This document shows positions 1 through 64,000 of a DNA stretch of 64,000 nucleotides, one piece after another. The position numbers were made by a program, and so were the translations under genes. Where the stretch lies: the NCBI RefSeq assembly GCF_025152745.1, contig NZ_CP104041.1, forward strand, positions 496,001 through 560,000. The letters are read 5' to 3'. A model generated the notes under the pieces. That model did not search any database. It was not told where the DNA came from and worked only from the letters and a program-made list of their open reading frames with translations. How positions within the stretch are numbered: position 1 is the stretch's first letter; each line of letters opens with the position of its first letter. Source of the stretch: Rhizobium sp. WSM4643. GTDB taxonomy: Bacteria > Pseudomonadota > Alphaproteobacteria > Rhizobiales > Rhizobiaceae.

Positions 1-1419
1 GGGAAGCAGCCAGGTTTCGATGGTGGCATCGCTCCAGGGGCGCCAGCGCGAATAGAGCAGGTCGCCAGCGATCAACGCCTCTTCGAGAGTTTCCCGCGTG
101 CGGAAATGGACGCCGTCATCGGAGAGGCCGAGCATGCCGTCAAAGCTTGCGGCGGAGAAATTCCGGTCGTCGGCTTCGATGTTGAAGGCGTAGCGGGTGG
201 AATAGACGAATTTCGAATATTTCTCGTTTGCGCCGAGCATCTTGTCGTGCTGCTGCCCTGAGGAGAGTACGACTACGTTTCCCGGCGTGTGCATGGCGAC
301 CATTCCCGCTGGCGTCAACGCAACCGGTTCCGGAAATTCCGGCTGCGGTGCCTCTTCGGCGGTCCAGAACGGATGAGCCTGCGGAAGAGCGAGCGGCAGG
401 AAGAATTTCAGCGCCCAATAGGGTGAACCGGGAGAGTTGTAGCTCTCGCTCATGAAGAGGTTCGGATAGCCGTAGCCGACCGAAAGGACGCCGTCGCGAT
501 CGGCAATCGGCATGGCGGACCACCAGCGGATATGGCGCATGTAATAGCCCTTGATCTCAGCCCAGGGCAGCGCCTCGACGCCGGCAAAGGCAAGCGCGCC
601 CCAAAAGCCGCCCGCCGCAAAGCGGTAGGTCTGGCTGCGGCCGAAGGCAAGGGCTGCGCCATCCGGGCCGAACCAGTGGCGGATATCCCTGGCGAAGATC
701 TCGGCGCGACCCCGGAAGCGATCCTTGCGCGCCTCGTCGCCCTTGGCCAGCACGGCATAGATCAGGCCGTAGAAATGCATGGCGAAGGGAATGTAATGAT
801 CGACCCGCCGAACCGGCCCGTCGCGATACCAGCCGTACCCGAGGTCGAAGGCCTCCAATTCGTCGAGATAGGCGAGGGTTTTCCGGTGATCGAACGCCAC
901 GCTCACGCGTTCCAGCCCGAGATCGATGAGCACACGGAAAAATTTCCAGTTGTTATCGATGAATTCCAACTCGCGCGCCCTGAGAAGATAGGCAGAGACC
1001 GTTTTCTTCTCGCTGTCGTCAAGCGGTTCCCAGATGTGCTCGGGAACGAGCGCCAGGGCGAAGCCGACGGCGGCGAGCTCGACCAGCCGTTGGTTGCGGT
1101 CGGCAAGATCGCCCCAATATTCGGGATGAGCAGGATTGGTCCCGTTTGCCAGGCCGCGGCGATAGAGATCCCAATGCGGAAACGTGCCGCCGCCGGCAGC
1201 AAGCGGAACGATCCCCCAGAGCGGCCGTGCAAATCCCTCCAGATCCGCCGCCGCCCGATCGAAGATCGCGCCGGCCGCACCGAGGCGCACACGGGCGCCG
1301 CCTTCGGAAAAATACGGCAGCAGCGGCTCGAAGAGATCGGTGACGGCCTTGGCCAGGTCGTCGCGTGTCCTCAGGGGATTGCCGAAAAGCGGATTGGCCC
1401 TTGCGGGATCATAGATCAT
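1..1419 (-). CDS. DUF2264 domain-containing protein, C-terminus beyond window
   Basis: The minus-strand frame stays open from an ATG at 1419 to the window edge, giving 473 codons of a longer protein. The N-terminus reads MIYDPARANPLFGNPLRTRD. The body is rich in aromatic residues with helical repeats (HWFGPDGAALAFGRSQTYRFAAGGFW, shortened here to its gist), which matches my recollection of the DUF2264 family, proteins of about 600 residues with an alpha/alpha-barrel look. There is no signal peptide, so it is probably cytoplasmic. It is the last visible gene of an ABC transporter operon that also encodes a GH88 hydrolase. A role in oligosaccharide breakdown is inference from context; no catalytic residue is proposed. 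Confidence 0.72.
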   Translation of the reverse strand, partial: MIYDPARANPLFGNPLRTRDDLAKAVTDLFEPLLPYFSEGGARVRLGAAGAIFDRAAADLEGFARPLWGIVPLAAGGGTFPHWDLYRRGLANGTNPAHPEYWGDLADRNQRLVELAAVGFALALVPEHIWEPLDDSEKKTVSAYLLRARELEFIDNNWKFFRVLIDLGLERVSVAFDHRKTLAYLDELEAFDLGYGWYRDGPVRRVDHYIPFAMHFYGLIYAVLAKGDEARKDRFRGRAEIFARDIRHWFGPDGAALAFGRSQTYRFAAGGFWGALAFAGVEALPWAEIKGYYMRHIRWWSAMPIADRDGVLSVGYGYPNLFMSESYNSPGSPYWALKFFLPLALPQAHPFWTAEEAPQPEFPEPVALTPAGMVAMHTPGNVVVLSSGQQHDKMLGANEKYSKFVYSTRYAFNIEADDRNFSAASFDGMLGLSDDGVHFRTRETLEEALIAGDLLYSRWRPWSDATIETWLLP

Positions 1420-1447
1420 CGTCAGCTCGAAATTCCTCAAACCAAAT

Positions 1448-1476
1448 CGGCCGCAGGCAAATATTGCCCGCGGCCG
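1448..1476 (-). other. Intercistronic hairpin after binding-protein gene
   Basis: CGGCCGC (1448-1454) pairs with GCGGCCG (1470-1476), extended inward by GGCAA/TTGCC around a tiny AT loop with one mismatch. It lies between the solute-binding-protein gene and the DUF2264 gene, with no T-run. It could stabilise the upstream message or partly terminate transcription. Confidence 0.6.
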
Positions 1477-1493
1477 TCGACATTTCTGGACGC

Positions 1494-2768
1494 CTACTTG
1501 ATGGCCTTCACGCCTTCGGTCATTTCCTTCAATCCGTCGTCGATGGAGGTATTGTCGGTCATCATCGCGTCATGCACGCGATTGAGAACGACCTCGATCT
1601 TGGCGGCGTTCGGATTGACCGCCATTTCCAAATAGGCTTTCGACGGTATCAGCGCCTCCTTGCTGGCCGCGTCCTCGGGAAAGCCGGGTGTTGCCGCGAT
1701 CTTTGCGCTGACATCGGCGGTCTTGAGCGCTGGGAAGGTGCCCGTCGATGCGATGACGGCAGCGCCCTCAGGACCGGTGACGAACTTGATGAAGTCGAGG
1801 GCTGCATCCTTGTGCCCGGAATTGGTGTTGACTGCCAGACCCGAAATCTGTGCAGCCGTCGTGCCGGCTGCAACACCGTCCGGATGCGGGAACTTCACGA
1901 TGCCCCAGTTCTTGCTCTTCGATTCACCCGATTTCACCTTGGCGATCTGGGTGCCGACGAACCAGGTGCCCATCGGCAGCATGCCGATCGTGCCGTTGAA
2001 GAAGAGCGCCGAATAATGCGTGTTCGACGTCTTGAGGAAGGCGTAGGAGGGAATGGCGCCGTCCTTCTGCAGGGTCAGCGCCCGCTCGTACCAGGGCTTC
2101 AGGAAGGCGTAGTCGCCATCGACGAGCGTGTGTTTTCCGTCAAGGATGCCGGGCAGCTGGACGGTCGAACGCCAGGTGTGCAGCAGCGCGCCATAGGTCT
2201 TGTTGGTGCCCATGCCGCCCGTAAGCTTCTCGGCGGTCGCGTCGAACTGCGCCCAGGTCATGTCATTGGTGGGATAGGGGACGCCGGCTTTGTCGAAGAT
2301 GTCCTTGTTGTAATAGACGATCCAGAAGTCGGAGCGGAACGGCAGCGAATAGATCTTGCCGTCGATGGTCAGCTCTTCGATCAGGCCGCCATAAGGCGCC
2401 GGATCGATCTTCTGATCCTTCATGAAGCCGCTGAGATCGGCGATGTTGCCGGCGCGCACCAGGTTGGTGTAGCCCGGCACATCCTTGACGGTGACGATGT
2501 CGATGTCCTTGGAGCCGCCGGTCAGTTGCGTCGAGATCATCTGCTGGTAGTCTTGCGAGCCGAGGTCCATCGGTTCGAACTTCACGTTAGGGTGTTTGGC
2601 CTGATAGGCCTCGATCAGCGGCTTGTAATAAGCGGTCTTGTCCCAGTCCCACAAAGCCCATTTGAGCGTCACGGCGTCCTGAGCAAGCGCTGCGCCGGCC
2701 GTCATTGCGGCCAAGGTGAAACCCGCCACGGCAAGTTTCACCGTCCCCCCGAATTTTTCCAAATACAT
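1494..2768 (-). CDS. Sugar ABC transporter solute-binding protein (family 1)
   Basis: This is a periplasmic binding protein of the extracellular solute-binding family 1 (MalE/UgpB-like), 424 residues from the chosen start. I place the start at 2768 (MYLEKFGG...) because AAGGAGA sits just upstream; an ATG 24 bases earlier lies before that ribosome site. A Sec signal (VKLAVAGFTLAAMTAGAALA) precedes the mature start QDAVTLKWALWDWDK. The sequence has family features such as LPFRSDFWIVYYNKDIF and MLPMGTWFVG. It is encoded after the permease, GH88, ATPase and YesL genes on the same strand. The ligand is probably an unsaturated-uronate or glucuronate-containing oligosaccharide, inferred only from neighbours. 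Confidence 0.9.
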   Translation of the reverse strand: MYLEKFGGTVKLAVAGFTLAAMTAGAALAQDAVTLKWALWDWDKTAYYKPLIEAYQAKHPNVKFEPMDLGSQDYQQMISTQLTGGSKDIDIVTVKDVPGYTNLVRAGNIADLSGFMKDQKIDPAPYGGLIEELTIDGKIYSLPFRSDFWIVYYNKDIFDKAGVPYPTNDMTWAQFDATAEKLTGGMGTNKTYGALLHTWRSTVQLPGILDGKHTLVDGDYAFLKPWYERALTLQKDGAIPSYAFLKTSNTHYSALFFNGTIGMLPMGTWFVGTQIAKVKSGESKSKNWGIVKFPHPDGVAAGTTAAQISGLAVNTNSGHKDAALDFIKFVTGPEGAAVIASTGTFPALKTADVSAKIAATPGFPEDAASKEALIPSKAYLEMAVNPNAAKIEVVLNRVHDAMMTDNTSIDDGLKEMTEGVKAIK

Positions 2769-2808
2769 TCCCGTTCTCCTTCCCTGGATCATCTCTGGAT
2801 CAGTTATT

Positions 2809-3534
2809 TTATGAAGCGTCTCGTCTATGCGGTTCGCGGTGCGGCTGTGTTGCGTTTGGCAGGTGTAGAACCGTCACCGCCGCCCGATGGACGCCGAATG
2901 CGACGGCGAACATTCCGAGTGAAAAATTGAAGATTGCCGGCATGAACACCGAAACCGGATAGAAGAGGATGTGAGCCAGCCAGAGGCTGGCGGTAAAGGC
3001 GAGCGCTGCAAGCGCCGGGAAAGGACGGACAATGGAGGCGAGGGCGGCGAGGCGCAGCAGCATGAGAGCCGGCAGATCGCGCATCACCATCAAAACGAAG
3101 AGATGACAGGCGAGGACCGCGACGAAGGCGGTGGCGACGAGGGCGATCGTCAGCGGTGCGCTTAGCAACAGATTGTCGCGTGCGCCTGCGGCATAGGTGA
3201 CGATCGCATAAAGACCGATTGCGAGGGCGCCACCCAACGCCAGGCCCCAGGCGGTGGCGCGCCAGAAGTAGCGCAGAAAGGCTTCCGTGAAGTCCCGCAG
3301 TAGATAGGAGTTGCGGTCTTCCACGAGGGCCACCGAGACCCGGGCCATGGCGGCGAGGGCTGCCGGCAGCGTTACGACGAAGAGGCCGGTCAGGATGAAC
3401 AACATGTTCAGCTTGACCATCTCCCACCATTCGCGGACGAGGATCTCGGCGAACAGCGCAAGGCCGGTCCTCTTCGGAGCATCCTTCGGAATGCCCGGTC
3501 CCTCCCTCGTCCACATGTCCCGCAACCACTGCAT
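2809..3534 (-). CDS. YesL-family (DUF624) membrane protein
   Basis: A 241-residue integral membrane protein with about five hydrophobic segments, including LNMLFILTGLFVVTLPAALAA near residues 43-63. The N-terminal motif of a short amphipathic stretch followed by WEMVKLNMLFIL is typical of YesL/DUF624 proteins. These small proteins commonly sit beside ABC importers for plant-derived oligosaccharides, for example in the Bacillus yes rhamnogalacturonan cluster. Their biochemical role is not established; an accessory role in transport is usually assumed. GGGAGACGG precedes the ATG. The gene lies 20 bp after the ATPase gene and before the binding-protein gene. Confidence 0.82.
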   Translation of the reverse strand: MQWLRDMWTREGPGIPKDAPKRTGLALFAEILVREWWEMVKLNMLFILTGLFVVTLPAALAAMARVSVALVEDRNSYLLRDFTEAFLRYFWRATAWGLALGGALAIGLYAIVTYAAGARDNLLLSAPLTIALVATAFVAVLACHLFVLMVMRDLPALMLLRLAALASIVRPFPALAALAFTASLWLAHILFYPVSVFMPAIFNFSLGMFAVAFGVHRAAVTVLHLPNATQPHREPHRRDAS

Positions 3535-3554
3535 AGCCGTCTCCCGCAGGCGCC

Positions 3555-4664
3555 TCAGTATAGAATCGAGCGTTCCGTTTCCGTGTCGAACAGTTGCGCA
3601 TTGGTCATATCGGCAACCAGCGTCGCCTCCTCGCCGATATCGGGCCGGTAGCGCGGCGAGACACGGGCAATGAGATTGCGACCGCCTGCCACCATGTTCA
3701 GGTGCACTTCCGAGCCCATCGGTTCGGCAAGTTCGACGATCGCCTTGAGGGGCGCCAGGTTCTCGGGCGCGATGTCGGCCGGCGGCAGCTCGTGGAAATT
3801 CTCCGGACGGATGCCGAGCATCAGCTCGCGGCCCTCGTAGGGCGCGATCCTGCCCTTGTCGAAATGGGCGGGAAGCGGCAGTTCCCGGCCATCGAAGACA
3901 GCGACGTAGCCGTCGCCCCGTCGCAGAATGGTCGAGGGCAGCATGTTCATCTGCGGCGCGCCGATGAAGCCGGCGACGAACATATTGACGGGGCGGTCAT
4001 AGAGGTTCTGCGGCGTATCCACCTGCTGGATGTGCCCGTCCTTCATGACGACGATCCGGTCCGCCATGGTCATGGCCTCGACCTGGTCATGGGTGACGTA
4101 GATGAAGGTGGCGTTGAGGCGCTTGTGCAGCTTGGTGATTTCCGAACGCATCGTGCCGCGCAGCTTGGCGTCGAGGTTGGAAAGCGGCTCGTCGAGAAGG
4201 AAGACCGCCGGATTGCGCACCATGGCGCGGCCGAGCGCGACGCGCTGGCGCTGGCCGCCTGAAAGCGCCTTCGGCTTACGATTCAGGAGATGAGAGATGT
4301 CGAGGATCCTGGCGGCGTCCTGCACCTGGGCATCGATGAAGTCGCGCGACACCTTCCTGAGCTGCAGGCCGAACGCCATGTTCTTGTAGACGGTCATATG
4401 CGGGTAGAGCGCGTAATTCTGGAAGACCATGGCGATATCCCGATCTTTGGAAGGGACGTCGTTCATGACGTCGCCGCCGATCTTGAGCTCTCCTCCCGAT
4501 ATTTCTTCGAGGCCGGCGATCATCCGCAGCGTCGTCGATTTGCCGCAGCCGGAGGGGCCGACCAGGATGATGAATTCCTTGTCTGCGATCTCGAGGTCGA
4601 TGTCGTGGACGACGGTGAGCGCACCGTAGCTCTTGTTCAACTCTTTAAGCGAAATGCTGGCCAT
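3555..4664 (-). CDS. ABC transporter ATPase, UgpC/MsmK/MalK type
   Basis: This 369-residue nucleotide-binding subunit energises sugar import. Visible motifs are Walker A GPSGCGKST (residues 36-44), signature LSGGQRQRVALGRA, Walker B VFLLDEPLSNLDA and the switch histidine in THDQVEAMT. The C-terminal third (GIRPENFHELP and following) is the OB-fold/TOBE regulatory domain of the CUT1 family. AGGAGA sits upstream of the ATG. It lies 15 bp after the GH88 gene and belongs to the same operon. CUT1 ATPases are sometimes shared between importers, which matters because the fucoside transporter at 21.4-24.5 kb has no ATPase of its own. Confidence 0.95.
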   Translation of the reverse strand: MASISLKELNKSYGALTVVHDIDLEIADKEFIILVGPSGCGKSTTLRMIAGLEEISGGELKIGGDVMNDVPSKDRDIAMVFQNYALYPHMTVYKNMAFGLQLRKVSRDFIDAQVQDAARILDISHLLNRKPKALSGGQRQRVALGRAMVRNPAVFLLDEPLSNLDAKLRGTMRSEITKLHKRLNATFIYVTHDQVEAMTMADRIVVMKDGHIQQVDTPQNLYDRPVNMFVAGFIGAPQMNMLPSTILRRGDGYVAVFDGRELPLPAHFDKGRIAPYEGRELMLGIRPENFHELPPADIAPENLAPLKAIVELAEPMGSEVHLNMVAGGRNLIARVSPRYRPDIGEEATLVADMTNAQLFDTETERSILY

Positions 4665-4679
4665 CGGGTTCTCCTGAAT

Positions 4680-5852
4680 TCACCAATAGGAAGACCAGCT
4701 GCGCGAAAGGCGCGTCAAAGCTTCCATGTAATAATAATCTCCCCAGGAGACGCATTCATCGACACCCTCGCCGCGGCAGCTGTTGAACGGCGATTTCTTC
4801 GAATAGGTGGCGTGCAGCACCAGGCCGTTGGAGGCTGTGGGATCCTTGACCGCATAGTGATCCGCAAGGCTCTTCATCATGCGCCGCGCCAGCGTGCGAT
4901 AGCGTGCTGCCGGTTCCGGCTCGGCGAGATCGGCCATCTCCAGAAGGCCGCAGGCGGCGATCGAGGCCGACGAACTGTCGCGCGGCTCGCCGTCGCCGTC
5001 CGAAAAGACGAGGTCCCAATAGGGCACCATGTCGCCCGGCAGCCGGTTGAGATAGAAGGCGAGCAGCCGGTCGAAGGTTTGGCGATATTCCTCGACCCGC
5101 TCATAGCGATAGGAGAGGGCCATTCCAGCGATTGCCCAGGCCTGTCCGCGCGCCCAGGCGCTGTCGTCTTTGTAACCCTGTTTGGTGGCGCCGCGCACCG
5201 GCGCTCCGGTGACCGGGTCCATATAGAAGGTGTGATAGGTGGAATCATCCGGCCGAACCGAGTTGGCAAGCGTGGTGCGGGCGTGAATGAGCGCGATCTC
5301 GCGGTATTTCGGATCGCCAGTCTCGCGGCTTGCCCAGTAGAGCAGCGGCAGGTTCAAGAGGCAGTCGATGATATAGCGGTATTCTTCCGGCTTGCCTTTA
5401 CGACCCCAGGCCTGGATGAACTGACCGATCGGCTGGAAGCGCTCGATCAGCTGGTCGGCGGCAAGGATCGCGGCTCTGCGGCCATCCTCGTCGCCGACGA
5501 GTTTCCAGGCGGCGATGCAGGAGGGCGAATAGAGAAAGCCCATATCGTGATGATCGGTCTCGATGCGATTGACGATCCGATGCAGGAACGATTGGACCTG
5601 AATTTGTGCCGCATCCCGGAAAGCCGCGTCGCCGCTGTGTTCGAATGCGAGCCACAGCTCGCCGGGCCAGAAGCCGGCGGTCCACTGATCGTTCGCCACG
5701 GGGGGATAGAAATTCTTGATGCTCGAATGGTTCTGCGCGGCGTGGGTGAATTCTGGAAGGTTGCGCCTGACCTGCTCGACGGCGATATCGAGCGCGGCCT
5801 TCACTTCTTCATCGGTAATCGGCTGCGGGGCGACGGATGAAACGGCGTTCAC
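4680..5852 (-). CDS. GH88 unsaturated glucuronyl hydrolase
   Basis: A 390-residue hydrolase of family GH88. This family removes the delta-4,5-unsaturated uronic acid from the non-reducing end of oligosaccharides made by polysaccharide lyases, through hydration of the vinyl ether. Two aspartates match those known in Bacillus sp. GL1 UGL (Asp88 and Asp149): Asp103 in HHDMGFLYSP and Asp163 in IIDCLLNLPLLYWA. The conserved DDSAWARGQAWA stretch spans residues 229-240. There is no signal peptide, so it acts in the cytoplasm. The start is GTG at 5852, three bases after the upstream permease stop. The presence of a heparinase-like protein next door supplies a plausible source of unsaturated product. 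Confidence 0.93.
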   Translation of the reverse strand: MNAVSSVAPQPITDEEVKAALDIAVEQVRRNLPEFTHAAQNHSSIKNFYPPVANDQWTAGFWPGELWLAFEHSGDAAFRDAAQIQVQSFLHRIVNRIETDHHDMGFLYSPSCIAAWKLVGDEDGRRAAILAADQLIERFQPIGQFIQAWGRKGKPEEYRYIIDCLLNLPLLYWASRETGDPKYREIALIHARTTLANSVRPDDSTYHTFYMDPVTGAPVRGATKQGYKDDSAWARGQAWAIAGMALSYRYERVEEYRQTFDRLLAFYLNRLPGDMVPYWDLVFSDGDGEPRDSSSASIAACGLLEMADLAEPEPAARYRTLARRMMKSLADHYAVKDPTASNGLVLHATYSKKSPFNSCRGEGVDECVSWGDYYYMEALTRLSRSWSSYW

Positions 5853-5855
5853 GGC

Positions 5856-6692
5856 TTAACCCTTCAATCCAGTCGAGGCGATGCCCTCGACAAAGAAGCG
5901 CTGGAGAACAAGGAAGACGACGAGGACCGGAATGAGGGCGACGACGGAGGCCGCCATGATGAGCCCGTATTCGGCCGAATATTGCGAGATGAACATGCGC
6001 AGGCCGATCTGGACGGTCTTCAGCTCGGTCTTTGTGAGATAGATCATCGGCCCGAGAAAATCGTTCCAAGTGGTGACGAAGGTGAAGATCGTCAGCGTCG
6101 AGAGCGCGGGTTTCGACAGCGGCAGCATGATGCGCGCCCAGATCTGGTACTCGTTCATGCCGTCGATGCGCGCCGCCTCGCAGAGCTCGGTCGGGATCGA
6201 CATGTAGAACTGCCGCATCAGGAAGACGCCGAAGGCGGTGAATGCCTGCAGGCAGATCAGCGCCAGATGGGTGTTGTTGAGCCCGAATTCACGCATCAGC
6301 AGGAATTGCGGCACCATATAGACCTGCCAGGGCATGGCGATGGTGGCGATGTAGCCGAGGAACAGGGTGTTCTTGTAGGGGAAATTCAGCTTGGCGAAGG
6401 CGTAGGCGGCAAAGCTGGAGGTCAAAAGCTGCAGCAGCGTGACGATGATCGTCAGCTTCGAAGTGTTGTAGATGAACAAGGCGAGCGGGATCTTCGTCCA
6501 GATATCGACGTAGTTATGCCATTGCGGCTCGGACGGTATCCATTCGATCGGGAAGGCGAACACGTCGCGGCTGAGCTTCAAGGATGCCGAAAGCATCCAG
6601 GCAAAGGGCATCAACATGATGAGCGTGACGGCGATGACGATGGCGTAGATCGCGACCGATCTGACGGTCACCTTGCGTCCGGCGATCCTCAT
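5856..6692 (-). CDS. Carbohydrate ABC permease, MalG type
   Basis: A 278-residue inner-membrane permease of the CUT1 family with six predicted membrane helices. The cytoplasmic coupling loop EAARIDGMNEYQIWARIMLPLSKPAL is the EAA motif, and the ending QRFFVEGIASTGLKG is typical of MalG-like subunits. Its ATG overlaps the stop of the MalF-type permease by four bases (ATGA), so the two are translationally coupled. It would form the channel with that permease and the ATPase at 3555-4664. Confidence 0.94.
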   Translation of the reverse strand: MRIAGRKVTVRSVAIYAIVIAVTLIMLMPFAWMLSASLKLSRDVFAFPIEWIPSEPQWHNYVDIWTKIPLALFIYNTSKLTIIVTLLQLLTSSFAAYAFAKLNFPYKNTLFLGYIATIAMPWQVYMVPQFLLMREFGLNNTHLALICLQAFTAFGVFLMRQFYMSIPTELCEAARIDGMNEYQIWARIMLPLSKPALSTLTIFTFVTTWNDFLGPMIYLTKTELKTVQIGLRMFISQYSAEYGLIMAASVVALIPVLVVFLVLQRFFVEGIASTGLKG

Positions 6693-7645
6693 GCCTCGTC
6701 CTCCCTCTGGCGCCGGAACTGGAAGACGGTGACGGCAAGCACGAGGAAGAACAACACCAGCGAAACCATGCTGGAATAGCCGAGATCCCAGGAAATGAAG
6801 GCCTCGTTGTAGATGTGGTAGACGAGGACGAGTGTCGAGGTGCCAGGCCCGCCCTGGGTGATCATGTAGATCTGGTCGAACACCTTGAAGGACTGGATCG
6901 TCAGCATCACGGTGACGAAGAAGGTCGTCGGCCCGAGCTGCGGCACGGTGACATGGATGAACTTCTGCCAGGAATTGGCGCCATCGAGATCGGCGGCCTC
7001 ATAGAGTTCGGAATTGATGCCCTGCAGGCCGGCCAGATAGATGACCATGTAATAGCCCATGTTCTTCCAGATGCCGAAGAGGATCACCGTCACCATCGCC
7101 CAGTGGCGATCGGCCGCCCATCCCGGCATGTTCTTGGGATCGAGGCCGAGCGTATAGAGGATCATGTTCACCGGTCCCATCTCGGGATTGAAGATCATGT
7201 TCCAGACGACGGCGACGGCCACCAGCGAGGCGACATAGGGGAAGAACATCGCCGTGCGGAAGAAGTCGCGCCCTGCGATCTTCTGGTTGAGGAGAACGGC
7301 AAGGCCGAGCGCGCAGATGAGCGTCGCCGGCACGGAGGCGACCGTATAGATCACCGTGTTCCAGAACGCCGCGATGAAGGCCTTGTCCTCGAAGAGCCGC
7401 CAGAAATTATCCAGCCCGGCGAATGTGATCGCATTCGAGCCGTCCCAATGCATGAAGGCGAGCACGAAGGCGAACAGGATCGGGCCGAGCGTGAAGACGG
7501 CAAAGCCGATGAAATTCGGGGCAATGAAGGAATAGGCGACGAGCGCGCTGCGTATCCTGCGCTGGCGCTTGGACAAGACCGCAGCCTTCCGGCGAGAAGT
7601 TGCCGGAGCGCCATCCGTCGCGATGACTGAATTCGATATGGACAC
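6689..7645 (-). CDS. Carbohydrate ABC permease, MalF type
   Basis: First gene of the minus-strand uronide operon. I choose GTG at 7645 (MSISNSVIATDGAP..., 318 residues) because a purine-rich GGAGGAAGAGGAGG lies just upstream; an open frame extends 19 codons further but would run through that site. The protein has a charged N-terminus, six membrane helices and the EAA loop ELYEAADLDGANSWQKFIHVTVP. The final residues overlap the next permease. It is divergent from the heparinase-like gene, with a 161-bp control region between them. Confidence 0.92.
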   Translation of the reverse strand: MSISNSVIATDGAPATSRRKAAVLSKRQRRIRSALVAYSFIAPNFIGFAVFTLGPILFAFVLAFMHWDGSNAITFAGLDNFWRLFEDKAFIAAFWNTVIYTVASVPATLICALGLAVLLNQKIAGRDFFRTAMFFPYVASLVAVAVVWNMIFNPEMGPVNMILYTLGLDPKNMPGWAADRHWAMVTVILFGIWKNMGYYMVIYLAGLQGINSELYEAADLDGANSWQKFIHVTVPQLGPTTFFVTVMLTIQSFKVFDQIYMITQGGPGTSTLVLVYHIYNEAFISWDLGYSSMVSLVLFFLVLAVTVFQFRRQREDEA

Positions 7646-7691
7646 CGATGCCTCCTCTTCCTCCTGCAACCACATAGCACATATCCGGTAT

Positions 7692-7702
7692 TGGTCAAAC
7701 AA
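7692..7702. promoter_or_regulatory. Candidate FadR-type GntR operator
   Basis: TGGTCAAACAA fits TNGTNNNACNA, the consensus reported for FadR-subfamily GntR regulators. It sits in the 161-bp gap between the divergent permease and heparinase-like genes. An 11-mer with six fixed bases occurs by chance fairly often, so support is modest. No GntR gene is adjacent inside the window. Confidence 0.3.
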
Positions 7703-7806
7703 GTTCTAAATAGATCATACGAATTTCATGGAAAGCGCAAAAGACATATGATAGGTGAGCATGCAGACCAAACGCCCATCGATGCTTTTCCGGTACGGGG
7801 AGAGAC

Positions 7807-9603
7807 ATGTTCAGCGAGATTTCAGAGGATCTGCCCGATGTGCTGGGCGATTTCACGCCCGGGGCGGTCTGCGGCGACCGCCTCAGATGGAGCGCGGTGC
7901 CGCAGGCGGTACGGGAACTGGTCGTTGGCGAAGCCGAAGAGACGCTTGCGCGCGCCTGGCCGCTGATTACGGCGTCGGACTACCGGGAGTACACCGAAAC
8001 CGGCAACCGCGCGCGCTTCGAGGAGCTTTATTTCAGACGGCGCCGGATGCTCGACAATCTGGTGCTCGGCGAACTCGTCGAAGGCGGCGCGCGCTTCCTG
8101 CCGAAGATCGTCGACGGCATTTTCCTGATCGCGGAGGAGAGCGGTTGGCAGCTTCCGGCGCATAACGCCTATGAACGAAGCGGCGCACGCTTGCCGCTTC
8201 CCGACAATTCGCAGCCTGTCGTCGATCTCTTCGCCGCCGAAACGGCCGCCCTGCTTGCCACCATCGTCGCATTGCTTCGCAACGAGCTCGACGGCATCAG
8301 CCCCGAGATTACGGCACGCGTCGAGCGCGAGATCGAGATCCGCATCCTCTCGCCCTATCTCGGCCGGCATTTCTGGTGGATGGGCCGCGGTGAGGAGCGG
8401 ATGAACAACTGGACGGCATGGATAACCCAGAACATCCTGTTGACGGTCTTCTCCCTGAAAACGGGCCAGCCCACGCGCCGCGCCGTCGCCAAAAAGGCGC
8501 TCGGCAGCCTCGACGCCTTCCTGAAGGACTATGCCGAGGACGGCGCCTGCGAGGAGGGCGTGCTTTATTACCGCCACGCCGCGCTCTGCCTGCATGGTGC
8601 GTTGATCATCCTGGACGCCGTGGCGCCCGGCCTGTTCGCCGGGGTCTGGCAGCAGCCGAAGATCCGCAACATGGCCGAATATATCGCTCATATGCATGTG
8701 GCCGGCCGCTACTATTTCAACTTCGCGGATTCTTCCGCTGTGGTCGAACCCTGCAGCGCGCGGGAATACCTGTTCGGACAGGCGGTCGGCTCTGAGATGC
8801 TGGCTGAGTTCGCCGCAGCCGACAGGGCTGGGGCCGACAATCCGCACCTGCCCGGGGAATGGAACCTCTGGTATCGCGTGCAGGAACTGCTGGTCGGCCC
8901 GACGCTTCCCGCTGCCGCCAAACCTCATCCCGCATCGCAGCGCGATATCTTCTATCCCGGCATCGGCTTGTTCATCGCCCGCGACGAGCAGTTTTCGCTT
9001 GCCGTCAAGGGCGGCAACAATGGCGAGGGCCACAATCATAACGATGTCGGGAGCGTGACGCTTTACAAGAATGGACGTCCGTTGCTGATCGACGTCGGCG
9101 TCGAGACCTATACCGCAAAGACCTTTTCGGCGCGGCGCTATGAGATATGGACGATGCAGTCAGCGTTCCACAACCTGCCGACATTCGCCGGCGTCATGCA
9201 GTCGGCCGGCGAAGCTTTTGGCGCGCGCGATGTCGAGGTCGGGTTTGACGAAGGGAGCGCGCGCATATCGCTCGATATTTCAGGCGCCTATCCGTCCGAA
9301 GCGCAGCTGCACAGCTATCGGCGCGTCGTTTCGCTGCTGCGCGGCCGCCATGTCGAGATCGTCGACACCTATGACGGCGGCAAGCCGGCGGTCCTGTCGC
9401 TGATGACATGCCTGCCGCCGACCGTCGGCCCAGACAGGATCGACCTAGCCGACCTCGGCAGCATGTTCGTTGAGGGCGCCGGTGAGATGGAAATCGACGA
9501 GATCGTCGTGGAGGACGCCCGGCTGAGATCGGCTTGGCCCGAGAAAATCTACCGGCTGCGTGTGAGGTTTGCCGACAGGCTCCTGAGATTGCGGATCGTC
9601 TAG
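7807..9603 (+). CDS. Heparinase II/III-family protein (putative polysaccharide lyase)
   Basis: A 598-residue protein with the two-part layout of heparinase II/III-like lyases: an N-terminal alpha/alpha toroid (about residues 40-370) followed by a beta-sandwich domain. The C-terminal block GEGHNHNDVGSVTLYKNGRP (His409, His411, Asp413) followed by IDVGVETYTAKTFSARRYE is the family hallmark. Relatives cleave uronic-acid polysaccharides by beta-elimination. No signal peptide is present, so it would act on imported oligomers in the cytoplasm, feeding the GH88 hydrolase. GGGGAGAGAC precedes the ATG. The substrate (glycosaminoglycan-like, alginate-like or plant acidic glycan) cannot be fixed from sequence. 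The stop codon is part of a repeat element. Confidence 0.88.
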   Translation: MFSEISEDLPDVLGDFTPGAVCGDRLRWSAVPQAVRELVVGEAEETLARAWPLITASDYREYTETGNRARFEELYFRRRRMLDNLVLGELVEGGARFLPKIVDGIFLIAEESGWQLPAHNAYERSGARLPLPDNSQPVVDLFAAETAALLATIVALLRNELDGISPEITARVEREIEIRILSPYLGRHFWWMGRGEERMNNWTAWITQNILLTVFSLKTGQPTRRAVAKKALGSLDAFLKDYAEDGACEEGVLYYRHAALCLHGALIILDAVAPGLFAGVWQQPKIRNMAEYIAHMHVAGRYYFNFADSSAVVEPCSAREYLFGQAVGSEMLAEFAAADRAGADNPHLPGEWNLWYRVQELLVGPTLPAAAKPHPASQRDIFYPGIGLFIARDEQFSLAVKGGNNGEGHNHNDVGSVTLYKNGRPLLIDVGVETYTAKTFSARRYEIWTMQSAFHNLPTFAGVMQSAGEAFGARDVEVGFDEGSARISLDISGAYPSEAQLHSYRRVVSLLRGRHVEIVDTYDGGKPAVLSLMTCLPPTVGPDRIDLADLGSMFVEGAGEMEIDEIVVEDARLRSAWPEKIYRLRVRFADRLLRLRIV

Positions 9604-9652
9604 AACGGGATGGCTTTAGGCCGGGTCGGCCCAAAGTCTGAATCCTGTTCTA
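9601..9652. repeat. Rhizobial-type palindromic intergenic element, part 1
   Basis: Imperfect 52-bp palindrome whose ends TAGAAC and GTTCTA pair exactly, with GGAT/ATCC further in and a GC-rich core. Its first three bases are the TAG stop of the heparinase-like gene. The pattern resembles the RIME-type mosaic repeats described in rhizobia. Confidence 0.65.
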
Positions 9653-9664
9653 AACTAAAGAGTT

Positions 9665-9714
9665 AGAGCATGATGTCGTCCGAAAATCGCTCACAGTTTT
9701 CGGCATCATGCTCT
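9665..9714. repeat. Rhizobial-type palindromic intergenic element, part 2
   Basis: AGAGCATGATG (9665-9675) pairs exactly with CATCATGCTCT (9704-9714), and the interior is also largely self-complementary (CCGAAAA with TTTTCGG). It abuts the first palindrome, making a two-module mosaic between the heparinase-like and discoidin-like genes. Confidence 0.7.
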
Positions 9715-9727
9715 GGGGAGGGCAAGC

Positions 9728-10555
9728 ATGGAATTGACGCTGAAGATCGTGGATGCCGATGGGGCGGTGCTGGCGAGTTCTACAGGCCGGGACGAGGCGT
9801 TCCTGGTCTATCGCCAGAACTATCATGAAGGTGATCGCGTCATCGTGGAGGTTTCCGAGCCTGGGCACGTCTACCTCTCCCTGGATGGCGCGATCCAACC
9901 CGGTCTGGTCTATATGAAGGAATGCGCCTATTCGCTGGCCGTACCCTTCGGCGACAAGCGCAAACCCTATTCGCCGAATGCCTTCAGGGGCGATATCCAC
10001 CGGCTTTCAGCGCGAAGCACGCGGCCGGAGGAGATCGCTCACCGGCGCAATCTCGCCCTCAATCCCTGGGACGATCACGCCAACCGGGCTGTGTTTCCGC
10101 ATGCGCGCGCCAATGTCGAGACCCGCGGAGAAGCGGTCTTTGCCGCGCGTAATGCGATCGACGGCGAAAAGGCCAATGATGATCACGGCTTTTGGCCCTA
10201 TACGAGCTGGGGCATCAATCGCGATCCGCAGGCGGCACTGACGGTGGAATTCGGCAGGCCGGTCAGGATCGACGAGATCGTTTTCTATCTCCGGGCTGAC
10301 TTTCCGCATGATTCCTGGTGGGAAAAGGCCAGTGTCACCTTCTCGAACGGCAAGACCTGCTGTTTTCCTCTGGTGAAATCGGGCGCCGCCCAGGCCTTTC
10401 CGATAGAGCCCTGTGTCGTCGAGTGGGTGGAACTGCACGGTCTGATCAAGGCCGAAGACGCCTCGCCCTATCCGGCGCTGACCCAGATCGAAATCTGGGG
10501 AACCGAGGTACAGGAAGCCGGCCTCAAGCCGTCCGCCCTTCCTCTCGCGCTATGA
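9728..10555 (+). CDS. Uncharacterised protein with discoidin-like (CBM32-like) domain
   Basis: A 275-residue protein I do not recognise as a named family. The first 100 residues form a beta-rich segment (MELTLKIVDADGAVLASSTG, then RQNYHEGDRVIVEVSEPGHVY). Residues about 105-262 look like a discoidin/F5-8-type-C fold: NLALNPWDDH near the start, ARNAIDGEKAND, then LTVEFGRPVRIDEIVFYLR and a closing LTQIEIWGTEV strand. Such domains usually bind sugars on secreted enzymes, but here no signal peptide or enzyme is attached. It follows the heparinase-like gene by 124 bp across a repeat pair. It may bind imported oligosaccharide or be an enzyme of an unknown family; both are inference. Confidence 0.75.
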   Translation: MELTLKIVDADGAVLASSTGRDEAFLVYRQNYHEGDRVIVEVSEPGHVYLSLDGAIQPGLVYMKECAYSLAVPFGDKRKPYSPNAFRGDIHRLSARSTRPEEIAHRRNLALNPWDDHANRAVFPHARANVETRGEAVFAARNAIDGEKANDDHGFWPYTSWGINRDPQAALTVEFGRPVRIDEIVFYLRADFPHDSWWEKASVTFSNGKTCCFPLVKSGAAQAFPIEPCVVEWVELHGLIKAEDASPYPALTQIEIWGTEVQEAGLKPSALPLAL

Positions 10556-11560
10556 GCCTGTAGGCAGCCTCGACCGCGCCGCGCTCGGCGGGCCGTCATT
10601 CAGGCGGTTCCAGGCACGGCGTAGCTGCCGTGCCGAGCCGAAGCCGGCGCGCATGGCGACGGCCTCCATGTCCAGCCGCGAACCGGCGAGCATCTCGCGG
10701 GCAAGAGCCACGCGCATGCGGTTGACGAAATCCGTAACGCTCATGCCCGTCTGCTCGTTGAACAGCCGTGAAAGGTTGCGCGGGCTGGCGCCGCTGAGGC
10801 GGGCAAGCGACGCCACCGACCAATCCTCAGACGGGCTGGCGGCCACTGCATCCTGTGCACGGTGAATGACCGGGTGGATATGGTTGCGACCTTCGAGCCA
10901 GGGCGAAAGCTGCGGATCCGAGCCGCCGCGCCTGAGATAGACGACAAGATATCGCGCCACCGCAAGCGCACAGGCATGTCCCGCCGCTTCGGCAACGATA
11001 TGCAACATGAGGTCTATGCCGGCGGTGATGCCGGCACTGGTGAGGCGATCTCCATCCTCGACATAGAGCCGGTTGTCCCGGACGCGCGCGGTGGGCGCGA
11101 GCCTTACAAGATCCTCTATGCAGCCATGATGGGTGGTGCAATCGCGGCCGTCGAGCATGCCTGCTTCGGCAGCGAGCAATGCGCCCGAGCAGATCGAGAC
11201 CAGACGAATTCCCGGAAGAATGGTGCGCTTCAGCCATGCGACAATGGCAGCCTGGTCGGCGCGCTCCTGTTCGTTCCCTGGGGCGCTGTTTTCCATCGGG
11301 GCATCGGCGCTGCCGGCGATGATGACAAGCGCGGTATCGGGCAAGCGTTCCGGCAATGCGGCGACGCCCGTAACGGCAAGGCCGATCGAGCTGCCGACCG
11401 TCGCCGATGGACCGATATAGGTGACGGTAAAGCGCACTGTGCACTGTTCGAGGTTCGCCTTGCGCAGCACTTCGATCGGGCCGGCGACGTCGAGCAGCAG
11501 CACGCGCGGCGGCACGACGACAAAGACCGGGATATCGAAGGGCTGCGTGGCGTCCGTCAT
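10550..11560 (-). CDS. GlxA-family AraC transcriptional regulator with DJ-1/PfpI domain
   Basis: A 336-residue regulator. Residues about 8-190 are a DJ-1/PfpI (class I glutamine amidotransferase-like) domain with the nucleophile-elbow pattern SICSGALLAAEAG centred on Cys124. The C-terminal 100 residues hold two AraC-type helix-turn-helix motifs (VASLARLSGASPRNLSRLF and a second around MEAVAMRAGFGSARQLRRAW). The open frame extends upstream, but I start at the ATG at 11560 (MTDATQPFDIPV) because that is where domain homology begins and because it overlaps the upstream stop as ATGA. It is cotranscribed with the isochorismatase-like hydrolase, which it may control or be controlled with. Its last bases overlap the stop of the convergent discoidin-like gene. 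Confidence 0.9.
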   Translation of the reverse strand: MTDATQPFDIPVFVVVPPRVLLLDVAGPIEVLRKANLEQCTVRFTVTYIGPSATVGSSIGLAVTGVAALPERLPDTALVIIAGSADAPMENSAPGNEQERADQAAIVAWLKRTILPGIRLVSICSGALLAAEAGMLDGRDCTTHHGCIEDLVRLAPTARVRDNRLYVEDGDRLTSAGITAGIDLMLHIVAEAAGHACALAVARYLVVYLRRGGSDPQLSPWLEGRNHIHPVIHRAQDAVAASPSEDWSVASLARLSGASPRNLSRLFNEQTGMSVTDFVNRMRVALAREMLAGSRLDMEAVAMRAGFGSARQLRRAWNRLNDGPPSAARSRLPTGS

Positions 11561-12135
11561 GCGGCGAGTGACTTTCCACGCCCTGCCAGGGCCTGGTCGA
11601 CGGTCGCGATCCGAGCGAAACGGCCTGACAGGACCAGTTCCGTCCGGTCCCGGATTTCCCTCGCGCTCCAGGTGCGTCCTGCGGCGTCGGTCATCGGGAA
11701 GGTCAGGGTCGCCTCGCCGACATAGTCGACTTGATAGCCGAGATCGGAGGCGTGGCGGGTGGTCGTCTCGCAGCACTGTTCGGTGCGAATGCCGGAGACG
11801 AGGATACGACGGACGCCATTTTCGGTCAGCCACACGTCGAGACCGGAACCGACTAGGGCGCTATGGCGCCCCTTCCTGAACGTCGCCTTGGGGGCGATCC
11901 TGAGCGGGGCGAGTGTGCTGACAAACCCGGATTCTTCCGAAAACGGCCCGGTTTTATCAACATGGAAGATCTGGATAATGGGTATTCCATCGGCTTCGGC
12001 GCCGTCGATCAGAGCCTGCTGACGATCAATATAAGCGGAGGCGAGGTTTTCATCCCAATAATCGCGGTGTCGGAAGGACTCTTGAGCGTCGATAACGAGA
12101 AGGACAGTTTCATGGCCGGACATTTTTTGCTCCAT
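11557..12135 (-). CDS. Isochorismatase-family cysteine hydrolase
   Basis: A 192-residue member of the isochorismatase-like hydrolase superfamily, which includes nicotinamidases and various amidases. The expected Asp-Lys-Cys triad is visible: Asp16 in LLVIDAQES, Lys88 in FRKGRH, and Cys121 in SGIRTEQCCETTTRHA. The residue after the nucleophile is a second Cys rather than the more common Val. The substrate cannot be assigned. The gene precedes the GlxA-type regulator with a 4-bp ATGA overlap, a common pairing, and is divergent from the response regulator. Confidence 0.9.
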   Translation of the reverse strand: MEQKMSGHETVLLVIDAQESFRHRDYWDENLASAYIDRQQALIDGAEADGIPIIQIFHVDKTGPFSEESGFVSTLAPLRIAPKATFRKGRHSALVGSGLDVWLTENGVRRILVSGIRTEQCCETTTRHASDLGYQVDYVGEATLTFPMTDAAGRTWSAREIRDRTELVLSGRFARIATVDQALAGRGKSLAA

Positions 12136-12292
12136 CCAGGTTGATCATGAAGTCATATTCGGCGATTTGAAGACAGAGGAAAATGCGCGCGCCGGACAAA
12201 TAACGGACAATTCGCGCCATCGATGGCAGACATCGGCGGTGGAAGCCGTGTCACGCTTCCACCAGACGGTCCGCACATGCTAAGGAAGTCGG

Positions 12293-12961
12293 ATGCGACT
12301 GCTTGTGGTGGAGGACAACAAGGATCTGGCGGCCTGGCTGGGTAAAGCCCTGCGACAGGCGCAATATGCTATCGACATCGCCCACGACGGCGAGGACGCG
12401 GAGCATATGCTCAAGGTTGCGGAGTATTCGGCGATGATCCTCGACCTGGCACTGCCGAAGCTTGACGGATTGACGCTCTTGAAGCGACTGCGACAGTCCG
12501 GAAACAAGCTGCCGGTCATCATCTTGACTGCGAATGCGAGCCTGGACGGCCGTGTTGCAGGGCTTGACAGCGGTGCCGACGACTATCTCGCCAAGCCCTT
12601 CGAAATCGCCGAACTCGAAGCCAGGATCCGTGCGGTGGTTCGCCGCGGCCAGGACCGGGCATCGTCGGAAATCACCGTCGGCAACCTGCGCTTCTCCGGT
12701 GGGACGCGGCAGTTTTTCGTCGCAGGCGAGCCGCTGCAACTGACCCCGCGCGAATATGCCGTGCTTGAGCAACTCGTCATGAAGCTTGGCAACACAGTCT
12801 CGAAAGCCGCCCTTTCTGAAAGCGTGTTCGGTTTTGACGACGAGGCGGATCCGAGCGCCATCGAAATCTACGTCCACAGACTGCGAAAGAAGCTCGAGAG
12901 CAGTTCGGTTCAGATTGCGACGTTGCGCGGGCTCGGCTATCTCCTCAGACATGTCCATTAG
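12293..12961 (+). CDS. OmpR-family response regulator (TctD/QseB-like)
   Basis: A 222-residue two-component response regulator. The receiver domain starts MRLLVVEDN, carries the phosphorylated Asp51 (SAMILDLALP) and a Lys in DYLAKPFE. The C-terminal winged helix (LTPREYAVLEQLV to VHRLRKKLE) binds DNA. Its stop overlaps the start of the sensor kinase gene by 11 bases, so the two are coupled. Sequence style resembles TctD, but no tripartite tricarboxylate transporter is adjacent, so the target is unknown. Confidence 0.94.
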   Translation: MRLLVVEDNKDLAAWLGKALRQAQYAIDIAHDGEDAEHMLKVAEYSAMILDLALPKLDGLTLLKRLRQSGNKLPVIILTANASLDGRVAGLDSGADDYLAKPFEIAELEARIRAVVRRGQDRASSEITVGNLRFSGGTRQFFVAGEPLQLTPREYAVLEQLVMKLGNTVSKAALSESVFGFDDEADPSAIEIYVHRLRKKLESSSVQIATLRGLGYLLRHVH

Positions 12962-14351
12962 TCTCGTCACCAAGGTGGGCGCAACGATCGAGCGGCTCAG
13001 CCAGAGCCTGAGGGTGCAGTTGCTCTGCTGGGTGCTGCTGACCCTGTTCGGCGCGATCGGCTTCAATCTCTACGACAGCTTCTGGATGGCCGACGCGACG
13101 GCAAAGCTGGTGACGGATCGAACACTTCTGGCCTCGGCTCGCGTCATTGCCGAGGCCGTCCGCGTCGATGAGGACGGCAATGTTCAGGTGGATGTGCCGC
13201 CTTCCGCGCTGGAGATGTTTGATACGGGCTTCGGCGACCGGGTATTTTACCAGGTGATCACCGCGTGGGGCAGTCTGGTGAGCGGTCTTCCCGACCTGCC
13301 GTTGCCGGCCGTCCAGCGGGCAGCGGAGGATCGCGCGTTCCATGGTGCCGATGTGCGTGTCATGATGCTCGACCATCCTGTCGTCGGCCTTCCCGATGAC
13401 AGCGCGATCTCCGTCACCGTCGCCGTGACGCATAACAGCCAGTATGCGATGCGAAGGCAATTGTGGCTCTCAGACTTTTCGAAGCAGTTCGTGCTCGTCT
13501 TCGTCGCCAGCCTGGTGACCATCCTTGGGCTCCAACGGGGCTTGGCGCCTGCGCTGAGACTGCGGGACGCCGTGCGCCAGCGCGGCCGCAATCGTCTTGA
13601 TCCGCTGCCGCCCGAGATGGTGCAGAGCGAGCTGCAGCCGCTCGTCCATGCCCTGAACGACCATATGGAGCGTGTCCAGAACCAGATGGCTGCGCAGCGA
13701 CGGTTCGTATCCAATGCCGCGCATCAGCTCCGAACACCGCTGGCGTTGATTTCGACCCAGGCGAGCGTGGCGGCCCGCGAAGCCGATGCGGCTCGCCGCG
13801 ACGAGGCGCTTGTCGCTCTTCGCACCAGCACGAAGCAGATTTCGCGTCTTGCCAGCCAGCTCCTGACCTTGTCGCGAGCCGAGCCCGGAAGCCGGCGCCC
13901 GCGCAGCGATGCGGCCGACCTTAGCAAGGCTGCCCGCGAGATCCTCGAAGCGCATGCCGAAGAGGCGCTCAGGCGCAACATCGACGTCGGCCTGGAAGCG
14001 GTCCGCCCGGTCATTGTCGAAGGCGACGCGACGATGTTGCGCGAAATGTTGGTCAACCTCATAGACAACGCGATCCGCTATACCCGCCCGAATGGACGGG
14101 TGACCGTCGCCGTCGGGCAGGCGGACGGCAACGCCGTCGTAACCGTCGAGGACGATGGTCCGGGTATCCCCGATGCGGAGCGCGAACAGGTTTTCGAACG
14201 ATTCTACCGGGTCATGGGAACCGAAGCCGAGGGGAGCGGTCTGGGGCTCTCGATCGTTCGGGAGGTCGTCGAAGGTGCGGGAGGTTCGGTCTCGCTCGAC
14301 GATGCAGAAGGCGGTGGTCTCGTCGTTACCGTACGGCTTCCGCTGACGTGA
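12951..14351 (+). CDS. Sensor histidine kinase, TctE-like
   Basis: A 466-residue inner-membrane sensor kinase. The reading frame is open further upstream inside the response regulator, but the ATG at 12951 (MSISLVTKVGAT) is the sensible start. Two membrane segments (about residues 22-44 and 180-198) bracket a periplasmic 2CSK_N-type domain. The HisKA box is RRFVSNAAHQLRTPLALI with phospho-acceptor His258. ATP-binding boxes are LVNLIDNAIRYT (N), VEDDGPGIP (G1) and GSGLGLSIVREV (G2). It phosphorylates the upstream-encoded regulator. TctE relatives sense tri- or dicarboxylates, which is only a hint here. Confidence 0.93.
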   Translation: MSISLVTKVGATIERLSQSLRVQLLCWVLLTLFGAIGFNLYDSFWMADATAKLVTDRTLLASARVIAEAVRVDEDGNVQVDVPPSALEMFDTGFGDRVFYQVITAWGSLVSGLPDLPLPAVQRAAEDRAFHGADVRVMMLDHPVVGLPDDSAISVTVAVTHNSQYAMRRQLWLSDFSKQFVLVFVASLVTILGLQRGLAPALRLRDAVRQRGRNRLDPLPPEMVQSELQPLVHALNDHMERVQNQMAAQRRFVSNAAHQLRTPLALISTQASVAAREADAARRDEALVALRTSTKQISRLASQLLTLSRAEPGSRRPRSDAADLSKAAREILEAHAEEALRRNIDVGLEAVRPVIVEGDATMLREMLVNLIDNAIRYTRPNGRVTVAVGQADGNAVVTVEDDGPGIPDAEREQVFERFYRVMGTEAEGSGLGLSIVREVVEGAGGSVSLDDAEGGGLVVTVRLPLT

Positions 14352-14403
14352 ACCTGAGCTCGAAGAAATCCTCGTTTCAAGATTGATCCGCATCAAATGA
14401 AAG

Positions 14404-14428
14404 AAGGCCGGGCATGATGCCCGACCTT
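14404..14428 (-). terminator. Terminator hairpin between convergent genes
   Basis: Stem AAGGCCGGGCAT/ATGCCCGACCTT with a single G-T wobble. Read on the minus strand it is followed by CTTTCATTT. It lies between the kinase gene (+) and the ABC permease gene (-) and could serve both, better for the minus strand. Confidence 0.7.
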
Positions 14429-14441
14429 CCGTCGATCTGCC

Positions 14442-14485
14442 TTACAGCGCCGTGCGTCTTTTGAGACGCGCAAAGGACGCTGTAA
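14442..14485. repeat. 44-bp palindromic repeat, copy A
   Basis: Begins TTACAGCG and ends CGCTGTAA, with an inner GCGTCTTTTGAGACGC stem. A second 44-bp copy at 30739-30782 differs at only a few positions. This is a dispersed intergenic repeat. Confidence 0.8.
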
Positions 14486-14564
14486 CACTTTGAATTGCTG
14501 GACAATTCTATCCATAAATCGATTCCGATTGAAGGAATTATGCAGGTGGAGGAGGTCGATTTGA

Positions 14565-15446
14565 TCACTGGGTATCAAGGTGCTGTTGCGGACGCCATTT
14601 TGCGAGACGCTTCTCGATCTGCGTCATGATGAACTCGGCAATCAGGGTGACGATCATGACGAGAACGATGGCGGCGTACATTCCGGCCGCGTCGAACGTG
14701 CCCTTGGCGATAGAGATCAACTGGCCGATGCCGAAACGGGCGCCGACGAACTCGCCGACGATGGCCCCGATGATGGCAAAGCCGAAGGAGACATGGAGGC
14801 TGGCGAAGATCCAGCTCATGGCGGAGGGGATGACGACTGTGCGCGTCACCTGCCAGTTGGACGCACCGAGGATGCGTGCATTGGCGATCATGTTGCGGTC
14901 GGCCTCGCGCACGCCCTGAAAGGCATTCGCGAACACGACGAAGAACACCATGATAAAAGCGAGCGCGACCTTCGAGGCAAGGCCGAGGCCCATGATCATG
15001 ATGAAGATAGGCGCAAGGACGACGCGCGGAATGGAATTGATCGCCTTGATGTAGACAGAGAAGACGTCGGCGAGAAACAGGTTCCGGCCGAGGCTGATGC
15101 CGACGATCACGCCGGTAAAGGACCCCGCGAAAAAGCCGATCAGCGCCTCTTCCATCGTGACCCAGAGATTGTACCAGAGCGAGCCTTCACTGGTCCCGTT
15201 GACAGCCCAATCGTAGAGCCGATAAACGATCTCGCTCGGGCTGGAATAGAAGAATGCGTCGATCCACATCAGGTTGGACGTAATTTCCCAAAGTGCCAGC
15301 ACGGCAACCAGAATGCCGACCTGCAGGCACAGCACATGCTGTTTGCGTCTCTTGATCGCGCGAGTGGCAACGGCTTCGATTTCCGCATCGGAGGTTCCGG
15401 GGCGGAAAAGCGGGGCCATCGTGGTGTCGGTAAGTGTATCGGCCAT
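14565..15446 (-). CDS. ABC permease, SsuC/TauC type
   Basis: A 293-residue permease of the nitrate/sulfonate/taurine/thiamine-precursor importer family. About six membrane helices follow a cytoplasmic N-terminus. The coupling motif NARILGASNWQVTRTVVIPSAMSW is the EAA loop of this family. It is the last gene of a three-gene operon (binding protein, ATPase, permease), 11 bp after the ATPase gene. The substrate is not determined by the sequence. Confidence 0.92.
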   Translation of the reverse strand: MADTLTDTTMAPLFRPGTSDAEIEAVATRAIKRRKQHVLCLQVGILVAVLALWEITSNLMWIDAFFYSSPSEIVYRLYDWAVNGTSEGSLWYNLWVTMEEALIGFFAGSFTGVIVGISLGRNLFLADVFSVYIKAINSIPRVVLAPIFIMIMGLGLASKVALAFIMVFFVVFANAFQGVREADRNMIANARILGASNWQVTRTVVIPSAMSWIFASLHVSFGFAIIGAIVGEFVGARFGIGQLISIAKGTFDAAGMYAAIVLVMIVTLIAEFIMTQIEKRLAKWRPQQHLDTQ

Positions 15447-15457
15447 CGTTATTCTCC

Positions 15458-16273
15458 TTACGCTGCCTCGGTGGAACGCCGGTATCCGGCATCCACCTCC
15501 TGGCGAAGATCCTCCCAGATGGTTCGGCAGTAATCGATGAATTGCGGTTCATAGCGGATTTCCGACACGACGCGGGGCCGTGGCAGATCGATCTTGTAGA
15601 CCGACCTGACGGTCGCCGGTCCCGCTGTCAGCACATAGACCTTGTCGGCCAGCGCAACGGCCTCCTCGAGATCATGGGTGACGAAGACCACCGATGCCTT
15701 GCGTTCCGCCCATAGCCGCAGCAATTCCTCATGCATGACGGTGCGGGTCTGAACGTCGAGCGCGGAGAACGGCTCGTCCATCAGCAGAATTTCGGGCTCG
15801 TTGATGAAGGTCTGTGCCAGCGAGACGCGCTTGCGCATGCCGCCCGAGAGCTGATGCGGATAGTGATGCAGGAATTTCGACAGTCCGACCCGGGCAAGCC
15901 AATTCTTGGCGCTGGCTTCCGCCTGGGCCTTGGCTGCGCCGCGAAACAGCGGCCCCGCCATCACGTTGTCGATGACGTTTTTCCACGGGAAAAGGGCATC
16001 CGTCTGAAAAACAAAACCGACGCGTGGGTCGATGCCGTTGACCGGACCGCCCATCAGCCGGACTTCGCCCGCGCTTGGCCGGGCGAGACCTGTCACGAGG
16101 TTGAGTGTGGTGGATTTTCCGCAGCCGGTCGGGCCGACGACCGCGACGAATTCACCTTTTTCCACCGACATGGTGAAATCGCGTAGCGCCGTCAGCGACT
16201 TGCCTGTCGGCGAGACGAAACGCCGGCTGACATTGAGGAGCTCGATGGCGGCCCCCTGACTATGATTGGACAT
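15458..16273 (-). CDS. ABC ATPase, SsuB/TauB type
   Basis: A 271-residue ATPase. Walker A is GPTGCGKST at residues 47-55; the signature is QLSGGMRKRVSLAQ; Walker B is ILLMDEPFSALD; the switch His is in VTHDLEEAVAL. Length and the absence of a TOBE domain fit the SsuB/TauB group. It lies between the binding-protein and permease genes of the same importer, with a strong hairpin separating it from the binding-protein gene. Confidence 0.94.
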   Translation of the reverse strand: MSNHSQGAAIELLNVSRRFVSPTGKSLTALRDFTMSVEKGEFVAVVGPTGCGKSTTLNLVTGLARPSAGEVRLMGGPVNGIDPRVGFVFQTDALFPWKNVIDNVMAGPLFRGAAKAQAEASAKNWLARVGLSKFLHHYPHQLSGGMRKRVSLAQTFINEPEILLMDEPFSALDVQTRTVMHEELLRLWAERKASVVFVTHDLEEAVALADKVYVLTAGPATVRSVYKIDLPRPRVVSEIRYEPQFIDYCRTIWEDLRQEVDAGYRRSTEAA

Positions 16274-16314
16274 GTTTTTTCCTCAAAGGGTAGAAACAGG
16301 CGTACAGGCCGGTA

Positions 16315-16344
16315 ACCCGTCACCCACGGCAGCGGGTGACGGGT
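16315..16344 (-). other. Intercistronic hairpin after binding-protein gene
   Basis: ACCCGTCACCC (16315-16325) pairs perfectly with GGGTGACGGGT (16334-16344) over an 8-base loop. It lies between the binding-protein stop and the ATPase start on the minus strand, with no T-run. Such hairpins are known to raise binding-protein yield relative to downstream subunits. Confidence 0.75.
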
Positions 16345-16351
16345 CCAGCGC

Positions 16352-17371
16352 TTACATTGCCTGGGCGTGCTTCACGTATTCCGTCGTATAAGTCTTCGAC
16401 AAATCGATCTGCTTGCCCTGCATATTCTTGGAGAACGCGGACAACACGGCCAGAACCGTCTTCGGGCCATCTTCTGGCATGATGCCATCAGCGGTAAACA
16501 TGCCCTTGCCGGCATCGAGGGCCTTGATGTAGCCCTCCTTGTCGCCGACGTAGAAATCCTTCGGCATCTTTTCGGCAATTTCAGCGCCGGTATGCGTATT
16601 GATGAAATGCAGCGTCTTGACGAAGGCGTTGGCGAGCTTCTGAGTCTCTTCCTTGTGTGCCTCTGTCCACGCCGTTTCCATGTAGAGTGAGGCTGCCGGA
16701 TAGGTTCCGCCGAGCGCCTTGCGCGATCCTTCGATGGTGCGCATGTCCACCAGTACCGAAGCTTCCTTGGTCTTCAGCAGGCGTGAAACAGTTGGTTCGG
16801 TCGTCATGCCAACCTGGATGGCGTCCTGCTGCAGGGCGGCGATGAAGGTCGTTCCGGCACCGACCGGGACCGATGTGACATCCCCGCCCTTCAGACCGGC
16901 CTTTGCGACCATGTATTGGGTGAGGAAATTGGTAGAAGAGCCCAGGCCGGTTACGCCAGCGCTGTGTCCCTTGAAGTCAGCGACCGACTTGATCTCGGGA
17001 TGCTTCGACGACACCAGTTCGACTTCGCCCGGCGCTTGGCTGAACTGCACGATGGATTCGACGAACTTGCCCTTCGCCTGCAGATCCACACAATGATCGT
17101 AGAAGCCGACAACGCCCTGAACGGCGCCAGCCAGAAGCTGGTTTTCGGCGTCGACACCGGCAGGTTCGTTCAGGAGTTCGACGTCGAGACCCTCATCCTT
17201 GAAGTAACCGAGCGATTCGGCAAGCTTGGCGGGCAGATAGATCTGCTTCTCATAACCGCCGACCATGATGGTGATCTTATCGGCCGCATGTGCGGCGCTG
17301 GTCGCGAAAGATGATGCGGCGAGAAGCGTGGAAAAAGCGACGGTGTGAAAAAGGCTGCGTGAATAACGCAT
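16352..17371 (-). CDS. NMT1/SsuA-type ABC solute-binding protein
   Basis: A 339-residue periplasmic binding protein from the chosen start at 17371 (MRYSRSLFHTVAFSTLL), which has AAGGAGGAG just upstream; 21 upstream open codons are discarded. A signal peptide ends near ATSAAHA. The mature start DKITIMVGGYEKQIYLPAKLAESLGYFKDEG, shared by SsuA/THI5/NMT1 proteins, places it with binders of sulfonates, thiamine precursors, riboflavin-like or aromatic molecules. It is the first gene of the operon. The FadR-type GntR gene 299 bp upstream on the same strand may control it. Confidence 0.9.
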   Translation of the reverse strand: MRYSRSLFHTVAFSTLLAASSFATSAAHAADKITIMVGGYEKQIYLPAKLAESLGYFKDEGLDVELLNEPAGVDAENQLLAGAVQGVVGFYDHCVDLQAKGKFVESIVQFSQAPGEVELVSSKHPEIKSVADFKGHSAGVTGLGSSTNFLTQYMVAKAGLKGGDVTSVPVGAGTTFIAALQQDAIQVGMTTEPTVSRLLKTKEASVLVDMRTIEGSRKALGGTYPAASLYMETAWTEAHKEETQKLANAFVKTLHFINTHTGAEIAEKMPKDFYVGDKEGYIKALDAGKGMFTADGIMPEDGPKTVLAVLSAFSKNMQGKQIDLSKTYTTEYVKHAQAM

Positions 17372-17670
17372 AGAAATCTCCTCCTTGTGGTTGCGTGCAT
17401 CGTCGTCTCGCCACCTTGACCGTGTCTCCTCCACGATGCCGCCCCTTTCTATGACGTCGAAGCTTTCAACTAGCTTTCAGCCGCAGACGGGCAGGCAGCC
17501 CGTCCAATCCCGTCCATGCATCAATGACAGCGCCAGCATTTTTCCGAGCGCATCGGCAGCGTTCAGCGCTCGCGCTAACCGCTTCAACATGAAAATCGTG
17601 AGACGTCTTGTCCGCGCCGTTAAGGTCACCTGATGACCGGCTGGAACGTGTGAGCTCTTGGGATCAGATG

Positions 17671-18441
17671 TCAGCTCGTAAAGCTTCGCAGATCCCTCAG
17701 GAGATTGCGGTATCTCGCCTGGCTGCCGACCAGATGGTCGCGCATGGCGTTGCGGGCAGCTTGATCATCCCTGTCCGAGATGGCGACGACGATCGCCTCG
17801 TGCTCCTTGTGGATCAGCTTTCGATAGGCGGTCTGTTCGGCCGTCCTCGTTTCCGGAACGAGCCTCGACTGCGGGATGATCGCCGAACCCTGGGACTCCA
17901 GGAACTGCCTGAACAGCGGATTGTTCGTGGCTTCCGCGATCGCGGCATGGAGCTCGAGATCCGCATCGCGAATGGATTGATCACTCTCGATGCACCGGAG
18001 GATTTTCCGGTGGCATTCGAATATCGCTTCCTCCTGTGCCGGCGAGCGGCGTAGGGCTGCAAGGCCCGCTGCCTCGATTTCGACAGGTGTTCTGATCTCA
18101 AGTACCTCAAGATCGGAGGCGACGCGGGCCTTGTCGACTTTCCGCGCGGAGAGCGCCGGATCGCCACCGAGTACGAAGATACCCGCTCCCTGGCGCACCT
18201 CGACAAGCCCGTCGGAGCGAAGTGCTGCCACCGCCTCACGCACGACGGTCCGGCTGACGCCGTGTGTTTCGGTCAACTCATGTTCACTCGGAAGCTTGTC
18301 GCCGGCGGAATATTGGCCGCTCAATATGGCTTGCCGGAGGCTTTCGCCGACCTGTGTGACCAGCGACCCCGAGCCTTTGCTGCGATCCTTCATCTGCATA
18401 GCCACGCCTGACCCCCGCATCGGCTTTGATCCGAGTGCCAT
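17671..18441 (-). CDS. GntR-family regulator, FadR subfamily (FCD domain)
   Basis: A 256-residue repressor-type protein. The N-terminal winged helix reads VGESLRQAILSGQYSAGDKLPSEHELTETHGVSRTVVREAVAALRSDGLVEVRQGAGIFV. The C-terminal all-helical FCD domain shows the metal/ligand pattern DLELHAAIAEATNNPLFRQFL. Several in-frame ATGs near the start (18441, 18420, 18399) leave the exact N-terminus open. It lies upstream of the NMT1-type ABC operon on the same strand and is the likely local regulator. FCD regulators usually sense small organic acids. Confidence 0.9.
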   Translation of the reverse strand: MALGSKPMRGSGVAMQMKDRSKGSGSLVTQVGESLRQAILSGQYSAGDKLPSEHELTETHGVSRTVVREAVAALRSDGLVEVRQGAGIFVLGGDPALSARKVDKARVASDLEVLEIRTPVEIEAAGLAALRRSPAQEEAIFECHRKILRCIESDQSIRDADLELHAAIAEATNNPLFRQFLESQGSAIIPQSRLVPETRTAEQTAYRKLIHKEHEAIVVAISDRDDQAARNAMRDHLVGSQARYRNLLRDLRSFTS

Positions 18442-18473
18442 TCAAACGCGCGGCACCCGAAATTCACGATTCA

Positions 18474-18487
18474 TCACACATGTATGA
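18474..18487. promoter_or_regulatory. Candidate GntR autoregulatory operator
   Basis: TCACACATGTATGA is a palindrome with one mismatched pair, centred on ACATGT, 33 bp upstream of the GntR gene. On the minus strand TTGTCATACAT overlaps it and fits the FadR-type TNGTNNNACNA pattern except at the last base. Confidence 0.4.
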
Positions 18488-18602
18488 CAAATTTGGTGGT
18501 CTTTCAATGGATGAACCGCGCTTGTCGCTTGCCGGTATCGCCGACAACGGCGGTACGTTGCAGATGATCTGTTGGGTTTTGGCGCGGCAGCCTCCCAGGT
18601 GA

Positions 18603-18732
18603 CTCATCCCGAGGTGCGTAGCCCATAGGGCGAAGCCTCGAAGGACATGCCGCAACTTTGCTCCTTGCATTCAGCACCGCCGGCGTGCCCGCCTCGCCCT
18701 TCGAGGCCCCTTGCGGGGCACCTCAGGATGAG
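18603..18732. repeat. Imperfect inverted repeat, alphaproteobacterial type
   Basis: Left arm 18603-18644 (CTCATCCCGAGGTGC..., ends GCCTCGAAGG) matches the reverse complement of the right arm 18692-18732 (ends GGCACCTCAGGATGAG). The CTCATCCTGAGGTGC...CCTCGAAGG pattern is, from memory, a dispersed intergenic repeat in Rhizobiales genomes. Confidence 0.7.
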
Positions 18733-18807
18733 GCTCTCTTGAGCTTTATCGTGGCATCCTTCCGCGCGCCTCTTCCTTTGCCTCGGTGATGGAACTCAGA
18801 TAAGCAC

Positions 18808-19815
18808 TCACAACCGCCTGGTCGACTCCCCGCGCACGAATCTCGGCGTCAGGATAAAATCCTGCGGCGGTGCTGCGGCGCCCTCCGGGCTTGTTATTCT
18901 TGCCAGCAGACGTTGTGCCGTCAGCTCGCCGAGCTTCTGCGCATCCTGCACCACCATGGTGATGCGTGGCGTGATGACGTTGCTCCAGGGCACGTCGTCG
19001 ACCATCGCCAGCGACACGTCGTCAGGGCAGCGGAAACCCATCTCCTGCATGACCTGAAGTGCTGCGAGACCCGTCATGTTGTTGGCGCCGATGATGGCGG
19101 TCGGCCGATCGCGGCGGGTTAGCAGGCGCATGGCCTGCGCATGGCCGCCGGTTCTGGTGTAGCCGCCTTCGACCACCAGCGAAGGATCAAGGTCCACGCC
19201 GGCGCCGGCCATCGTATCCATGAAGCCCTTCAGGCGCTCGTCGGCAGTGTGCAGGCCGCTCGGCCCGGAAATGAAGCCTATGCGCCTATGGCCGAGTTGC
19301 AACAAATGTTCCGTCAGGATGGTGGTGGTCAGCGGATTGTCGGAACCGACAAAATCGCGCTCGGCGCCCTCCACCTTCTGGTCAAACATCACGATCGGGG
19401 TTTTGAAGTCGCGCAGGAAGGTGGCGTACTCCTCGCCGCGCCCGTTTGCCGCCAGCGCAATGCCGGCAATCTTCTGCGCCTCCAGCCGCTCGAGTAGCGC
19501 CCGTTCGAGATCGGCCTTGCCCGAGGAGTCGGCGATCAGGACAAAATATCCGTGATCGAGCGCCTGGTGCTCGATCTCGCGGCGGATGTCGCCGAAGAAC
19601 ATGTTGCCGAGATTGGCCGAGACGAAACCGATCAGCGAGCTGCGTCCGCGCGCCAGCGTCTGGGCCACCGGGTCGATGCGATAACCGGTCGATTTTATCG
19701 CCTGCTGGATGCGGTCGAGCGTCTCGGCGCCGACCCGCTTCGGGCTGTTGAGCGCGAGCGAGACGGTCGAGATTGAAACCCCCGCAAGGCGCGCGACATC
19801 TCGTATGGTGGTCAT
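18808..19815 (-). CDS. LacI-family transcriptional regulator of fucoside locus
   Basis: A 335-residue LacI-type regulator. The N-terminal helix-turn-helix MTTIRDVARLAGVSISTVSLALNS and hinge (DPVAQTLARGRSSLIGFV) are followed by a periplasmic-binding-protein-like effector domain. It is divergent from the GH29 fucosidase gene; the 205-bp gap carries two perfect palindromes with AACCGGTT cores, one just ahead of its own start. It most likely represses both directions until a fucose-containing ligand binds. Confidence 0.93.
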   Translation of the reverse strand: MTTIRDVARLAGVSISTVSLALNSPKRVGAETLDRIQQAIKSTGYRIDPVAQTLARGRSSLIGFVSANLGNMFFGDIRREIEHQALDHGYFVLIADSSGKADLERALLERLEAQKIAGIALAANGRGEEYATFLRDFKTPIVMFDQKVEGAERDFVGSDNPLTTTILTEHLLQLGHRRIGFISGPSGLHTADERLKGFMDTMAGAGVDLDPSLVVEGGYTRTGGHAQAMRLLTRRDRPTAIIGANNMTGLAALQVMQEMGFRCPDDVSLAMVDDVPWSNVITPRITMVVQDAQKLGELTAQRLLARITSPEGAAAPPQDFILTPRFVRGESTRRL

Positions 19816-19822
19816 GGTTATC

Positions 19823-19832
19823 GAACCGGTTC
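19823..19832. promoter_or_regulatory. LacI-type operator, proximal to regulator gene
   Basis: GAACCGGTTC is a perfect 10-bp palindrome with a central CG, as LacI-family operators usually have. It begins 8 bp upstream of the lacI-type start codon, fitting autorepression. The sequence GAACCGGTTC recurs at 19973-19982. Confidence 0.72.
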
Positions 19833-19935
19833 TAATGGCTTGTTATGTCCGATATTATTGGTCTGCGCAACGTTCGTGCTGCAAAACACGTGTTTGCACC
19901 GCTTCCTTTCTGAACTTGTGATCGCGAATTTCGGC

Positions 19936-19964
19936 TTGACAGACATCGGATCAGGCGAGATGAT
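19936..19964 (+). promoter_or_regulatory. Sigma-70-like promoter for fucoside operon
   Basis: TTGACA at 19936-19941 and GATGAT at 19959-19964 with a 17-bp spacer. The distal operator begins 8 bp after the -10 hexamer, over the expected transcription start, a standard repressor position. Confidence 0.6.
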
Positions 19965-19971
19965 CGTTTAC

Positions 19972-19983
19972 CGAACCGGTTCG
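19972..19983. promoter_or_regulatory. LacI-type operator, proximal to fucosidase gene
   Basis: CGAACCGGTTCG is a perfect 12-bp palindrome containing the same core as the copy 149 bp away. It covers the likely transcription start of the fucosidase operon. Two copies flanking a divergent promoter suggest looping. Confidence 0.75.
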
Positions 19984-20020
19984 ATATGATGTTGAGCCGG
20001 AAAACAGGGAGGAGAAACCT

Positions 20021-21343
20021 GTGACGAGTTCGGAACGCCAGCCGGAAAATCCGGCATCTGGAGGGGCGGAGAAACACGCCTGGTTCAGCCAGGATCGCCT
20101 GGGCATGTTCATCCATTGGGGCCTCTATGCCCTAGGAGCCCGGCACGAATGGTTGAAGAACCGGGAAGAGCTGACCGACGACCATTACCAGCGCTATTTC
20201 GACAATTTCGATCCCGATCTCTATGATCCCAAGGAGTGGGCGCGGCGGGCACGTCTTGCCGGCATGAAATATGTCGTGGTGACGACCAAGCATCATGAGG
20301 GCTTCTGCCTCTGGGACAGCAAGGTGACGGACTACAAGGCGCCGAACACGCCCTGCCGCAAAGATCTGCTCACGCCGCTGGTCGAAGCTTTCCGCGCCGA
20401 AGGGCTGAAGATCGGCTTCTACTATTCGCTGCTTGACTGGCACCATCCCGATTTCCCGATCGACGTTCACCATCCGCTACGCAACCATCCCGACGCCAAG
20501 GCGCTGAATGCCGGCCGTAACATCGCCAACTACGCTGCCTATATGCGCGAACAGGTGCGCGAGCTTCTGACCGGCTTCGGCCGCATCGACATCATCTGGT
20601 TCGATTTCAGCTACCCGCGGCGCGAATATCGCGGCCTGCCCGGCAAAGGGCGCGCCGACTGGGAAAGCGAGCTCCTGGTCGAGCTGGTGCGCGAGCTGCA
20701 GCCCGGCATCATCGTCAACAACCGCCTCGATCTGCCGCCCGGCAACCTGCCGGACGTGACGACACCGGAGCAATATACGCCGCGCGTGGCACCCGCTATC
20801 GCCAGCCAGGGGGTGCGCTGGGAAGCCTGCCATACCTTCAGCGGCTCCTGGGGCTATCATCGTGACGAGGATACCTGGAAGAGCCCGGAACAGATCATCC
20901 AGCTGCTCATCGATTCCGTCGCGCTCGGCGGCAACCTTCTGATGAATGTCGGCCCGACCGGCCGGGGCACGCTTGACGCGCGCGCCATCGCCGCGCTCGA
21001 GGTCTACCAAAATTGGATGGCCGTGAATGCGCGCTCCATCTACGGGGCAGGACCGTCCGATTATCCGGCGCCGGCTGGCTGCCGCTATACGCAGCGCGAC
21101 AACCGCCTCTATCTGCATGTTTACAACTGGCCTTACCGCCACATCCACATCGAGGGCGTCGCCGACAGGATCGCCTATGCGCAGTTCCTGCACGACGCCA
21201 GCGAGGTCCGCTGGCTCGCCCAGACCAGGGATGTGGATTCCAATGTCGGCGTGATGGTGCCGGAAGGCATGATCACGCTCGAACTGCCGGTCCGGCGCCC
21301 GGATGTTACCGTGCCGGTGATCGAGATCGTACTCGAGGCGTGA
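20021..21343 (+). CDS. GH29 alpha-L-fucosidase
   Basis: A 440-residue GH29 enzyme releasing terminal L-fucose from glycans with retention of configuration. Family blocks are visible: WFSQDRLGMFIHWGLYALGA (residues 21-40), YVVVTTKHHEGFCLWDSK (84-101), and DIIWFDFSYPR, in which Asp195 is the expected nucleophile. NLLMNVGPTGRG closes the barrel, and a C-terminal beta domain follows. There is no signal peptide, so it acts on imported fucosides in the cytoplasm. GGAGGAGAAACCTGTG lies upstream; the chosen start is GTG at 20021. It leads an operon with a binding protein and two permeases. Confidence 0.95.
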   Translation: MTSSERQPENPASGGAEKHAWFSQDRLGMFIHWGLYALGARHEWLKNREELTDDHYQRYFDNFDPDLYDPKEWARRARLAGMKYVVVTTKHHEGFCLWDSKVTDYKAPNTPCRKDLLTPLVEAFRAEGLKIGFYYSLLDWHHPDFPIDVHHPLRNHPDAKALNAGRNIANYAAYMREQVRELLTGFGRIDIIWFDFSYPRREYRGLPGKGRADWESELLVELVRELQPGIIVNNRLDLPPGNLPDVTTPEQYTPRVAPAIASQGVRWEACHTFSGSWGYHRDEDTWKSPEQIIQLLIDSVALGGNLLMNVGPTGRGTLDARAIAALEVYQNWMAVNARSIYGAGPSDYPAPAGCRYTQRDNRLYLHVYNWPYRHIHIEGVADRIAYAQFLHDASEVRWLAQTRDVDSNVGVMVPEGMITLELPVRRPDVTVPVIEIVLEA

Positions 21344-21394
21344 TCTCGGTCGCACCCCGCGTGTCCTTTGCGTTCATGGAGGGAGGAGAAACCC

Positions 21395-22618
21395 ATGAAG
21401 GTTTTGAAGAAAGCGCTTTTGCTCGCCGCGGTCGGCAGCAGCCTCTATGCCACCGCCGCATCGGCCGAGCAGGTCAACTTGACCTGGCAGATGTGGACCG
21501 GCTCCGAAACCGACACCAAGAGCTGGCAGCACCTAGCCGAGATGGTGACCGCCAAGTATCCCGATATCAAGGTGACGCTGACGACGACGGGCTGGGTCGA
21601 CTACTGGACGCGGCTGCCGGTGCTGGCGGCATCGGGACAGCTCGCCGACATCGTTTCCATGCAGTCGCTGCGCATGCCGAACTTCTATTCGCTGCTCGAG
21701 CCTCTGAATGACCGGATCGAGGCCGACAAATTCGACGTCGGCGCCTTCACACCCTCGATTATCGGCGGCATGTCGGTCGACAAGCAGCTCTACGGTCTGC
21801 CTTACGACGTTGGGCCGTGGGTCATCTATTATAACCAGGACGCGCTCGAAGCCGCCGGCGTTCCGCTGCCGAAGCCGGGCTGGACGCTTGCCGAGTTCAC
21901 CGATGCCGCCAAGAAGCTGACGAAGGACGGCAAGTACGGCTTCGGCATTACACCGACGAACTACTCGGTCCTGGCCGCGGCCTGGGGCGATAAATACGTC
22001 AACGACGCCGGTGCGCTTGACTTGACCAGTGCAAGCGCAGTTGCCGCCGCCGACAGGCTGATCGGCTTTGCCGCCAAGGATAAGGTCGCGCCGCTGGTCC
22101 CCTCGGGTGGCGCGGATCCCGGTGATGTCGTCCAGGGCCGGTTCAATTCGGGCAACGTCGCCATGTATATCGACGGCCCCTGGTCGATCATCGGCATGAA
22201 GGACCAGGCGAAGTTCAAGATCGGCCTCACCACCCTGCCGCGCGATGAGGGCGAACTTTCGGCCGTCACCGCAGGCTCCGGTTTCGGCATTTCCACGACG
22301 AGCAAGAACAAGGACGCGGCCTGGAAGGCGATCCAGGTGCTGACCAGCTCGGAAGCCTTGTCCTATCTCGCCGAACAGGGCCGTGCCTTGCCGGCGCGCA
22401 CGGCGTCGCAATCGGCCTGGTACAAGGTGGCGGCCAAGGACATCACCAATGGCGGCGAGGCCATCGACTATTCCCTGGCGCACTCCGTACCCTACGTGAT
22501 CACCAACAACTGGGCAGCGGTGGAAAACCTCTTAAACCAGTATTTCCCGCCGGCTTTTGCCGGCAGCGCCGATGCCAAGCAGACGATGGAGTCCATCCAG
22601 AGCCTTGCGCAGGAATAG
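21395..22618 (+). CDS. Sugar ABC solute-binding protein (family 1), fucoside locus
   Basis: A 407-residue binding protein from ATG 21395 (MKVLKKALLLAAVGSSL), chosen because GGGAGGAG lies immediately upstream; a longer frame from 21368 has no such site. The signal peptide ends at TAASA. The mature sequence EQVNLTWQMWTGSETDTKSW is typical of MalE/UgpB-like CUT1 binding proteins. It is second in the fucosidase operon, so a fucose-containing oligosaccharide is the likely ligand. A short GC-rich hairpin follows its stop. Confidence 0.92.
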   Translation: MKVLKKALLLAAVGSSLYATAASAEQVNLTWQMWTGSETDTKSWQHLAEMVTAKYPDIKVTLTTTGWVDYWTRLPVLAASGQLADIVSMQSLRMPNFYSLLEPLNDRIEADKFDVGAFTPSIIGGMSVDKQLYGLPYDVGPWVIYYNQDALEAAGVPLPKPGWTLAEFTDAAKKLTKDGKYGFGITPTNYSVLAAAWGDKYVNDAGALDLTSASAVAAADRLIGFAAKDKVAPLVPSGGADPGDVVQGRFNSGNVAMYIDGPWSIIGMKDQAKFKIGLTTLPRDEGELSAVTAGSGFGISTTSKNKDAAWKAIQVLTSSEALSYLAEQGRALPARTASQSAWYKVAAKDITNGGEAIDYSLAHSVPYVITNNWAAVENLLNQYFPPAFAGSADAKQTMESIQSLAQE

Positions 22619-22623
22619 AGCCA

Positions 22624-22643
22624 GCGCGTCCGACAGGACGCGC
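22624..22643 (+). other. Intercistronic hairpin after binding-protein gene
   Basis: GCGCGTCC (22624-22631) pairs perfectly with GGACGCGC (22636-22643) over a GACA loop, six bases after the binding-protein stop. No T-run follows. It parallels the hairpins at 16315 and 1448 after other binding-protein genes. Confidence 0.65.
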
Positions 22644-22658
22644 CGTCGCTTGAGATCT

Positions 22659-22705
22659 GCGCATGATCCATTCGGAAAATGGATTCCGATTCTCGGGTCA
22701 TGCGC
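22659..22705. repeat. REP-like palindrome
   Basis: GCGCATGATCC (22659-22669) pairs with GGGTCATGCGC (22695-22705) apart from one wobble, with a second stem GGAAAATGGATTCC inside. It separates the binding-protein and first permease genes and resembles common rhizobial intergenic palindromes. Confidence 0.65.
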
Positions 22706-22747
22706 CAGCTCTCGCTGCGGCAGGACCTGCCGCGCATGGAGGAAGAC

Positions 22748-23674
22748 ATGTCGCAAAGCGCTGTTGCCGAAGTTTCCTTGCAGCCCGCTCAGCCACGGCG
22801 CTTCCTGAAGCCGGAGACCCAGACAGCCATGCTGTTCCTGCTGCCGAGCTTTCTCGGCTTCATGGTCTTCATGGCCGTGCCGATCGTGGCATCGCTGGCG
22901 CTCAGCTTTACCAACTGGCAGCTGATCTCGACGCCATCCTTCGTCGGCTTTCAGAATTATATCAGGCTCTTCACTGTCGATCCGGCCTTCTACACCGTAC
23001 TCCGCAACACGCTGTTCTTCGCCGTCGAGTATCTGGCGCTGAATATTATCGTCTCGCTGACACTCGCGGTCTGGATATCGAGCCTGAAGCGCGGCAAGGC
23101 GATCTTCCGGGTGATCTTCTTCCTGCCGACCTTCACACCAACCATTGCGGCGTCGGTGGTCTGGCTGCTGATCTTCACGCCGGACGGGCTGGCCGACACC
23201 ATCATCCGAGCGCTCGGCCTCGGCCTGCCGAATTTCCTGCTGAGCTCGACTTGGGCCATGCAGGCTGTCGTGCTCGTCACGCTGTGGGCGAATGTCGGCT
23301 ACAACGTCGTGATGTTCAACGCCGCTCTCGACCTCGTGCCGAAGCACTATCTCGAGGCAGCGACGATCGACGGCGCCAATGCCTGGCAGCGCTTCTGGCG
23401 CATCCGCCTGCCGCTCATCTCGCCGACCATCTTCTTTGGCACCGTGATGACGGCGATTACCTCGCTGCAGGTCTTCGACGAGATATTCGCGATGACGCGC
23501 GGCGGCCCGGGCTCGGCAACGGCGACGCTCGGTTTTGCCATCTACCAGAAGGGCTTCACCAACTTCCAGATGGGCTATGCCTCAGCTCTCGCCTGGGTGA
23601 TGTTCGTCATGATCATGGCGCTCACCATCCTGCAATTCCACATGCAGCGCAAATGGGTGCATTATGACGATTGA
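22748..23674 (+). CDS. Carbohydrate ABC permease, MalF type, fucoside locus
   Basis: A 308-residue permease. I choose ATG 22748 (MSQSAVAEVSLQPAQPRR) because GGAGGAAGAC precedes it; the frame is open back to 22679, but that part runs through the REP-like element. Six membrane helices, beginning AMLFLLPSFLGFMVFMAVPIV, and the EAA loop YLEAATIDGANAWQRFWRIRLPLI mark the CUT1 family. Its end overlaps the next permease gene by 11 bases. No ATPase gene is in this operon. Confidence 0.93.
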   Translation: MSQSAVAEVSLQPAQPRRFLKPETQTAMLFLLPSFLGFMVFMAVPIVASLALSFTNWQLISTPSFVGFQNYIRLFTVDPAFYTVLRNTLFFAVEYLALNIIVSLTLAVWISSLKRGKAIFRVIFFLPTFTPTIAASVVWLLIFTPDGLADTIIRALGLGLPNFLLSSTWAMQAVVLVTLWANVGYNVVMFNAALDLVPKHYLEAATIDGANAWQRFWRIRLPLISPTIFFGTVMTAITSLQVFDEIFAMTRGGPGSATATLGFAIYQKGFTNFQMGYASALAWVMFVMIMALTILQFHMQRKWVHYDD

Positions 23675-24548
23675 TCCGGCCTCACGGCATCCGCATTCCG
23701 TGTCTCAGCATCGTCACCGCATATTGCGGCGCGTCGGCACCGTCGTCAGCTACGCGGGACTTTCGCTGATCGCGCTGCTTTTCCTCTTCCCCTTCTTCTG
23801 GATGGTGTCGAACGCGGTGCGCTCCAATGCCGAGGTGATGGCCGTGCCGGTCCGCATCTTCCCCGAGGAGTATCATTGGGGAACATTCGTCGAAGCCTTG
23901 GTTTCCCTGCCGTTCGGAATCTTCGTGTTGAATTCCTTCGTGGTCGCCTGCGGCGTGACGGCGATCGTGATTGCGGTATCCTGCCTTTCCGCCTACGCCT
24001 TCGCCCGGCTGAAGTTTCCCGGCCGGGAAGGGCTGCTGCTTACTTATCTCAGCACGCTGATGATCCCTCAGGTGATGCTGGTCATCCCGCTCTTCCTCAT
24101 CGTCAGCAAGCTCGGCTGGATCAACACCTATCACGGCATGATCCTGCCGGTCGCCTTCAGCTCCTTCGGCACCTTTCTGCTGCGGCAGTTCATCCTCGGC
24201 ATTCCCAAGGATCTCGACGAGGCGGCGATGATGGACGGGGCTTCCCGCCTGCGCATCCTGGTCACGGTCATCGTTCCACTTGCCATGCCAGCCATCGGCC
24301 TCTTGTCGCTGTTCACCTTCATTGCACAGTGGAAGAGCTTCCTCTGGCCGCTGATCGCCACCAGCGGCGTCGAAAAGGCCACGCTGCCGCTCGGCCTCAC
24401 CCTGTTCCAGACACAGCAGGGCACCGCCTGGAACTACATCATGGCCGGTGCGACCATCTCCATGCTGCCGGGTGTCGTCCTGGCCATCGTGCTGCAGAGG
24501 GTGATCTACAAGGGTATCACCGTCAGCTCCGGATTCGGTGGACGCTAA
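23664..24548 (+). CDS. Carbohydrate ABC permease, MalG type, fucoside locus
   Basis: A 294-residue MalG-like subunit with six membrane helices. The coupling loop is DEAAMMDGASRLRILVTVIVPLAMPAI, and the end QRVIYKGITVSSGFGGR fits the family. It overlaps the preceding permease gene by 11 bases, indicating coupled translation. It completes the operon; the absence of a nucleotide-binding subunit here means one is borrowed, possibly from another CUT1 system. Confidence 0.94.
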   Translation: MTIDPASRHPHSVSQHRHRILRRVGTVVSYAGLSLIALLFLFPFFWMVSNAVRSNAEVMAVPVRIFPEEYHWGTFVEALVSLPFGIFVLNSFVVACGVTAIVIAVSCLSAYAFARLKFPGREGLLLTYLSTLMIPQVMLVIPLFLIVSKLGWINTYHGMILPVAFSSFGTFLLRQFILGIPKDLDEAAMMDGASRLRILVTVIVPLAMPAIGLLSLFTFIAQWKSFLWPLIATSGVEKATLPLGLTLFQTQQGTAWNYIMAGATISMLPGVVLAIVLQRVIYKGITVSSGFGGR

Positions 24549-24570
24549 TCTTCATAAGAACAAAGATCTG

Positions 24571-24602
24571 AGCGCATCGCATCAAGTTTGGTGTGATGCG
24601 CT
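24571..24602. repeat. Short palindrome downstream of fucoside operon
   Basis: AGCGCATC (24571-24578) pairs with GATGCGCT (24595-24602); the interior CATCAAGTTTGGTGTG is also partly self-complementary. It lies 22 bp after the last permease stop and could act as a transcript end or a dispersed repeat. Confidence 0.5.
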
Positions 24603-24747
24603 TCAAGTACGGTCGATCGCCACCGAAGACGGCGCTCCTGCCGCCTCGAGATCATATCTTCGGGCTTAACTTTTCCTTTCGGAGAAAAGTAAAATTTAAC
24701 CAAAATTTGAAATAACGCATTCATATCCGAATTGTGCAGGGGAATTC

Positions 24748-25677
24748 ATGAAAACCGCCACGCTTGCATCCATCGCCTTGGCGATATCGATCTCTGCTGC
24801 CCATGCCCAGACGATCGGGGTTTCGATGTCAGGTCTCGATAAATTCAGGACGGCGCTTCTCAACGGCGTCGTCTCGCATGGGCAGACGATATCCGGCCTC
24901 AAACTCGTCACCGAGAATGCCAATGGCGACAAGGAGCTCCAGAAGCAGCAGGTGCAGAAGCTCATTGCCGACAAGGTCGACGCGATCATTCTTGCCGTCT
25001 CCGATGGCGACCTCGGACCGCAAATGACCAAGATGGCGGCAGATGCCGGCATTCCGCTGGTCTACATCAACAACGTTCCTTCCAACCTGTTGGACCTGCC
25101 GGACAATCAGGTGGTGGTCGCCTCCAATGAGAAGGAATCCGGAACGCTGGAGACCAAGCAGGTCTGCGCGCTCCTTAAAGGCAAAGGCCGCGTCGTCGTG
25201 CTGATGGGCGAACCCTTCCACGCCGCCGCCCGTGCCCGCACCCAGGATATATCAGACGTCATCGCCACTCCGGATTGCAAGGGCCTTCAGATCGTCGAGC
25301 GGCAGGCCGCCTATTGGTCGAGCGATTATGCCGACCAGCAGATGCAGGAATGGCTGTCGGCCGGCGTCAAGTTCGACGCGGTCATCGCCAATAATGACGA
25401 GATGGCGCTCGGCGCGATCCGGGCCATGAAGAAGGCCGGCATGCCGATGAAAGATGTCGTCGTCGCCGGCGTCGACGCGACCGACGACGCGCTCGCCGCC
25501 ATGGTGGCCGGTGATCTCGACGTGACCATTCTCCAGAGCGCCGTCGGACAGGGCGCTGCCGCTGTCGACGCCGCCACGAAGTTGATCCGCAAAGAGAAGG
25601 TGCCGCGCGAAAACGACGTTCCTTTCGAACTCGTCACACCTGAGAACATTGCCACCTATCTGCCGAAGAGCCAGTGA
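24748..25677 (+). CDS. Periplasmic sugar-binding protein (RbsB/ChvE-like), paired with chemoreceptor
   Basis: A 309-residue type I periplasmic binding protein with signal peptide [20 protein letters not shown]. The mature start [20 protein letters not shown] and the later [30 protein letters not shown] are typical of the ribose/galactose/xylose group (peripla_BP_4). No permease or ATPase gene follows; instead a methyl-accepting chemotaxis protein gene starts 13 bp downstream. The likely role is to present a bound sugar to that receptor. The ligand is unknown. The upstream region is notably AT-rich (about 24690-24725). Confidence 0.9.
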
Positions 25678-25690
25678 GCACAAGAGGATT

Positions 25691-27838
25691 ATGATGTTGC
25701 ATTTCTGGAATAAATTCGGCATTCGCGCACAGATCACATCCGGCTTCGTGCCGCTGATCCTGTTGATGAGCCTGCTCACGGTCAGTGCGATCTCCGGCAT
25801 GAACGGACTCGCCTCGATCTTTGCGTCTTATCGCGCCACTGCCGGCCAAAGTCTCGCCATCTCGGACTACAGCGACCAGCTGCACGAGATTCAGATGTCG
25901 GCGGAAGCCTTCCGCTCTACCCCGACGCAAGAAGTCGTCGATCGCTTCCGCGCCGGCGTGAAGGCCTTCGACGCCGACGATCCGCGTTTTGCCGGCAACA
26001 AGGACCTACAGTCCGGCCTTGCGGCGATCCGACAGGACATTGCCGCCTATGGCAAGGCTTTCGAAGAGATCGTTGTCCTTCAGGCCAGGCGTGACGCCTT
26101 GATCTCCAAGGTCACCGAATTCGGCCCCTGGACCAGCATCGCGCTCAACGACGTCGTGCGCAGCGCCTGGCGCCAGAACGATGTGGCCCTGCTGCAGATG
26201 ACGGCGGCGACACTGGAGGCTCTGAACCGCAGCCTCTATTTCTCCGAGCGCTTCGTGCATTCCAACGATTTTGCCGCCTATGACACGGCGCAGACGGCAC
26301 TGGCCGAAGCGCTTACGCTCAACGAAGCCGCCGCCAAGGCCGCGAAGAACGAACTGCAAAAGAAGCGCCTGATGGGCGCCGGCCAACTGATGCAGAACTA
26401 CACCGCCCGTCTCGGCGACATGAAGGACGTGCTGCAGGCCTCGGGCAACATCCGCCAGATGCAGCTCAGCGTGCTCGCGCCGAAAATCTCAGGCGGCTTC
26501 AAGGATCTGCAGGCAACTGTTACCGGTGCGCAGAAGACCCTGGACGGTTCGGTGGACGCAACGGTTGCCTCCGCGACCAGTGCGACGCTCGTCATCAGCG
26601 GACTGCTGATCGTCATCGGCCTCGTACTTTCCTATTTCGTCGGCCGGCTGATTTCCTCGGCGGTGCGCAACATGGCCCAGTCCATGGAGCAGCTTGCCCG
26701 TGGTGAGGAAGGGATCGTGATCACGGGCGTCGAACATCGCCACGAGTTGGGAGCCATGGCGCGTTCGCTGAAGGTATTCCAGGAAACGGGGCGCGCCAAG
26801 CTGATCGCGGAAGCCAATGCCGAACGCGCCCGCCTGGCGGCCGAAGAAGAGCGGCTGCGCCAGGAGGCCGAGCGGCTCAGCGACGCGCAGGTGATGGAGC
26901 ATGCCTTCCGCCAGATCTCCGTTGGGCTGGACGCGCTGTCGAAGGGCGACCTCACGGTCCGCGTCGGCGAGGTCGATCATCGCTATGTCAGGATCCGGGA
27001 TCATTTCAACAACTCAGTCGCGAGCCTCGAAGAGGCGGTTGACGCCGTCATTCGCGCGGTCGCCACCATCCGCTCCGGCCTTACGGAAATCTCCACCGCC
27101 TCCAACGATCTCGCCCGCCGCACCGAGCAGCAGGCAGCCTCGCTGGAGGAGACCGTCGCAGCGCTGGGTGAGGTGACCCGCGGCGTCAATGGAACGGCTG
27201 AGGGCGCAAGCCGCGCCCAGGGAGTCGTGGCGACCGCCCGCACCAATGCCGAAAAGGGCGGCGAGATCGTTGCCCGCGCCATCGATGCGATGACGGAAAT
27301 TCAAAATTCGTCGTCAAAGATCGGCAACATCATCAGCGTCATCGATGAGATCGCCTTCCAGACCAACCTGCTGGCGCTGAATGCCGGCGTGGAAGCGGCG
27401 CGCGCCGGCGAAGCAGGCAAGGGCTTTGCCGTCGTCGCCCAGGAAGTCCGCGAGCTCGCCCAGCGCTCCGCCAACGCGGCAAGGGAGATCAAGCAGCTGA
27501 TCTCTACCTCCTCGGCGCAGGTCAAGACCGGCGTCCAGATGGTGGGCGAATCCGGCCTCTCGCTCGAACAGATCGTCGAGCAGGTCACCGCCATGAATGC
27601 GACCGTGGCCGAGATCGCCGTTGCCGCCCGCGAACAGGCGACGAGCCTGCGCGAGGTCTCGGCCGCCGGCGACCAGATGGATAAGGTGACGCAGCAGAAC
27701 GCCGCGATGGTCGAAGAGACCACGGCCGCCGCTCAGAGCTTGACGCATGAAACCGAAAGCCTTGCCGAGCTGCTGCGGCGCTTCAGGACAAGCAGCGGCC
27801 GGGGATCGGAGCATCGGCATTACGCGCTGGCATCCTGA
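25691..27838 (+). CDS. Methyl-accepting chemotaxis protein
   Basis: A 715-residue membrane chemoreceptor. I start at ATG 25691 ([20 protein letters not shown]) with AAGAGG just upstream. One membrane helix near residues 13-33, a long four-helix-type periplasmic domain to about residue 300, a second helix ([20 protein letters not shown]), a HAMP region and a long cytoplasmic coiled coil follow. The hairpin tip [20 protein letters not shown] (about the highly conserved CheA/CheW contact) is intact. No NWETF-like CheR tether is seen at the C-terminus. Its ligand may be delivered by the binding protein encoded 13 bp upstream. Confidence 0.95.
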
Positions 27839-27860
27839 CGTCGTGTCGATACGAGCAAAC

Positions 27861-27884
27861 GCCGCCGTCCGAAAGGGCGGCGGC
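27861..27884. terminator. Bidirectional terminator-like hairpin
   Basis: GCCGCCGTCC and GGGCGGCGGC form a 10-bp stem with one G-T wobble around a GAAA loop, midway between the convergent chemoreceptor and DUF3422 genes. No T-run follows on either strand. Confidence 0.6.
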
Positions 27885-27905
27885 GAGCGCGTGTCTGGTG
27901 TCGTG

Positions 27906-29168
27906 TCAATGGCTCCCGGATGCCGGAGCGTGCGGTGCGCCGGCAATGCTCTTGCGAACGTGACGAATTGCCGTCCAGACGGCGAAAAGCACGACCGGGA
28001 TGGCTCCGAGGACGGCGAGCTTCGCCATGTGCGGATCAACGCCCAGTTCGGAAATGCTTTCCAGGCAGATCTTCGCCAGCCCGACGGTGTAGTAGGTGAT
28101 GGCGATGACGGAGAAGCCTTCGACCGCCTGCTGGATATGCACCTGGATCCGCGCCCTCTCTTCCATCGAGGTCAGTAGCGAGGCGTTCTGATCTTCGAGC
28201 TGAACCTGCACGGTCGTCCGGAGAAGGTCTCCGGCCAGGCTCACACGTTCGGCCAGTTCGTCGAGGCGGCGTTCGGCGGCTTCGACCGAGCGGACGGCTG
28301 GTTGAAACCGCCGGTCGATGAAGGTGCCGATCCTCTGACGCTGCTCGACGCGCACCTCGCGAAGCTCCGACGTTCTGCTTGCGACGATCTCGGCATAGGC
28401 TTTCGTCGCGCCGAAGCGGTGGCGAGCGAGCGCTGAGAAGTTGAGCACATCCGACGAGAGCTTGGTGACCTCGGAAAGCAGGGCTTTGTCGACCTTGACC
28501 GCGCTTTGCATGTGCGCGATCAGCAGGTCGAGGCGCCGGTCGAAGACGGAAAGCTTCGACACCGTCTCGCGCGCCATCGGCAACGCCAGCAACGCCATCA
28601 TCCGGTATGTCTCGATCTCCAGGAAACGCCTGACCATGCGGCCGGTGCGATAGGCATTGAGGTTGCGGTTGAAGAACAGGAATTCCACGAAGCCGCTGTC
28701 GGTCAGGCGGAAATTCGAATGCACTTCCGCATCGCCGCCGCCGACTTGCGAGGCGACATAATCAAGCTTCGGTTTTTCCGGACGCTGCCCGTCCTTCTCG
28801 TCGCGCACCAGCACCCGGACGGCCGCGATGACCTTCCCGTCGATCTGACGGCAGCATGTCTGAAAGGCTTCCGGCGGGTTGCTGCCGGGTTCGGCCGATG
28901 CCGGAACGACGAAGGTGAGGGTCAGGAACTCGGTATGCGCCTCCCACTTCAGCCGGCCGTCGCCGATGCGGCCGATGCCGTGGTTGCCTTCGCGGGTCGT
29001 GGAGACATCCTCCAGTCCCGGCAGGGAATTCGGTATCTGAGGAGGGGCATTCACGCCGACGATGGCGACGTGCCACACATCCGTGTCGCCATCGAAGTAA
29101 AGCGACGGCCGCGCGTGGAGCTCGTTGTGAAGCTCTCTTCGCAGCGGATGCTCGGAGCCCATCGGCAT
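27906..29168 (-). CDS. DUF3422-family membrane protein
   Basis: A 420-residue protein that fits the DUF3422 family. The N-terminus HPLRRELHNELHARPSLYFDGDTDVWHVAIVG is the family signature as I recall it. A soluble alpha/beta region and a long coiled-coil stretch (residues about 230-340) lead to two C-terminal membrane helices (FSVIAITYYTVGLAKICLES and LAVLGAIPVVLFAVWTAI). The closing VRKSIAG follows. Function is unknown; the two-helix C-terminus after a coiled coil is reminiscent of CorA-like membrane anchors, which is only a shape comparison. It is a single gene with convergent and divergent neighbours. Confidence 0.85.
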   Translation of the reverse strand: MPMGSEHPLRRELHNELHARPSLYFDGDTDVWHVAIVGVNAPPQIPNSLPGLEDVSTTREGNHGIGRIGDGRLKWEAHTEFLTLTFVVPASAEPGSNPPEAFQTCCRQIDGKVIAAVRVLVRDEKDGQRPEKPKLDYVASQVGGGDAEVHSNFRLTDSGFVEFLFFNRNLNAYRTGRMVRRFLEIETYRMMALLALPMARETVSKLSVFDRRLDLLIAHMQSAVKVDKALLSEVTKLSSDVLNFSALARHRFGATKAYAEIVASRTSELREVRVEQRQRIGTFIDRRFQPAVRSVEAAERRLDELAERVSLAGDLLRTTVQVQLEDQNASLLTSMEERARIQVHIQQAVEGFSVIAITYYTVGLAKICLESISELGVDPHMAKLAVLGAIPVVLFAVWTAIRHVRKSIAGAPHAPASGSH

Positions 29169-29361
29169 GGAAATGCACCTCTATACGGTAGGCAGTCGCC
29201 GGGTCGCCTGATGTAACCGGGTTGCCGGCATGTGTGAATTGACCATGGCGCCTGCGAGCCGGCGAAGGCCGACAACGCCTATAGCCTCTCCCGAACCGCG
29301 TGTCACCATGCCTTCACCATCGGGTGGCGGCACTGCGCATGCCTTCGCACCGACCGTTCAT

Positions 29362-30723
29362 TTAGAGCAAGCGCCAGCCGATGAAGCTTCCAAGCAGTTG
29401 CACACTACCGCCGGCCGACATCGCGATGATGAAGGCGGTTTCGGCTTCGCCGAGGAAGGCGAAGACCGCGCCCAGTATGGCGACGCCGATCGTCGCTCCC
29501 ACCATGCGGGCGACGTTGATCAAGGCGCTCGCCGTGCCGGCGCGATCTGATGTCACGGTGGAGACGGCCACCGCCGTCAGCGGTCCTGTCGCCGTGCCCA
29601 TCCCGACCCCGGTCAGCAACAGTCCGATCTCTTCGGCAATGAACCAGTCCGCCAGAAAGGCGGCGCCGAGCAGCAGATTGCCGAGACCCATCAAGGCGAG
29701 CCCCGCGGATATGGCCTTCTTCTTCCCCAGGCGCTCCGAGATCGCGCCGGAGAAGGGAGAGATCGCGATGAAGCTGATCGCCATCGGCAGCAGCGATAGC
29801 CCGACCTCGACCGACGCCAGCCGGCCGAGGCCGAGGGAGGCGAGCGGAAAGAGGAAGAGCGTGCCGTACATGCCGAAAGTCATCGCCGCCGTTCCCAGCA
29901 TCGCGCCGCGGAATTGGCTGCCGGAGAACATCGAGATTGGAACCAGCGCCGTCTGTTCCAGCCGCCGCTCGACCCTGACGAAGAGCAAGAGAAACAGCGC
30001 GCCGGCGATGGCCAGCAGGGACGTCCAGAGGGGCGGCAGGTGCGACGATTCGATCGCGGCGAGCGTCATGACCATGAGGGCAGCGATCCCCAGCAACTGA
30101 CCGAGCATGTCGAAGGATCGGCCCTGCCGATCCGCGCTCTCGGGAACGAAGAGCCGCGCTCCGGCCGCCGCAGTCAGTCCGATGGGGATGACGACGAAGA
30201 AGACGGATCGCCAACCGAAATCACGGATGAGGAAGCCGCCGAGGCTCGGGCCGATCGCCAGCGACATGCCGTTGCAGCCGGCCCAGATTCCGAGCGCTCG
30301 GGCACGGATTTTCTCATCCCGGTAGATGACCCGGATTAACGAAAGCGAAGCGGGCAGGAGCAGGGCGGAGCCGAAGCCGGTCAAGGCTCTCGCCGCGACG
30401 AGGATCGCAATGGTCGAGGCGAATGCACAGCCAAGGCTCGCCAAGGCAAAGACAGCGCAGCCGATCATGAACATTAGACGTCGGCCGTAAAGATCGGCGA
30501 ACAAGCCGCCGCTGATGAGAAGTGCTGCGTAGACGAGATTGTAGGCGTCAACGACCCATTGCAGTTCAGTGACGGAGACCTTGAGGCCGACCCCTATTGG
30601 CTGAACCGCCAGATTGACCACCGATGTATCGACCTGTGCCACGATCACGCCAAGGCACAGTATGGCGAGAGCGGCGGGCCTCAGCTGCGAGTGAGACCCG
30701 GTGTTTTGTTCGATTGAATTCAT
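29362..30723 (-). CDS. MFS drug/metabolite exporter, DHA2 (14-TM) family
   Basis: A 453-residue major facilitator with about 14 membrane helices, as in EmrB/QacA exporters that use the proton gradient. Motif A-like GLFADLYGRRLMFMIG lies between helices 2 and 3, and the early VDTSVVNLAVQPIG matches the DHA2 motif D1 region. ARALTGFGSALLLPASLSLI is motif B/C-like. No adaptor protein or regulator gene adjoins it. Substrate is unpredictable from sequence. Confidence 0.9.
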   Translation of the reverse strand: MNSIEQNTGSHSQLRPAALAILCLGVIVAQVDTSVVNLAVQPIGVGLKVSVTELQWVVDAYNLVYAALLISGGLFADLYGRRLMFMIGCAVFALASLGCAFASTIAILVAARALTGFGSALLLPASLSLIRVIYRDEKIRARALGIWAGCNGMSLAIGPSLGGFLIRDFGWRSVFFVVIPIGLTAAAGARLFVPESADRQGRSFDMLGQLLGIAALMVMTLAAIESSHLPPLWTSLLAIAGALFLLLFVRVERRLEQTALVPISMFSGSQFRGAMLGTAAMTFGMYGTLFLFPLASLGLGRLASVEVGLSLLPMAISFIAISPFSGAISERLGKKKAISAGLALMGLGNLLLGAAFLADWFIAEEIGLLLTGVGMGTATGPLTAVAVSTVTSDRAGTASALINVARMVGATIGVAILGAVFAFLGEAETAFIIAMSAGGSVQLLGSFIGWRLL

Positions 30724-30738
30724 GACGCTGCCTTTCCC

Positions 30739-30782
30739 TTACAGCGCCGCATGTCTTTTCAGACGCGTAAAGGACGCTGTAA
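30739..30782. repeat. 44-bp palindromic repeat, copy B
   Basis: Same length and ends (TTACAGCG...CGCTGTAA) as the copy at 14442-14485, with a few internal changes that partly keep the inner stem. It lies just upstream of the MFS gene. Confidence 0.8.
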
Positions 30783-30859
30783 CGATTTGAAGGAAGACGT
30801 AGCGTGGTTCAGGCTGTCGACAATTCGAAACTGGCCGAAGTGTCCGTGGGGAAAGAAAA

Positions 30860-30888
30860 AGCCACGGCCCTGTTGCGAGGCCGTGGCT
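30860..30888 (-). terminator. Rho-independent terminator of binding-protein gene
   Basis: AGCCACGGCC (30860-30869) pairs perfectly with GGCCGTGGCT (30879-30888). On the minus strand the stem is followed by TTTTTCTTT, making a classic intrinsic terminator 38 bp after the binding-protein stop. Confidence 0.9.
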
Positions 30889-30926
30889 GCTGCATGCGCG
30901 CATCATGCGGGACGACGCATGACCGG

Positions 30927-32210
30927 TTACTTGGCGGCGAGCGCCACGTTGACCTTGTCGACGTCGGCACTCATTGCCTTGAAGGTCTCGTCGAGGGAAA
31001 GCTCGCCGACGATCAACTGGCTCATCCTCTGGACGATGAGCTGATAGATGGCGGAGGATCCCTTGAGACGTTCCAGGTCCCGGGCTGCCTGCGGCACGCT
31101 GTTGCGGCTTGCGAGGAAGACGGCCATCGCCTCCTTGGCATTCTTGCTCTCGAGCTTGTATTGCGGATCCTTGATGTCGGCGCCCGTCAGGATGACGTAG
31201 TTTTCAGCGATTTCACGCTGGACCTTTTCAGAGCCGAGGAACTCGATGAAGGCGGCCACGGCCTCCGGAGACTTAGTGCGCTTGAAGCCGACGATCGCAG
31301 TTCCGCCAGGCATCGCATAGCAACCGGCATCGCCGCACGGCGCGCCGATCGCCGTCCAGTCGAATGCGTCGCCGATCTTCTTCTGGAACGGATTGACCAT
31401 CCAGTTGCCGGCGAGATAGGTCACGACGTTGCCGTTGACGAACTCGTCGCCCATGTTCTTGTACTGGGTTCCGCCGGCAGCCCCCCACATTTCCTTGGGG
31501 AATGAGCCGTCCTTCGTCCAGCCGTAGAGATCCGTGACATAACGCTTGGCGGCATCGTCGGGGAAGAAGAACTTGCCGTCCTTGACGTAGTTCGAGCCGT
31601 AGGAGAATGCCGCGCCGGAAAAGCGGTGGCCCGAGCGATCCATCGTGAAGGGTATCTGAGCGCCGGTCGCCTTGGCGACGCGCGCGGAGGCTTCGACGAT
31701 ATCCTTCAGCGTGGCGGTGGGCTTCGGAAGCGGTTCGCCAGCCTGTTCGAACAGCGTCTTGTTGACGAAGGGTAGGTTGAAGGTTTGCGACGCGATATAG
31801 CCGTTGATCGACTGCGGGTCGTTGACGCCGGGGAAGCGAAGCGTGTTCAGGCTGTCGCCGTGCAGCTTGGCGAAACCGTCCGGGTCCTTCATGTAAGGAC
31901 GCATGTCGAGGTAATAGGGCGCCAGCTGCCAGTCGGTGATCTTGGCAATGTCAGGACCTTCGCCGACGGCAAGCTGTACCGGCAACTGCTTGGCGACCGC
32001 ATCATAGCCCGACGAGACGAAATTGACCTTGACGTCGGGATGCGCCGTCTCGAATTCTTTGCTGAGCGCTTCCATCCGCTCGACGTAAGCCTGGTCGTCG
32101 TCGGTGAACAGAAAGGTGATCGTCTTGGTTTCCGCCATGGCCGCGCCGGCCCATGCGAAAGAAACGGTAGCCAGCGCCAGTGCGAGGGCTCCTGAGAGAT
32201 AGGTTTTCAT
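30927..32210 (-). CDS. Sugar ABC solute-binding protein (family 1), pectin locus
   Basis: A 427-residue periplasmic binding protein. The start at 32210 (MKTYLSGALALALATVSFAW) is preferred over an ATG two codons earlier because GGGAGG then sits six bases upstream. The signal peptide ends at GAAMA. The mature region ETKTITFLFTDDDQAYVERMEALSKEFE and the DIAKITDWQLAPYYLDM block are CUT1-like. It is divergent from the GH105/GH28/permease operon, which lacks a binding protein of its own, so it is its partner. The ligand is likely an oligogalacturonide or rhamnogalacturonan fragment. Confidence 0.92.
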   Translation of the reverse strand: MKTYLSGALALALATVSFAWAGAAMAETKTITFLFTDDDQAYVERMEALSKEFETAHPDVKVNFVSSGYDAVAKQLPVQLAVGEGPDIAKITDWQLAPYYLDMRPYMKDPDGFAKLHGDSLNTLRFPGVNDPQSINGYIASQTFNLPFVNKTLFEQAGEPLPKPTATLKDIVEASARVAKATGAQIPFTMDRSGHRFSGAAFSYGSNYVKDGKFFFPDDAAKRYVTDLYGWTKDGSFPKEMWGAAGGTQYKNMGDEFVNGNVVTYLAGNWMVNPFQKKIGDAFDWTAIGAPCGDAGCYAMPGGTAIVGFKRTKSPEAVAAFIEFLGSEKVQREIAENYVILTGADIKDPQYKLESKNAKEAMAVFLASRNSVPQAARDLERLKGSSAIYQLIVQRMSQLIVGELSLDETFKAMSADVDKVNVALAAK

Positions 32211-32222
32211 TTTCATCCTCCC

Positions 32223-32238
32223 ATGAAAACATTTTCAT
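32223..32238. promoter_or_regulatory. Operator palindrome, binding-protein side
   Basis: ATGAAAACATTTTCAT is a palindrome with one mismatched central pair, positioned just ahead of the ribosome site of the binding-protein gene. Its twin is at 32364-32379. Confidence 0.75.
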
Positions 32239-32363
32239 CAATCGCGGCGTGAGCCATCGATAAACGAATTTCATATACTTGACATTCGTTCGGTCAAGCT
32301 ATTTTCTGCGGCACTAGTGAATGTTTTTGAGCAATTTGCAAAAATAGCCCGCAAAAAGACGTA

Positions 32364-32379
32364 ATGAAAATATTTTCAT
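32364..32379. promoter_or_regulatory. Operator palindrome, catabolic-operon side
   Basis: ATGAAAATATTTTCAT is a perfect 16-bp palindrome 22 bp upstream of the GTG start of the 840-aa gene. It differs from the first copy at one base. The centres are 141 bp apart, close to a whole number of helical turns. Confidence 0.8.
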
Positions 32380-32401
32380 AGAATTGCGGAGGAGGCGGTC
32401 T

Positions 32402-34924
32402 GTGAAAACGGAATCCAGCAAACAGCCGGGCGAGATGACGCCGGCATACAGCGTGGCCGAGGGCCAGACGATCACGGCATGGGCCGTTTCCGGCCTCATC
32501 GCCAGCTATTTTCCCGGCGAGCCCGCGCCGGCCGAAGACCGCGTGAACTATCGTTTCATCAACGGTTTCGTCGATGTCGGCGACTTGCCCTGCCGCAAGG
32601 CTTTCTGGTCGACCATGGTCGGGCGGCCGCTGCTGCCCGACACAGCCTGGCCGACCGAAAGCCTCAATCTTCCCGGCTCGAACCGCCGCGTCGAGTTCAC
32701 CGGTTTCTGGCACGTGCCGACGCATCTCAGGCGATGGCTGAAGGGCACGTTCAGGACGGAGACCGCGCGAACGCTCAATCTCAGGCTGAAGACCTGCGGC
32801 GGCGTTCGCATATGGGTCAACGGACAGGAGGAAGTACGCTTCGAACCCTTCAAGCGCAACACCGAGAGCGCAACCGACATAAGCCTGCCGCTTAAAGCCG
32901 GCGACAACCAGATTCTCGTCCATACCGAAGACCTCGCCGAGCGCGACACGACATGGTTCTTCGAACTCGAGATGCTGGACGAGGAGCCGCTCTGCGTGCT
33001 GCTGCCCGTATCGCTTGATCAGGATGAGGTCCGCGAGTTGGAAGCCCTTGCGCGCGGAGTGCGCCCGGCCCGCGACGTCTTCGTCAATCAGCCGCTGGAG
33101 ATCATCTTCGGCACTGCGCCCGAACGCGATCTGCCGGTAGAGATCAAGGTCGTCGGCCATGGGCACGAACGGCCCGTTCTCGCGCACTCCCGATTGACGC
33201 TCAAGGCTCATCAGAGCAGCCTCACTGCCGACGACGTCTGCGGCATTGCGGACGGTTATCACGGCGTGCATATGACGATCGGCAGCGGCACGGGTTCGGT
33301 TACGCGCGTCATCGATGCCGCCTTCATGAGCAGCATTTCGCCGGTGCCATCAGAGACGTCGCTCGCCGCCCGCAAGCGGCAGGCGCTGGAATACAGCGCC
33401 CGCTTCGGCGCCAATCGCGTCGGGCGCCTGATCGCCATGATGGAAACCGGTCACCACGACCAGGAAAGCTTCGACCGCATCATCGACGCGACGCTCGCCT
33501 CCATCGATGCGCGGGAGGATTGCTCGGATTTCATCATGGTGCCGCTGTTGTGGCTGCTCGGCGCCTATGCCGACAGGATGCCCGATGCTGTGGTCGATCG
33601 CATCCGGCATTCCGTCCGTTCCTATCGTTACTGGGTCGACGAGCCGGGCAACGACGCGATGTGGTTCTGGAGCGAGAACCATGTGCTCTGCTTTCATACG
33701 AGCCAATTGCTGGCGGGACTTCTCCTGCCCGACGAGGTGTTTTCGGCCTCGGGCAGGACGGGGCGGCAGCAAGCGGAAGTCGCCGGTGAGCGGCTCGGCC
33801 GCTGGTTCGATAGCGTCGAAGCCCATGGGTTGGCGGAGTGGAACTCGGCCGCCTATTACCCGATCGACTTCATCGGTCTGCTGGCGCTGGAGCGCTGGGC
33901 CGAGACGGCGATGTCAGCGCGCGCCCGCGCCCAGATCGATCTCATCTTCCGGATGATTGCCCTTCATACGCTCGCAGGCGTTCCGGCCGGATCGCAGGGC
34001 CGCGCTTACGACAAGGAGTTGCGCGCCGGCCCGCTGACCGAGCTTGCGCCCTTCGCCCAGGTCGCTTTTGGAACCGGCTGGCTGAACAATGGTGTCGCGG
34101 CATTGACGATGTTCTGCGCCGGCGGCTACGAGCCGCCGGCCGAGCTGGCCGAGCTTGCGGCGCTCACCCCGTCAAGAAGCGTCGAAGCGCGTTACAGCCA
34201 GGGGCTCGAGAGCGGAAGACTCGTGCTGTTCAAGAACGAGGCGGCGCAGCTTTCGACGGTCGTCGATCACAAGACCGGCCAGAAGGGGCACCAGCAGCAT
34301 GTCCTCGACATCAGGTTGGCCGGCCATCCGATGGCGAGGCTGTGGGTCAACCATCCCGGTGAGGACGACCCCTGGGGCAATCAACGGCCGTCCTATTGGG
34401 CCGGCAACGGCATCCTGCCGCGCGTTGCCCAGCATCGCGACGTCGCTCTGCTGATCGAAGACACAGGCGACGCACGGCACGCATCGACGCACGCCTATAT
34501 CGGCCGCGACGGGCTAGACGACCTCATTATCGAAGACAAATGGCTGATTGTCCGATCAGGCAGAGGATTTTCCGCCCTCTGGGCGTCGAACGGCCTGGAG
34601 CTGATCACCGATGGCCCGACGGCCGGCCGCGAGGTGCGCTCCTACGGGCCGCTGTGCGGCTGGGCTGGTATCGTCGGATGCGGTAACGACGCCGCCTTCA
34701 AGACGTTCATCGAACGCCTGGGCCAGACGACGGTTTCCTTCGATCCCGGGCTTCGGCGTCTCTCCCTGACACCGCCCGGCGGCTCGGCGATCGACCTCTT
34801 CTATGCCGACGGTCTTTCGATCGGCGGCCAGGCGAGGCCCTTCACCCACGATCAGCCGCACCCGATCCTCACCCACGACAGTGCAGCTTCCGGCGCCGGC
34901 ACTGACGGGCCGTTCTACTCCTGA
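32402..34924 (+). CDS. Uncharacterised 840-aa protein, putative oligosaccharide-active enzyme
   Basis: I do not recognise the family. The start is GTG at 32402, preceded by GGAGGAGG. Predicted layout: residues about 1-190 are beta-rich and end in a jelly-roll-like block (LRLKTCGGVRIWVNGQ, then LPLKAGDNQILVHTEDLAE); about 190-310 are a second beta region; 310-590 are helical, toroid-like, with the motif WFWSENHVLCFHTSQLLAG (Ser424-Glu425-Asn426-His427) and WNSAAYYPIDF (from Trp480); 590-840 are beta-rich. Helical toroid plus beta-sandwich resembles heparinase-like lyases and some hydrolases. No signal peptide is seen. It leads the operon with GH105 and GH28 genes, so a role on imported pectic oligomers is inferred. 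Confidence 0.8.
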   Translation: MKTESSKQPGEMTPAYSVAEGQTITAWAVSGLIASYFPGEPAPAEDRVNYRFINGFVDVGDLPCRKAFWSTMVGRPLLPDTAWPTESLNLPGSNRRVEFTGFWHVPTHLRRWLKGTFRTETARTLNLRLKTCGGVRIWVNGQEEVRFEPFKRNTESATDISLPLKAGDNQILVHTEDLAERDTTWFFELEMLDEEPLCVLLPVSLDQDEVRELEALARGVRPARDVFVNQPLEIIFGTAPERDLPVEIKVVGHGHERPVLAHSRLTLKAHQSSLTADDVCGIADGYHGVHMTIGSGTGSVTRVIDAAFMSSISPVPSETSLAARKRQALEYSARFGANRVGRLIAMMETGHHDQESFDRIIDATLASIDAREDCSDFIMVPLLWLLGAYADRMPDAVVDRIRHSVRSYRYWVDEPGNDAMWFWSENHVLCFHTSQLLAGLLLPDEVFSASGRTGRQQAEVAGERLGRWFDSVEAHGLAEWNSAAYYPIDFIGLLALERWAETAMSARARAQIDLIFRMIALHTLAGVPAGSQGRAYDKELRAGPLTELAPFAQVAFGTGWLNNGVAALTMFCAGGYEPPAELAELAALTPSRSVEARYSQGLESGRLVLFKNEAAQLSTVVDHKTGQKGHQQHVLDIRLAGHPMARLWVNHPGEDDPWGNQRPSYWAGNGILPRVAQHRDVALLIEDTGDARHASTHAYIGRDGLDDLIIEDKWLIVRSGRGFSALWASNGLELITDGPTAGREVRSYGPLCGWAGIVGCGNDAAFKTFIERLGQTTVSFDPGLRRLSLTPPGGSAIDLFYADGLSIGGQARPFTHDQPHPILTHDSAASGAGTDGPFYS

Positions 34925-34940
34925 AACATAGGTCTCCAGC

Positions 34941-36035
34941 ATGAACACAACATCTGTCGATAACGCCGCCCTCCTGACGACGATCGATCGCGTGGCAACG
35001 GCGTTCAGCCGGCTCAGAGGCATCAAGGAAGGTCTCGTGACGGGAAATTCCGCGTCCGGAATCCAGTTCGACGAATGGGACTGGGAAGTCGGCGTCGGTC
35101 TCTACGGCTTCCTGCGCCGCGCTATTTCCACCAATGATCAGAAAGCGCTGCAGGAACTCGTCGCCTGGTATGCCGGCCAGATCGAACGCGGCCTGCCGCC
35201 GCGCCAGATCAACAGCACGGCGCCGATGCTGCCGCTTGCGATCCTCGTTCAGCATGTCGACCGTCCCGATTTTCGCGCTCTCGTCGAGGACTGGGCCGAA
35301 TGGCTCGTCAAGGAGCTGCCGAAGACCGAGGACGGCGGCTTTCAGCACGTCGTCAAGGAGCGTCTCAACGACGGCGAATTGTGGGACGATACGTTGTTCA
35401 TGGCCTGCCTGTTTCTCGCCCGGGCCGGCGTGCTCTGCCAGCGCAGCGAATGGATCGACGAGGCCGTCTATCAATTCGTGATCCACACCCGCTACCTCTC
35501 GGATCCGGTCAGCGGGCTCTGGTATCATGGCTGGACCTTCAACGGCCGGCACAATTTCGCCAATGCCTTCTGGGCGCGCGGCAATGCCTGGATCACCGTC
35601 GCCATCCCCGAGCTCTTCGATCTCGTTCCGACGCTCGGCGAGAAGGACCGGCGTTTCCTGTCGAACGTTCTCGTCAGCCAGGTGCGCTCCTTGAAAGCAT
35701 ACCAGCGGCCGGACGGGATGTTCACGACGCTTCTGGACGATCCGTCCTCGCCGCTCGAAACCTCAGCCACGGCAGGCATTGCCTATGGCATATTGCGCGC
35801 CATCGATGCCGGCATTCTCGACAAAGACGACAGGGCTCATGCGGAGCGCGCGCTTGCGGCGGTGCTGGCGCAGATCGACGATGAAGGTGTCGTCCACGGC
35901 GTCTCGGACGGCACGCCGATGGGCCATGACCTCGATTTCTACAGGCGCATCCCCAACGTGCCGACGCCTTATGGCCAGGCGCTGACCATGCTGCTCCTGA
36001 CGGAAGTCTTTCTCGAGAACGGCGAGCGCCAATGA
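34941..36035 (+). CDS. GH105 unsaturated rhamnogalacturonyl hydrolase
   Basis: A 364-residue protein of the GH105 family (YteR/YesR-like). These enzymes remove unsaturated galacturonic acid from the ends of rhamnogalacturonan-I or pectin oligomers left by lyases. The conserved LWDDTLFMACLFLARAG block contains Asp149-Asp150, matching the catalytic Asp143 region of Bacillus YteR. WYHGWTFNGRHNFANAFWARGNAW is the second hallmark. It has no signal peptide, so it is cytoplasmic. The gene sits 16 bp after the 840-aa gene and overlaps the GH28 gene by four bases (ATGA). Confidence 0.93.
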   Translation: MNTTSVDNAALLTTIDRVATAFSRLRGIKEGLVTGNSASGIQFDEWDWEVGVGLYGFLRRAISTNDQKALQELVAWYAGQIERGLPPRQINSTAPMLPLAILVQHVDRPDFRALVEDWAEWLVKELPKTEDGGFQHVVKERLNDGELWDDTLFMACLFLARAGVLCQRSEWIDEAVYQFVIHTRYLSDPVSGLWYHGWTFNGRHNFANAFWARGNAWITVAIPELFDLVPTLGEKDRRFLSNVLVSQVRSLKAYQRPDGMFTTLLDDPSSPLETSATAGIAYGILRAIDAGILDKDDRAHAERALAAVLAQIDDEGVVHGVSDGTPMGHDLDFYRRIPNVPTPYGQALTMLLLTEVFLENGERQ

Positions 36036-37396
36036 GCCCCGTGTCACGTGTCGCGATCGAGCCGGCGGAGGGCGACGATACGGTCCGCCTGCAGGCGGCC
36101 ATCGACGGCCTGTCGGCTTCGGGCGGCGGACGCGTGGAGCTCAAGGCCGGCATCCATGTCTGCCGCGGGCTCCAGCTCAGATCCGGCGTCGACCTTCATC
36201 TGGCCGCCGGCGCGATCCTGCGTCCCGTTTCGGACTACGAGGCCTATGCGCATACGAGTGTTTCGGTGATCGCCGAAAAATCGGACCGCGGCATGATCGT
36301 CGCCAAGGATGCACGGCGGATCAGTCTGACGGGGGCGGGGCGCATCGAAGCCGGTTGTGACAGCTTCATTGTGGGAGACGACGAGACGGTGGGAACCTTC
36401 ATCCCGGCCGAATTTCGTCCACGTGTCGTGGTGTTCGAAGGTTGCGACGAGGTCGAGATCAGCTCCGTCCATATTTGCCGCTCGCCGATGTGGACGCTGC
36501 ATTTCGTCAACTGCACCGATGTCACAGTCAGGGATGTGACCATCGACAACGACCGCCGCCTTCCCAATACCGACGGCATCGTGCTGGATGCCTGCCGCGG
36601 CGCCGTGATCGAGGACTGCCGGATATCGACGGCCGACGACGGCATATGCCTGAAGACGAGTATCGGCCCCGATCGTGTCGCCATCGGACGATGCGAAAAC
36701 ATTCTTGTCCGCCGCTGCTCCGTTCGGAGCCTCAGCTGTGCGCTGAAGATCGGCACGGAAACGCATGGCGACGTCACCAATGTCGTGTTCGAGGATTGCA
36801 ACGTTTCATCCTCCAACAGGGCGCTCGGCATATTTTCCCGCGACGGCGGCCGGATATCGAATGTGAGGTTTTCGAGAATTGCGGTGGAGTGCCGCGAGAC
36901 CCCCGATGGTTTCTGGGGCTCGGGGGAGGCGCTGACCGTCAATGTCGTCGACCGTGTCGCGGAGCGCACGGCAGGCGCCATCGAAAATCTCATCGTCGAG
37001 GACATAACCGGCCGGATGGAGGGGGCGATCACGATCATTTCGACCTCGTCGGCCGGTATCAGGAACGCATCGCTTGCGCGCATCGCCATCGATCAGCAGC
37101 CTGGGCAACTCGGTACGGCGCGGTCCTACGACCTGCGTCCGACGAACGCGGACCTTTCCCCGAAAGCCGATGGCGGCGGCCGTGCGAATGCCTGGACCCG
37201 CGGGTCCGACGGTCGGGTGATCGGTCTTGAGCACTATCCGGGAGGAATGCCGGCCGTCTACGTGGCTGATGTCGCCGGGATAGTGATGAATGAGGTGCGG
37301 ATCACAAGACCGACACCGCTGCCGCAAGGCTGGAACAAAAACAACGCCGTCTTCGAAACGGCGGCACCTGATGGGAGTGGGGCATGGCAGAACTGA
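36032..37396 (+). CDS. GH28 polygalacturonase/rhamnogalacturonan hydrolase
   Basis: A 454-residue right-handed beta-helix enzyme of family GH28. The family motifs are clear: NTDG with Asp181, TADDGICLK with Asp202 and Asp203, and GTETHGD with His245. The fourth (RIK) motif appears altered as NRALGIFSRDGG, a pattern seen in exo-acting or rhamnogalacturonan-type members. No signal peptide precedes MSPVSRVAIEPAEGDDT, so it should act in the cytoplasm as an oligomer hydrolase rather than attack cell walls outside. It overlaps the GH105 gene by four bases and the ATPase gene by 13. Confidence 0.92.
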   Translation: MSPVSRVAIEPAEGDDTVRLQAAIDGLSASGGGRVELKAGIHVCRGLQLRSGVDLHLAAGAILRPVSDYEAYAHTSVSVIAEKSDRGMIVAKDARRISLTGAGRIEAGCDSFIVGDDETVGTFIPAEFRPRVVVFEGCDEVEISSVHICRSPMWTLHFVNCTDVTVRDVTIDNDRRLPNTDGIVLDACRGAVIEDCRISTADDGICLKTSIGPDRVAIGRCENILVRRCSVRSLSCALKIGTETHGDVTNVVFEDCNVSSSNRALGIFSRDGGRISNVRFSRIAVECRETPDGFWGSGEALTVNVVDRVAERTAGAIENLIVEDITGRMEGAITIISTSSAGIRNASLARIAIDQQPGQLGTARSYDLRPTNADLSPKADGGGRANAWTRGSDGRVIGLEHYPGGMPAVYVADVAGIVMNEVRITRPTPLPQGWNKNNAVFETAAPDGSGAWQN

Positions 37397-38490
37397 AACT
37401 TTCCAACGTCAACAAATCGTATGGCTCGGTCAAAGTCCTGCATGACGTCGAACTCGATATCAAGGACGGCGAGTTCGTCGTCTTCGTCGGTCCGTCGGGA
37501 TGCGGCAAGTCGACCCTGCTGCGTGTCATCGCCGGCCTCGAAGAGGTCACGGAGGGCGCAATCGCGATCGGGGGGCGCGACGTCAGCGCGCTCTCGCCTG
37601 CGGAGCGCAAGATCGCAATGGTCTTCCAGTCCTACGCGCTCTATCCGCATATGAGCGTTCGCAAGAACCTCGCTTTCGGCCTGGAGAACCTGAAGTTCAA
37701 GCGCGCCGAGATCGAGGCGCGGATTGCCGAAGCCGCCAGGATGCTGGCGATCGAACCTTATCTGGACCGGCGCCCGAAGCAGCTTTCGGGCGGCCAGCGC
37801 CAACGCGTGGCAATCGGCCGGGCCATTGTGCGCGAACCGGACATTTTCCTCTTCGATGAGCCGCTGTCGAATCTCGACGCCGCCTTGCGCGTCCAGACCC
37901 GCGCCGAGATCACCAAGCTGCACCGCGAGATCAAGACGACGATGATCTACGTCACGCATGACCAGGTCGAGGCGATGACGATGGCCGACAAGATCGTCGT
38001 GCTGCGGGCTGGGCGGGTCGAGCAGGTCGGCGCGCCGCTGGACCTGTTCGATGGCCCCCGCAATCTCTTCGTCGCCGGCTTCCTCGGCTCGCCGCGCATG
38101 AACATCATCAAGGGCAAGATATCAGGCATCAGCGAAAGCGGCGTCACCATCGATGTCGGCAATGGCGGCAGCATCGTCAGCGATGTCGATCTCGCCGGCA
38201 TTGCGGTCGGACAGGCCGTTCTCGCCGGCATCCGGCCCGCGCATTTTTCCCGTTCCAGCGAGCAGGGCCTGCCGTTCATCGTCCAGTATCATGAGGGCCT
38301 CGGGACCGAGACCTATGTCTACGGCAACCTTGCAGGTCAGGACGAGCAGATGATCATTCATGAGGCCGGCCATTTCGCGCCGGCCCCTGGTGATCACATC
38401 CTGATCGATGCCGCCCCGGGGCGGGTTCATCTGTTCGATCCCGAAAGCGGCCTGGCTTTTGCCCGGCGGCCCGGACAGGGGAGGCGCTGA
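37384..38490 (+). CDS. ABC ATPase, UgpC/MsmK/MalK type, pectin locus
   Basis: A 368-residue CUT1 ATPase. Walker A GPSGCGKST is at residues 36-44, the signature is LSGGQRQRVAIGRA, Walker B is IFLFDEPLSNLDA and the switch His lies in THDQVEAMT. The TOBE-type C-terminal domain contains AGIRPAHFS. Its start lies inside the end of the GH28 gene (13-bp overlap). It pairs with the two permeases immediately downstream. Confidence 0.95.
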   Translation: MAELKLSNVNKSYGSVKVLHDVELDIKDGEFVVFVGPSGCGKSTLLRVIAGLEEVTEGAIAIGGRDVSALSPAERKIAMVFQSYALYPHMSVRKNLAFGLENLKFKRAEIEARIAEAARMLAIEPYLDRRPKQLSGGQRQRVAIGRAIVREPDIFLFDEPLSNLDAALRVQTRAEITKLHREIKTTMIYVTHDQVEAMTMADKIVVLRAGRVEQVGAPLDLFDGPRNLFVAGFLGSPRMNIIKGKISGISESGVTIDVGNGGSIVSDVDLAGIAVGQAVLAGIRPAHFSRSSEQGLPFIVQYHEGLGTETYVYGNLAGQDEQMIIHEAGHFAPAPGDHILIDAAPGRVHLFDPESGLAFARRPGQGRR

Positions 38491-38492
38491 AC

Positions 38493-39488
38493 ATGGCGGC
38501 GCTCAAGGCAGGTGCATTGCTGACCCAGACAGGGGAAACGGCGATGAGAGTGGTCGAAGCCCCGATAAATCTGATCGAGCGCATCTTCGGCCGCAAGCGT
38601 ATGCCATGGCTGTTCCTGGCCCCGAACCTCGTACTGTTTGCTATCTTCACGTTCCTTCCGATCGCGATCGCGATCGGTTACGCCTTTACCGGCGGCACAA
38701 ACCTTTTCGTGTCGGAGCGTCCCTTCGTCGGCCTGGACAATTTCCGCACGCTGCTTTCCTGCGGCAATTATCTGCAGCCGGGAACCTGTCAGGAATCGCT
38801 GTTCTGGACGGCCGTGTGGAACACGCTCTGGTTCGTAGCCTTCAATGTCGTCGCCACATTGCTCGTGGCGCTGATCACGGCGCTGATCCTCAATCGGGCG
38901 ATCGTCGCGCGCGGCTTCTTCAGGGCGATGTTCTTCTATCCCGTCTTGCTGTCTCCCGTCGTCATCGGTCTCATCTGGAAATGGTTCCTCGATCGTAACG
39001 GGCTCCTGAACGCCTTCTTCCAGATGATCGGCGTTCCCCCTGAAATCTTCCTGCTTGATGTCGGCTGGTCGCGCTTCTTCGTCGTCGCGGTATCGGTCTG
39101 GTTTCACATGGGTTTTTATACCCTGATCCTGCTTGCCGGCCTCCAGGCTATCCCGAAGGAGCTCTACGAGGCTGCCTCCATCGATGCCGCTTCGCCGCGC
39201 CGCACGCTGTTCAGAATCACGCTTCCGTTGCTCGCCCCGAACCTCTTGGTCGTGTTCATTCTTTTGATGATCAAATCCGTCCAGATCTTCGACGAGGCCT
39301 GGGTCTTGACCAATGGCGGAGGCCCCGGCACGGCCAACAGCTTCATCGTCCAATATATCTACCAGATGGCTTTCGGCAGCGATCTTCGCCTCTTCGGACT
39401 GGCCTCCGCCGCATCGGTTCTCATGGGGCTGGTGCTTCTGGTTCTTACCCTCATACAGCTGCGCATCGGCAAGCGAATGGAGTCTTGA
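38493..39488 (+). CDS. Carbohydrate ABC permease, MalF type, pectin locus
   Basis: A 331-residue permease with GGGGAGGCG ahead of its ATG, two bases after the ATPase stop. After a cytoplasmic N-terminus, helices begin at WLFLAPNLVLFAIFTFLPIAIAI. The EAA loop is ELYEAASIDAASPRRTLFRITLPLL. An in-frame Met at residue 18 is an alternative start. It forms the pore with the next gene product and receives ligand from the divergently encoded binding protein. Confidence 0.93.
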   Translation: MAALKAGALLTQTGETAMRVVEAPINLIERIFGRKRMPWLFLAPNLVLFAIFTFLPIAIAIGYAFTGGTNLFVSERPFVGLDNFRTLLSCGNYLQPGTCQESLFWTAVWNTLWFVAFNVVATLLVALITALILNRAIVARGFFRAMFFYPVLLSPVVIGLIWKWFLDRNGLLNAFFQMIGVPPEIFLLDVGWSRFFVVAVSVWFHMGFYTLILLAGLQAIPKELYEAASIDAASPRRTLFRITLPLLAPNLLVVFILLMIKSVQIFDEAWVLTNGGGPGTANSFIVQYIYQMAFGSDLRLFGLASAASVLMGLVLLVLTLIQLRIGKRMES

Positions 39489-39489
39489 G

Positions 39490-40536
39490 ATGAACCAGAT
39501 CAGCTTTTTCACGCGCACACGCCGAGCCGGACGCATTGATATAACCGACATATTGTCATGGGTCTGGCTGGTCGGCGGAACCTTCGTGGTGTTGCTTCCG
39601 GTCCTCTGGGCGGGCCTCTCCTCGCTGAAGCCGGCGGCTGAGATCACCCGGTTTCCGCCGACGCTGCTTCCCCGGGCCGCCGTCGAACAGACCGTGCCCG
39701 GCTTCGACAAGCCGCTCAGCCTCTGGCAGGTTACCGTCGACGGCCAGATGCGCGAAATGGCCATGGTTCGCCGCATCGGCCTCAAGGCCCAGATGGTCGA
39801 TCCGGCAAATCCGGGATCACCGGTCAGCGTCGACGTCAAGGGGCTGACGCCGGTGCAGAAGCTGACGGTCGCCACGCAGAATTACACCGATCCGCTGACC
39901 CGATTCAACTTCCTGACCTTTCTGAAGAATTCAGTGTTCGTCACCTTCGTCGCAACGCTGCTGACGCTGATCGTCAACGCCATGGCGGCTTTCGCCCTGT
40001 CGAAATACAAATTTCCCGGTGATACGACGGTCTTCGTCATCATCATTTCGACGCTGATGATCCCGCTCGCCGTCGTCATGGTGCCGGCCTATCTCGTCAT
40101 CGTCGGGGTCGGGCTTGCCGACAACCTCTGGGGCGTCATCCTGCCGACGGTCGCCTCTCCGACCGCCGTTTTCCTGCTGCGGCAATATATGCTGACCATA
40201 CCCGACGAGCTGATAGAGGCGGCGCGCGTCGACGCGGCGAGCGAATTCTGCATCTTCTGGCGCATCATTCTGCCGCTGACGGCGCCGGCGCTGGCGGTGC
40301 TGGCGATCTTTTCGGTGCTCTGGCGCTGGAACGATTTCCTCTGGCCGCTGATCGTCCTCAACAGCCGTGAGAATTTCACGCTGCAGGTCGGCCTGAACGC
40401 ATTCCAGGGGGAGTTCTCGGTGCAGTGGCACTATATCCTGGCGATGACGTTCCTCAGCCTGCTGCCCGTCACCGTCGTCTTCCTGTTTCTGCAGAAGTAC
40501 ATCACCACGGGCATCGCCGGAACAGGGATGAAGTAA
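39490..40536 (+). CDS. Carbohydrate ABC permease, MalG type, pectin locus
   Basis: A 348-residue permease. The start is ATG 39490 (MNQISFFTRTRRAGRID), one base after the preceding stop; earlier in-frame codons lie inside that gene. About 90 residues of periplasmic sequence separate helices 1 and 2 (from LKPAAEITRFPP to NYTDPLTRFNF), longer than in the MalG-type subunits at 5856 and 23664. The EAA loop is IEAARVDAASEFCIFWRIILPLTAP and the end is TGIAGTGMK. It closes the pectin operon. Confidence 0.93.
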   Translation: MNQISFFTRTRRAGRIDITDILSWVWLVGGTFVVLLPVLWAGLSSLKPAAEITRFPPTLLPRAAVEQTVPGFDKPLSLWQVTVDGQMREMAMVRRIGLKAQMVDPANPGSPVSVDVKGLTPVQKLTVATQNYTDPLTRFNFLTFLKNSVFVTFVATLLTLIVNAMAAFALSKYKFPGDTTVFVIIISTLMIPLAVVMVPAYLVIVGVGLADNLWGVILPTVASPTAVFLLRQYMLTIPDELIEAARVDAASEFCIFWRIILPLTAPALAVLAIFSVLWRWNDFLWPLIVLNSRENFTLQVGLNAFQGEFSVQWHYILAMTFLSLLPVTVVFLFLQKYITTGIAGTGMK

Positions 40537-40667
40537 GTGGGCCTGCATTGAGAGAGATCTCCTCGCAAGCGTCGAAGAACCCAAACCACGCCGACCTCCG
40601 GCTGAGGCGCGTCGTATAGAACTCGGTTCATGCGGCGCGCTTCGGCGGTCGATACCTCCTGCACATA

Positions 40668-41819
40668 TCACAAAACGGTTTCGAAGAGCGGGATCAAGGC
40701 CGCGCCGATGGCGCCGGGGGCATCGATGATCTGTGCCACGGCAAGGCTTGGGACGTCGCGTAAAACGCCATGCCGAGGCAGATTATTGAATTCGGTCCGC
40801 TCGATAAGCATTTTCGCGAGTGAATGCGGAAGCTCGCCGCCAAGCACGATCAAAGCCGGGTCGAATACTGCGCAGATCGCATTGATGGCTTTGTTGTGGG
40901 CCGGCGCGACGCGGTCGACCCACTCCGCAACGCCATCCCAATCCACCAGGTTTTCGTTCTTCAGGTCCCTGAGGGTCAAGTTCGAGCGTCCCTTGGCATG
41001 AAGGTGTTGAAGCAAGAGGCTGAGTGCAGGGCGATCGTCGTATTCCTCACGCCCGAAGAGAACGGAATATTCGCCGGCATTTCCGAAACTGCCGCGAAAC
41101 GGCATGCCTCCGGAAACGAGGCCGCCCCCGTATCCGTGAAGGTGGGCGATATAGGCGAAATCAGCGATGTCGCGGCCGACACCGAAAATTGCTTCCGCCA
41201 AGGCGGCGGTTCTCGCTACATTGTCTGCCCAGACCGGTAGGCCGAGTTGCTCTCCGAGCAAAGGCGCCAAATCGATCAATGACCAATGAGCGAGCGGCAA
41301 GGGACAGTTGAAGGCCGTCTCCAACATCCGGTGGCCGGCGACCGCCAGGCCGACGCCGAGGACGTCACGTCGTTTGGCGACCCGGCGGGCAAGCAGCTCT
41401 TCGACCGCCGCTTCGATCCGCTCCATTTCGACGGCTAACGAGGTGCCTGCCTGCGGAATTTCCATGTTTTCCAGAGGTTCACCGAAACCCATGAGGCAAA
41501 GGCCGATCGAGCCGACGTTCACAGAGATGCCCAGGGTTAAACACCAGTCTTTGCAAAGGGTCAGCTCCGGACTGGGCGGCCCGGGCCGCCGGCTTTCCGA
41601 ATGGGAAAAGACGATCATTCCTCGCTCATGAAGCCGCGCGACGATCCTGTGCAACGATTGCTGGGTGAGATCGAGCGGCTCGGTTAGGTCGGAGCGCTCA
41701 ATGCCCGGAGACTTCCAGATCAGCCGCAGCAGGTCGCGTTCGTTGCGGGAAGCGACGCGCACAGCTTGCGTTTCTCGCAAAAAATGCGCGGCGATGTGGT
41801 CTAGCGGATCATACTTCAT
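40668..41819 (-). CDS. ROK-family transcriptional regulator
   Basis: A 383-residue NagC/XylR-type ROK protein from ATG 41819 (MKYDPLDHIAAHFL); the frame is open 60 codons upstream, but those residues do not resemble the family. The N-terminal winged helix (LLRLIWKSPGIERSDLTEPLDLTQQSLHRIVARLHERGMI) precedes a sugar-kinase-like domain. The usual ROK DNGG-type and Zn-binding Cys-rich motifs appear degenerate (GNAGEYSVLF is present, the CxCGxxGC cluster is not seen). It is convergent with the pectin operon and divergent from an AraC gene, so it may regulate either. Confidence 0.85.
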   Translation of the reverse strand: MKYDPLDHIAAHFLRETQAVRVASRNERDLLRLIWKSPGIERSDLTEPLDLTQQSLHRIVARLHERGMIVFSHSESRRPGPPSPELTLCKDWCLTLGISVNVGSIGLCLMGFGEPLENMEIPQAGTSLAVEMERIEAAVEELLARRVAKRRDVLGVGLAVAGHRMLETAFNCPLPLAHWSLIDLAPLLGEQLGLPVWADNVARTAALAEAIFGVGRDIADFAYIAHLHGYGGGLVSGGMPFRGSFGNAGEYSVLFGREEYDDRPALSLLLQHLHAKGRSNLTLRDLKNENLVDWDGVAEWVDRVAPAHNKAINAICAVFDPALIVLGGELPHSLAKMLIERTEFNNLPRHGVLRDVPSLAVAQIIDAPGAIGAALIPLFETVL

Positions 41820-41838
41820 TTTGGGTTCGGTTTGATTT

Positions 41839-41851
41839 ACACTGGGAGTGT
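41839..41851. promoter_or_regulatory. Candidate operator in ROK/AraC divergent region
   Basis: ACACTGGGAGTGT is a perfect 5-bp inverted repeat with a 3-bp spacer, 20 bp upstream of the ROK start and flanked by TTT and GAA. It may bind either neighbouring regulator. Confidence 0.4.
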
Positions 41852-41982
41852 GAACCAGATTGGGAGGGCGTTTTGCTTCTGTCAAACAAGGAATTCGAGC
41901 CCCGGTTTGCCGGCCCTGCTTACTCCATTGAGATTGGCCAAGCCAGCCGGGATCACAATTCACGACGGCAGAGGGGATATCG

Positions 41983-43005
41983 TTGAGATCCGAGAGCACG
42001 GCGCGCGCTCCTGAGCGTGAGACATACGGGTTTGCGCCGACGCATGAAGGCAGGGACTTCGAGTCGATGGTGCAAGCCTATTCGGCAGGCTACGGAGCCT
42101 TTAGCGCCAAGCCGCTGAGCAAAGATCGGGCTTTTGCTTGGGCAGCGGACCTGAGAGCAAGCGGGCCATTTACGGCGCTCCACTCGGTTTATCAGAGTTC
42201 CTGGACGATTCGAACGCTCGAGGAGACGCCGCAACACCTTGCGTTTTACATCCCGCACACCGGATCCTTTCGACTGTCCATTGGAAAAAGGGTGGTTGAA
42301 AGTGAGGCGGGTCATCTTCTCATGGCCAACAACCATCAGGCCGGCGATCGTTTCGTCCAGGGCGGCCCGCACCGCTCGGATGCGCTGTTCCTGGACTGGA
42401 AAATTGTGAGACGAATGCTCGTTTCACTGGTGGAAACGCCGATCCTCGATTCGCTTGACCTAGAACCCGTTCTGGATCTCGCAACACCATCGGGCCAGCT
42501 TATCGGCAACCTGGCGCAGACGATCGTGCGGGGCATGCTCAATGACGGTCCGCTTCTGTCTTCACCGCTTGCCATGGCAGGAATGAGCGAAACGCTTGCG
42601 AATCTCGTGATCCGATTTGGCTCTCACCGTTTTTCCGGCTATCTGGAAAAAAACAAAGTATCGTTGGTCGCGCCTTGGCATGTCCGACGTGCTATCGACT
42701 ATATGCACGCCAATATCGCAGAGCCCCTCACCATGACGATGATTGCGGATGACGTCGGTGTTTCACTTCGGGCGCTGCAAACGGGCTTCAAGGCCTTCAG
42801 GGGAACTTCACCGGGCAGTTACTTGCGCACGATCAGGCTGCAGGCAGCCCGCGACCAGTTGCGGGATCCGATGAATCAGCGATCCGTTCGGGAAATCTGC
42901 GCGATGTGGGGTTTTTCTCATGCCGGCAGGTTTTCCAGTGTCTACCGCAGCGCCTTTGGAGAAAGCCCGCGCGATACGCGCTTGCGGGCCGAGCGCTTGC
43001 GCTAA
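41983..43005 (+). CDS. AraC-family transcriptional regulator
   Basis: A 340-residue activator-type protein. The start is TTG at 41983 with GAGGGG about seven bases upstream. The N-terminal 200 residues resemble the AraC-binding-like cupin region of the OxyR/FeaR-type AraC group (LAFYIPHTGSFRLSIGKRVVESEAGHLLMANN). Two helix-turn-helix motifs occupy the C-terminus (MIADDVGVSLRALQTGFKAF and VREICAMWGFSHAGRFSSVYRSAFGESP). Its stop codon directly abuts the stop of the convergent small secreted-protein gene. Target and effector are unknown. Confidence 0.88.
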   Translation: MRSESTARAPERETYGFAPTHEGRDFESMVQAYSAGYGAFSAKPLSKDRAFAWAADLRASGPFTALHSVYQSSWTIRTLEETPQHLAFYIPHTGSFRLSIGKRVVESEAGHLLMANNHQAGDRFVQGGPHRSDALFLDWKIVRRMLVSLVETPILDSLDLEPVLDLATPSGQLIGNLAQTIVRGMLNDGPLLSSPLAMAGMSETLANLVIRFGSHRFSGYLEKNKVSLVAPWHVRRAIDYMHANIAEPLTMTMIADDVGVSLRALQTGFKAFRGTSPGSYLRTIRLQAARDQLRDPMNQRSVREICAMWGFSHAGRFSSVYRSAFGESPRDTRLRAERLR

Positions 43006-43617
43006 CTAACTACGGAAGGCGCGCCTAATAATTTCTTCAACAGCAATCGATACCGGCGCACAGGATGGGATCAGGCCGCGCTGCATTTGCCAAACATCGG
43101 TGAGCAATGTCCGATCGTGGAGCGCGCCGCCCGCATTGTCTTTCGACCGGTCTCGTTTGAGAAGACAAATCATCGACTGTCGACTCTCGTTGAACTCCGC
43201 CGAGGTAGCCTCTAGTTCCCGTTCCGATAGACCCAGGTATTTTCCGCAGCCTTCAGAGGCGCATATTTCGAAGGGCTTTCTCAAGAAAGCCTCTACCGCT
43301 GACGCTTGGCTTGAATAAACGGGATCGTCTTTCACGAACTCGCGGAACGCTTTAAGGTCGCCGCGCAGGATTCTCGGAGTTAGATCGAAGCCTCGAGCTG
43401 CGAACAAAAGACCCCAGCTAAAGTATCCAAGCCTGAGTGTGGTCGCCTCGCAAGCGCGACGTTCTTTACTATCGTAGTGGTTGCAATCTCGAAGCTTCAC
43501 TGCACTAAAGATCTTGGGAATTTGCAAGGTTTCTTTAGCGTCGGACGCAACGGCTATCGAAGCATCGATCATGATACACAATGAGATCGATAGGGCTGCA
43601 GCAAGGATTTTGGTCAT
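43006..43617 (-). CDS. Hypothetical secreted cysteine-containing protein
   Basis: A 203-residue protein not recognised as any family. A plausible Sec signal MTKILAAALSISLCIMIDASIAVASDA leads to a mature part with six cysteines (RDCNHY, RRACEA, EICASEGCG, SMICLL, IPSCAP), suggesting disulfide bonds in the periplasm. The local DNA is visibly less GC-rich than the sugar-transport genes around it. It is wedged between the AraC gene (convergent, with abutting stops) and the LacI gene. No ribosome site stands out strongly. It could be an acquired or lineage-specific gene. Confidence 0.65.
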   Translation of the reverse strand: MTKILAAALSISLCIMIDASIAVASDAKETLQIPKIFSAVKLRDCNHYDSKERRACEATTLRLGYFSWGLLFAARGFDLTPRILRGDLKAFREFVKDDPVYSSQASAVEAFLRKPFEICASEGCGKYLGLSERELEATSAEFNESRQSMICLLKRDRSKDNAGGALHDRTLLTDVWQMQRGLIPSCAPVSIAVEEIIRRAFRS

Positions 43618-43643
43618 CGTGCTCTCCGAAGGTACCGCATCGA

Positions 43644-44741
43644 TCAGGCTCGATGCGTTGCGTTCTCGCGCGGCGGCGCGACGCTACCCCTCAAGACGAG
43701 ATGGCATCCGAGTTCCAGGCGATGGGCCGGTCTTTGCGGGTCGTTGGCGATCAGCCGCTGTTCGATGAGCGCCAAAGCGGCCGCGCCGAGCCTGTCTGTG
43801 GGAACGCTGATCGTCGACAGTGGCGGGCGGCTGAATTCGCCGGGGACGATGTCGTCGAACCCCAGCACTGATATCGCTTCGGGCACGCGGATGTCGCGAT
43901 CGGCCAATGCCTTCAGGCATCCGAGCGCCAGATTGTCGGCCGCGCAGAAGACGGCGGTCGCGCCTTTCATCGTGGGATCGCGGTCCAGCAGCGCTTTGAT
44001 CGCAGCCTCGCCGTGCCGGGGCTCATATCCCTCGGCCTCGACGATCATATCGTCGGGCACCGGAAGCTGCGCGGCGAAATAGGCATCGGAAAAGCCGTCA
44101 TATCGGCGCTGGATCGTCGTGCGGCCCTTCCAGGTCAGGTGCAGGATGCGGCGATGCCCGAGTGCCAGCAGGTGCTCGATGCCGAGCCTCGCCCCAAAGC
44201 GGTTTTCGGGGGTGACCGTATCGACCAGCATGGCCGGGTCTTCGCCGTTGACGATGACGACCGGCATATCAGGCGAGGCGAGGCTTCGGATCAGTTCCGG
44301 CTGATCGTCGTTCAGGACCACGATGCCGTCAGCCCGCTCCGACAGCGCGATCTGCCTGACCCGAGCGCCGTCGATGCGGCGGCCGGTGCTGACAAAGGGT
44401 ACGATCCTGATGCCGCGGCGTTCGCACTCCCTGCGAAGGCCGTTGAGGATCGTCCAGCTCACCAGATTGAGGTCGCTCTCCGGCGCGGCATCGTCGGGAA
44501 TGGCTAGAAGCAGGACGCGCAAGGTCGCGATCGTCGCCTTCTTCCGCCGGCGGTCGAGGTAACCCAGGCGTTTTGCCGAATCCAGAACCCTCTCGCGCAC
44601 CTCGATCGTCAGCGGTGCGGTTCCGTTCAGCGCGTGCGAGGCCGTACTCAGCGATACGTCAGCATCGCGCGCGACATCCTTGAGATTGACTTTGCGTTCC
44701 ACTTTTTCCGTCACGAATTGAGGTCGTGCCTTCGAAGGCAT
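43644..44741 (-). CDS. LacI-family transcriptional regulator
   Basis: A 365-residue LacI-type protein from ATG 44741 (MPSKARPQFVTEKVERK); an open frame continues 11 codons upstream through a TTG, but that part is a palindrome rather than coding-like. The helix-turn-helix VNLKDVARDADVSLSTASHALNG has ASH where most members have VSR or VSL in the recognition helix, so its operator may be unusual. The effector domain is standard (LGFDDIVPGEFSRPPLSTISVP). A palindrome in its own leader suggests autoregulation. It is one candidate for control of the nearby pectin locus. Confidence 0.9.
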   Translation of the reverse strand: MPSKARPQFVTEKVERKVNLKDVARDADVSLSTASHALNGTAPLTIEVRERVLDSAKRLGYLDRRRKKATIATLRVLLLAIPDDAAPESDLNLVSWTILNGLRRECERRGIRIVPFVSTGRRIDGARVRQIALSERADGIVVLNDDQPELIRSLASPDMPVVIVNGEDPAMLVDTVTPENRFGARLGIEHLLALGHRRILHLTWKGRTTIQRRYDGFSDAYFAAQLPVPDDMIVEAEGYEPRHGEAAIKALLDRDPTMKGATAVFCAADNLALGCLKALADRDIRVPEAISVLGFDDIVPGEFSRPPLSTISVPTDRLGAAALALIEQRLIANDPQRPAHRLELGCHLVLRGSVAPPRENATHRA

Positions 44742-44753
44742 AGCTAAGCCAAT

Positions 44754-44769
44754 GTTTTTACATAAAAAC
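44754..44769. promoter_or_regulatory. Palindrome upstream of LacI-type gene
   Basis: GTTTTTA (44754-44760) and TAAAAAC (44763-44769) are perfect inverted arms around CA, 12 bp upstream of the chosen start. AT-rich like the pectin-locus operators, but not the same sequence. Confidence 0.5.
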
Positions 44770-44815
44770 TTCAAAAAAGCTACGTGTTGGCATGAAATTA
44801 TTCGTCATTCGGCCA

Positions 44816-45448
44816 TCAGTGAGGTTTGGCAAGCAGGCCGTTGAGCAGCAGGTCGAAATAGGCCCGCAGGAAGGCCTCTTTGTTGGGAGTGGGCACGCGG
44901 CGGTCGTCGAATATCAGCCGCAGAACTGTCGTCGTCAGGATGGGCGCGACCACGATGTCGGAGAATTCCACCGGAACTTCGCGAAACTCCCCTGACGCCA
45001 CACCCTCCAGAATGAGAGCGTCGACCTTGGCGATGATCGGTTCAATGAACTGATCGTGGTGGCGGTCGATCAGGTCGGGGAACCGATGTCCTTCGGCAAT
45101 GACGAGCCGCGTCAATTCGCGGGTCGTGCGATCCTCGGCGATTTGTTCGTAGAGCAGGCCGAGAATGGAAATCAGCCGGTCGGCGGCGCTGCCGCTGAGA
45201 CTCTCGGTGATCCCCAGCAGCTCCTGAAACGGCACGGAGAAGTGGTGGATCATGGCTTCGAAAAGCTTCTCCTTCGTCTCGAAGTAGACGTACACCGTAC
45301 CCTTGGTGACGCCGACCCTGTCGGCGATGTCTTCGACGCGTGTGCCCGCGAAACCGCTTCTCACGAATTCCTCGAAGGCGGCATCCAGGATCTGGATGGG
45401 CCGCAGCGCCTTCTGTTCCGCCCGCGTGATCTTCTTCTGAGCTGCCAT
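44816..45448 (-). CDS. TetR-family repressor of RND efflux operon
   Basis: A 210-residue TetR/AcrR-type repressor from ATG 45448 (MAAQKKITRAEQKAL), supported by GGGAGGCGAGG upstream; a longer frame to 45502 would cross the operator region. The helix-turn-helix VEDIADRVGVTKGTVYVYFETKEKLFEAMI is canonical. It is divergent from a three-gene RND operon, with a 22-bp inverted repeat between them, so it most likely represses the pump and itself until an inducing compound binds. Confidence 0.93.
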   Translation of the reverse strand: MAAQKKITRAEQKALRPIQILDAAFEEFVRSGFAGTRVEDIADRVGVTKGTVYVYFETKEKLFEAMIHHFSVPFQELLGITESLSGSAADRLISILGLLYEQIAEDRTTRELTRLVIAEGHRFPDLIDRHHDQFIEPIIAKVDALILEGVASGEFREVPVEFSDIVVAPILTTTVLRLIFDDRRVPTPNKEAFLRAYFDLLLNGLLAKPH

Positions 45449-45500
45449 TTGCCTCGCCTCCCTTATTGCGCACGCCCTCGTCCCCGCGGCGCAAAGTTTC

Positions 45501-45522
45501 ATTGACTAATACGTCAGTCAAT
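45501..45522. promoter_or_regulatory. TetR-type operator
   Basis: ATTGACT (45501-45507) and AGTCAAT (45516-45522) are perfect 7-bp arms with an 8-bp spacer. The layout is usual for TetR/AcrR operators ahead of RND pumps. It also overlaps a TTGACT -35-like hexamer. Confidence 0.8.
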
Positions 45523-45558
45523 TATATAGAAGCTGCCGTTGAGAGCAAGAGGTCAACT

Positions 45559-46632
45559 ATGAGAACCATTCTGGTCGCCACGGCGATCGCATGCGCCATC
45601 GGTCTCGGATCATGCAGCGATGCGGGCGAGCCGACTAAGCCAACCGCACGGCAGGTCGGCATCGTCGTCGCCAGGCCTGAGCCGCTGGTCCGAGGTGGCG
45701 CGGTCACCGGCGAAGTCCGCGCCCGTGTCCAGACCGATCTGTCCTTCCGCGTCAGCGGCAAGATCGTCGAGCGGCTGGTGGAAGTCGGACAGTCCGTGAA
45801 GGCGGGGCAGCTCCTCGCGCGGATCGATCCGGAAGAGCAGAGGGCCGATCTGGATGTGGCGGCTGCCAACCTTCAGTCGGCTGAGGCGCAGCAAACCCAG
45901 GCGCAGCTCGCATACGACCGCCAGCAGAGCCTGTTTCGAACGCAGGTGACGACGCGTGCGGCACTCGATCAGGCGCAGGAGGCGCTCCTGACCGCGCAGG
46001 CATCGACGAAGTCAGCGCAAGCGCTGTTGGAGACCGCTCAGGACACTCTGTCCTACACCGAGCTGAAGGCGGACGCCGACGGAATGATCACCGCCCGCAA
46101 TGCCGAGGTCGGGCAAGTGGCGCAGGCGGCCCAGGTCGTCTTCACGCTTGCCCATGACGGCGACCGGGATGCCGTCTTTGAAGTGGTCGAGAGCGCGTTC
46201 CTGCGCCCGATCGACGGCGACGGGACCGTGACCCTTCTGGCGAACTCCTCGCAGAAGATTACGGCGAAGGTTCGCGAGATTTCGCCGACGATCGATCCCT
46301 CCACCGGAACCATCAAGGTCAAGGTCGCGATATCGAGCGACGCTCCGATCCCCCTCGGCGCTCCCGTCGTCGGAAGATTCAATTATGTCTCGCAGGACGT
46401 CATCCAGCTTCCCTGGTCCGCCATGACATCCAAGGACGGCAAGCCGGCCGTCTGGATTGTCGATCCCGCATCATCTGCGGTTTCGGCAAGGGCGGTGGAT
46501 GTCTCCGGCTACGAGACCGGCAGCTTCATCGTCAAGTCAGGTGTGTCTGAAGGAGAGGTCGTGGTGGCCGACGGAACCAAGTTCCTCAGGCCGGGTGAAA
46601 TCGTGTCTTATGTCAAGGAAGCTTCCAAGTGA
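45559..46632 (+). CDS. RND efflux periplasmic adaptor, lipoprotein (first)
   Basis: A 357-residue membrane-fusion protein of the HlyD/AcrA type. I start at ATG 45559 (MRTILVATAIACAIGLGSCSD), after AAGAGG; the frame is open further upstream but spans the operator. The lipobox LGSC places the acylated Cys near residue 20. Barrel-sandwich (VRARVQTDLSFRVSGKIVERLVEVGQSVKAGQLLARIDP), alpha-hairpin and beta-barrel regions follow in the usual order. It bridges the inner-membrane pump and an outer-membrane channel not encoded here. The next adaptor gene overlaps its end by four bases. Confidence 0.92.
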   Translation: MRTILVATAIACAIGLGSCSDAGEPTKPTARQVGIVVARPEPLVRGGAVTGEVRARVQTDLSFRVSGKIVERLVEVGQSVKAGQLLARIDPEEQRADLDVAAANLQSAEAQQTQAQLAYDRQQSLFRTQVTTRAALDQAQEALLTAQASTKSAQALLETAQDTLSYTELKADADGMITARNAEVGQVAQAAQVVFTLAHDGDRDAVFEVVESAFLRPIDGDGTVTLLANSSQKITAKVREISPTIDPSTGTIKVKVAISSDAPIPLGAPVVGRFNYVSQDVIQLPWSAMTSKDGKPAVWIVDPASSAVSARAVDVSGYETGSFIVKSGVSEGEVVVADGTKFLRPGEIVSYVKEASK

Positions 46633-47714
46633 TTATTCGTCCCAAGATAGTCGCACTGATGATGGCTACGGCCCTGATCTCCTCCTGTACGCCGCAGGAG
46701 GAAAGCAAGGAGGAAGCCCCTCGTCCCGTGCTGTCGATGACAGCCAAGCCAACGTCGTCTTCGAGCTTGAGCCTGACCGGCACGATCGAACCGACGATCG
46801 AGACTGAACTCGGCTTCCGGATTCTCGGGCGGATGATCGCCCGCAACGTCAATGTCGGCGATCTCGTTAAGAAGGATGATGTCGTTGCCGCCATCGATCC
46901 GCTGGCGTTGGAGCTTGCCGTGCGCAACGCGCAGTCGGACGTAGAGAACAGCGACGCCCAGCTCAGGAACGCGGTGACCACAGAACAGCGCCAGCGCACG
47001 TTGCTGGAGTCGCGCTCAGGCACCGAAGCCTCGCTCGAAGAGGCCGAACAGGCAAGGCGGACGGCCGCGGCCGCCGTCGCCAAGGCGCAGGCCAATCTCG
47101 ACAAGGCCACGGAGCAACTCGGCTACGCGCAGCTTCGGGCGGAATTCGACGGGGTGGTGACCGCGACCTCGGCCGAGGTCGGACAGGTGGTGTCGGCCGG
47201 CCAGACGGTCGTGACCATCGCACGGCCGGACAAGCGCGATGCCGTGGTCGACGTGCCCCAGGCAGCCGCCCAGAAACTGAAGATCGGCGCGCCCTTCGAG
47301 GTGACGCTGCAGCTCGATCCGACCATCCGCACGTCCGGGATCGTGCGTGAAATAGCACCGGAGGCGGAGACGTCCACCCGCACGAGCAGGACCAAGATCG
47401 CACTGAGCGATCCCCCCGCCACCTTCCGGCTGGGCTCCGTCATATCCGCCTCGGCAACCATTGCAGCCGATTCGCAGATCGTCCTGCCTTCCTCTGCAAT
47501 CCTTGTCGGCAGCGACGGCCCGAGCGTCTGGATCGTCGATGCGCCAGCCAGGAAGGTATCGCTTCGCCGCGTGAAGATCGACGGTGACATCGAAGATGGC
47601 GGCACCGCCCGCGTCAGCGAAGGGATCGCCCCCGGAGAAAGGGTGGTCGTGGCAGGCGTGCATAAACTTGAAGATGGCCAGACCATCAGGATCGACCAGG
47701 AGATCAGCCAGTGA
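46629..47714 (+). CDS. RND efflux periplasmic adaptor, lipoprotein (second)
   Basis: A 361-residue second membrane-fusion protein starting at GTG 46629, which overlaps the first adaptor stop (GTGA). The lipobox LISSC gives an acylated Cys near residue 20. The lipoyl-like block ETELGFRILGRMIARNVNVGDLVKKDDVVAAIDP, the coiled-coil hairpin (QRQRTLLESRSGTEASLEEAEQARR, given in part) and beta-barrel are complete. It diverges clearly from the first adaptor, so the pair is an old duplication or a deliberate heteromer. Its end overlaps the pump gene by four bases. Confidence 0.92.
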   Translation: MIIRPKIVALMMATALISSCTPQEESKEEAPRPVLSMTAKPTSSSSLSLTGTIEPTIETELGFRILGRMIARNVNVGDLVKKDDVVAAIDPLALELAVRNAQSDVENSDAQLRNAVTTEQRQRTLLESRSGTEASLEEAEQARRTAAAAVAKAQANLDKATEQLGYAQLRAEFDGVVTATSAEVGQVVSAGQTVVTIARPDKRDAVVDVPQAAAQKLKIGAPFEVTLQLDPTIRTSGIVREIAPEAETSTRTSRTKIALSDPPATFRLGSVISASATIAADSQIVLPSSAILVGSDGPSVWIVDAPARKVSLRRVKIDGDIEDGGTARVSEGIAPGERVVVAGVHKLEDGQTIRIDQEISQ

Positions 47715-50700
47715 AGTCCTTCAATCTTTCCGACTGGGCGCTCGAACACCGTTCGCTCGTCTGGTACTTCATGATCGTCTTCATTCTCGCCGGCGCCTTC
47801 TCCTACGTGAAGCTCGGCCGCGAGGAAGACCCGAACTTCACGATCAAGACGATGGTGATCACCGCCCAGTGGCCCGGCGCCTCCGCCGAAGAGGTGACGC
47901 GGCAGGTGACCGACAGGATCGAGAAAAAGCTTCAGGAACTGGAATCGCTTGATTACACCAAGAGCGAGACCGTTGCGGGCCAGACGACCGTCTTTGTCGA
48001 GCTGTTGCCGACGACCAAGGCGAAGGATGTTGCGCCGACCTGGCTGCGCATCCGCAACATGATTGCCGACATCAAGGGCGATTTCCCCACCGGGGTCGTC
48101 GGTCCTTTCTTCAACGATCGCTTCGGCGACGTCTTCGGAAACATCTACGCCTTCACCAGCGACGGGCTTACTCAGCGCCAACTTCGTGATCTCGTGGAAG
48201 ATGCCCGTTCCAAGGTTCTGACCGTGCCCAACGTTGGCAAGGTCGATGTGGTCGGCGCCCAGGACGAGGCGATCTATCTCGAATTCTCCACACGCCAGAT
48301 CGCCGCACTCGGGATCGACCAACAGTCGGTCATTCAGACCCTGCAGGCGCAGAATGCCGTCACGCAGTCCGGCTTCGTTGACGCCGGGCCGGAGCGCATC
48401 GCCTTGCGGGTCAGCGGACAGTTCACGTCCGAGGACAGCCTGAGATCGATCAATCTTCGGATCAACGACCGCTTCTTTCCGCTGAGCGATGTCGCCACGA
48501 TCAAACGCGGCTACGTGGATCCGCCCTCGTCGCTGTTCCGGTTCAACGGCCAGCCGGCGATCGGGCTTGCGATCGGCATGAAGCAGGGCGCCAATCTTCT
48601 GGAGTTCGGCGAGGGGCTCGACGCGCAGATGAAACGTGTCGTCGCTGACCTTCCGATCGGCGTGGACGTCCACCGCGTTTCCGATCAGCCGGCCGTCGTC
48701 GACGAAGCGGTGTCGGGATTTACCCGCGCGCTCTTCGAAGCGATCGTCATCGTCCTGATTATCAGCTTCATCAGCCTTGGTCTTCGCGCCGGCATGGTGG
48801 TGGCGATCTCCATTCCGCTCGTCCTGGCGATCACCTTCGTGGTGATGGAATATTCCGGCATTTCGCTTCAGCGCATCTCGCTTGGCGCACTCATCATCGC
48901 GCTCGGGCTGCTTGTCGACGATGCCATGATCGCCGTCGAGATGATGGTGGCCCGCCTGGAGGCGGGCGACGATCTCAGGAAGGCCGCCACCCACGTTTAT
49001 ACATCGACCGCCTTTCCGATGCTGACGGGGACGCTCGTCACCGTTGCCGGTTTCATCCCGGTCGGTCTCAACAACAGTGCTGCCGGTGAGTTCACCTTCA
49101 CGCTTTTCGTGGTCATCGCAGTTTCGCTGATCGTTTCCTGGGTGGTGGCGGTGCTGTTCACGCCGCTTCTCGGCGTCACGATCCTGCCGAAGACGATGAA
49201 ATCGCATCACGAGAAGAAGGGCCGCTTTGCCTCGGTCTTCTCCTGGCTCCTGGGGCTGGCGATGCGCTGGCGCTGGGTCACCATCATCCTCACGGTCGGT
49301 GTCTTTGCACTTTCGATCGGCGGCATGGGGCTGGTGCAGCAACAGTTCTTCCCCAACTCGGACAGAACCGAGCTGGTCATCGACTGGAATCTCCCCAACA
49401 ACAGTTCGATCGCCGAAACCAACAGGCAGATGGCCAGGTTCGAAAAGGAGATGCTGGCCGATAACAAGGATGTCGACCATTGGACGACCTATGTCGGCCA
49501 GGGTGCGCCACGCTTCATCTTGTCCTTTGACGTGCAGACGCCCGACGTGTCGTTCGGGCAGACGATCATCGTCACCAAAGGGCTCGACGTGCGCGACAAG
49601 GTGCGGGCGGAACTGCAGGACTATCTGACGAAAACCTTCCCCGGCACCGACGCCTTCGTCAAGCTTCTCGACATCGGCCCGCCGGTGGGCAAGCCGGTCC
49701 AGTACCGGATCAGCGGTCCCGATGTTCAAAAGGTCCGCGACCTCTCGCAGCAGTTCGCCGGCGTCATGGGATCGCACCCGCTTCTGGCGAACATGGTCCT
49801 GGACTGGAATGAGCCGTCCCGCGTGGTGAAGGTCGATGTCCTGCAGGACAAGGCGCGCCAGCTCGGCGTATCCTCCGAAGACATCGCCACTGCCCTCAAC
49901 GGCATCGTCGAAGGCTCGACGGCCACCCAGGTTCGAGACGACATCTACCTGGTCAACGTCATCGGCCGCGCCAGGGCAGCCGAGCGCGATTCCATCCAGA
50001 CGCTTGAGAATCTGCAGCTCTCCACCTCCAACGGCAAGGTCGTGCCGCTGTCTGCCGTGGCGAATTTCCGCTACGAGCTCGAGCAGCCGACGATCTGGCG
50101 TCGCGACAGGCAACCCACCATAACGGTCAAGGCGGCCGTCGTCGGTCCGACGCAACCCGCCACGATCGTCGAACAGCTCAAGCCGAAGGTCGAAGAATTC
50201 CAGAAAAACCTTCCCGTAGGATACAAGGTGGAAGTGGGCGGCGCGGTCGAATCCAGTGCAGATGCCCAGGGGCCGATCGCGGCAGTCGCTCCGCTGATGC
50301 TGTTTGTGATGGCGACGATCCTGATGATCCAGCTGCAGAGCTTCAGCCGCCTCTTCCTGGTGTTCGCGGTTGCGCCGACCGCCCTGATCGGCGTCGTCGC
50401 AGCACTGCTGCTCAGCAACGCACCCATGGGCTTCGTCGCGATCCTCGGCGTGCTTGCGCTCATCGGCATTCTGATCCGCAACTCCGTCATCCTGGTCGTT
50501 CAGATCGAGCACCTACGCAGCGAAGGAATGGCGCCCTGGCAGGCGGTCATCGAGGCCACTGAACACCGCATGCGGCCGATCATGCTGACGGCCGCGGCGG
50601 CCACGCTGGCGCTGATCCCGATCTCGCGCGAGATCTTCTGGGGGCCGATGGCCTACGCCATGATGGGCGGCATCGTCGTCGGAACCGCGCTCACCCTGCT

Positions 50701-50785
50701 GTTCCTGCCTGCGCTCTACGTCGCGTGGTTCAGGATTCCAAGGGATGAAGGCGTTCAGGCCGGAGCCGCGGCTGCAGAGGTATGA
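47711..50785 (+). CDS. RND efflux transporter permease
   Basis: A 1024-residue inner-membrane proton-driven pump of the AcrB superfamily. The N-terminus (WALEHRSLVWYFMIVFILAGAFSYVKLGREEDPNF) and two large periplasmic loops between helices 1-2 and 7-8 are present. LGLLVDDAMIAVEMM is the proton-relay helix 4 region with the paired acidic residues. The sequence PNFTIKTMVITAQWPGAS is the family hallmark after helix 1. It pairs with the two adaptors upstream. No outer-membrane TolC-like gene is adjacent, so a channel elsewhere is used. Substrate is unknown. Confidence 0.95.
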   Translation: MKSFNLSDWALEHRSLVWYFMIVFILAGAFSYVKLGREEDPNFTIKTMVITAQWPGASAEEVTRQVTDRIEKKLQELESLDYTKSETVAGQTTVFVELLPTTKAKDVAPTWLRIRNMIADIKGDFPTGVVGPFFNDRFGDVFGNIYAFTSDGLTQRQLRDLVEDARSKVLTVPNVGKVDVVGAQDEAIYLEFSTRQIAALGIDQQSVIQTLQAQNAVTQSGFVDAGPERIALRVSGQFTSEDSLRSINLRINDRFFPLSDVATIKRGYVDPPSSLFRFNGQPAIGLAIGMKQGANLLEFGEGLDAQMKRVVADLPIGVDVHRVSDQPAVVDEAVSGFTRALFEAIVIVLIISFISLGLRAGMVVAISIPLVLAITFVVMEYSGISLQRISLGALIIALGLLVDDAMIAVEMMVARLEAGDDLRKAATHVYTSTAFPMLTGTLVTVAGFIPVGLNNSAAGEFTFTLFVVIAVSLIVSWVVAVLFTPLLGVTILPKTMKSHHEKKGRFASVFSWLLGLAMRWRWVTIILTVGVFALSIGGMGLVQQQFFPNSDRTELVIDWNLPNNSSIAETNRQMARFEKEMLADNKDVDHWTTYVGQGAPRFILSFDVQTPDVSFGQTIIVTKGLDVRDKVRAELQDYLTKTFPGTDAFVKLLDIGPPVGKPVQYRISGPDVQKVRDLSQQFAGVMGSHPLLANMVLDWNEPSRVVKVDVLQDKARQLGVSSEDIATALNGIVEGSTATQVRDDIYLVNVIGRARAAERDSIQTLENLQLSTSNGKVVPLSAVANFRYELEQPTIWRRDRQPTITVKAAVVGPTQPATIVEQLKPKVEEFQKNLPVGYKVEVGGAVESSADAQGPIAAVAPLMLFVMATILMIQLQSFSRLFLVFAVAPTALIGVVAALLLSNAPMGFVAILGVLALIGILIRNSVILVVQIEHLRSEGMAPWQAVIEATEHRMRPIMLTAAAATLALIPISREIFWGPMAYAMMGGIVVGTALTLLFLPALYVAWFRIPRDEGVQAGAAAAEV

Positions 50786-50810
50786 CGCAGTCTTCGACGG
50801 CCATCGCCCA

Positions 50811-50828
50811 CGGCCGCCGCGGCGGCCG
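50811..50828. terminator. GC palindrome downstream of RND operon
   Basis: A perfect 18-bp palindrome CGGCCGCCGCGGCGGCCG, 26 bp after the pump stop. No T-run follows, so it is a weak or factor-assisted terminator at best. Confidence 0.45.
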
Positions 50829-50963
50829 CTGCAACACGGGCCGCGATAATATGTGTGGGGTGGCGCAGGCGATGCCATCCCACGCGGGAAGGAACGACAT
50901 ATCGTATGACGAGATTGGCTGATCCATGCGCCCGAGAGCCTTGATTCCAGGGGAAATTTATCG

Positions 50964-52142
50964 ATGACGGAATGGTATTCTCCGGAACCCTCGAAGGCAG
51001 ATCACCGAGAGCTCCTGAAGACCGGGCCGGCCATCGTTGCCGCGATCGGCCTGGCTATGCTTGCAGGCTGTGCGACGAGGCCATCGCCGGACGTATTGAA
51101 GCCAGTTCATCTGAGTCAACTGACTCATGCCGAAGAGGCTCCGGTCAGCGTGAACGTTCTCGTGGCGACCAATAGAACCCCCGATAGCATACGGGGCGGG
51201 TTCGGCAGCGCATGGGCTGACAAGCTCACCTATGAGCAGTATGGGTTTTCGGTCCCTCCCGGCCGGAAGGACACCGCGATCACATATCCGACCGAGAGGC
51301 CGGATCCCGAACGCCAATTTGCCGTTATCGGGCGCAAGCAGCTTGCAAAGGATGCCTTCGTGGAGGAGGTGCTCCGCTCTACGCAGAACGAGGGCACCGT
51401 CGGCATCTTTGTCCACGGCTACAACTATAGCTATCAGGAAGCGCTGTTTCGCACCGCGCAGATCGCTGCGGACGCTAACATTCCGGGTTCTCCGATTCTG
51501 TTTTCGTGGCCTTCCGCCGCAGCCGTCGCCGGCTATGTCGCCGACCGCGATGCGGCGCTCTCCTCGCGCAGCGACCTCGACTCGCTTGTCACGTCGCTCT
51601 CGGCTTCAGGAAGGGTGAAACGCATCATCCTTTTCGGACACAGCATGGGCGGATTCCTGGTCATGGAAACGGTGCGCCAGCTCAAACTGCAGCATCGCGA
51701 CGACGTCATCGGCAAACTGGCGGTGATCCTTGCCGCCCCTGACATCGACATCGATGTTTTCCGGTCCCAGCTGAACGATATCGGGCGAATGCCGGCCGCG
51801 ATATCTCTTCTCGTGTCGAAGGACGACCGTGCGCTGGTGGCTTCGAGCTTCATCGCGGGTGAGCGGGCGCGCGTCGGACGCCTCGATATCGACGATCCCG
51901 TCATCAGAGATGCCGCCTTGAAGGAAAGGCTTCGGGTCATCGACATCACGTCGATCCGGGCGTCCGACGGGCTGGGGCATGACCGCTACGCGTCGCTTGC
52001 CAAGTTCGGCGCGCAGCTTGCATCCTTCGAAAGCGGGAAGCGGTCGAGTGCCGGCGACGTTGGCGCCTATGTCTTCGATGCCGCCGGTGCCGCAGTCGCA
52101 AGTCCGTTTCGTCTGGCTGGACGTGTCGTCGGATCGAACTGA
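50964..52142 (+). CDS. Alpha/beta-hydrolase lipoprotein (DUF900-type)
   Basis: A 392-residue alpha/beta-hydrolase of the DUF900/Lip-like group. A hydrophobic segment AIVAAIGLAMLAGC ends in a lipobox, so it should be an envelope lipoprotein; the 20-residue n-region before it is long, and no better start was found. VNVLVATNRTPDS near the mature start and VGIFVHGYNYSYQEALFRTAQIA are family hallmarks. The nucleophile elbow is GHSMGGF, and a His in GLGHDRYASL is a candidate for the catalytic triad. GGGGAAATTT lies upstream of the ATG. The substrate is unknown; lipid or ester hydrolysis is plausible. Confidence 0.85.
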   Translation: MTEWYSPEPSKADHRELLKTGPAIVAAIGLAMLAGCATRPSPDVLKPVHLSQLTHAEEAPVSVNVLVATNRTPDSIRGGFGSAWADKLTYEQYGFSVPPGRKDTAITYPTERPDPERQFAVIGRKQLAKDAFVEEVLRSTQNEGTVGIFVHGYNYSYQEALFRTAQIAADANIPGSPILFSWPSAAAVAGYVADRDAALSSRSDLDSLVTSLSASGRVKRIILFGHSMGGFLVMETVRQLKLQHRDDVIGKLAVILAAPDIDIDVFRSQLNDIGRMPAAISLLVSKDDRALVASSFIAGERARVGRLDIDDPVIRDAALKERLRVIDITSIRASDGLGHDRYASLAKFGAQLASFESGKRSSAGDVGAYVFDAAGAAVASPFRLAGRVVGSN

Positions 52143-52293
52143 CTAGAATTCGTGTACCGGGCGAGCCCCATGGCTAATCCTGAGGCATCGCCAAGAGATG
52201 TGTACAATGTGACTATTAAATTGTCAGCTGCACAAATGAAGAGCAAACTTCCGCCTGTGGCCGATTTGGCCTCAAGGACATGGGAGGGCATTC

Positions 52294-53745
52294 ATGAGCG
52301 TACAAAATCCGTCTCCCTCGTTATACAACGAGGATCTTGCACCCGCCGAGGAGCGCAAGTGGGGTGCATTCAGCATTTTCAACGTCTGGACATCAGACGT
52401 CCACAGCCTGTGGGGCTACTATCTGGCGGCGAGCCTGTTCCTGCTGTGCGGCAGCTTCATCAATTTCGTCATCGCCATCGGCATTGGATCTCTGGTCATC
52501 TTCTGCCTGATGAGCCTGGTCGGCAATGCCGGCGTGCGCACAGGCGTACCCTTTCCGGTTCTGGCGCGCGCCTCCTTCGGCACGTTCGGGGCGAACGTGC
52601 CGGCACTCGTCCGAGCGGTGGTCGCCTGCTTCTGGTACGGGGCACAGACCGCCGCCGCATCCGGCGCCATCGTTGCCTTGCTGATCCGCAACGACAGCCT
52701 GCTCGCCTTTCACCAGAACAGTCACTTTCTCGGTCATTCAACCCTCGAGGTCATCTGCTACGTCATCGTCTGGGCGCTGCAGCTGCTGATCATTCAGCGC
52801 GGGATGGAAACGGTTCGCAAGTTCCAGGATTGGGCCGGTCCGGCCGTCTGGATCATGATGCTGGTGCTCTCGGCTTATCTGGTCGTCAAGTCCGGCACCT
52901 TCTCATTCGGGTCCGAAATCCCGCGCGACGTGCTGATCGAAAAGACCAAGGATGCGGGCGTGCCGGGTGAGCCTGGTTCGATTGCAGCGCTAGCTGCCGT
53001 GGCCGCCACGTGGATCACCTATTTCGCAGCACTTTACCTGAATTTCTGCGATTTTTCGCGCTACGCAACGAATGAAAAGGCGCTCAGGAAAGGCAACCTC
53101 TGGGGGCTTCCGATCAACCTGCTGGCGTTCTGCCTCGTCGCAGGCGTGACGACCACCGCTGCCTTCACCGTCTACGGAGAGGTGCTGCTGCATCCGGAAA
53201 TGATATCGGCGAAATTCGACAGCTGGTTCCTGGCGCTGCTGGCCGCGCTAACATTCGCGATCGCAACGCTCGGCATCAACGTCGTGGCGAATTTCGTGTC
53301 GCCGGCCTTCGACTTTGCCAATGTTTTCCCGCGCCAGATCAATTTCAAGCGCGGGGGATATATCGCCGCATTGATCGCTCTTGTGCTTTACCCATTTGCT
53401 CCCTGGGAGACGGGTGCGGCGCATTTCGTCAATTTTATCGGATCGACGATGGGGCCGATCTTCGGCATCATGATGGTGGACTATTATCTCATCCGGAAGA
53501 GCCAACTGAACGTCGAAGCGCTTTATCATGAGGATGGCGAGTTCCGGTTCCAGAACGGATGGCACGGCAATGCCTTCATCGCATTTGTGGTGGGCGCGCT
53601 GTTCTCCTCGATCCTGCCGACCTTCACCACCATCCTGCCGGACTGGTGGGGCACCTACGGCTGGTTCTTCGGCGTCGCCATCGGCGGGGCGATCTATTTC
53701 GCATTGAGAATGGGCGCGCGGCGCAATCCGGCCTTCGCGTCCTGA
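52294..53745 (+). CDS. NCS1-family nucleobase/cation symporter
   Basis: A 483-residue permease with about 12 membrane helices, starting after GGGAGGG. The block ERKWGAFSIFNVWTSDVHSLWGYYLAA is typical of NCS1 transporters for cytosine, purines, uracil, allantoin, hydantoin or thiamine-type molecules. GVPFPVLARASFGTFGANVPALVRAVVACFWYGAQTAAA is the conserved helix 2-3 region. No catabolic gene adjoins it, so the substrate cannot be narrowed. A perfect hairpin terminator follows. Confidence 0.93.
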   Translation: MSVQNPSPSLYNEDLAPAEERKWGAFSIFNVWTSDVHSLWGYYLAASLFLLCGSFINFVIAIGIGSLVIFCLMSLVGNAGVRTGVPFPVLARASFGTFGANVPALVRAVVACFWYGAQTAAASGAIVALLIRNDSLLAFHQNSHFLGHSTLEVICYVIVWALQLLIIQRGMETVRKFQDWAGPAVWIMMLVLSAYLVVKSGTFSFGSEIPRDVLIEKTKDAGVPGEPGSIAALAAVAATWITYFAALYLNFCDFSRYATNEKALRKGNLWGLPINLLAFCLVAGVTTTAAFTVYGEVLLHPEMISAKFDSWFLALLAALTFAIATLGINVVANFVSPAFDFANVFPRQINFKRGGYIAALIALVLYPFAPWETGAAHFVNFIGSTMGPIFGIMMVDYYLIRKSQLNVEALYHEDGEFRFQNGWHGNAFIAFVVGALFSSILPTFTTILPDWWGTYGWFFGVAIGGAIYFALRMGARRNPAFAS

Positions 53746-53753
53746 GCAAATGA

Positions 53754-53781
53754 AAGCCGCCCGGCAATTGCCGGGCGGCTT
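53754..53781 (+). terminator. Terminator of NCS1 permease gene
   Basis: A perfect 28-bp palindrome, AAGCCGCCCGGCAA followed by its reverse complement, starting 9 bp after the stop. It is followed by TT then mixed bases, so the T-run is short. Confidence 0.75.
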
Positions 53782-54002
53782 ACATGTCGGATTTCCTGCT
53801 GTCGCCTGTTTCAGCGGCGAGCGGCAACCGTTTGCAGGGCTCTGCACGAGCTGGAAGGCGCCGCCCGCCGCCTGACCACGACGAAGGCGGCTGGTCGGAC
53901 CCCGCACCGATGCGGATGATGCATGTTTTACGAAATAGCATTATGATCGGCTGAGCGCCTGACCGGCGGAGGGGCTGCTGCGGATATACGATCCGTGCAG
54001 GA

Positions 54003-55064
54003 ATGAGAGGACGGCAGGATTTGGAACGGCTGAAGGATCTGGACAGTATTCCCGCGCAGGGGGCTAGCGGTTCCACATCGCCTCCCTATGAACGGCCTGG
54101 CGTCGTGGCTGCCGCCGTTTACCAGCACGGGCAACGTATTCGCGACATCAGGATAGAGGAGGCCGGCGAATGGCGGGGCCGGGAGAATGCGATCGTCTGG
54201 ATCGGCCTGCACGAGCCGGATGAGGTGCTGCTAAGCCAAGTCCAGGCGCAGTTCAATCTCCATCCGCTGGCGATCGAGGATGCAGCGCAGCCCCACCAGC
54301 GCCCGAAACTGGAGATCTACGGGGAGGCGATGTTCATCGTCGCCCGGACCGCGCACATGAAGGACGGCGAAATCATCTTCGGCGAAACGCACCTGTTCGT
54401 CGGTCGCGGTTATGTCGTCTCCGTTCGTCACGGCGACTCGTCCTCCTATCTAGCGGTGCGGCAGCGATGCGAGGCGACGCCGGCGGCCCTTGCCCACGGC
54501 GAGAACTACATTCTCTATTCTATCCTCGATTTCATCGTCGACAACTACATGCCTGTCATCGAGGTCGTGCAGGACGAGGTCGAGAATATCGAGGATCTGG
54601 TGCTGCGCGAACAGCTGACAAAGTCCGATATCGAGCGGCTTTACTTGTTGAGGCGCAGGCTGCTGCGGCTGCGCAACGCCGTGGTGCCGCTTGTCGACGT
54701 CTGCCGGCGATACGAGCACACAGATCTTCCCGGCATGGATCCGACGCTGCAATCGCTGTTTCGCGATGTCACGGACCATGTGCGCCGCGTTCAGGAAGAT
54801 ATCGACGCGCTGCGCGAGGTGCTGGCCTTCGCCTTCGAGGCGAGCGTGATGATCGGCCAGTCGGAGCAGACGGCGATTGCCCGCAAGCTCGCCGCCTGGG
54901 CGGCGATCCTTGCCGTCCCCACCGCGATCGCCGGCATCTACGGGATGAATTTCAGCGATATGCCGGAGCTGAAAACCCAATATGGCTATTTCGTCGTGCT
55001 TGGTGTCATAGCCATCTTGTGCCTTGGCCTTTTCGGCTTCTTCCGACGGAGGAAATGGCTGTAG
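54003..55064 (+). CDS. corA: CorA-family divalent cation transporter
   Basis: A 353-residue CorA-type channel for Mg2+ or Co2+/Ni2+. The cytoplasmic alpha/beta domain (IVWIGLHEPDEVLLSQVQAQFNLHPLAIEDA) and long stalk helix precede two C-terminal membrane helices. The selectivity motif YGMNF contains Gly314-Met315-Asn316, and the basic C-terminus FFRRRKWL is in place. The start has only a weak GCAGG site upstream, so the first dozen residues are uncertain. It stands alone, convergent with the phosphotransferase gene. Confidence 0.93.
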   Translation: MRGRQDLERLKDLDSIPAQGASGSTSPPYERPGVVAAAVYQHGQRIRDIRIEEAGEWRGRENAIVWIGLHEPDEVLLSQVQAQFNLHPLAIEDAAQPHQRPKLEIYGEAMFIVARTAHMKDGEIIFGETHLFVGRGYVVSVRHGDSSSYLAVRQRCEATPAALAHGENYILYSILDFIVDNYMPVIEVVQDEVENIEDLVLREQLTKSDIERLYLLRRRLLRLRNAVVPLVDVCRRYEHTDLPGMDPTLQSLFRDVTDHVRRVQEDIDALREVLAFAFEASVMIGQSEQTAIARKLAAWAAILAVPTAIAGIYGMNFSDMPELKTQYGYFVVLGVIAILCLGLFGFFRRRKWL

Positions 55065-55117
55065 GGGTGGGGCATGCGGCAGGCGGCAGGCGGGACATTC
55101 GAGTTAGCGAAGGTGCG

Positions 55118-55891
55118 TTAGCACAGGGCCTTCAGCAGCCGATCCCGATGGCTTCGAATATACTGCATATCGCTGAGATACTGCCGGGCGTCTCCTCTCG
55201 CCACATGCTCCACGAATGTCTCATCTCCGGCCGCTGCACTTGGCAAAATGTAATCGACGAGCGCCTGAAGCCGTCGGCAGATCGTCTCGGGGAGCTGGAG
55301 ACGTTCTTGCATCGTCGCCCCATATGCCGTGCAGAAAATCTCCGCCCGCTGCAGCTGTTCGTCTAGTAGGCCGAAGGTCACATCAGGATTGGCAGGATCG
55401 GAGAGCGGCGCCCAGCGGTAAACCGAATAGGCCAGATCCCATAGGCGGGGTGCGGGATGGGCGGTGTCGAAATCGATGATCCCGACAGCCTCATGACCGG
55501 CTGTGGCGATATTGTAGGGTGCATAATCTCCGTGGCATATGATCTCGTACGGTTCCTGCGGCGGCAGCATCCATGCCTGGACCTCGCGATCCGATTCCAG
55601 AAACCCATGAGATGCCGAATGAAATTCGCGCAGTAGCTTGGCTGCGGAAAGCAGCATGCGCTCCGACCCGACAAACTGGTCGCTCAAGTCTTCGCAGACG
55701 CGCCCGGCAACATAACTGACGACTTCCTGGTTCCCGGTTATTTCAATGGGATGAGGCGCTCCCGGAAAGCCTCTGCTTCTCAGATGGCGCAAAAACCGGT
55801 GCACCGTCGGCGTCCATGCGCCGGACGGCCTGATCACGGTGTCGCCGTCACGCCAGATCTGCCCGGTTCGTCCGCCCTCCAACGGTTTCAT
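55118..55891 (-). CDS. APH-family phosphotransferase
   Basis: A 257-residue kinase-like protein of the aminoglycoside-phosphotransferase/choline-kinase fold. The catalytic loop reads YEIICHGDYAPYNIAT (HGD with the Asn four residues on) and the Mg-binding motif is VGIIDFDTAHPAPRLWDLAY. The N-terminal lobe is short (GGRTGQIWRDGDTVIRPSGAW). Such proteins phosphorylate small hydroxylated or amino compounds, and many are not resistance enzymes. It lies 21 bp after the MBL-fold gene on the same strand, suggesting cotranscription. Substrate is unknown. Confidence 0.88.
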   Translation of the reverse strand: MKPLEGGRTGQIWRDGDTVIRPSGAWTPTVHRFLRHLRSRGFPGAPHPIEITGNQEVVSYVAGRVCEDLSDQFVGSERMLLSAAKLLREFHSASHGFLESDREVQAWMLPPQEPYEIICHGDYAPYNIATAGHEAVGIIDFDTAHPAPRLWDLAYSVYRWAPLSDPANPDVTFGLLDEQLQRAEIFCTAYGATMQERLQLPETICRRLQALVDYILPSAAAGDETFVEHVARGDARQYLSDMQYIRSHRDRLLKALC

Positions 55892-55912
55892 TTTCCGGTC
55901 TCCAGACGTCCT

Positions 55913-56794
55913 CTATGCGGATTTCAGCTTGTCGATGTGGGCCTGAACCGTCGCGCCAAGGTTTGTCTCATGGCAGTTCCGGTAGAAAGCCACCACGTCG
56001 GAAGGCATTCCCTCGGGGATGGCGACGAAGTCTTCAAGCCGCAGGCCGCTTGAACCGCCGAGTTGCGGCTCCGCCAATTGGCTCTCGCTCAAACTGCCGA
56101 CACGATCGGCCAGGGCTTGGAAATAGGCGAGGTTGTCATGCACCGCCGAAGGAGAGTGCGTCCGGCCGTGCGCCGGGATGACCAGTCTTGCATTGAGGTC
56201 ACGTATCCGCTCGAGCGAGGAACGGATCAAGCGCAGGTCGCCTGCATTTTTGCTCCAGACTTCGGGGATGGGGTATTCCACCGCGTCGACGGCCAGGCAG
56301 ATGCGAAGTTCGGGAATCCATACGGCGACATGGTCGGGCGTATGTCCCGGCGTATGAATGAGCTCCAGCGTCAGATCGCCGCCGTTGACGGTCATCGAGC
56401 CGGAGAACGTGATGTCGGGACCGATGAGGTCGACGTCCCGAAACCTCGACTCCTGGCTCGCCTTGTCTCTCAGGACTTCCCGCGCGGAAGGGTCGCGTAA
56501 ACGGTCGAGCGCGGCGGCATGCGCGATAATCGGAGCGCGCCGCGCAATGGCGGCATTCCCCCAGAAATGATCCCAATCCATGTGCGAATTGATGACGATC
56601 AGCGGACGAGCGTTTATCTGTTCCCCGAGCATGCCCAGCGCCGTCAGGCACAGCTCGGGCGTTCCGAGCGTATCGATCAGCACATTGAACCTTTCGGTCC
56701 GGATAAACACGCCATCAACCTCGTCGCCCGCCCTGACGATCACGATTCGATCATCGAGTTCGGGATATGAACATAATTCCACCGATGGGTTCAC
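55913..56794 (-). CDS. Metallo-beta-lactamase-fold hydrolase
   Basis: A 293-residue MBL-fold protein starting at GTG 56794 with AGAGG nine bases upstream. The first metal motif reads NSHMDWDHFWGN, where the usual HxHxDH has Asp in place of the second His. Other metal ligands look normal: HTPGHTPDHVAVW, CLAVDAVE and VIPAHGRTH. The substrate is unknown; the fold covers thiol esters, lactones, phosphodiesters and beta-lactams. It leads a two-gene unit with the phosphotransferase and is divergent from glgE. Confidence 0.87.
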   Translation of the reverse strand: MNPSVELCSYPELDDRIVIVRAGDEVDGVFIRTERFNVLIDTLGTPELCLTALGMLGEQINARPLIVINSHMDWDHFWGNAAIARRAPIIAHAAALDRLRDPSAREVLRDKASQESRFRDVDLIGPDITFSGSMTVNGGDLTLELIHTPGHTPDHVAVWIPELRICLAVDAVEYPIPEVWSKNAGDLRLIRSSLERIRDLNARLVIPAHGRTHSPSAVHDNLAYFQALADRVGSLSESQLAEPQLGGSSGLRLEDFVAIPEGMPSDVVAFYRNCHETNLGATVQAHIDKLKSA

Positions 56795-57119
56795 GTCTGG
56801 TTGCCTCTATTGCAATCGCAGTGATTTCATTCGGACACATCAAGTCTCGTTCGGGCGCTGATCTTTCAAAACGGAGCGGGGCCCTCCGTTAGCAGCCAAA
56901 TGGGTCATCGTCTCAGACAGCCCAAGACTATTCATTTATATCGCGAACCTTCAAGATCCGTCCGCGCAGTTCAAGGCTTTTCACGTGCATGTCGAGCGCC
57001 TCCCATCGGTCCCGCGCCGGTGCGGCCGGCGATGCCTGGCGCCACCTGAATTGAAACTTTCGGTGGAACAACGTCCGGCAACAGAAGTTTGCCTTCAAAC
57101 CAAACTCGAGCGGCGGCCG
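56795..57119. other. 325-bp divergent gap before glgE
   Basis: The glgE frame is open from 56985, so up to 45 codons of this gap could be coding if an upstream start is used, but those codons do not resemble the family. No clear operator or strong promoter hexamers were picked out. Confidence 0.5.
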
Positions 57120-60100
57120 ATGTCATTCTCTCCAAACCAGGGTGTGTTGAGCACCCCACCCCGGATCTATTATGTCAATCCACTCCTTCTTCAGGGTATC
57201 GATGCATGGCGCGAGGTTTTCGACCATGCTGCGGAAACCGGTTTCGACCGTGTGCTGACAGCACCGCTCTTCGACCGGGGCGGGGCGCGCAGCATTTTTT
57301 CCTTCCAGGATATGAATCGACTCGATCCTCAACTGTCGCTCGGAAGTGCAGTCGAGGATGGGGTGGGTCGCCTGGTGGAGGCCGCCCGCAGGAGCGGCGT
57401 CACCCTGATGATGGACCTGATGCTCGACGGCAAAGCCCTGGATACCAAGGCAGGCTTTCGCCCTGTCGACCCAAGACGCTCACCACTGGATCCAGCAGGG
57501 CCGATGACTGAGATGGACGCGGAGTCTCAATCCCGGCTGTTGGAAGAATGGGCCGAACGGCTGCGGGGGCTGGCCGGTCTCGGCCTCTGCGGCTACCGCG
57601 CGCTCGGGATTGATCGCATTGCGCCGGCGGCTTTCAAATCGCTGATTTCCGCCGTGCGCGAGAAGGCGGACGCGCAATTCCTCGCCTGGACGCCGGGCAC
57701 TGATTTTGGGGCGAGGAGCGCGGTCCAGAATACAGGCTTCGATGGATGTTTTTCATCTATGGCTTGGTGGGATTTCGACGAGAGATGGTTCATCGAAGAA
57801 CACCGGGTTCAGAAGCCGCTCGGCTGGCAGATCGCTTTTCCCGAGCCGCCATTCGGCAGGCGGATCGCGCACGGAACCCAGAGCCGCGAAATCCTCGAAC
57901 GACGGGCTATCAGGGCGCTGCGCCTTGCCGCCTCGCTCGGTGGCGGCCTGATGGTTCCGATGGGTTTCGAATATGGGGCCGCCATGCCGCTCGATCCGAC
58001 CCATGGGAACGGGACGGGCTTGCGGGGGCTGCGCCATGATCTCACTTTCGATATTTCTTCCGAAATTCGCCTTGCGAACAGCGAAATCGGCAAAGTCAGT
58101 TATGCGCCAGCCTCATCCCTGCGGCTCATCCGCAACGCCAACGGACCGGTCTCGGCGCTGCTGCAATCGGCGGCGGAAGACTTGCGCAGCGCCGAGAATG
58201 TGCGCTTCATCCTGCTCAACAGGGACCTGCGGAAAAGTGCGCCAGCTCCGCTAACGGCACTGCGCGAAGCGGCTTCCGGTTTTCTTCCGGTTGCAGCCGA
58301 CGGCACCCCTCTGCGGCTGCGGGCAGGGGAAACCCTGGTGATCGAAGGCAGGGCGCCGGCGCCGATCACGTCCCGGCCTATGCTGGACATCGCGCAGGCG
58401 ACGGCGTCGCCGCGGCTCGCCATTGAAAACATCATGCCGCGAGTCGATGACGGGCGCTTTCCCATCAAGCGAGTGGTCGGCGATGTCGTCAGTGTCGAGG
58501 CGGATATATTCGCGGACGGGCACGACCCGATCGCCGCGGTCCTGCTGTGGCGGCCGCTCGATGCGGCGGATTGGACCGAGACGGAGATGCAACTGGTCGA
58601 AAACGATCGCTGGCGCGCCGAATTCCTGCTGGAGCGCATCGGACGCTATGAGTTCGCTGTCGAGGCATGGAAGAACCCGTTTGCGATCTTTCGCTACGAA
58701 CTGACGAAGAAGAGCGATGCGAGACTGGACCTGAAGCTTGAACTCCAGGAGGGGTTGAACCTGGTTCGTTCGGCTGCGACGCCTGCCGATGCAGCGCTCG
58801 GCGCCGACTTGAAGGTTCTCGTCAGCAGTCTCGAAAGCGCCTCGGATGCCGAGCGCACGGCGATCCTGCTCGATGCCCGAACATCGGAATTGATGAACAA
58901 GGCGGACAAGCGGCCGTTTCGGCTTCGCTCGACGGCAAGCGCCGTCGATGCCGAACGCAAGGCGGCTGCCTTTGCCAGCTGGTACCAGATCTTCCCGCGC
59001 TCGCAGAGCGGCGATCCGAACCGACATGGCACCTTCGACGACGTCATCCCGAGGTTGCACGCCATCCGTGACATGGGATTCGACGTGCTCTATTTCCCGC
59101 CGATTCATCCGATCGGTTCGACCAACCGGAAAGGCCGCAACAACAGCCTGAAAGCCGGGCCAGATGACCCCGGAAGCCCCTATGCCATCGGCTCCGAGGA
59201 CGGCGGCCATGATGCCATCCATCCCGAGCTCGGCGATTTCGAGGACTTCCGCCAGCTGGTGGAGGAGGCAGGCCGGCACGGCCTGGAGATTGCTCTCGAC
59301 CTCGCGATCCAGGCGTCGCCGGATCACCCATGGCTGAAGGAGCATCCCGGCTGGTTCGACTGGCGTCCCGACGGAACGATCAAATATGCCGAGAACCCGC
59401 CGAAGAAATACGAGGACATCGTCAACGTCGATTTTTATACAAAAGATGCGTTGCCCTCCCTGTGGGTGGAGCTCAGGGATATCGTCCAGCTTTGGGTGGA
59501 CCAGGGCGTCAAGCTGTTTCGCGTCGACAATCCGCACACCAAGCCCTTTCCGTTCTGGGAGTGGCTGATCGGCGATATCAGGGCGCGTCACCCCGATGTG
59601 ATCTTCCTGTCGGAAGCTTTCACCAAGCCGAAAGTCATGTACCGGCTGGCAAAGATCGGCTTCTCACAGTCCTATACCTACTTCACCTGGCGCAATGCCA
59701 AGTGGGAGCTCGAGCAATATATGGGGGAACTCACGGAGACAGCGCCGAAGGAATTCTTCCGCCCGCATTTCTTCGTCAACACCCATGATATCAATCCGGA
59801 TTTCCTGCAGAACGCGCCACGTTCCGCCTTCCTGATACGGGCGGCGTTGGCCGCCACGCTGTCTGGGCTTTGGGGCGTCTATAACGGTTTCGAACTTTGC
59901 GAGGGGCGTCCCGATGCCAAGCGCAAGGAATATGCCGACAGCGAGAAGTATGAGATCCGCGCCTGGGACTACGACCGCCCGGGCAATATCATCGCCGAGA
60001 TCAGGATGCTCAACCGCATCCGGAACGAAAATCTCGCCCTGCATTCCCATCTCGGGCTGACACTGCTGAACGCCTGGAACGACAACATCTTGTTCTTCGA

Positions 60101-60344
60101 AAAGGCGAGCCGCGCCCGCGACAATGTCTTGTTGATCGCCATCAGTCTCGATCCGCACAACTTCCAGGAAAGCGACGTCGAGCTGCCGCTCTGGAAGTGG
60201 TCGCTCGGAGACGGTGGAGCGCTCGACGCCGAGGATCTGGTCGCTGGGCATCGGTTCAGATGGAATGGCAAATGGCAGAGAGTGAGCTTCAACCCTCAGA
60301 TCCTGCCCTTTGCGATCTGGCGCGTTCGCGCAGCGGAGGCATGA
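57120..60344 (+). CDS. glgE: Alpha-1,4-glucan:maltose-1-phosphate maltosyltransferase with extra N-terminal GH13-like domain
   Basis: GlgE (EC 2.4.99.16) extends alpha-1,4-glucan with maltose-1-phosphate. From ATG 57120 the protein has 1074 residues; the start is uncertain because no strong ribosome site is visible. The catalytic half is complete: nucleophile Asp803 in FRVDNPHTKP and acid Glu832 in FLSEAFTKP, 29 residues apart as in Streptomyces GlgE (Asp394/Glu423). The preceding DUF3416-like beta domain begins near residue 440 (PRVDDGRFPIKRVVGDVVSVEADIF). About 400 extra N-terminal residues look like a degenerate GH13 barrel (CGYRALGIDRIAP in place of the usual nucleophile strand). It is first in the glgE-treS-glgB operon, with no base between its stop and treS. 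Confidence 0.94.
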   Translation: MSFSPNQGVLSTPPRIYYVNPLLLQGIDAWREVFDHAAETGFDRVLTAPLFDRGGARSIFSFQDMNRLDPQLSLGSAVEDGVGRLVEAARRSGVTLMMDLMLDGKALDTKAGFRPVDPRRSPLDPAGPMTEMDAESQSRLLEEWAERLRGLAGLGLCGYRALGIDRIAPAAFKSLISAVREKADAQFLAWTPGTDFGARSAVQNTGFDGCFSSMAWWDFDERWFIEEHRVQKPLGWQIAFPEPPFGRRIAHGTQSREILERRAIRALRLAASLGGGLMVPMGFEYGAAMPLDPTHGNGTGLRGLRHDLTFDISSEIRLANSEIGKVSYAPASSLRLIRNANGPVSALLQSAAEDLRSAENVRFILLNRDLRKSAPAPLTALREAASGFLPVAADGTPLRLRAGETLVIEGRAPAPITSRPMLDIAQATASPRLAIENIMPRVDDGRFPIKRVVGDVVSVEADIFADGHDPIAAVLLWRPLDAADWTETEMQLVENDRWRAEFLLERIGRYEFAVEAWKNPFAIFRYELTKKSDARLDLKLELQEGLNLVRSAATPADAALGADLKVLVSSLESASDAERTAILLDARTSELMNKADKRPFRLRSTASAVDAERKAAAFASWYQIFPRSQSGDPNRHGTFDDVIPRLHAIRDMGFDVLYFPPIHPIGSTNRKGRNNSLKAGPDDPGSPYAIGSEDGGHDAIHPELGDFEDFRQLVEEAGRHGLEIALDLAIQASPDHPWLKEHPGWFDWRPDGTIKYAENPPKKYEDIVNVDFYTKDALPSLWVELRDIVQLWVDQGVKLFRVDNPHTKPFPFWEWLIGDIRARHPDVIFLSEAFTKPKVMYRLAKIGFSQSYTYFTWRNAKWELEQYMGELTETAPKEFFRPHFFVNTHDINPDFLQNAPRSAFLIRAALAATLSGLWGVYNGFELCEGRPDAKRKEYADSEKYEIRAWDYDRPGNIIAEIRMLNRIRNENLALHSHLGLTLLNAWNDNILFFEKASRARDNVLLIAISLDPHNFQESDVELPLWKWSLGDGGALDAEDLVAGHRFRWNGKWQRVSFNPQILPFAIWRVRAAEA

Positions 60345-63300
60345 ATGGACACGTTGAATCCCGACGGTATGAACCAGCCGCTCTGGTACAAAGACGCGAT
60401 CATCTATCAGCTGCACATCAAGTCGTTCTACGACGCCAATGGTGACGGGATAGGCGATTTCGCCGGCTTGCACCAGAAGCTCGATCACATCGCAGCCCTT
60501 GGCGTCAACGCCATTTGGCTGCTGCCGTTCTTTCCCTCGCCGCGCCGAGACGACGGTTACGACATCGCCGACTACGGCAATGTCAGCCCCGACTACGGGA
60601 CAATGGAGGATTTCCGGGCGTTCGTCGACGCCGCCCATCTGCGCAATATTCGCGTCATCATCGAGCTCGTCATCAATCACACGTCCGACCAGCATCCCTG
60701 GTTCCAGCGCGCTCGCCACGCCCCGGTGAGGTCGCCGGAGCGCGAATTCTATGTCTGGTCGGACAGCGACCAAAAATTTCCTGAAACCCGCATCATCTTC
60801 CTCGACACCGAAAAATCCAACTGGACGTGGGATGCGGTTGCCGGCGCTTACTATTGGCACCGCTTCTATTCCCACCAGCCCGATCTCAATTTCGACAGCC
60901 CACTCGTTATGGAGGAACTGCTGAAGGTGATGCGCTTGTGGCTGGAAACCGGTATCGACGGGTTCCGTCTCGACGCGATTCCCTACCTTGTCGAACGCGA
61001 GGGAACGATCAACGAAAATCTTCCCGAGACCCACGCGATCCTCAAACGGATCCGCGCCGCTCTCGACGCCACTCATCCCGGCGTCATGCTGCTTGCAGAG
61101 GCCAATCAATGGCCGGAGGACACGCGCGAATATTTCGGTGAGGGCGACGAATGCCACATGGCCTTCCACTTCCCGCTAATGCCGCGCATGTATATGGCGA
61201 TCGCCAAGGAAGACCGGTTCCCGATTACCGACATCCTGCGCCAGACGCCCGAAATCCCCGAGAATTGCCAATGGGCGATCTTCCTGCGCAATCACGACGA
61301 GCTGACCCTCGAAATGGTGACCGACGCCGAGCGGGACTATCTCTGGGAGACCTATGCATCCGACAAGCGCGCCCGCATTAACCTCGGCATCAGGCGGCGT
61401 CTGGCGCCGCTGATGGAACGCGACCGCCGGCGCATCGAACTGATGAACGCACTTCTGCTCTCGATGCCCGGAACGCCTGTCATCTATTACGGCGACGAGA
61501 TCGGCATGGGCGACAACATCTATCTCGGCGACCGGGACGGGGTGCGGACGCCGATGCAATGGTCGCCGGACCGCAATGGCGGCTTCTCCCGCACGGACCC
61601 GGCTCGTCTCGTCCTCCCGTTGATTGCCGATCCGCTCTATGGTTACGAGGCAGTCAACGTCGAGGCCCAGAGCACCGATGCCCATTCGCTGCTCAATTGG
61701 ACGCGAAAGATGCTGGCGCTGCGCGGCAGGCATCCGGCCTTCGGGCGCGGCTCGTTGCGGTTCCTCTCGCCTGAGAACCGAAAGATTCTCGCTTATCTCA
61801 GGGAATATGACGGCGAGACGCTGATGTGCGTCGCAAACCTTTCCCGGCTGCCTCAGGCGGTCGAGCTCGACCTCTCGGCTTTCGAGGGCCGTGTGCCGAT
61901 CGAGCTGACCGGCATGTCGCCCTTTCCGCCGATCGGTCAGCTGACCTATCTCCTGACATTGCCGCCCTACGGCTTCTTCTGGTTCCAGCTGGAGGCCGAT
62001 GCCGATCCGCCGGCATGGCGCACCGCGCCGCCCGAGCAATTGCCCGACCTCACGACGATGGTCATTCGCCGCGGCCTGCTCGATCTCGTCGATGAGCCGC
62101 GGCTGGGACGCGTCCTCAGCACCGAAATCCTGCCTGCTTACCTCGCCAGGCGCCGCTGGTTCGGGGCGAAGGACCAGCCGCTCCAGGCGGCGCGGCTGAT
62201 CTCGGCAACGCCGATCCCCTTTGCTGATGGTGTCGTTCTCGGCGAATTGGAAGCGGTGCTGCCGGATCACACCGAATCCTATCAGCTGCCGCTCGCGATC
62301 GCCTGGGACGACGCGCAACCCTCTGCTTTGACGCAGCAGCTTGCTCTGGGGCGGGTTCGCCAGGGCAGGCGGGTCGGCTTCCTGACGGACGGGTTTGCCG
62401 TAGAGCCGATGGCGCGCGGGGTCCTGCGCGGGCTTGCCGACCGCTCCATCATCACCGGGCGTACCGGCACGCTGGAATTCCTTGGCACCGAGCGGCTCGA
62501 CCGGCTTGATGTTACCGACGATATGCCGATCCATTGGCTTTCCGCCGAACAATCCAACAGTTCGATGATCGTCGGTGACGTCGCGATGATCAAGCTGATC
62601 AGGCATATTTTCCCCGGCGTCCATCCGGAGGTCGAGATGACGCGGTTTCTCACCCGCGCCGGCTACGACCACACCGCGCCGCTGCTTGGCGAGGTCGCGC
62701 ACACTGATTCCAGCGGGCGTCGCTCGACTTTGATCATCGTTCAGGGAGCGATCCGCAACCAGGGCGACGCCTGGAACTGGATGTTGAGCAATTTGCGCCG
62801 CGCGGCAGACGAGCTCGTGCTGAATGACCCGGCGGTGGAACCAGGCGATGATGTCTTCCAGTCACTGATCAGCTTCGTTGCAATGGTGGGCCTGAGGCTC
62901 GGCGAATTGCATGTCGTCCTCTCGGGGGAGAACGCGGACGAGGCGTTCAGCCCTCTGATCGCCGGTGGCGGTGAGGTTGAGGCGATCAAGAAGGCGGTGG
63001 CGGGCGAAATCGCTTATGCGATGTCGAAGCTTGCCGAACGCGAGGAAAGTGCCGATCCCGCGGTCGATCTGCTCGCTCGCCCGCTTCTGGAGCGCCGCGC
63101 CGAACTCGTCGAGCTTGGCGCAAACCTGGCGGAGAGCACTCGCGGCATGTTGATGACGCGTACGCATGGCGATTTCCATCTAGGCCAGATTCTGGTCAGC
63201 GAAGGCGATGCCGTCATCATCGACTTCGAAGGCGAGCCCGCGAAAAATCTCGCCGAGCGCCGCGCCAAGACCGTTCCGCTCCGCGACGTCGCCGGGCTTT

Positions 63301-63626
63301 TAAGATCGTTGAACTATCTCGTCGCCACCGCGCAGCTCGACAATGATGCGGTTACCGAACACGAGAACGAGGTGCGACGGGACGCCATCGCCCGCTTCGG
63401 GCGCAGTGCCGAGGAGGCCTTTCTCGATGCCTATTGGCAGGCGGTCTCCGCATCGAAGACGCTCGCTATGCCGCCCGAGCAACGACGGAGGGTCCTCGAT
63501 GCCTTTCTTCTCGAAAAGGCCGCCTATGAAATCGCCTATGAAGCGCGTAACCGGCCGAAGTGGCTGCCGATCCCGCTCGCCGGCCTTACCGAAATCGCAT
63601 CGCGCTTAGCGGGGGTAACGGCATGA
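60345..63626 (+). CDS. treS: Trehalose synthase-maltokinase fusion
   Basis: A 1093-residue fusion. Residues about 15-550 are a GH13 trehalose synthase (trehalose to maltose isomerisation) with Asp210 (DGFRLDAIPY), Glu252 (LLAEANQW) and Asp318 (RNHDELTLE) as the expected catalytic set. Residues about 600-1090 are a maltokinase (Pep2-like) that makes maltose-1-phosphate with ATP; the kinase loop RTHGDFHLGQILV and VIIDFEGEPAKNLAERRAKTVPLRDVAG are intact. The product feeds GlgE encoded immediately upstream. The start follows the glgE stop directly, and the end overlaps glgB as ATGA. Confidence 0.97.
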   Translation: MDTLNPDGMNQPLWYKDAIIYQLHIKSFYDANGDGIGDFAGLHQKLDHIAALGVNAIWLLPFFPSPRRDDGYDIADYGNVSPDYGTMEDFRAFVDAAHLRNIRVIIELVINHTSDQHPWFQRARHAPVRSPEREFYVWSDSDQKFPETRIIFLDTEKSNWTWDAVAGAYYWHRFYSHQPDLNFDSPLVMEELLKVMRLWLETGIDGFRLDAIPYLVEREGTINENLPETHAILKRIRAALDATHPGVMLLAEANQWPEDTREYFGEGDECHMAFHFPLMPRMYMAIAKEDRFPITDILRQTPEIPENCQWAIFLRNHDELTLEMVTDAERDYLWETYASDKRARINLGIRRRLAPLMERDRRRIELMNALLLSMPGTPVIYYGDEIGMGDNIYLGDRDGVRTPMQWSPDRNGGFSRTDPARLVLPLIADPLYGYEAVNVEAQSTDAHSLLNWTRKMLALRGRHPAFGRGSLRFLSPENRKILAYLREYDGETLMCVANLSRLPQAVELDLSAFEGRVPIELTGMSPFPPIGQLTYLLTLPPYGFFWFQLEADADPPAWRTAPPEQLPDLTTMVIRRGLLDLVDEPRLGRVLSTEILPAYLARRRWFGAKDQPLQAARLISATPIPFADGVVLGELEAVLPDHTESYQLPLAIAWDDAQPSALTQQLALGRVRQGRRVGFLTDGFAVEPMARGVLRGLADRSIITGRTGTLEFLGTERLDRLDVTDDMPIHWLSAEQSNSSMIVGDVAMIKLIRHIFPGVHPEVEMTRFLTRAGYDHTAPLLGEVAHTDSSGRRSTLIIVQGAIRNQGDAWNWMLSNLRRAADELVLNDPAVEPGDDVFQSLISFVAMVGLRLGELHVVLSGENADEAFSPLIAGGGEVEAIKKAVAGEIAYAMSKLAEREESADPAVDLLARPLLERRAELVELGANLAESTRGMLMTRTHGDFHLGQILVSEGDAVIIDFEGEPAKNLAERRAKTVPLRDVAGLLRSLNYLVATAQLDNDAVTEHENEVRRDAIARFGRSAEEAFLDAYWQAVSASKTLAMPPEQRRRVLDAFLLEKAAYEIAYEARNRPKWLPIPLAGLTEIASRLAGVTA

Positions 63627-64000
63627 ATGTTGAACGCATGGAACTTCTCGCAGGCATCGGACAGGATGCGCTTTGGGCTCTGATAGAGGGCCGCCACGGC
63701 GATCCCTTTTCGATCCTTGGTCCCCACGAAAGCGGCGGCATGACGATCGTGCGGGTGTACTTGCCCGGCGCGGAAGCGGTCGATCTCATCGACGCGACGA
63801 GCGGTCGTGAGGTGACGCCGTTCAGCATCGTCCACCCGTCCGGCCTGTTTGCGGCGGCCGCCGCTTCGAGGACGGGATACCGGCTGCGGATCACATGGCC
63901 GGATGCAGTCCAACTGACTGAGGACCCCTACAGCTTCGGTCTGCTGCTCGGGGAACTCGACCTCCATCTGATATCGGAGGGCACTCACTATAGTCTCAGC
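63623..64000 (+). CDS. glgB: 1,4-alpha-glucan branching enzyme, N-terminal part
   Basis: The first 126 codons of a branching enzyme, running off the window. MNVERMELLAGIGQDALWALIEGRHGDPFSILGPHE and the following GGMTIVRVYLPGAEAVDLID match the GlgB N-terminal and CBM48-like beta domains; LTEDPYSFGLLLGELDLHL is a strong GlgB block. The catalytic GH13 domain lies beyond the edge. Its ATG overlaps the treS stop by four bases. GlgB adds alpha-1,6 branches to the chains GlgE builds, so the three genes form one pathway from trehalose to branched glucan. Confidence 0.95.
   Translation, partial: MNVERMELLAGIGQDALWALIEGRHGDPFSILGPHESGGMTIVRVYLPGAEAVDLIDATSGREVTPFSIVHPSGLFAAAAASRTGYRLRITWPDAVQLTEDPYSFGLLLGELDLHLISEGTHYSLS

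Follow-up and report, generated by a model that had tools for sequence, protein, structure and literature searches.

The operon that starts at position 32402 of the window (the whole stretch of 64,000 nucleotides from the root-associated Rhizobium sp. WSM4643 analyzed here) raises the question of which enzyme supplies its GH105 protein with substrate. GH105 enzymes require unsaturated uronyl ends, and the strongest local candidate for their producer is the product of the first gene, referred to here as X; unsaturated oligosaccharides imported ready-made might be an alternative source. The GH28 and GH105 of the operon have been named in Agrobacterium, and its first gene is still 'hypothetical'. 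The predicted fold, conserved residues, and gene neighbors of X suggest a new enzyme family cutting imported pectin fragments. The genes concerned are as follows.

30927 to 32216, reverse strand: solute-binding protein of the importer, divergent, upstream of X
32402 to 34924, forward strand: protein X, 840 amino acids, proposed cytosolic oligouronide lyase of an unnamed family
34941 to 36035, forward strand: GH105 (PF07470), NCBIfam NF051900
36032 to 37396, forward strand: GH28, NCBIfam NF051861, polygalacturonase PglB
37384 to 38490, forward strand: importer ATPase of the UgpC/MalK type
38493 to 39488, forward strand: permease 1 of the importer
39490 to 40536, forward strand: permease 2 of the importer (start picked by us; the longest ORF begins at 39313)

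The X reading frame starts with GTG and contains no internal stops; translation from the TTG that lies in frame 18 bases upstream would yield 846 amino acids. The pRL12 copy in R. johnstonii 3841 (94.5% identity) is an annotated CDS with the identical start and the product name 'hypothetical protein', and the gene order of the operon there is that of the window. The genes that follow X (GH105, GH28, UgpC-type ATPase, and two permeases) are co-directional with it, with small gaps or overlaps. The preliminary description of an 840-residue protein at the head of a GH105-GH28-importer operon is confirmed in reading frame, strand, and gene order. Both motifs that it singled out are present, SENH within residues 424-439 (SENHVLCFHTSQLLAG) and WNSAAYYPIDF at residues 480-490, and, as it also held, no signal peptide is apparent when the sequence is judged by eye.

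The annotation of the neighbors bears on the substrate, which is most likely galacturonate oligosaccharides in the cytosol. A competing reading makes X a lyase for another linkage, either in rhamnogalacturonan I (Rha-GalA repeats) or at the rhamnose-capped glucuronate of arabinogalactan, with GH105 acting on the bond between the unsaturated sugar and rhamnose or galactose. The GH105 family also serves rhamnogalacturonan and arabinogalactan pathways, and NCBIfam names the GH105 subfamily of the window 'beta-galactosidase BglB', a label that may be misleading, as family and context point to an unsaturated uronyl hydrolase. The window GH28 does score on rhamnogalacturonidase models, far under their cut-offs, but it reaches 710 bits against the PglB polygalacturonase model of NCBIfam (cut-off 600), and PglB of Agrobacterium (Atu4560) is described in a review as involved in polygalacturonic acid degradation (PMC6683767). 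Moreover, no rhamnose genes were seen in the window operon or in its strain 3841 copy, and we regard the other-linkage reading as unlikely. Rhamnogalacturonan fragments, the substrate named in the preliminary description, are possible, and nothing found here favors them over galacturonan oligosaccharides. As a guess, the X counterpart in Agrobacterium C58 is one of Atu4561-4563, for which we found no mention in the open-licence papers searched.

Sequence comparison placed X in no characterized family, as the preliminary description had supposed. Pfam gave nothing at E ≤ 0.1, nor at E ≤ 1, and NCBIfam (June 2026) holds no matching model. Among PDB sequences X alone had no significant match, and a profile of 33 rows, 30-82% identical to X, had none up to E 10; three matches of the single sequence to armadillo repeat proteins and cysteine synthase (E 0.031-0.13) were taken as chance. 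PF05426, PF07940, and PF16889 were absent from the families matched by any of the 33 members (Pfam, E ≤ 1), and PF14583 (PL22) was not matched by X in Pfam. The PL35 structures 8khv, 8khw, and 9o3q were matched neither by X nor by its profile, in a library that does match the second heparinase-like protein encoded in the window. No sequence homology to heparinase-like proteins is claimed, because the profile-profile comparison (hhalign) with them was negative. By these tests X appears to lie outside PL12, 15, 17, 21, 22, and 35, and, judged against Pfam, NCBIfam, and PDB sequences, would constitute a family of its own. Pfam and PDB trail CAZy, so that X might already have a place in a numbered or non-classified CAZy lyase family. 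The lack of an NCBIfam model speaks against this, as does the literature, where no report on protein X was found among open-licence papers; in addition, the plasmid-borne copies are 'hypothetical protein' or unannotated among the matches listed (40 of 199). We consider such a placement somewhat unlikely.

Relatives of X are widespread. It was located by tblastn on 199 plasmid records, the best match being Rhizobium sp. WSM1274 (97.6% identity), followed by R. leguminosarum and close species. GTDB genome contigs contain at least 155 relatives, of which the best 80 were kept. Among the 33 aligned rows are Phyllobacterium, Pseudosulfitobacter, and Gemmobacter, two genomes from within the phylum but not from Alphaproteobacteria, and Subdoligranulum (Bacillota). 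A shorter homolog from the archaeon Haladaptatus (L087, 11812-13797) aligns to X only in the toroid and in part of the sandwich; it lacks the N-terminal beta domains, retains ENH, E..S..Y, GRTY, and THA, and is surrounded by genes for a sugar isomerase and a Gfo/Idh/MocA oxidoreductase. The L077 ORF at 12581-15103 was set aside, since it appears to be in the wrong frame.

The order of beta, helical toroid, and beta segments given in the preliminary description is reproduced by two AlphaFold models, one of full-length X, with two beta domains, an alpha/alpha toroid, and a beta-sandwich, and one of the toroid and sandwich. The predicted domains are as follows.

32456 to 33010, forward strand: beta domain, residues 19-203, resembling PA14 and GH2 sugar-binding domains
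33011 to 33325, forward strand: second domain, residues 204-308, all-beta by the secondary structure of the model
33362 to 34171, forward strand: helical alpha/alpha toroid, residues 321-590, in both models
34181 to 34879, forward strand: beta-sandwich, residues 594-826, in both models

The N-terminal beta domains were removed from the second model because they drove the full-length Foldseek matches, the top rows of which, GH2 beta-galactosidases and glucuronidases (TM ~0.12, rmsd ~30 Å), were rejected. With the toroid and sandwich, all 22 significant PDB matches were polysaccharide lyases of PL8, 15, 17, 35, and 39, on which the X model superposes loosely as a whole. As modeled, X fits the heparinase-like structural class, a toroid followed by an antiparallel beta-sandwich. 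The preliminary description had allowed for a lyase or a hydrolase, and it is the lyase part that gained support. If X were a toroid glycoside hydrolase or phosphorylase, GH105/GH154/GH65-like proteins would be its relatives, but these match the toroid only, whereas the alignments to lyases take in both toroid and sandwich (380-440 residues), and lyases alone fill the list down to E 5e-4. In our judgment the invariant residues (Asn, His, and Tyr with E425 and E479) do not form a paired-acid site either, which leaves a hydrolase or phosphorylase improbable. Because the loops carrying N426, Y485, and residues 655-667, the worst-modeled parts, have pLDDT below 50 in both models, active-site geometry is unusable as evidence. 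The sole significant viral match to the toroid and sandwich was an unnamed protein of 809 amino acids (BFVD A0A5Q2W4E8, E 6.8e-5).

Residue conservation was examined in an alignment of 91 rows, including the archaeal one. Eleven loci were omitted as duplicates (L001, L005, L088-L091, and L097-L101); L005 and L088 are one record, both removed, and L089-L091 are close copies, though not proven to be duplicates. Eleven residues never vary: E425, N426, H427, E479, S482, Y485, R534, Y536, Q631, W666, and H697. The motifs with their proposed roles are listed below.

33671 to 33682, forward strand: S424-E425-N426-H427, proposed carboxylate neutralizer N426 and base H427 (ENH in 91/91 rows, S424 in 90/91)
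33836 to 33856, forward strand: E479-W-N-S-A-A-Y485, proposed acid Y485 (E479, S482, and Y485 in 91/91, N481 in 90/91, W480 in 87/91)
34286 to 34300, forward strand: G629-H630-Q631-Q632-H633, proposed counterpart of the sandwich histidine motif (H413 of Alg17c, H424 of heparinase III; Q631 in 91/91, H633 in 82/91)
34490 to 34492, forward strand: H697, the only sandwich histidine kept in all rows (91/91)

SENH, regarded as distinctive in the preliminary description, is indeed conserved, being identical in 33 of 33 diverse rows. Neither outcome that the preliminary description named as refuting was observed: Pfam, NCBIfam, and PDB sequences gave no match to a characterized family, and the SENH motif is kept. 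Residue 630 (34289-34291) is His in 81 of the 91 rows, Tyr in nine, and Phe in one, so the toroid half of the proposed catalytic set is universal and the sandwich half is not. The Tyr variant (GYQE) concerns the kdu-type homologs. In the tree, the eight rows of kdu-type proteins and Rhizobium paralogs group together with support 1.000, and in view of the Tyr the second clade may use a different base or a different substrate. Residue 651 is His in 87 rows and Asn in four (L058, L060, L061, and L070); the first three of these also lack the usual solute-binding protein gene. C64, C132, and C374 are conserved in every row covering them (C132 has no counterpart in the archaeal row), though X seems cytosolic.

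The preliminary description further stated that the motifs of X differ from those of heparinase-like lyases, and this did not hold. In alignments with PL17-like and PL12-like proteins, the PDB sequences have their catalytic motifs in the same order as X (N-H, E...Y, G-H). The PL17 oligoalginate lyase Alg17c (4nei) has I-H-N201-H202, E-G-P-Y-Y258, and G-H413-G-H-F-D, the numbering being anchored on the mutant sequences H202L and Y258A, with spacings of 57 from Asn to Tyr and 155 from Tyr to His, compared with 59 and 145 in X. The PL12 heparinase III (4fnv, 4mmh) has G-N240-H, E-L-S-P-I-Y294, and F-H424-A-Q, numbered via an inferred 24-residue chain offset, with spacings of 54 and 130. No sequence homology of X to either protein was found. 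Unlike Alg17c, X carries about 310 extra N-terminal residues with the beta domains, and its substrate is probably galacturonate rather than alginate; that of heparinase III is heparan sulfate. A published table assigns the catalytic roles in these lyases to Asn as the neutralizer together with Tyr and His, and gives Asn-to-Tyr spacings of 53-57 in PL12, 15, 17, 35, and 39 (PMC12088678); the corresponding Tyr-to-His range is 130-166. According to the same table, the PL15 exo-heparinase 6lja has adjoining Asn336 and His337 followed by Tyr390, like N426-H427 and Y485 of X, and the PL35 GAGases (8khw, 8khv, 9o3q), which act on glycosaminoglycans and have no sequence match to X, carry Asn-Asn in place of Asn-His (PMC12088678). 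PL8 (2x03, 1n7n) and PL15 (6lja and 3a0o of Agrobacterium) hold Foldseek ranks 1 and 5 for X with no sequence match; as a difference from X, the PL8 histidine is in the toroid near the tyrosine (His233, Tyr242).

The NH / E..Y / GH pattern occurs in X at 426/485/630 and 426/485/642. In shuffle controls of motif spacing, devised after the fact, it appeared in 57 of 20,000 whole-sequence shuffles and in 2 of 20,000 when positions conserved in at least 81 of the 91 rows were used; with positions conserved in 90-91 rows the full pattern is lost because H630 varies, and the NH / E..Y part alone remains (3 of 20,000). The PF07940 harvest consisted mainly of a 580-aa alphaproteobacterial family without usable motifs and was replaced by 19 proteins from later harvests (L156 was dropped), which were picked by the motif patterns of known lyases and are not an unbiased sample.

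The neighborhood survey identified GH105 as the steady companion of X, absent at some relatives. A GH105 homolog lies within 10 kb in 77 of the 80 loci, the exceptions being L067, where the contig ends, L077, and L079. Within the same distance are GH28 (73/80), the solute-binding protein (70/80), UgpC (76/80), and each permease (70/80), the UgpC and permease tallies containing some remote paralogs. The GH105 of the window and those of all four further loci tested (L073, L098, L099, and L083, one of them in Bacillota) score above the NF051900 cut-off; the gene adjoins X in the window and the first three, and is 5.8 kb off in L083. In that Bacillota locus an MGH1-like glycoside hydrolase (PF22422; 15602-18331) sits between the two. 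Both GH28 and the CUT1 importer are missing from five loci (Roseibium, Chelativorans, and one Rhizobium), two of which, L077 and L078, have oligopeptide-type transporter genes close by. For the X paralogs in the own genome and in two further Rhizobium genomes, neither GH105 nor kduI was found nearby, and GH105 is not among the annotated genes of the Haladaptatus locus. The own-genome paralog (L097, contig C1, 10675-13197; 34% identity) lies by a LacI regulator, a solute-binding protein, and a UgpC-type ATPase.

Co-occurrence extends to whole genomes. Among 299 Pseudomonadota genomes X is present in six and GH88/105 in 26 including all six (hypergeometric 2.4e-7, kinship ignored), and within the family X and GH105 are found in the same 4 of 14 genomes. 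The KduI model is matched in all six X genomes and in 69 of the 299. Of the eight members of the second clade, five carry kduI in the X locus, and three of these have an annotated kduD. The regular presence of GH105, together with KduI/KduD in the second clade, implies an unsaturated uronyl product, and this bears on the idea that X is a uronyl C5-epimerase that has the fold and residues of a lyase but leaves the chain uncut, like dermatan sulfate epimerase. The latter (6hzn) matches the X model by fold and not by sequence. We know of no epimerized galacturonate in pectin and consider an epimerase very improbable. PL22 oligogalacturonate lyase, a beta-propeller family, cleaves pectic oligosaccharides in the cytosol beside GH105-type steps, and its presumed role is common with that of X; models for PL22, PL1, PL10, and PL11 had no match in the own genome, and only one of the six X genomes (G222) has PL22.

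We therefore think it likely that X is a cytosolic lyase of the toroid-plus-sandwich (heparinase-like) class, a family of its own by sequence, which beta-eliminates galacturonate oligosaccharides, with GH105 removing the unsaturated ends; in its chemistry X probably works like a heparinase-class lyase. Family, predicted fold, conservation, neighborhood, and operator come directly from the computation; the catalysis, residue roles, substrate, and pathway direction that we infer would be as follows. The importer would take pectic oligosaccharides into the cell, where X would bind them, perhaps assisted by its N-terminal beta domains. N426, with H427, would neutralize the carboxylate of the uronate, the C5 proton would go to either H427 or the sandwich histidine H630, and Y485 would protonate the leaving oxygen, so that the chain is cut by beta-elimination. 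The neighboring GH105 would then remove the new 4,5-unsaturated galacturonyl end and GH28 trim saturated ends, and the released keto-deoxy-uronate would pass to KduI/KduD, the genes for which are elsewhere in the own genome. In galacturonate the C4 oxygen is axial and anti to H5. This stereochemistry would favor histidine as base and tyrosine as acid, a pairing that heparinase II is described as using, with His202, on iduronate (PMC12088678); H427 is therefore our favored candidate for the base.

A bolder proposal, to which we give a little less than even weight, is that X founds a new PL family bringing the heparinase/alginate-lyase fold to pectin. It would act as a lyase on oligogalacturonides in the cytosol, have N-terminal domains resembling sugar-binding ones, and work by anti-elimination, in which the invariant histidine of the N-H pair would serve as the base and Y485 as the acid; it would form a two-gene module with one GH105 subfamily across Pseudomonadota and Bacillota, have a distant archaeal relative, and replace the missing PL22 in Rhizobium. 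If true, the lyase step of intracellular pectin-fragment use in rhizobia and agrobacteria would be filled. The toroid-plus-sandwich lyase fold is known for glycosaminoglycans and alginate, and a pectin-acting branch would be added to it. N426, H427, and Y485, as well as the operator described below, offer directly testable handles.

The gap of 185 bases between X and the divergent gene contains two palindromes.

32223 to 32238: palindrome ATGAAAACATTTTCAT, proposed operator on the side of the solute-binding protein gene
32364 to 32379: palindrome ATGAAAATATTTTCAT, proposed operator on the X side

The motif for which a regulator is presumed is ATGAAAAnnTTTTCAT. When two mismatches are allowed, the 64 kb contain just this pair of palindromes, where 0.08 would be expected. 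The operator core (at most one mismatch) is found within 320 bases upstream of the X match in 73 of the 80 loci, with two copies in 65; the remaining 1.72 Mb of locus sequence holds only 10 copies. It was not found at L073, L077, L078, L079, L081, and L082, nor at L070, where the contig begins at the gene. We read the palindromes as candidate operators common to the importer and the enzymes; their form resembles KdgR- and LacI-type sites. A regulon link to kduI found no support, as the kduI-bearing stretch on contig 4 has a two-mismatch site only. Since the downstream ROK and AraC genes occur in 30 and 21 of the 80 loci, respectively, the regulator is possibly encoded elsewhere.

Finally, the window contains a second lyase-type locus (4680-9603), with a GH88/105-like gene (4680-5852, reverse strand), two importer permeases (5856-7702, reverse strand), and a Hepar_II_III_C protein (7807-9603, forward strand), which strongly matches the solved 'heparinase' 8r73 (E 5.6e-89) and, more weakly, PL35.
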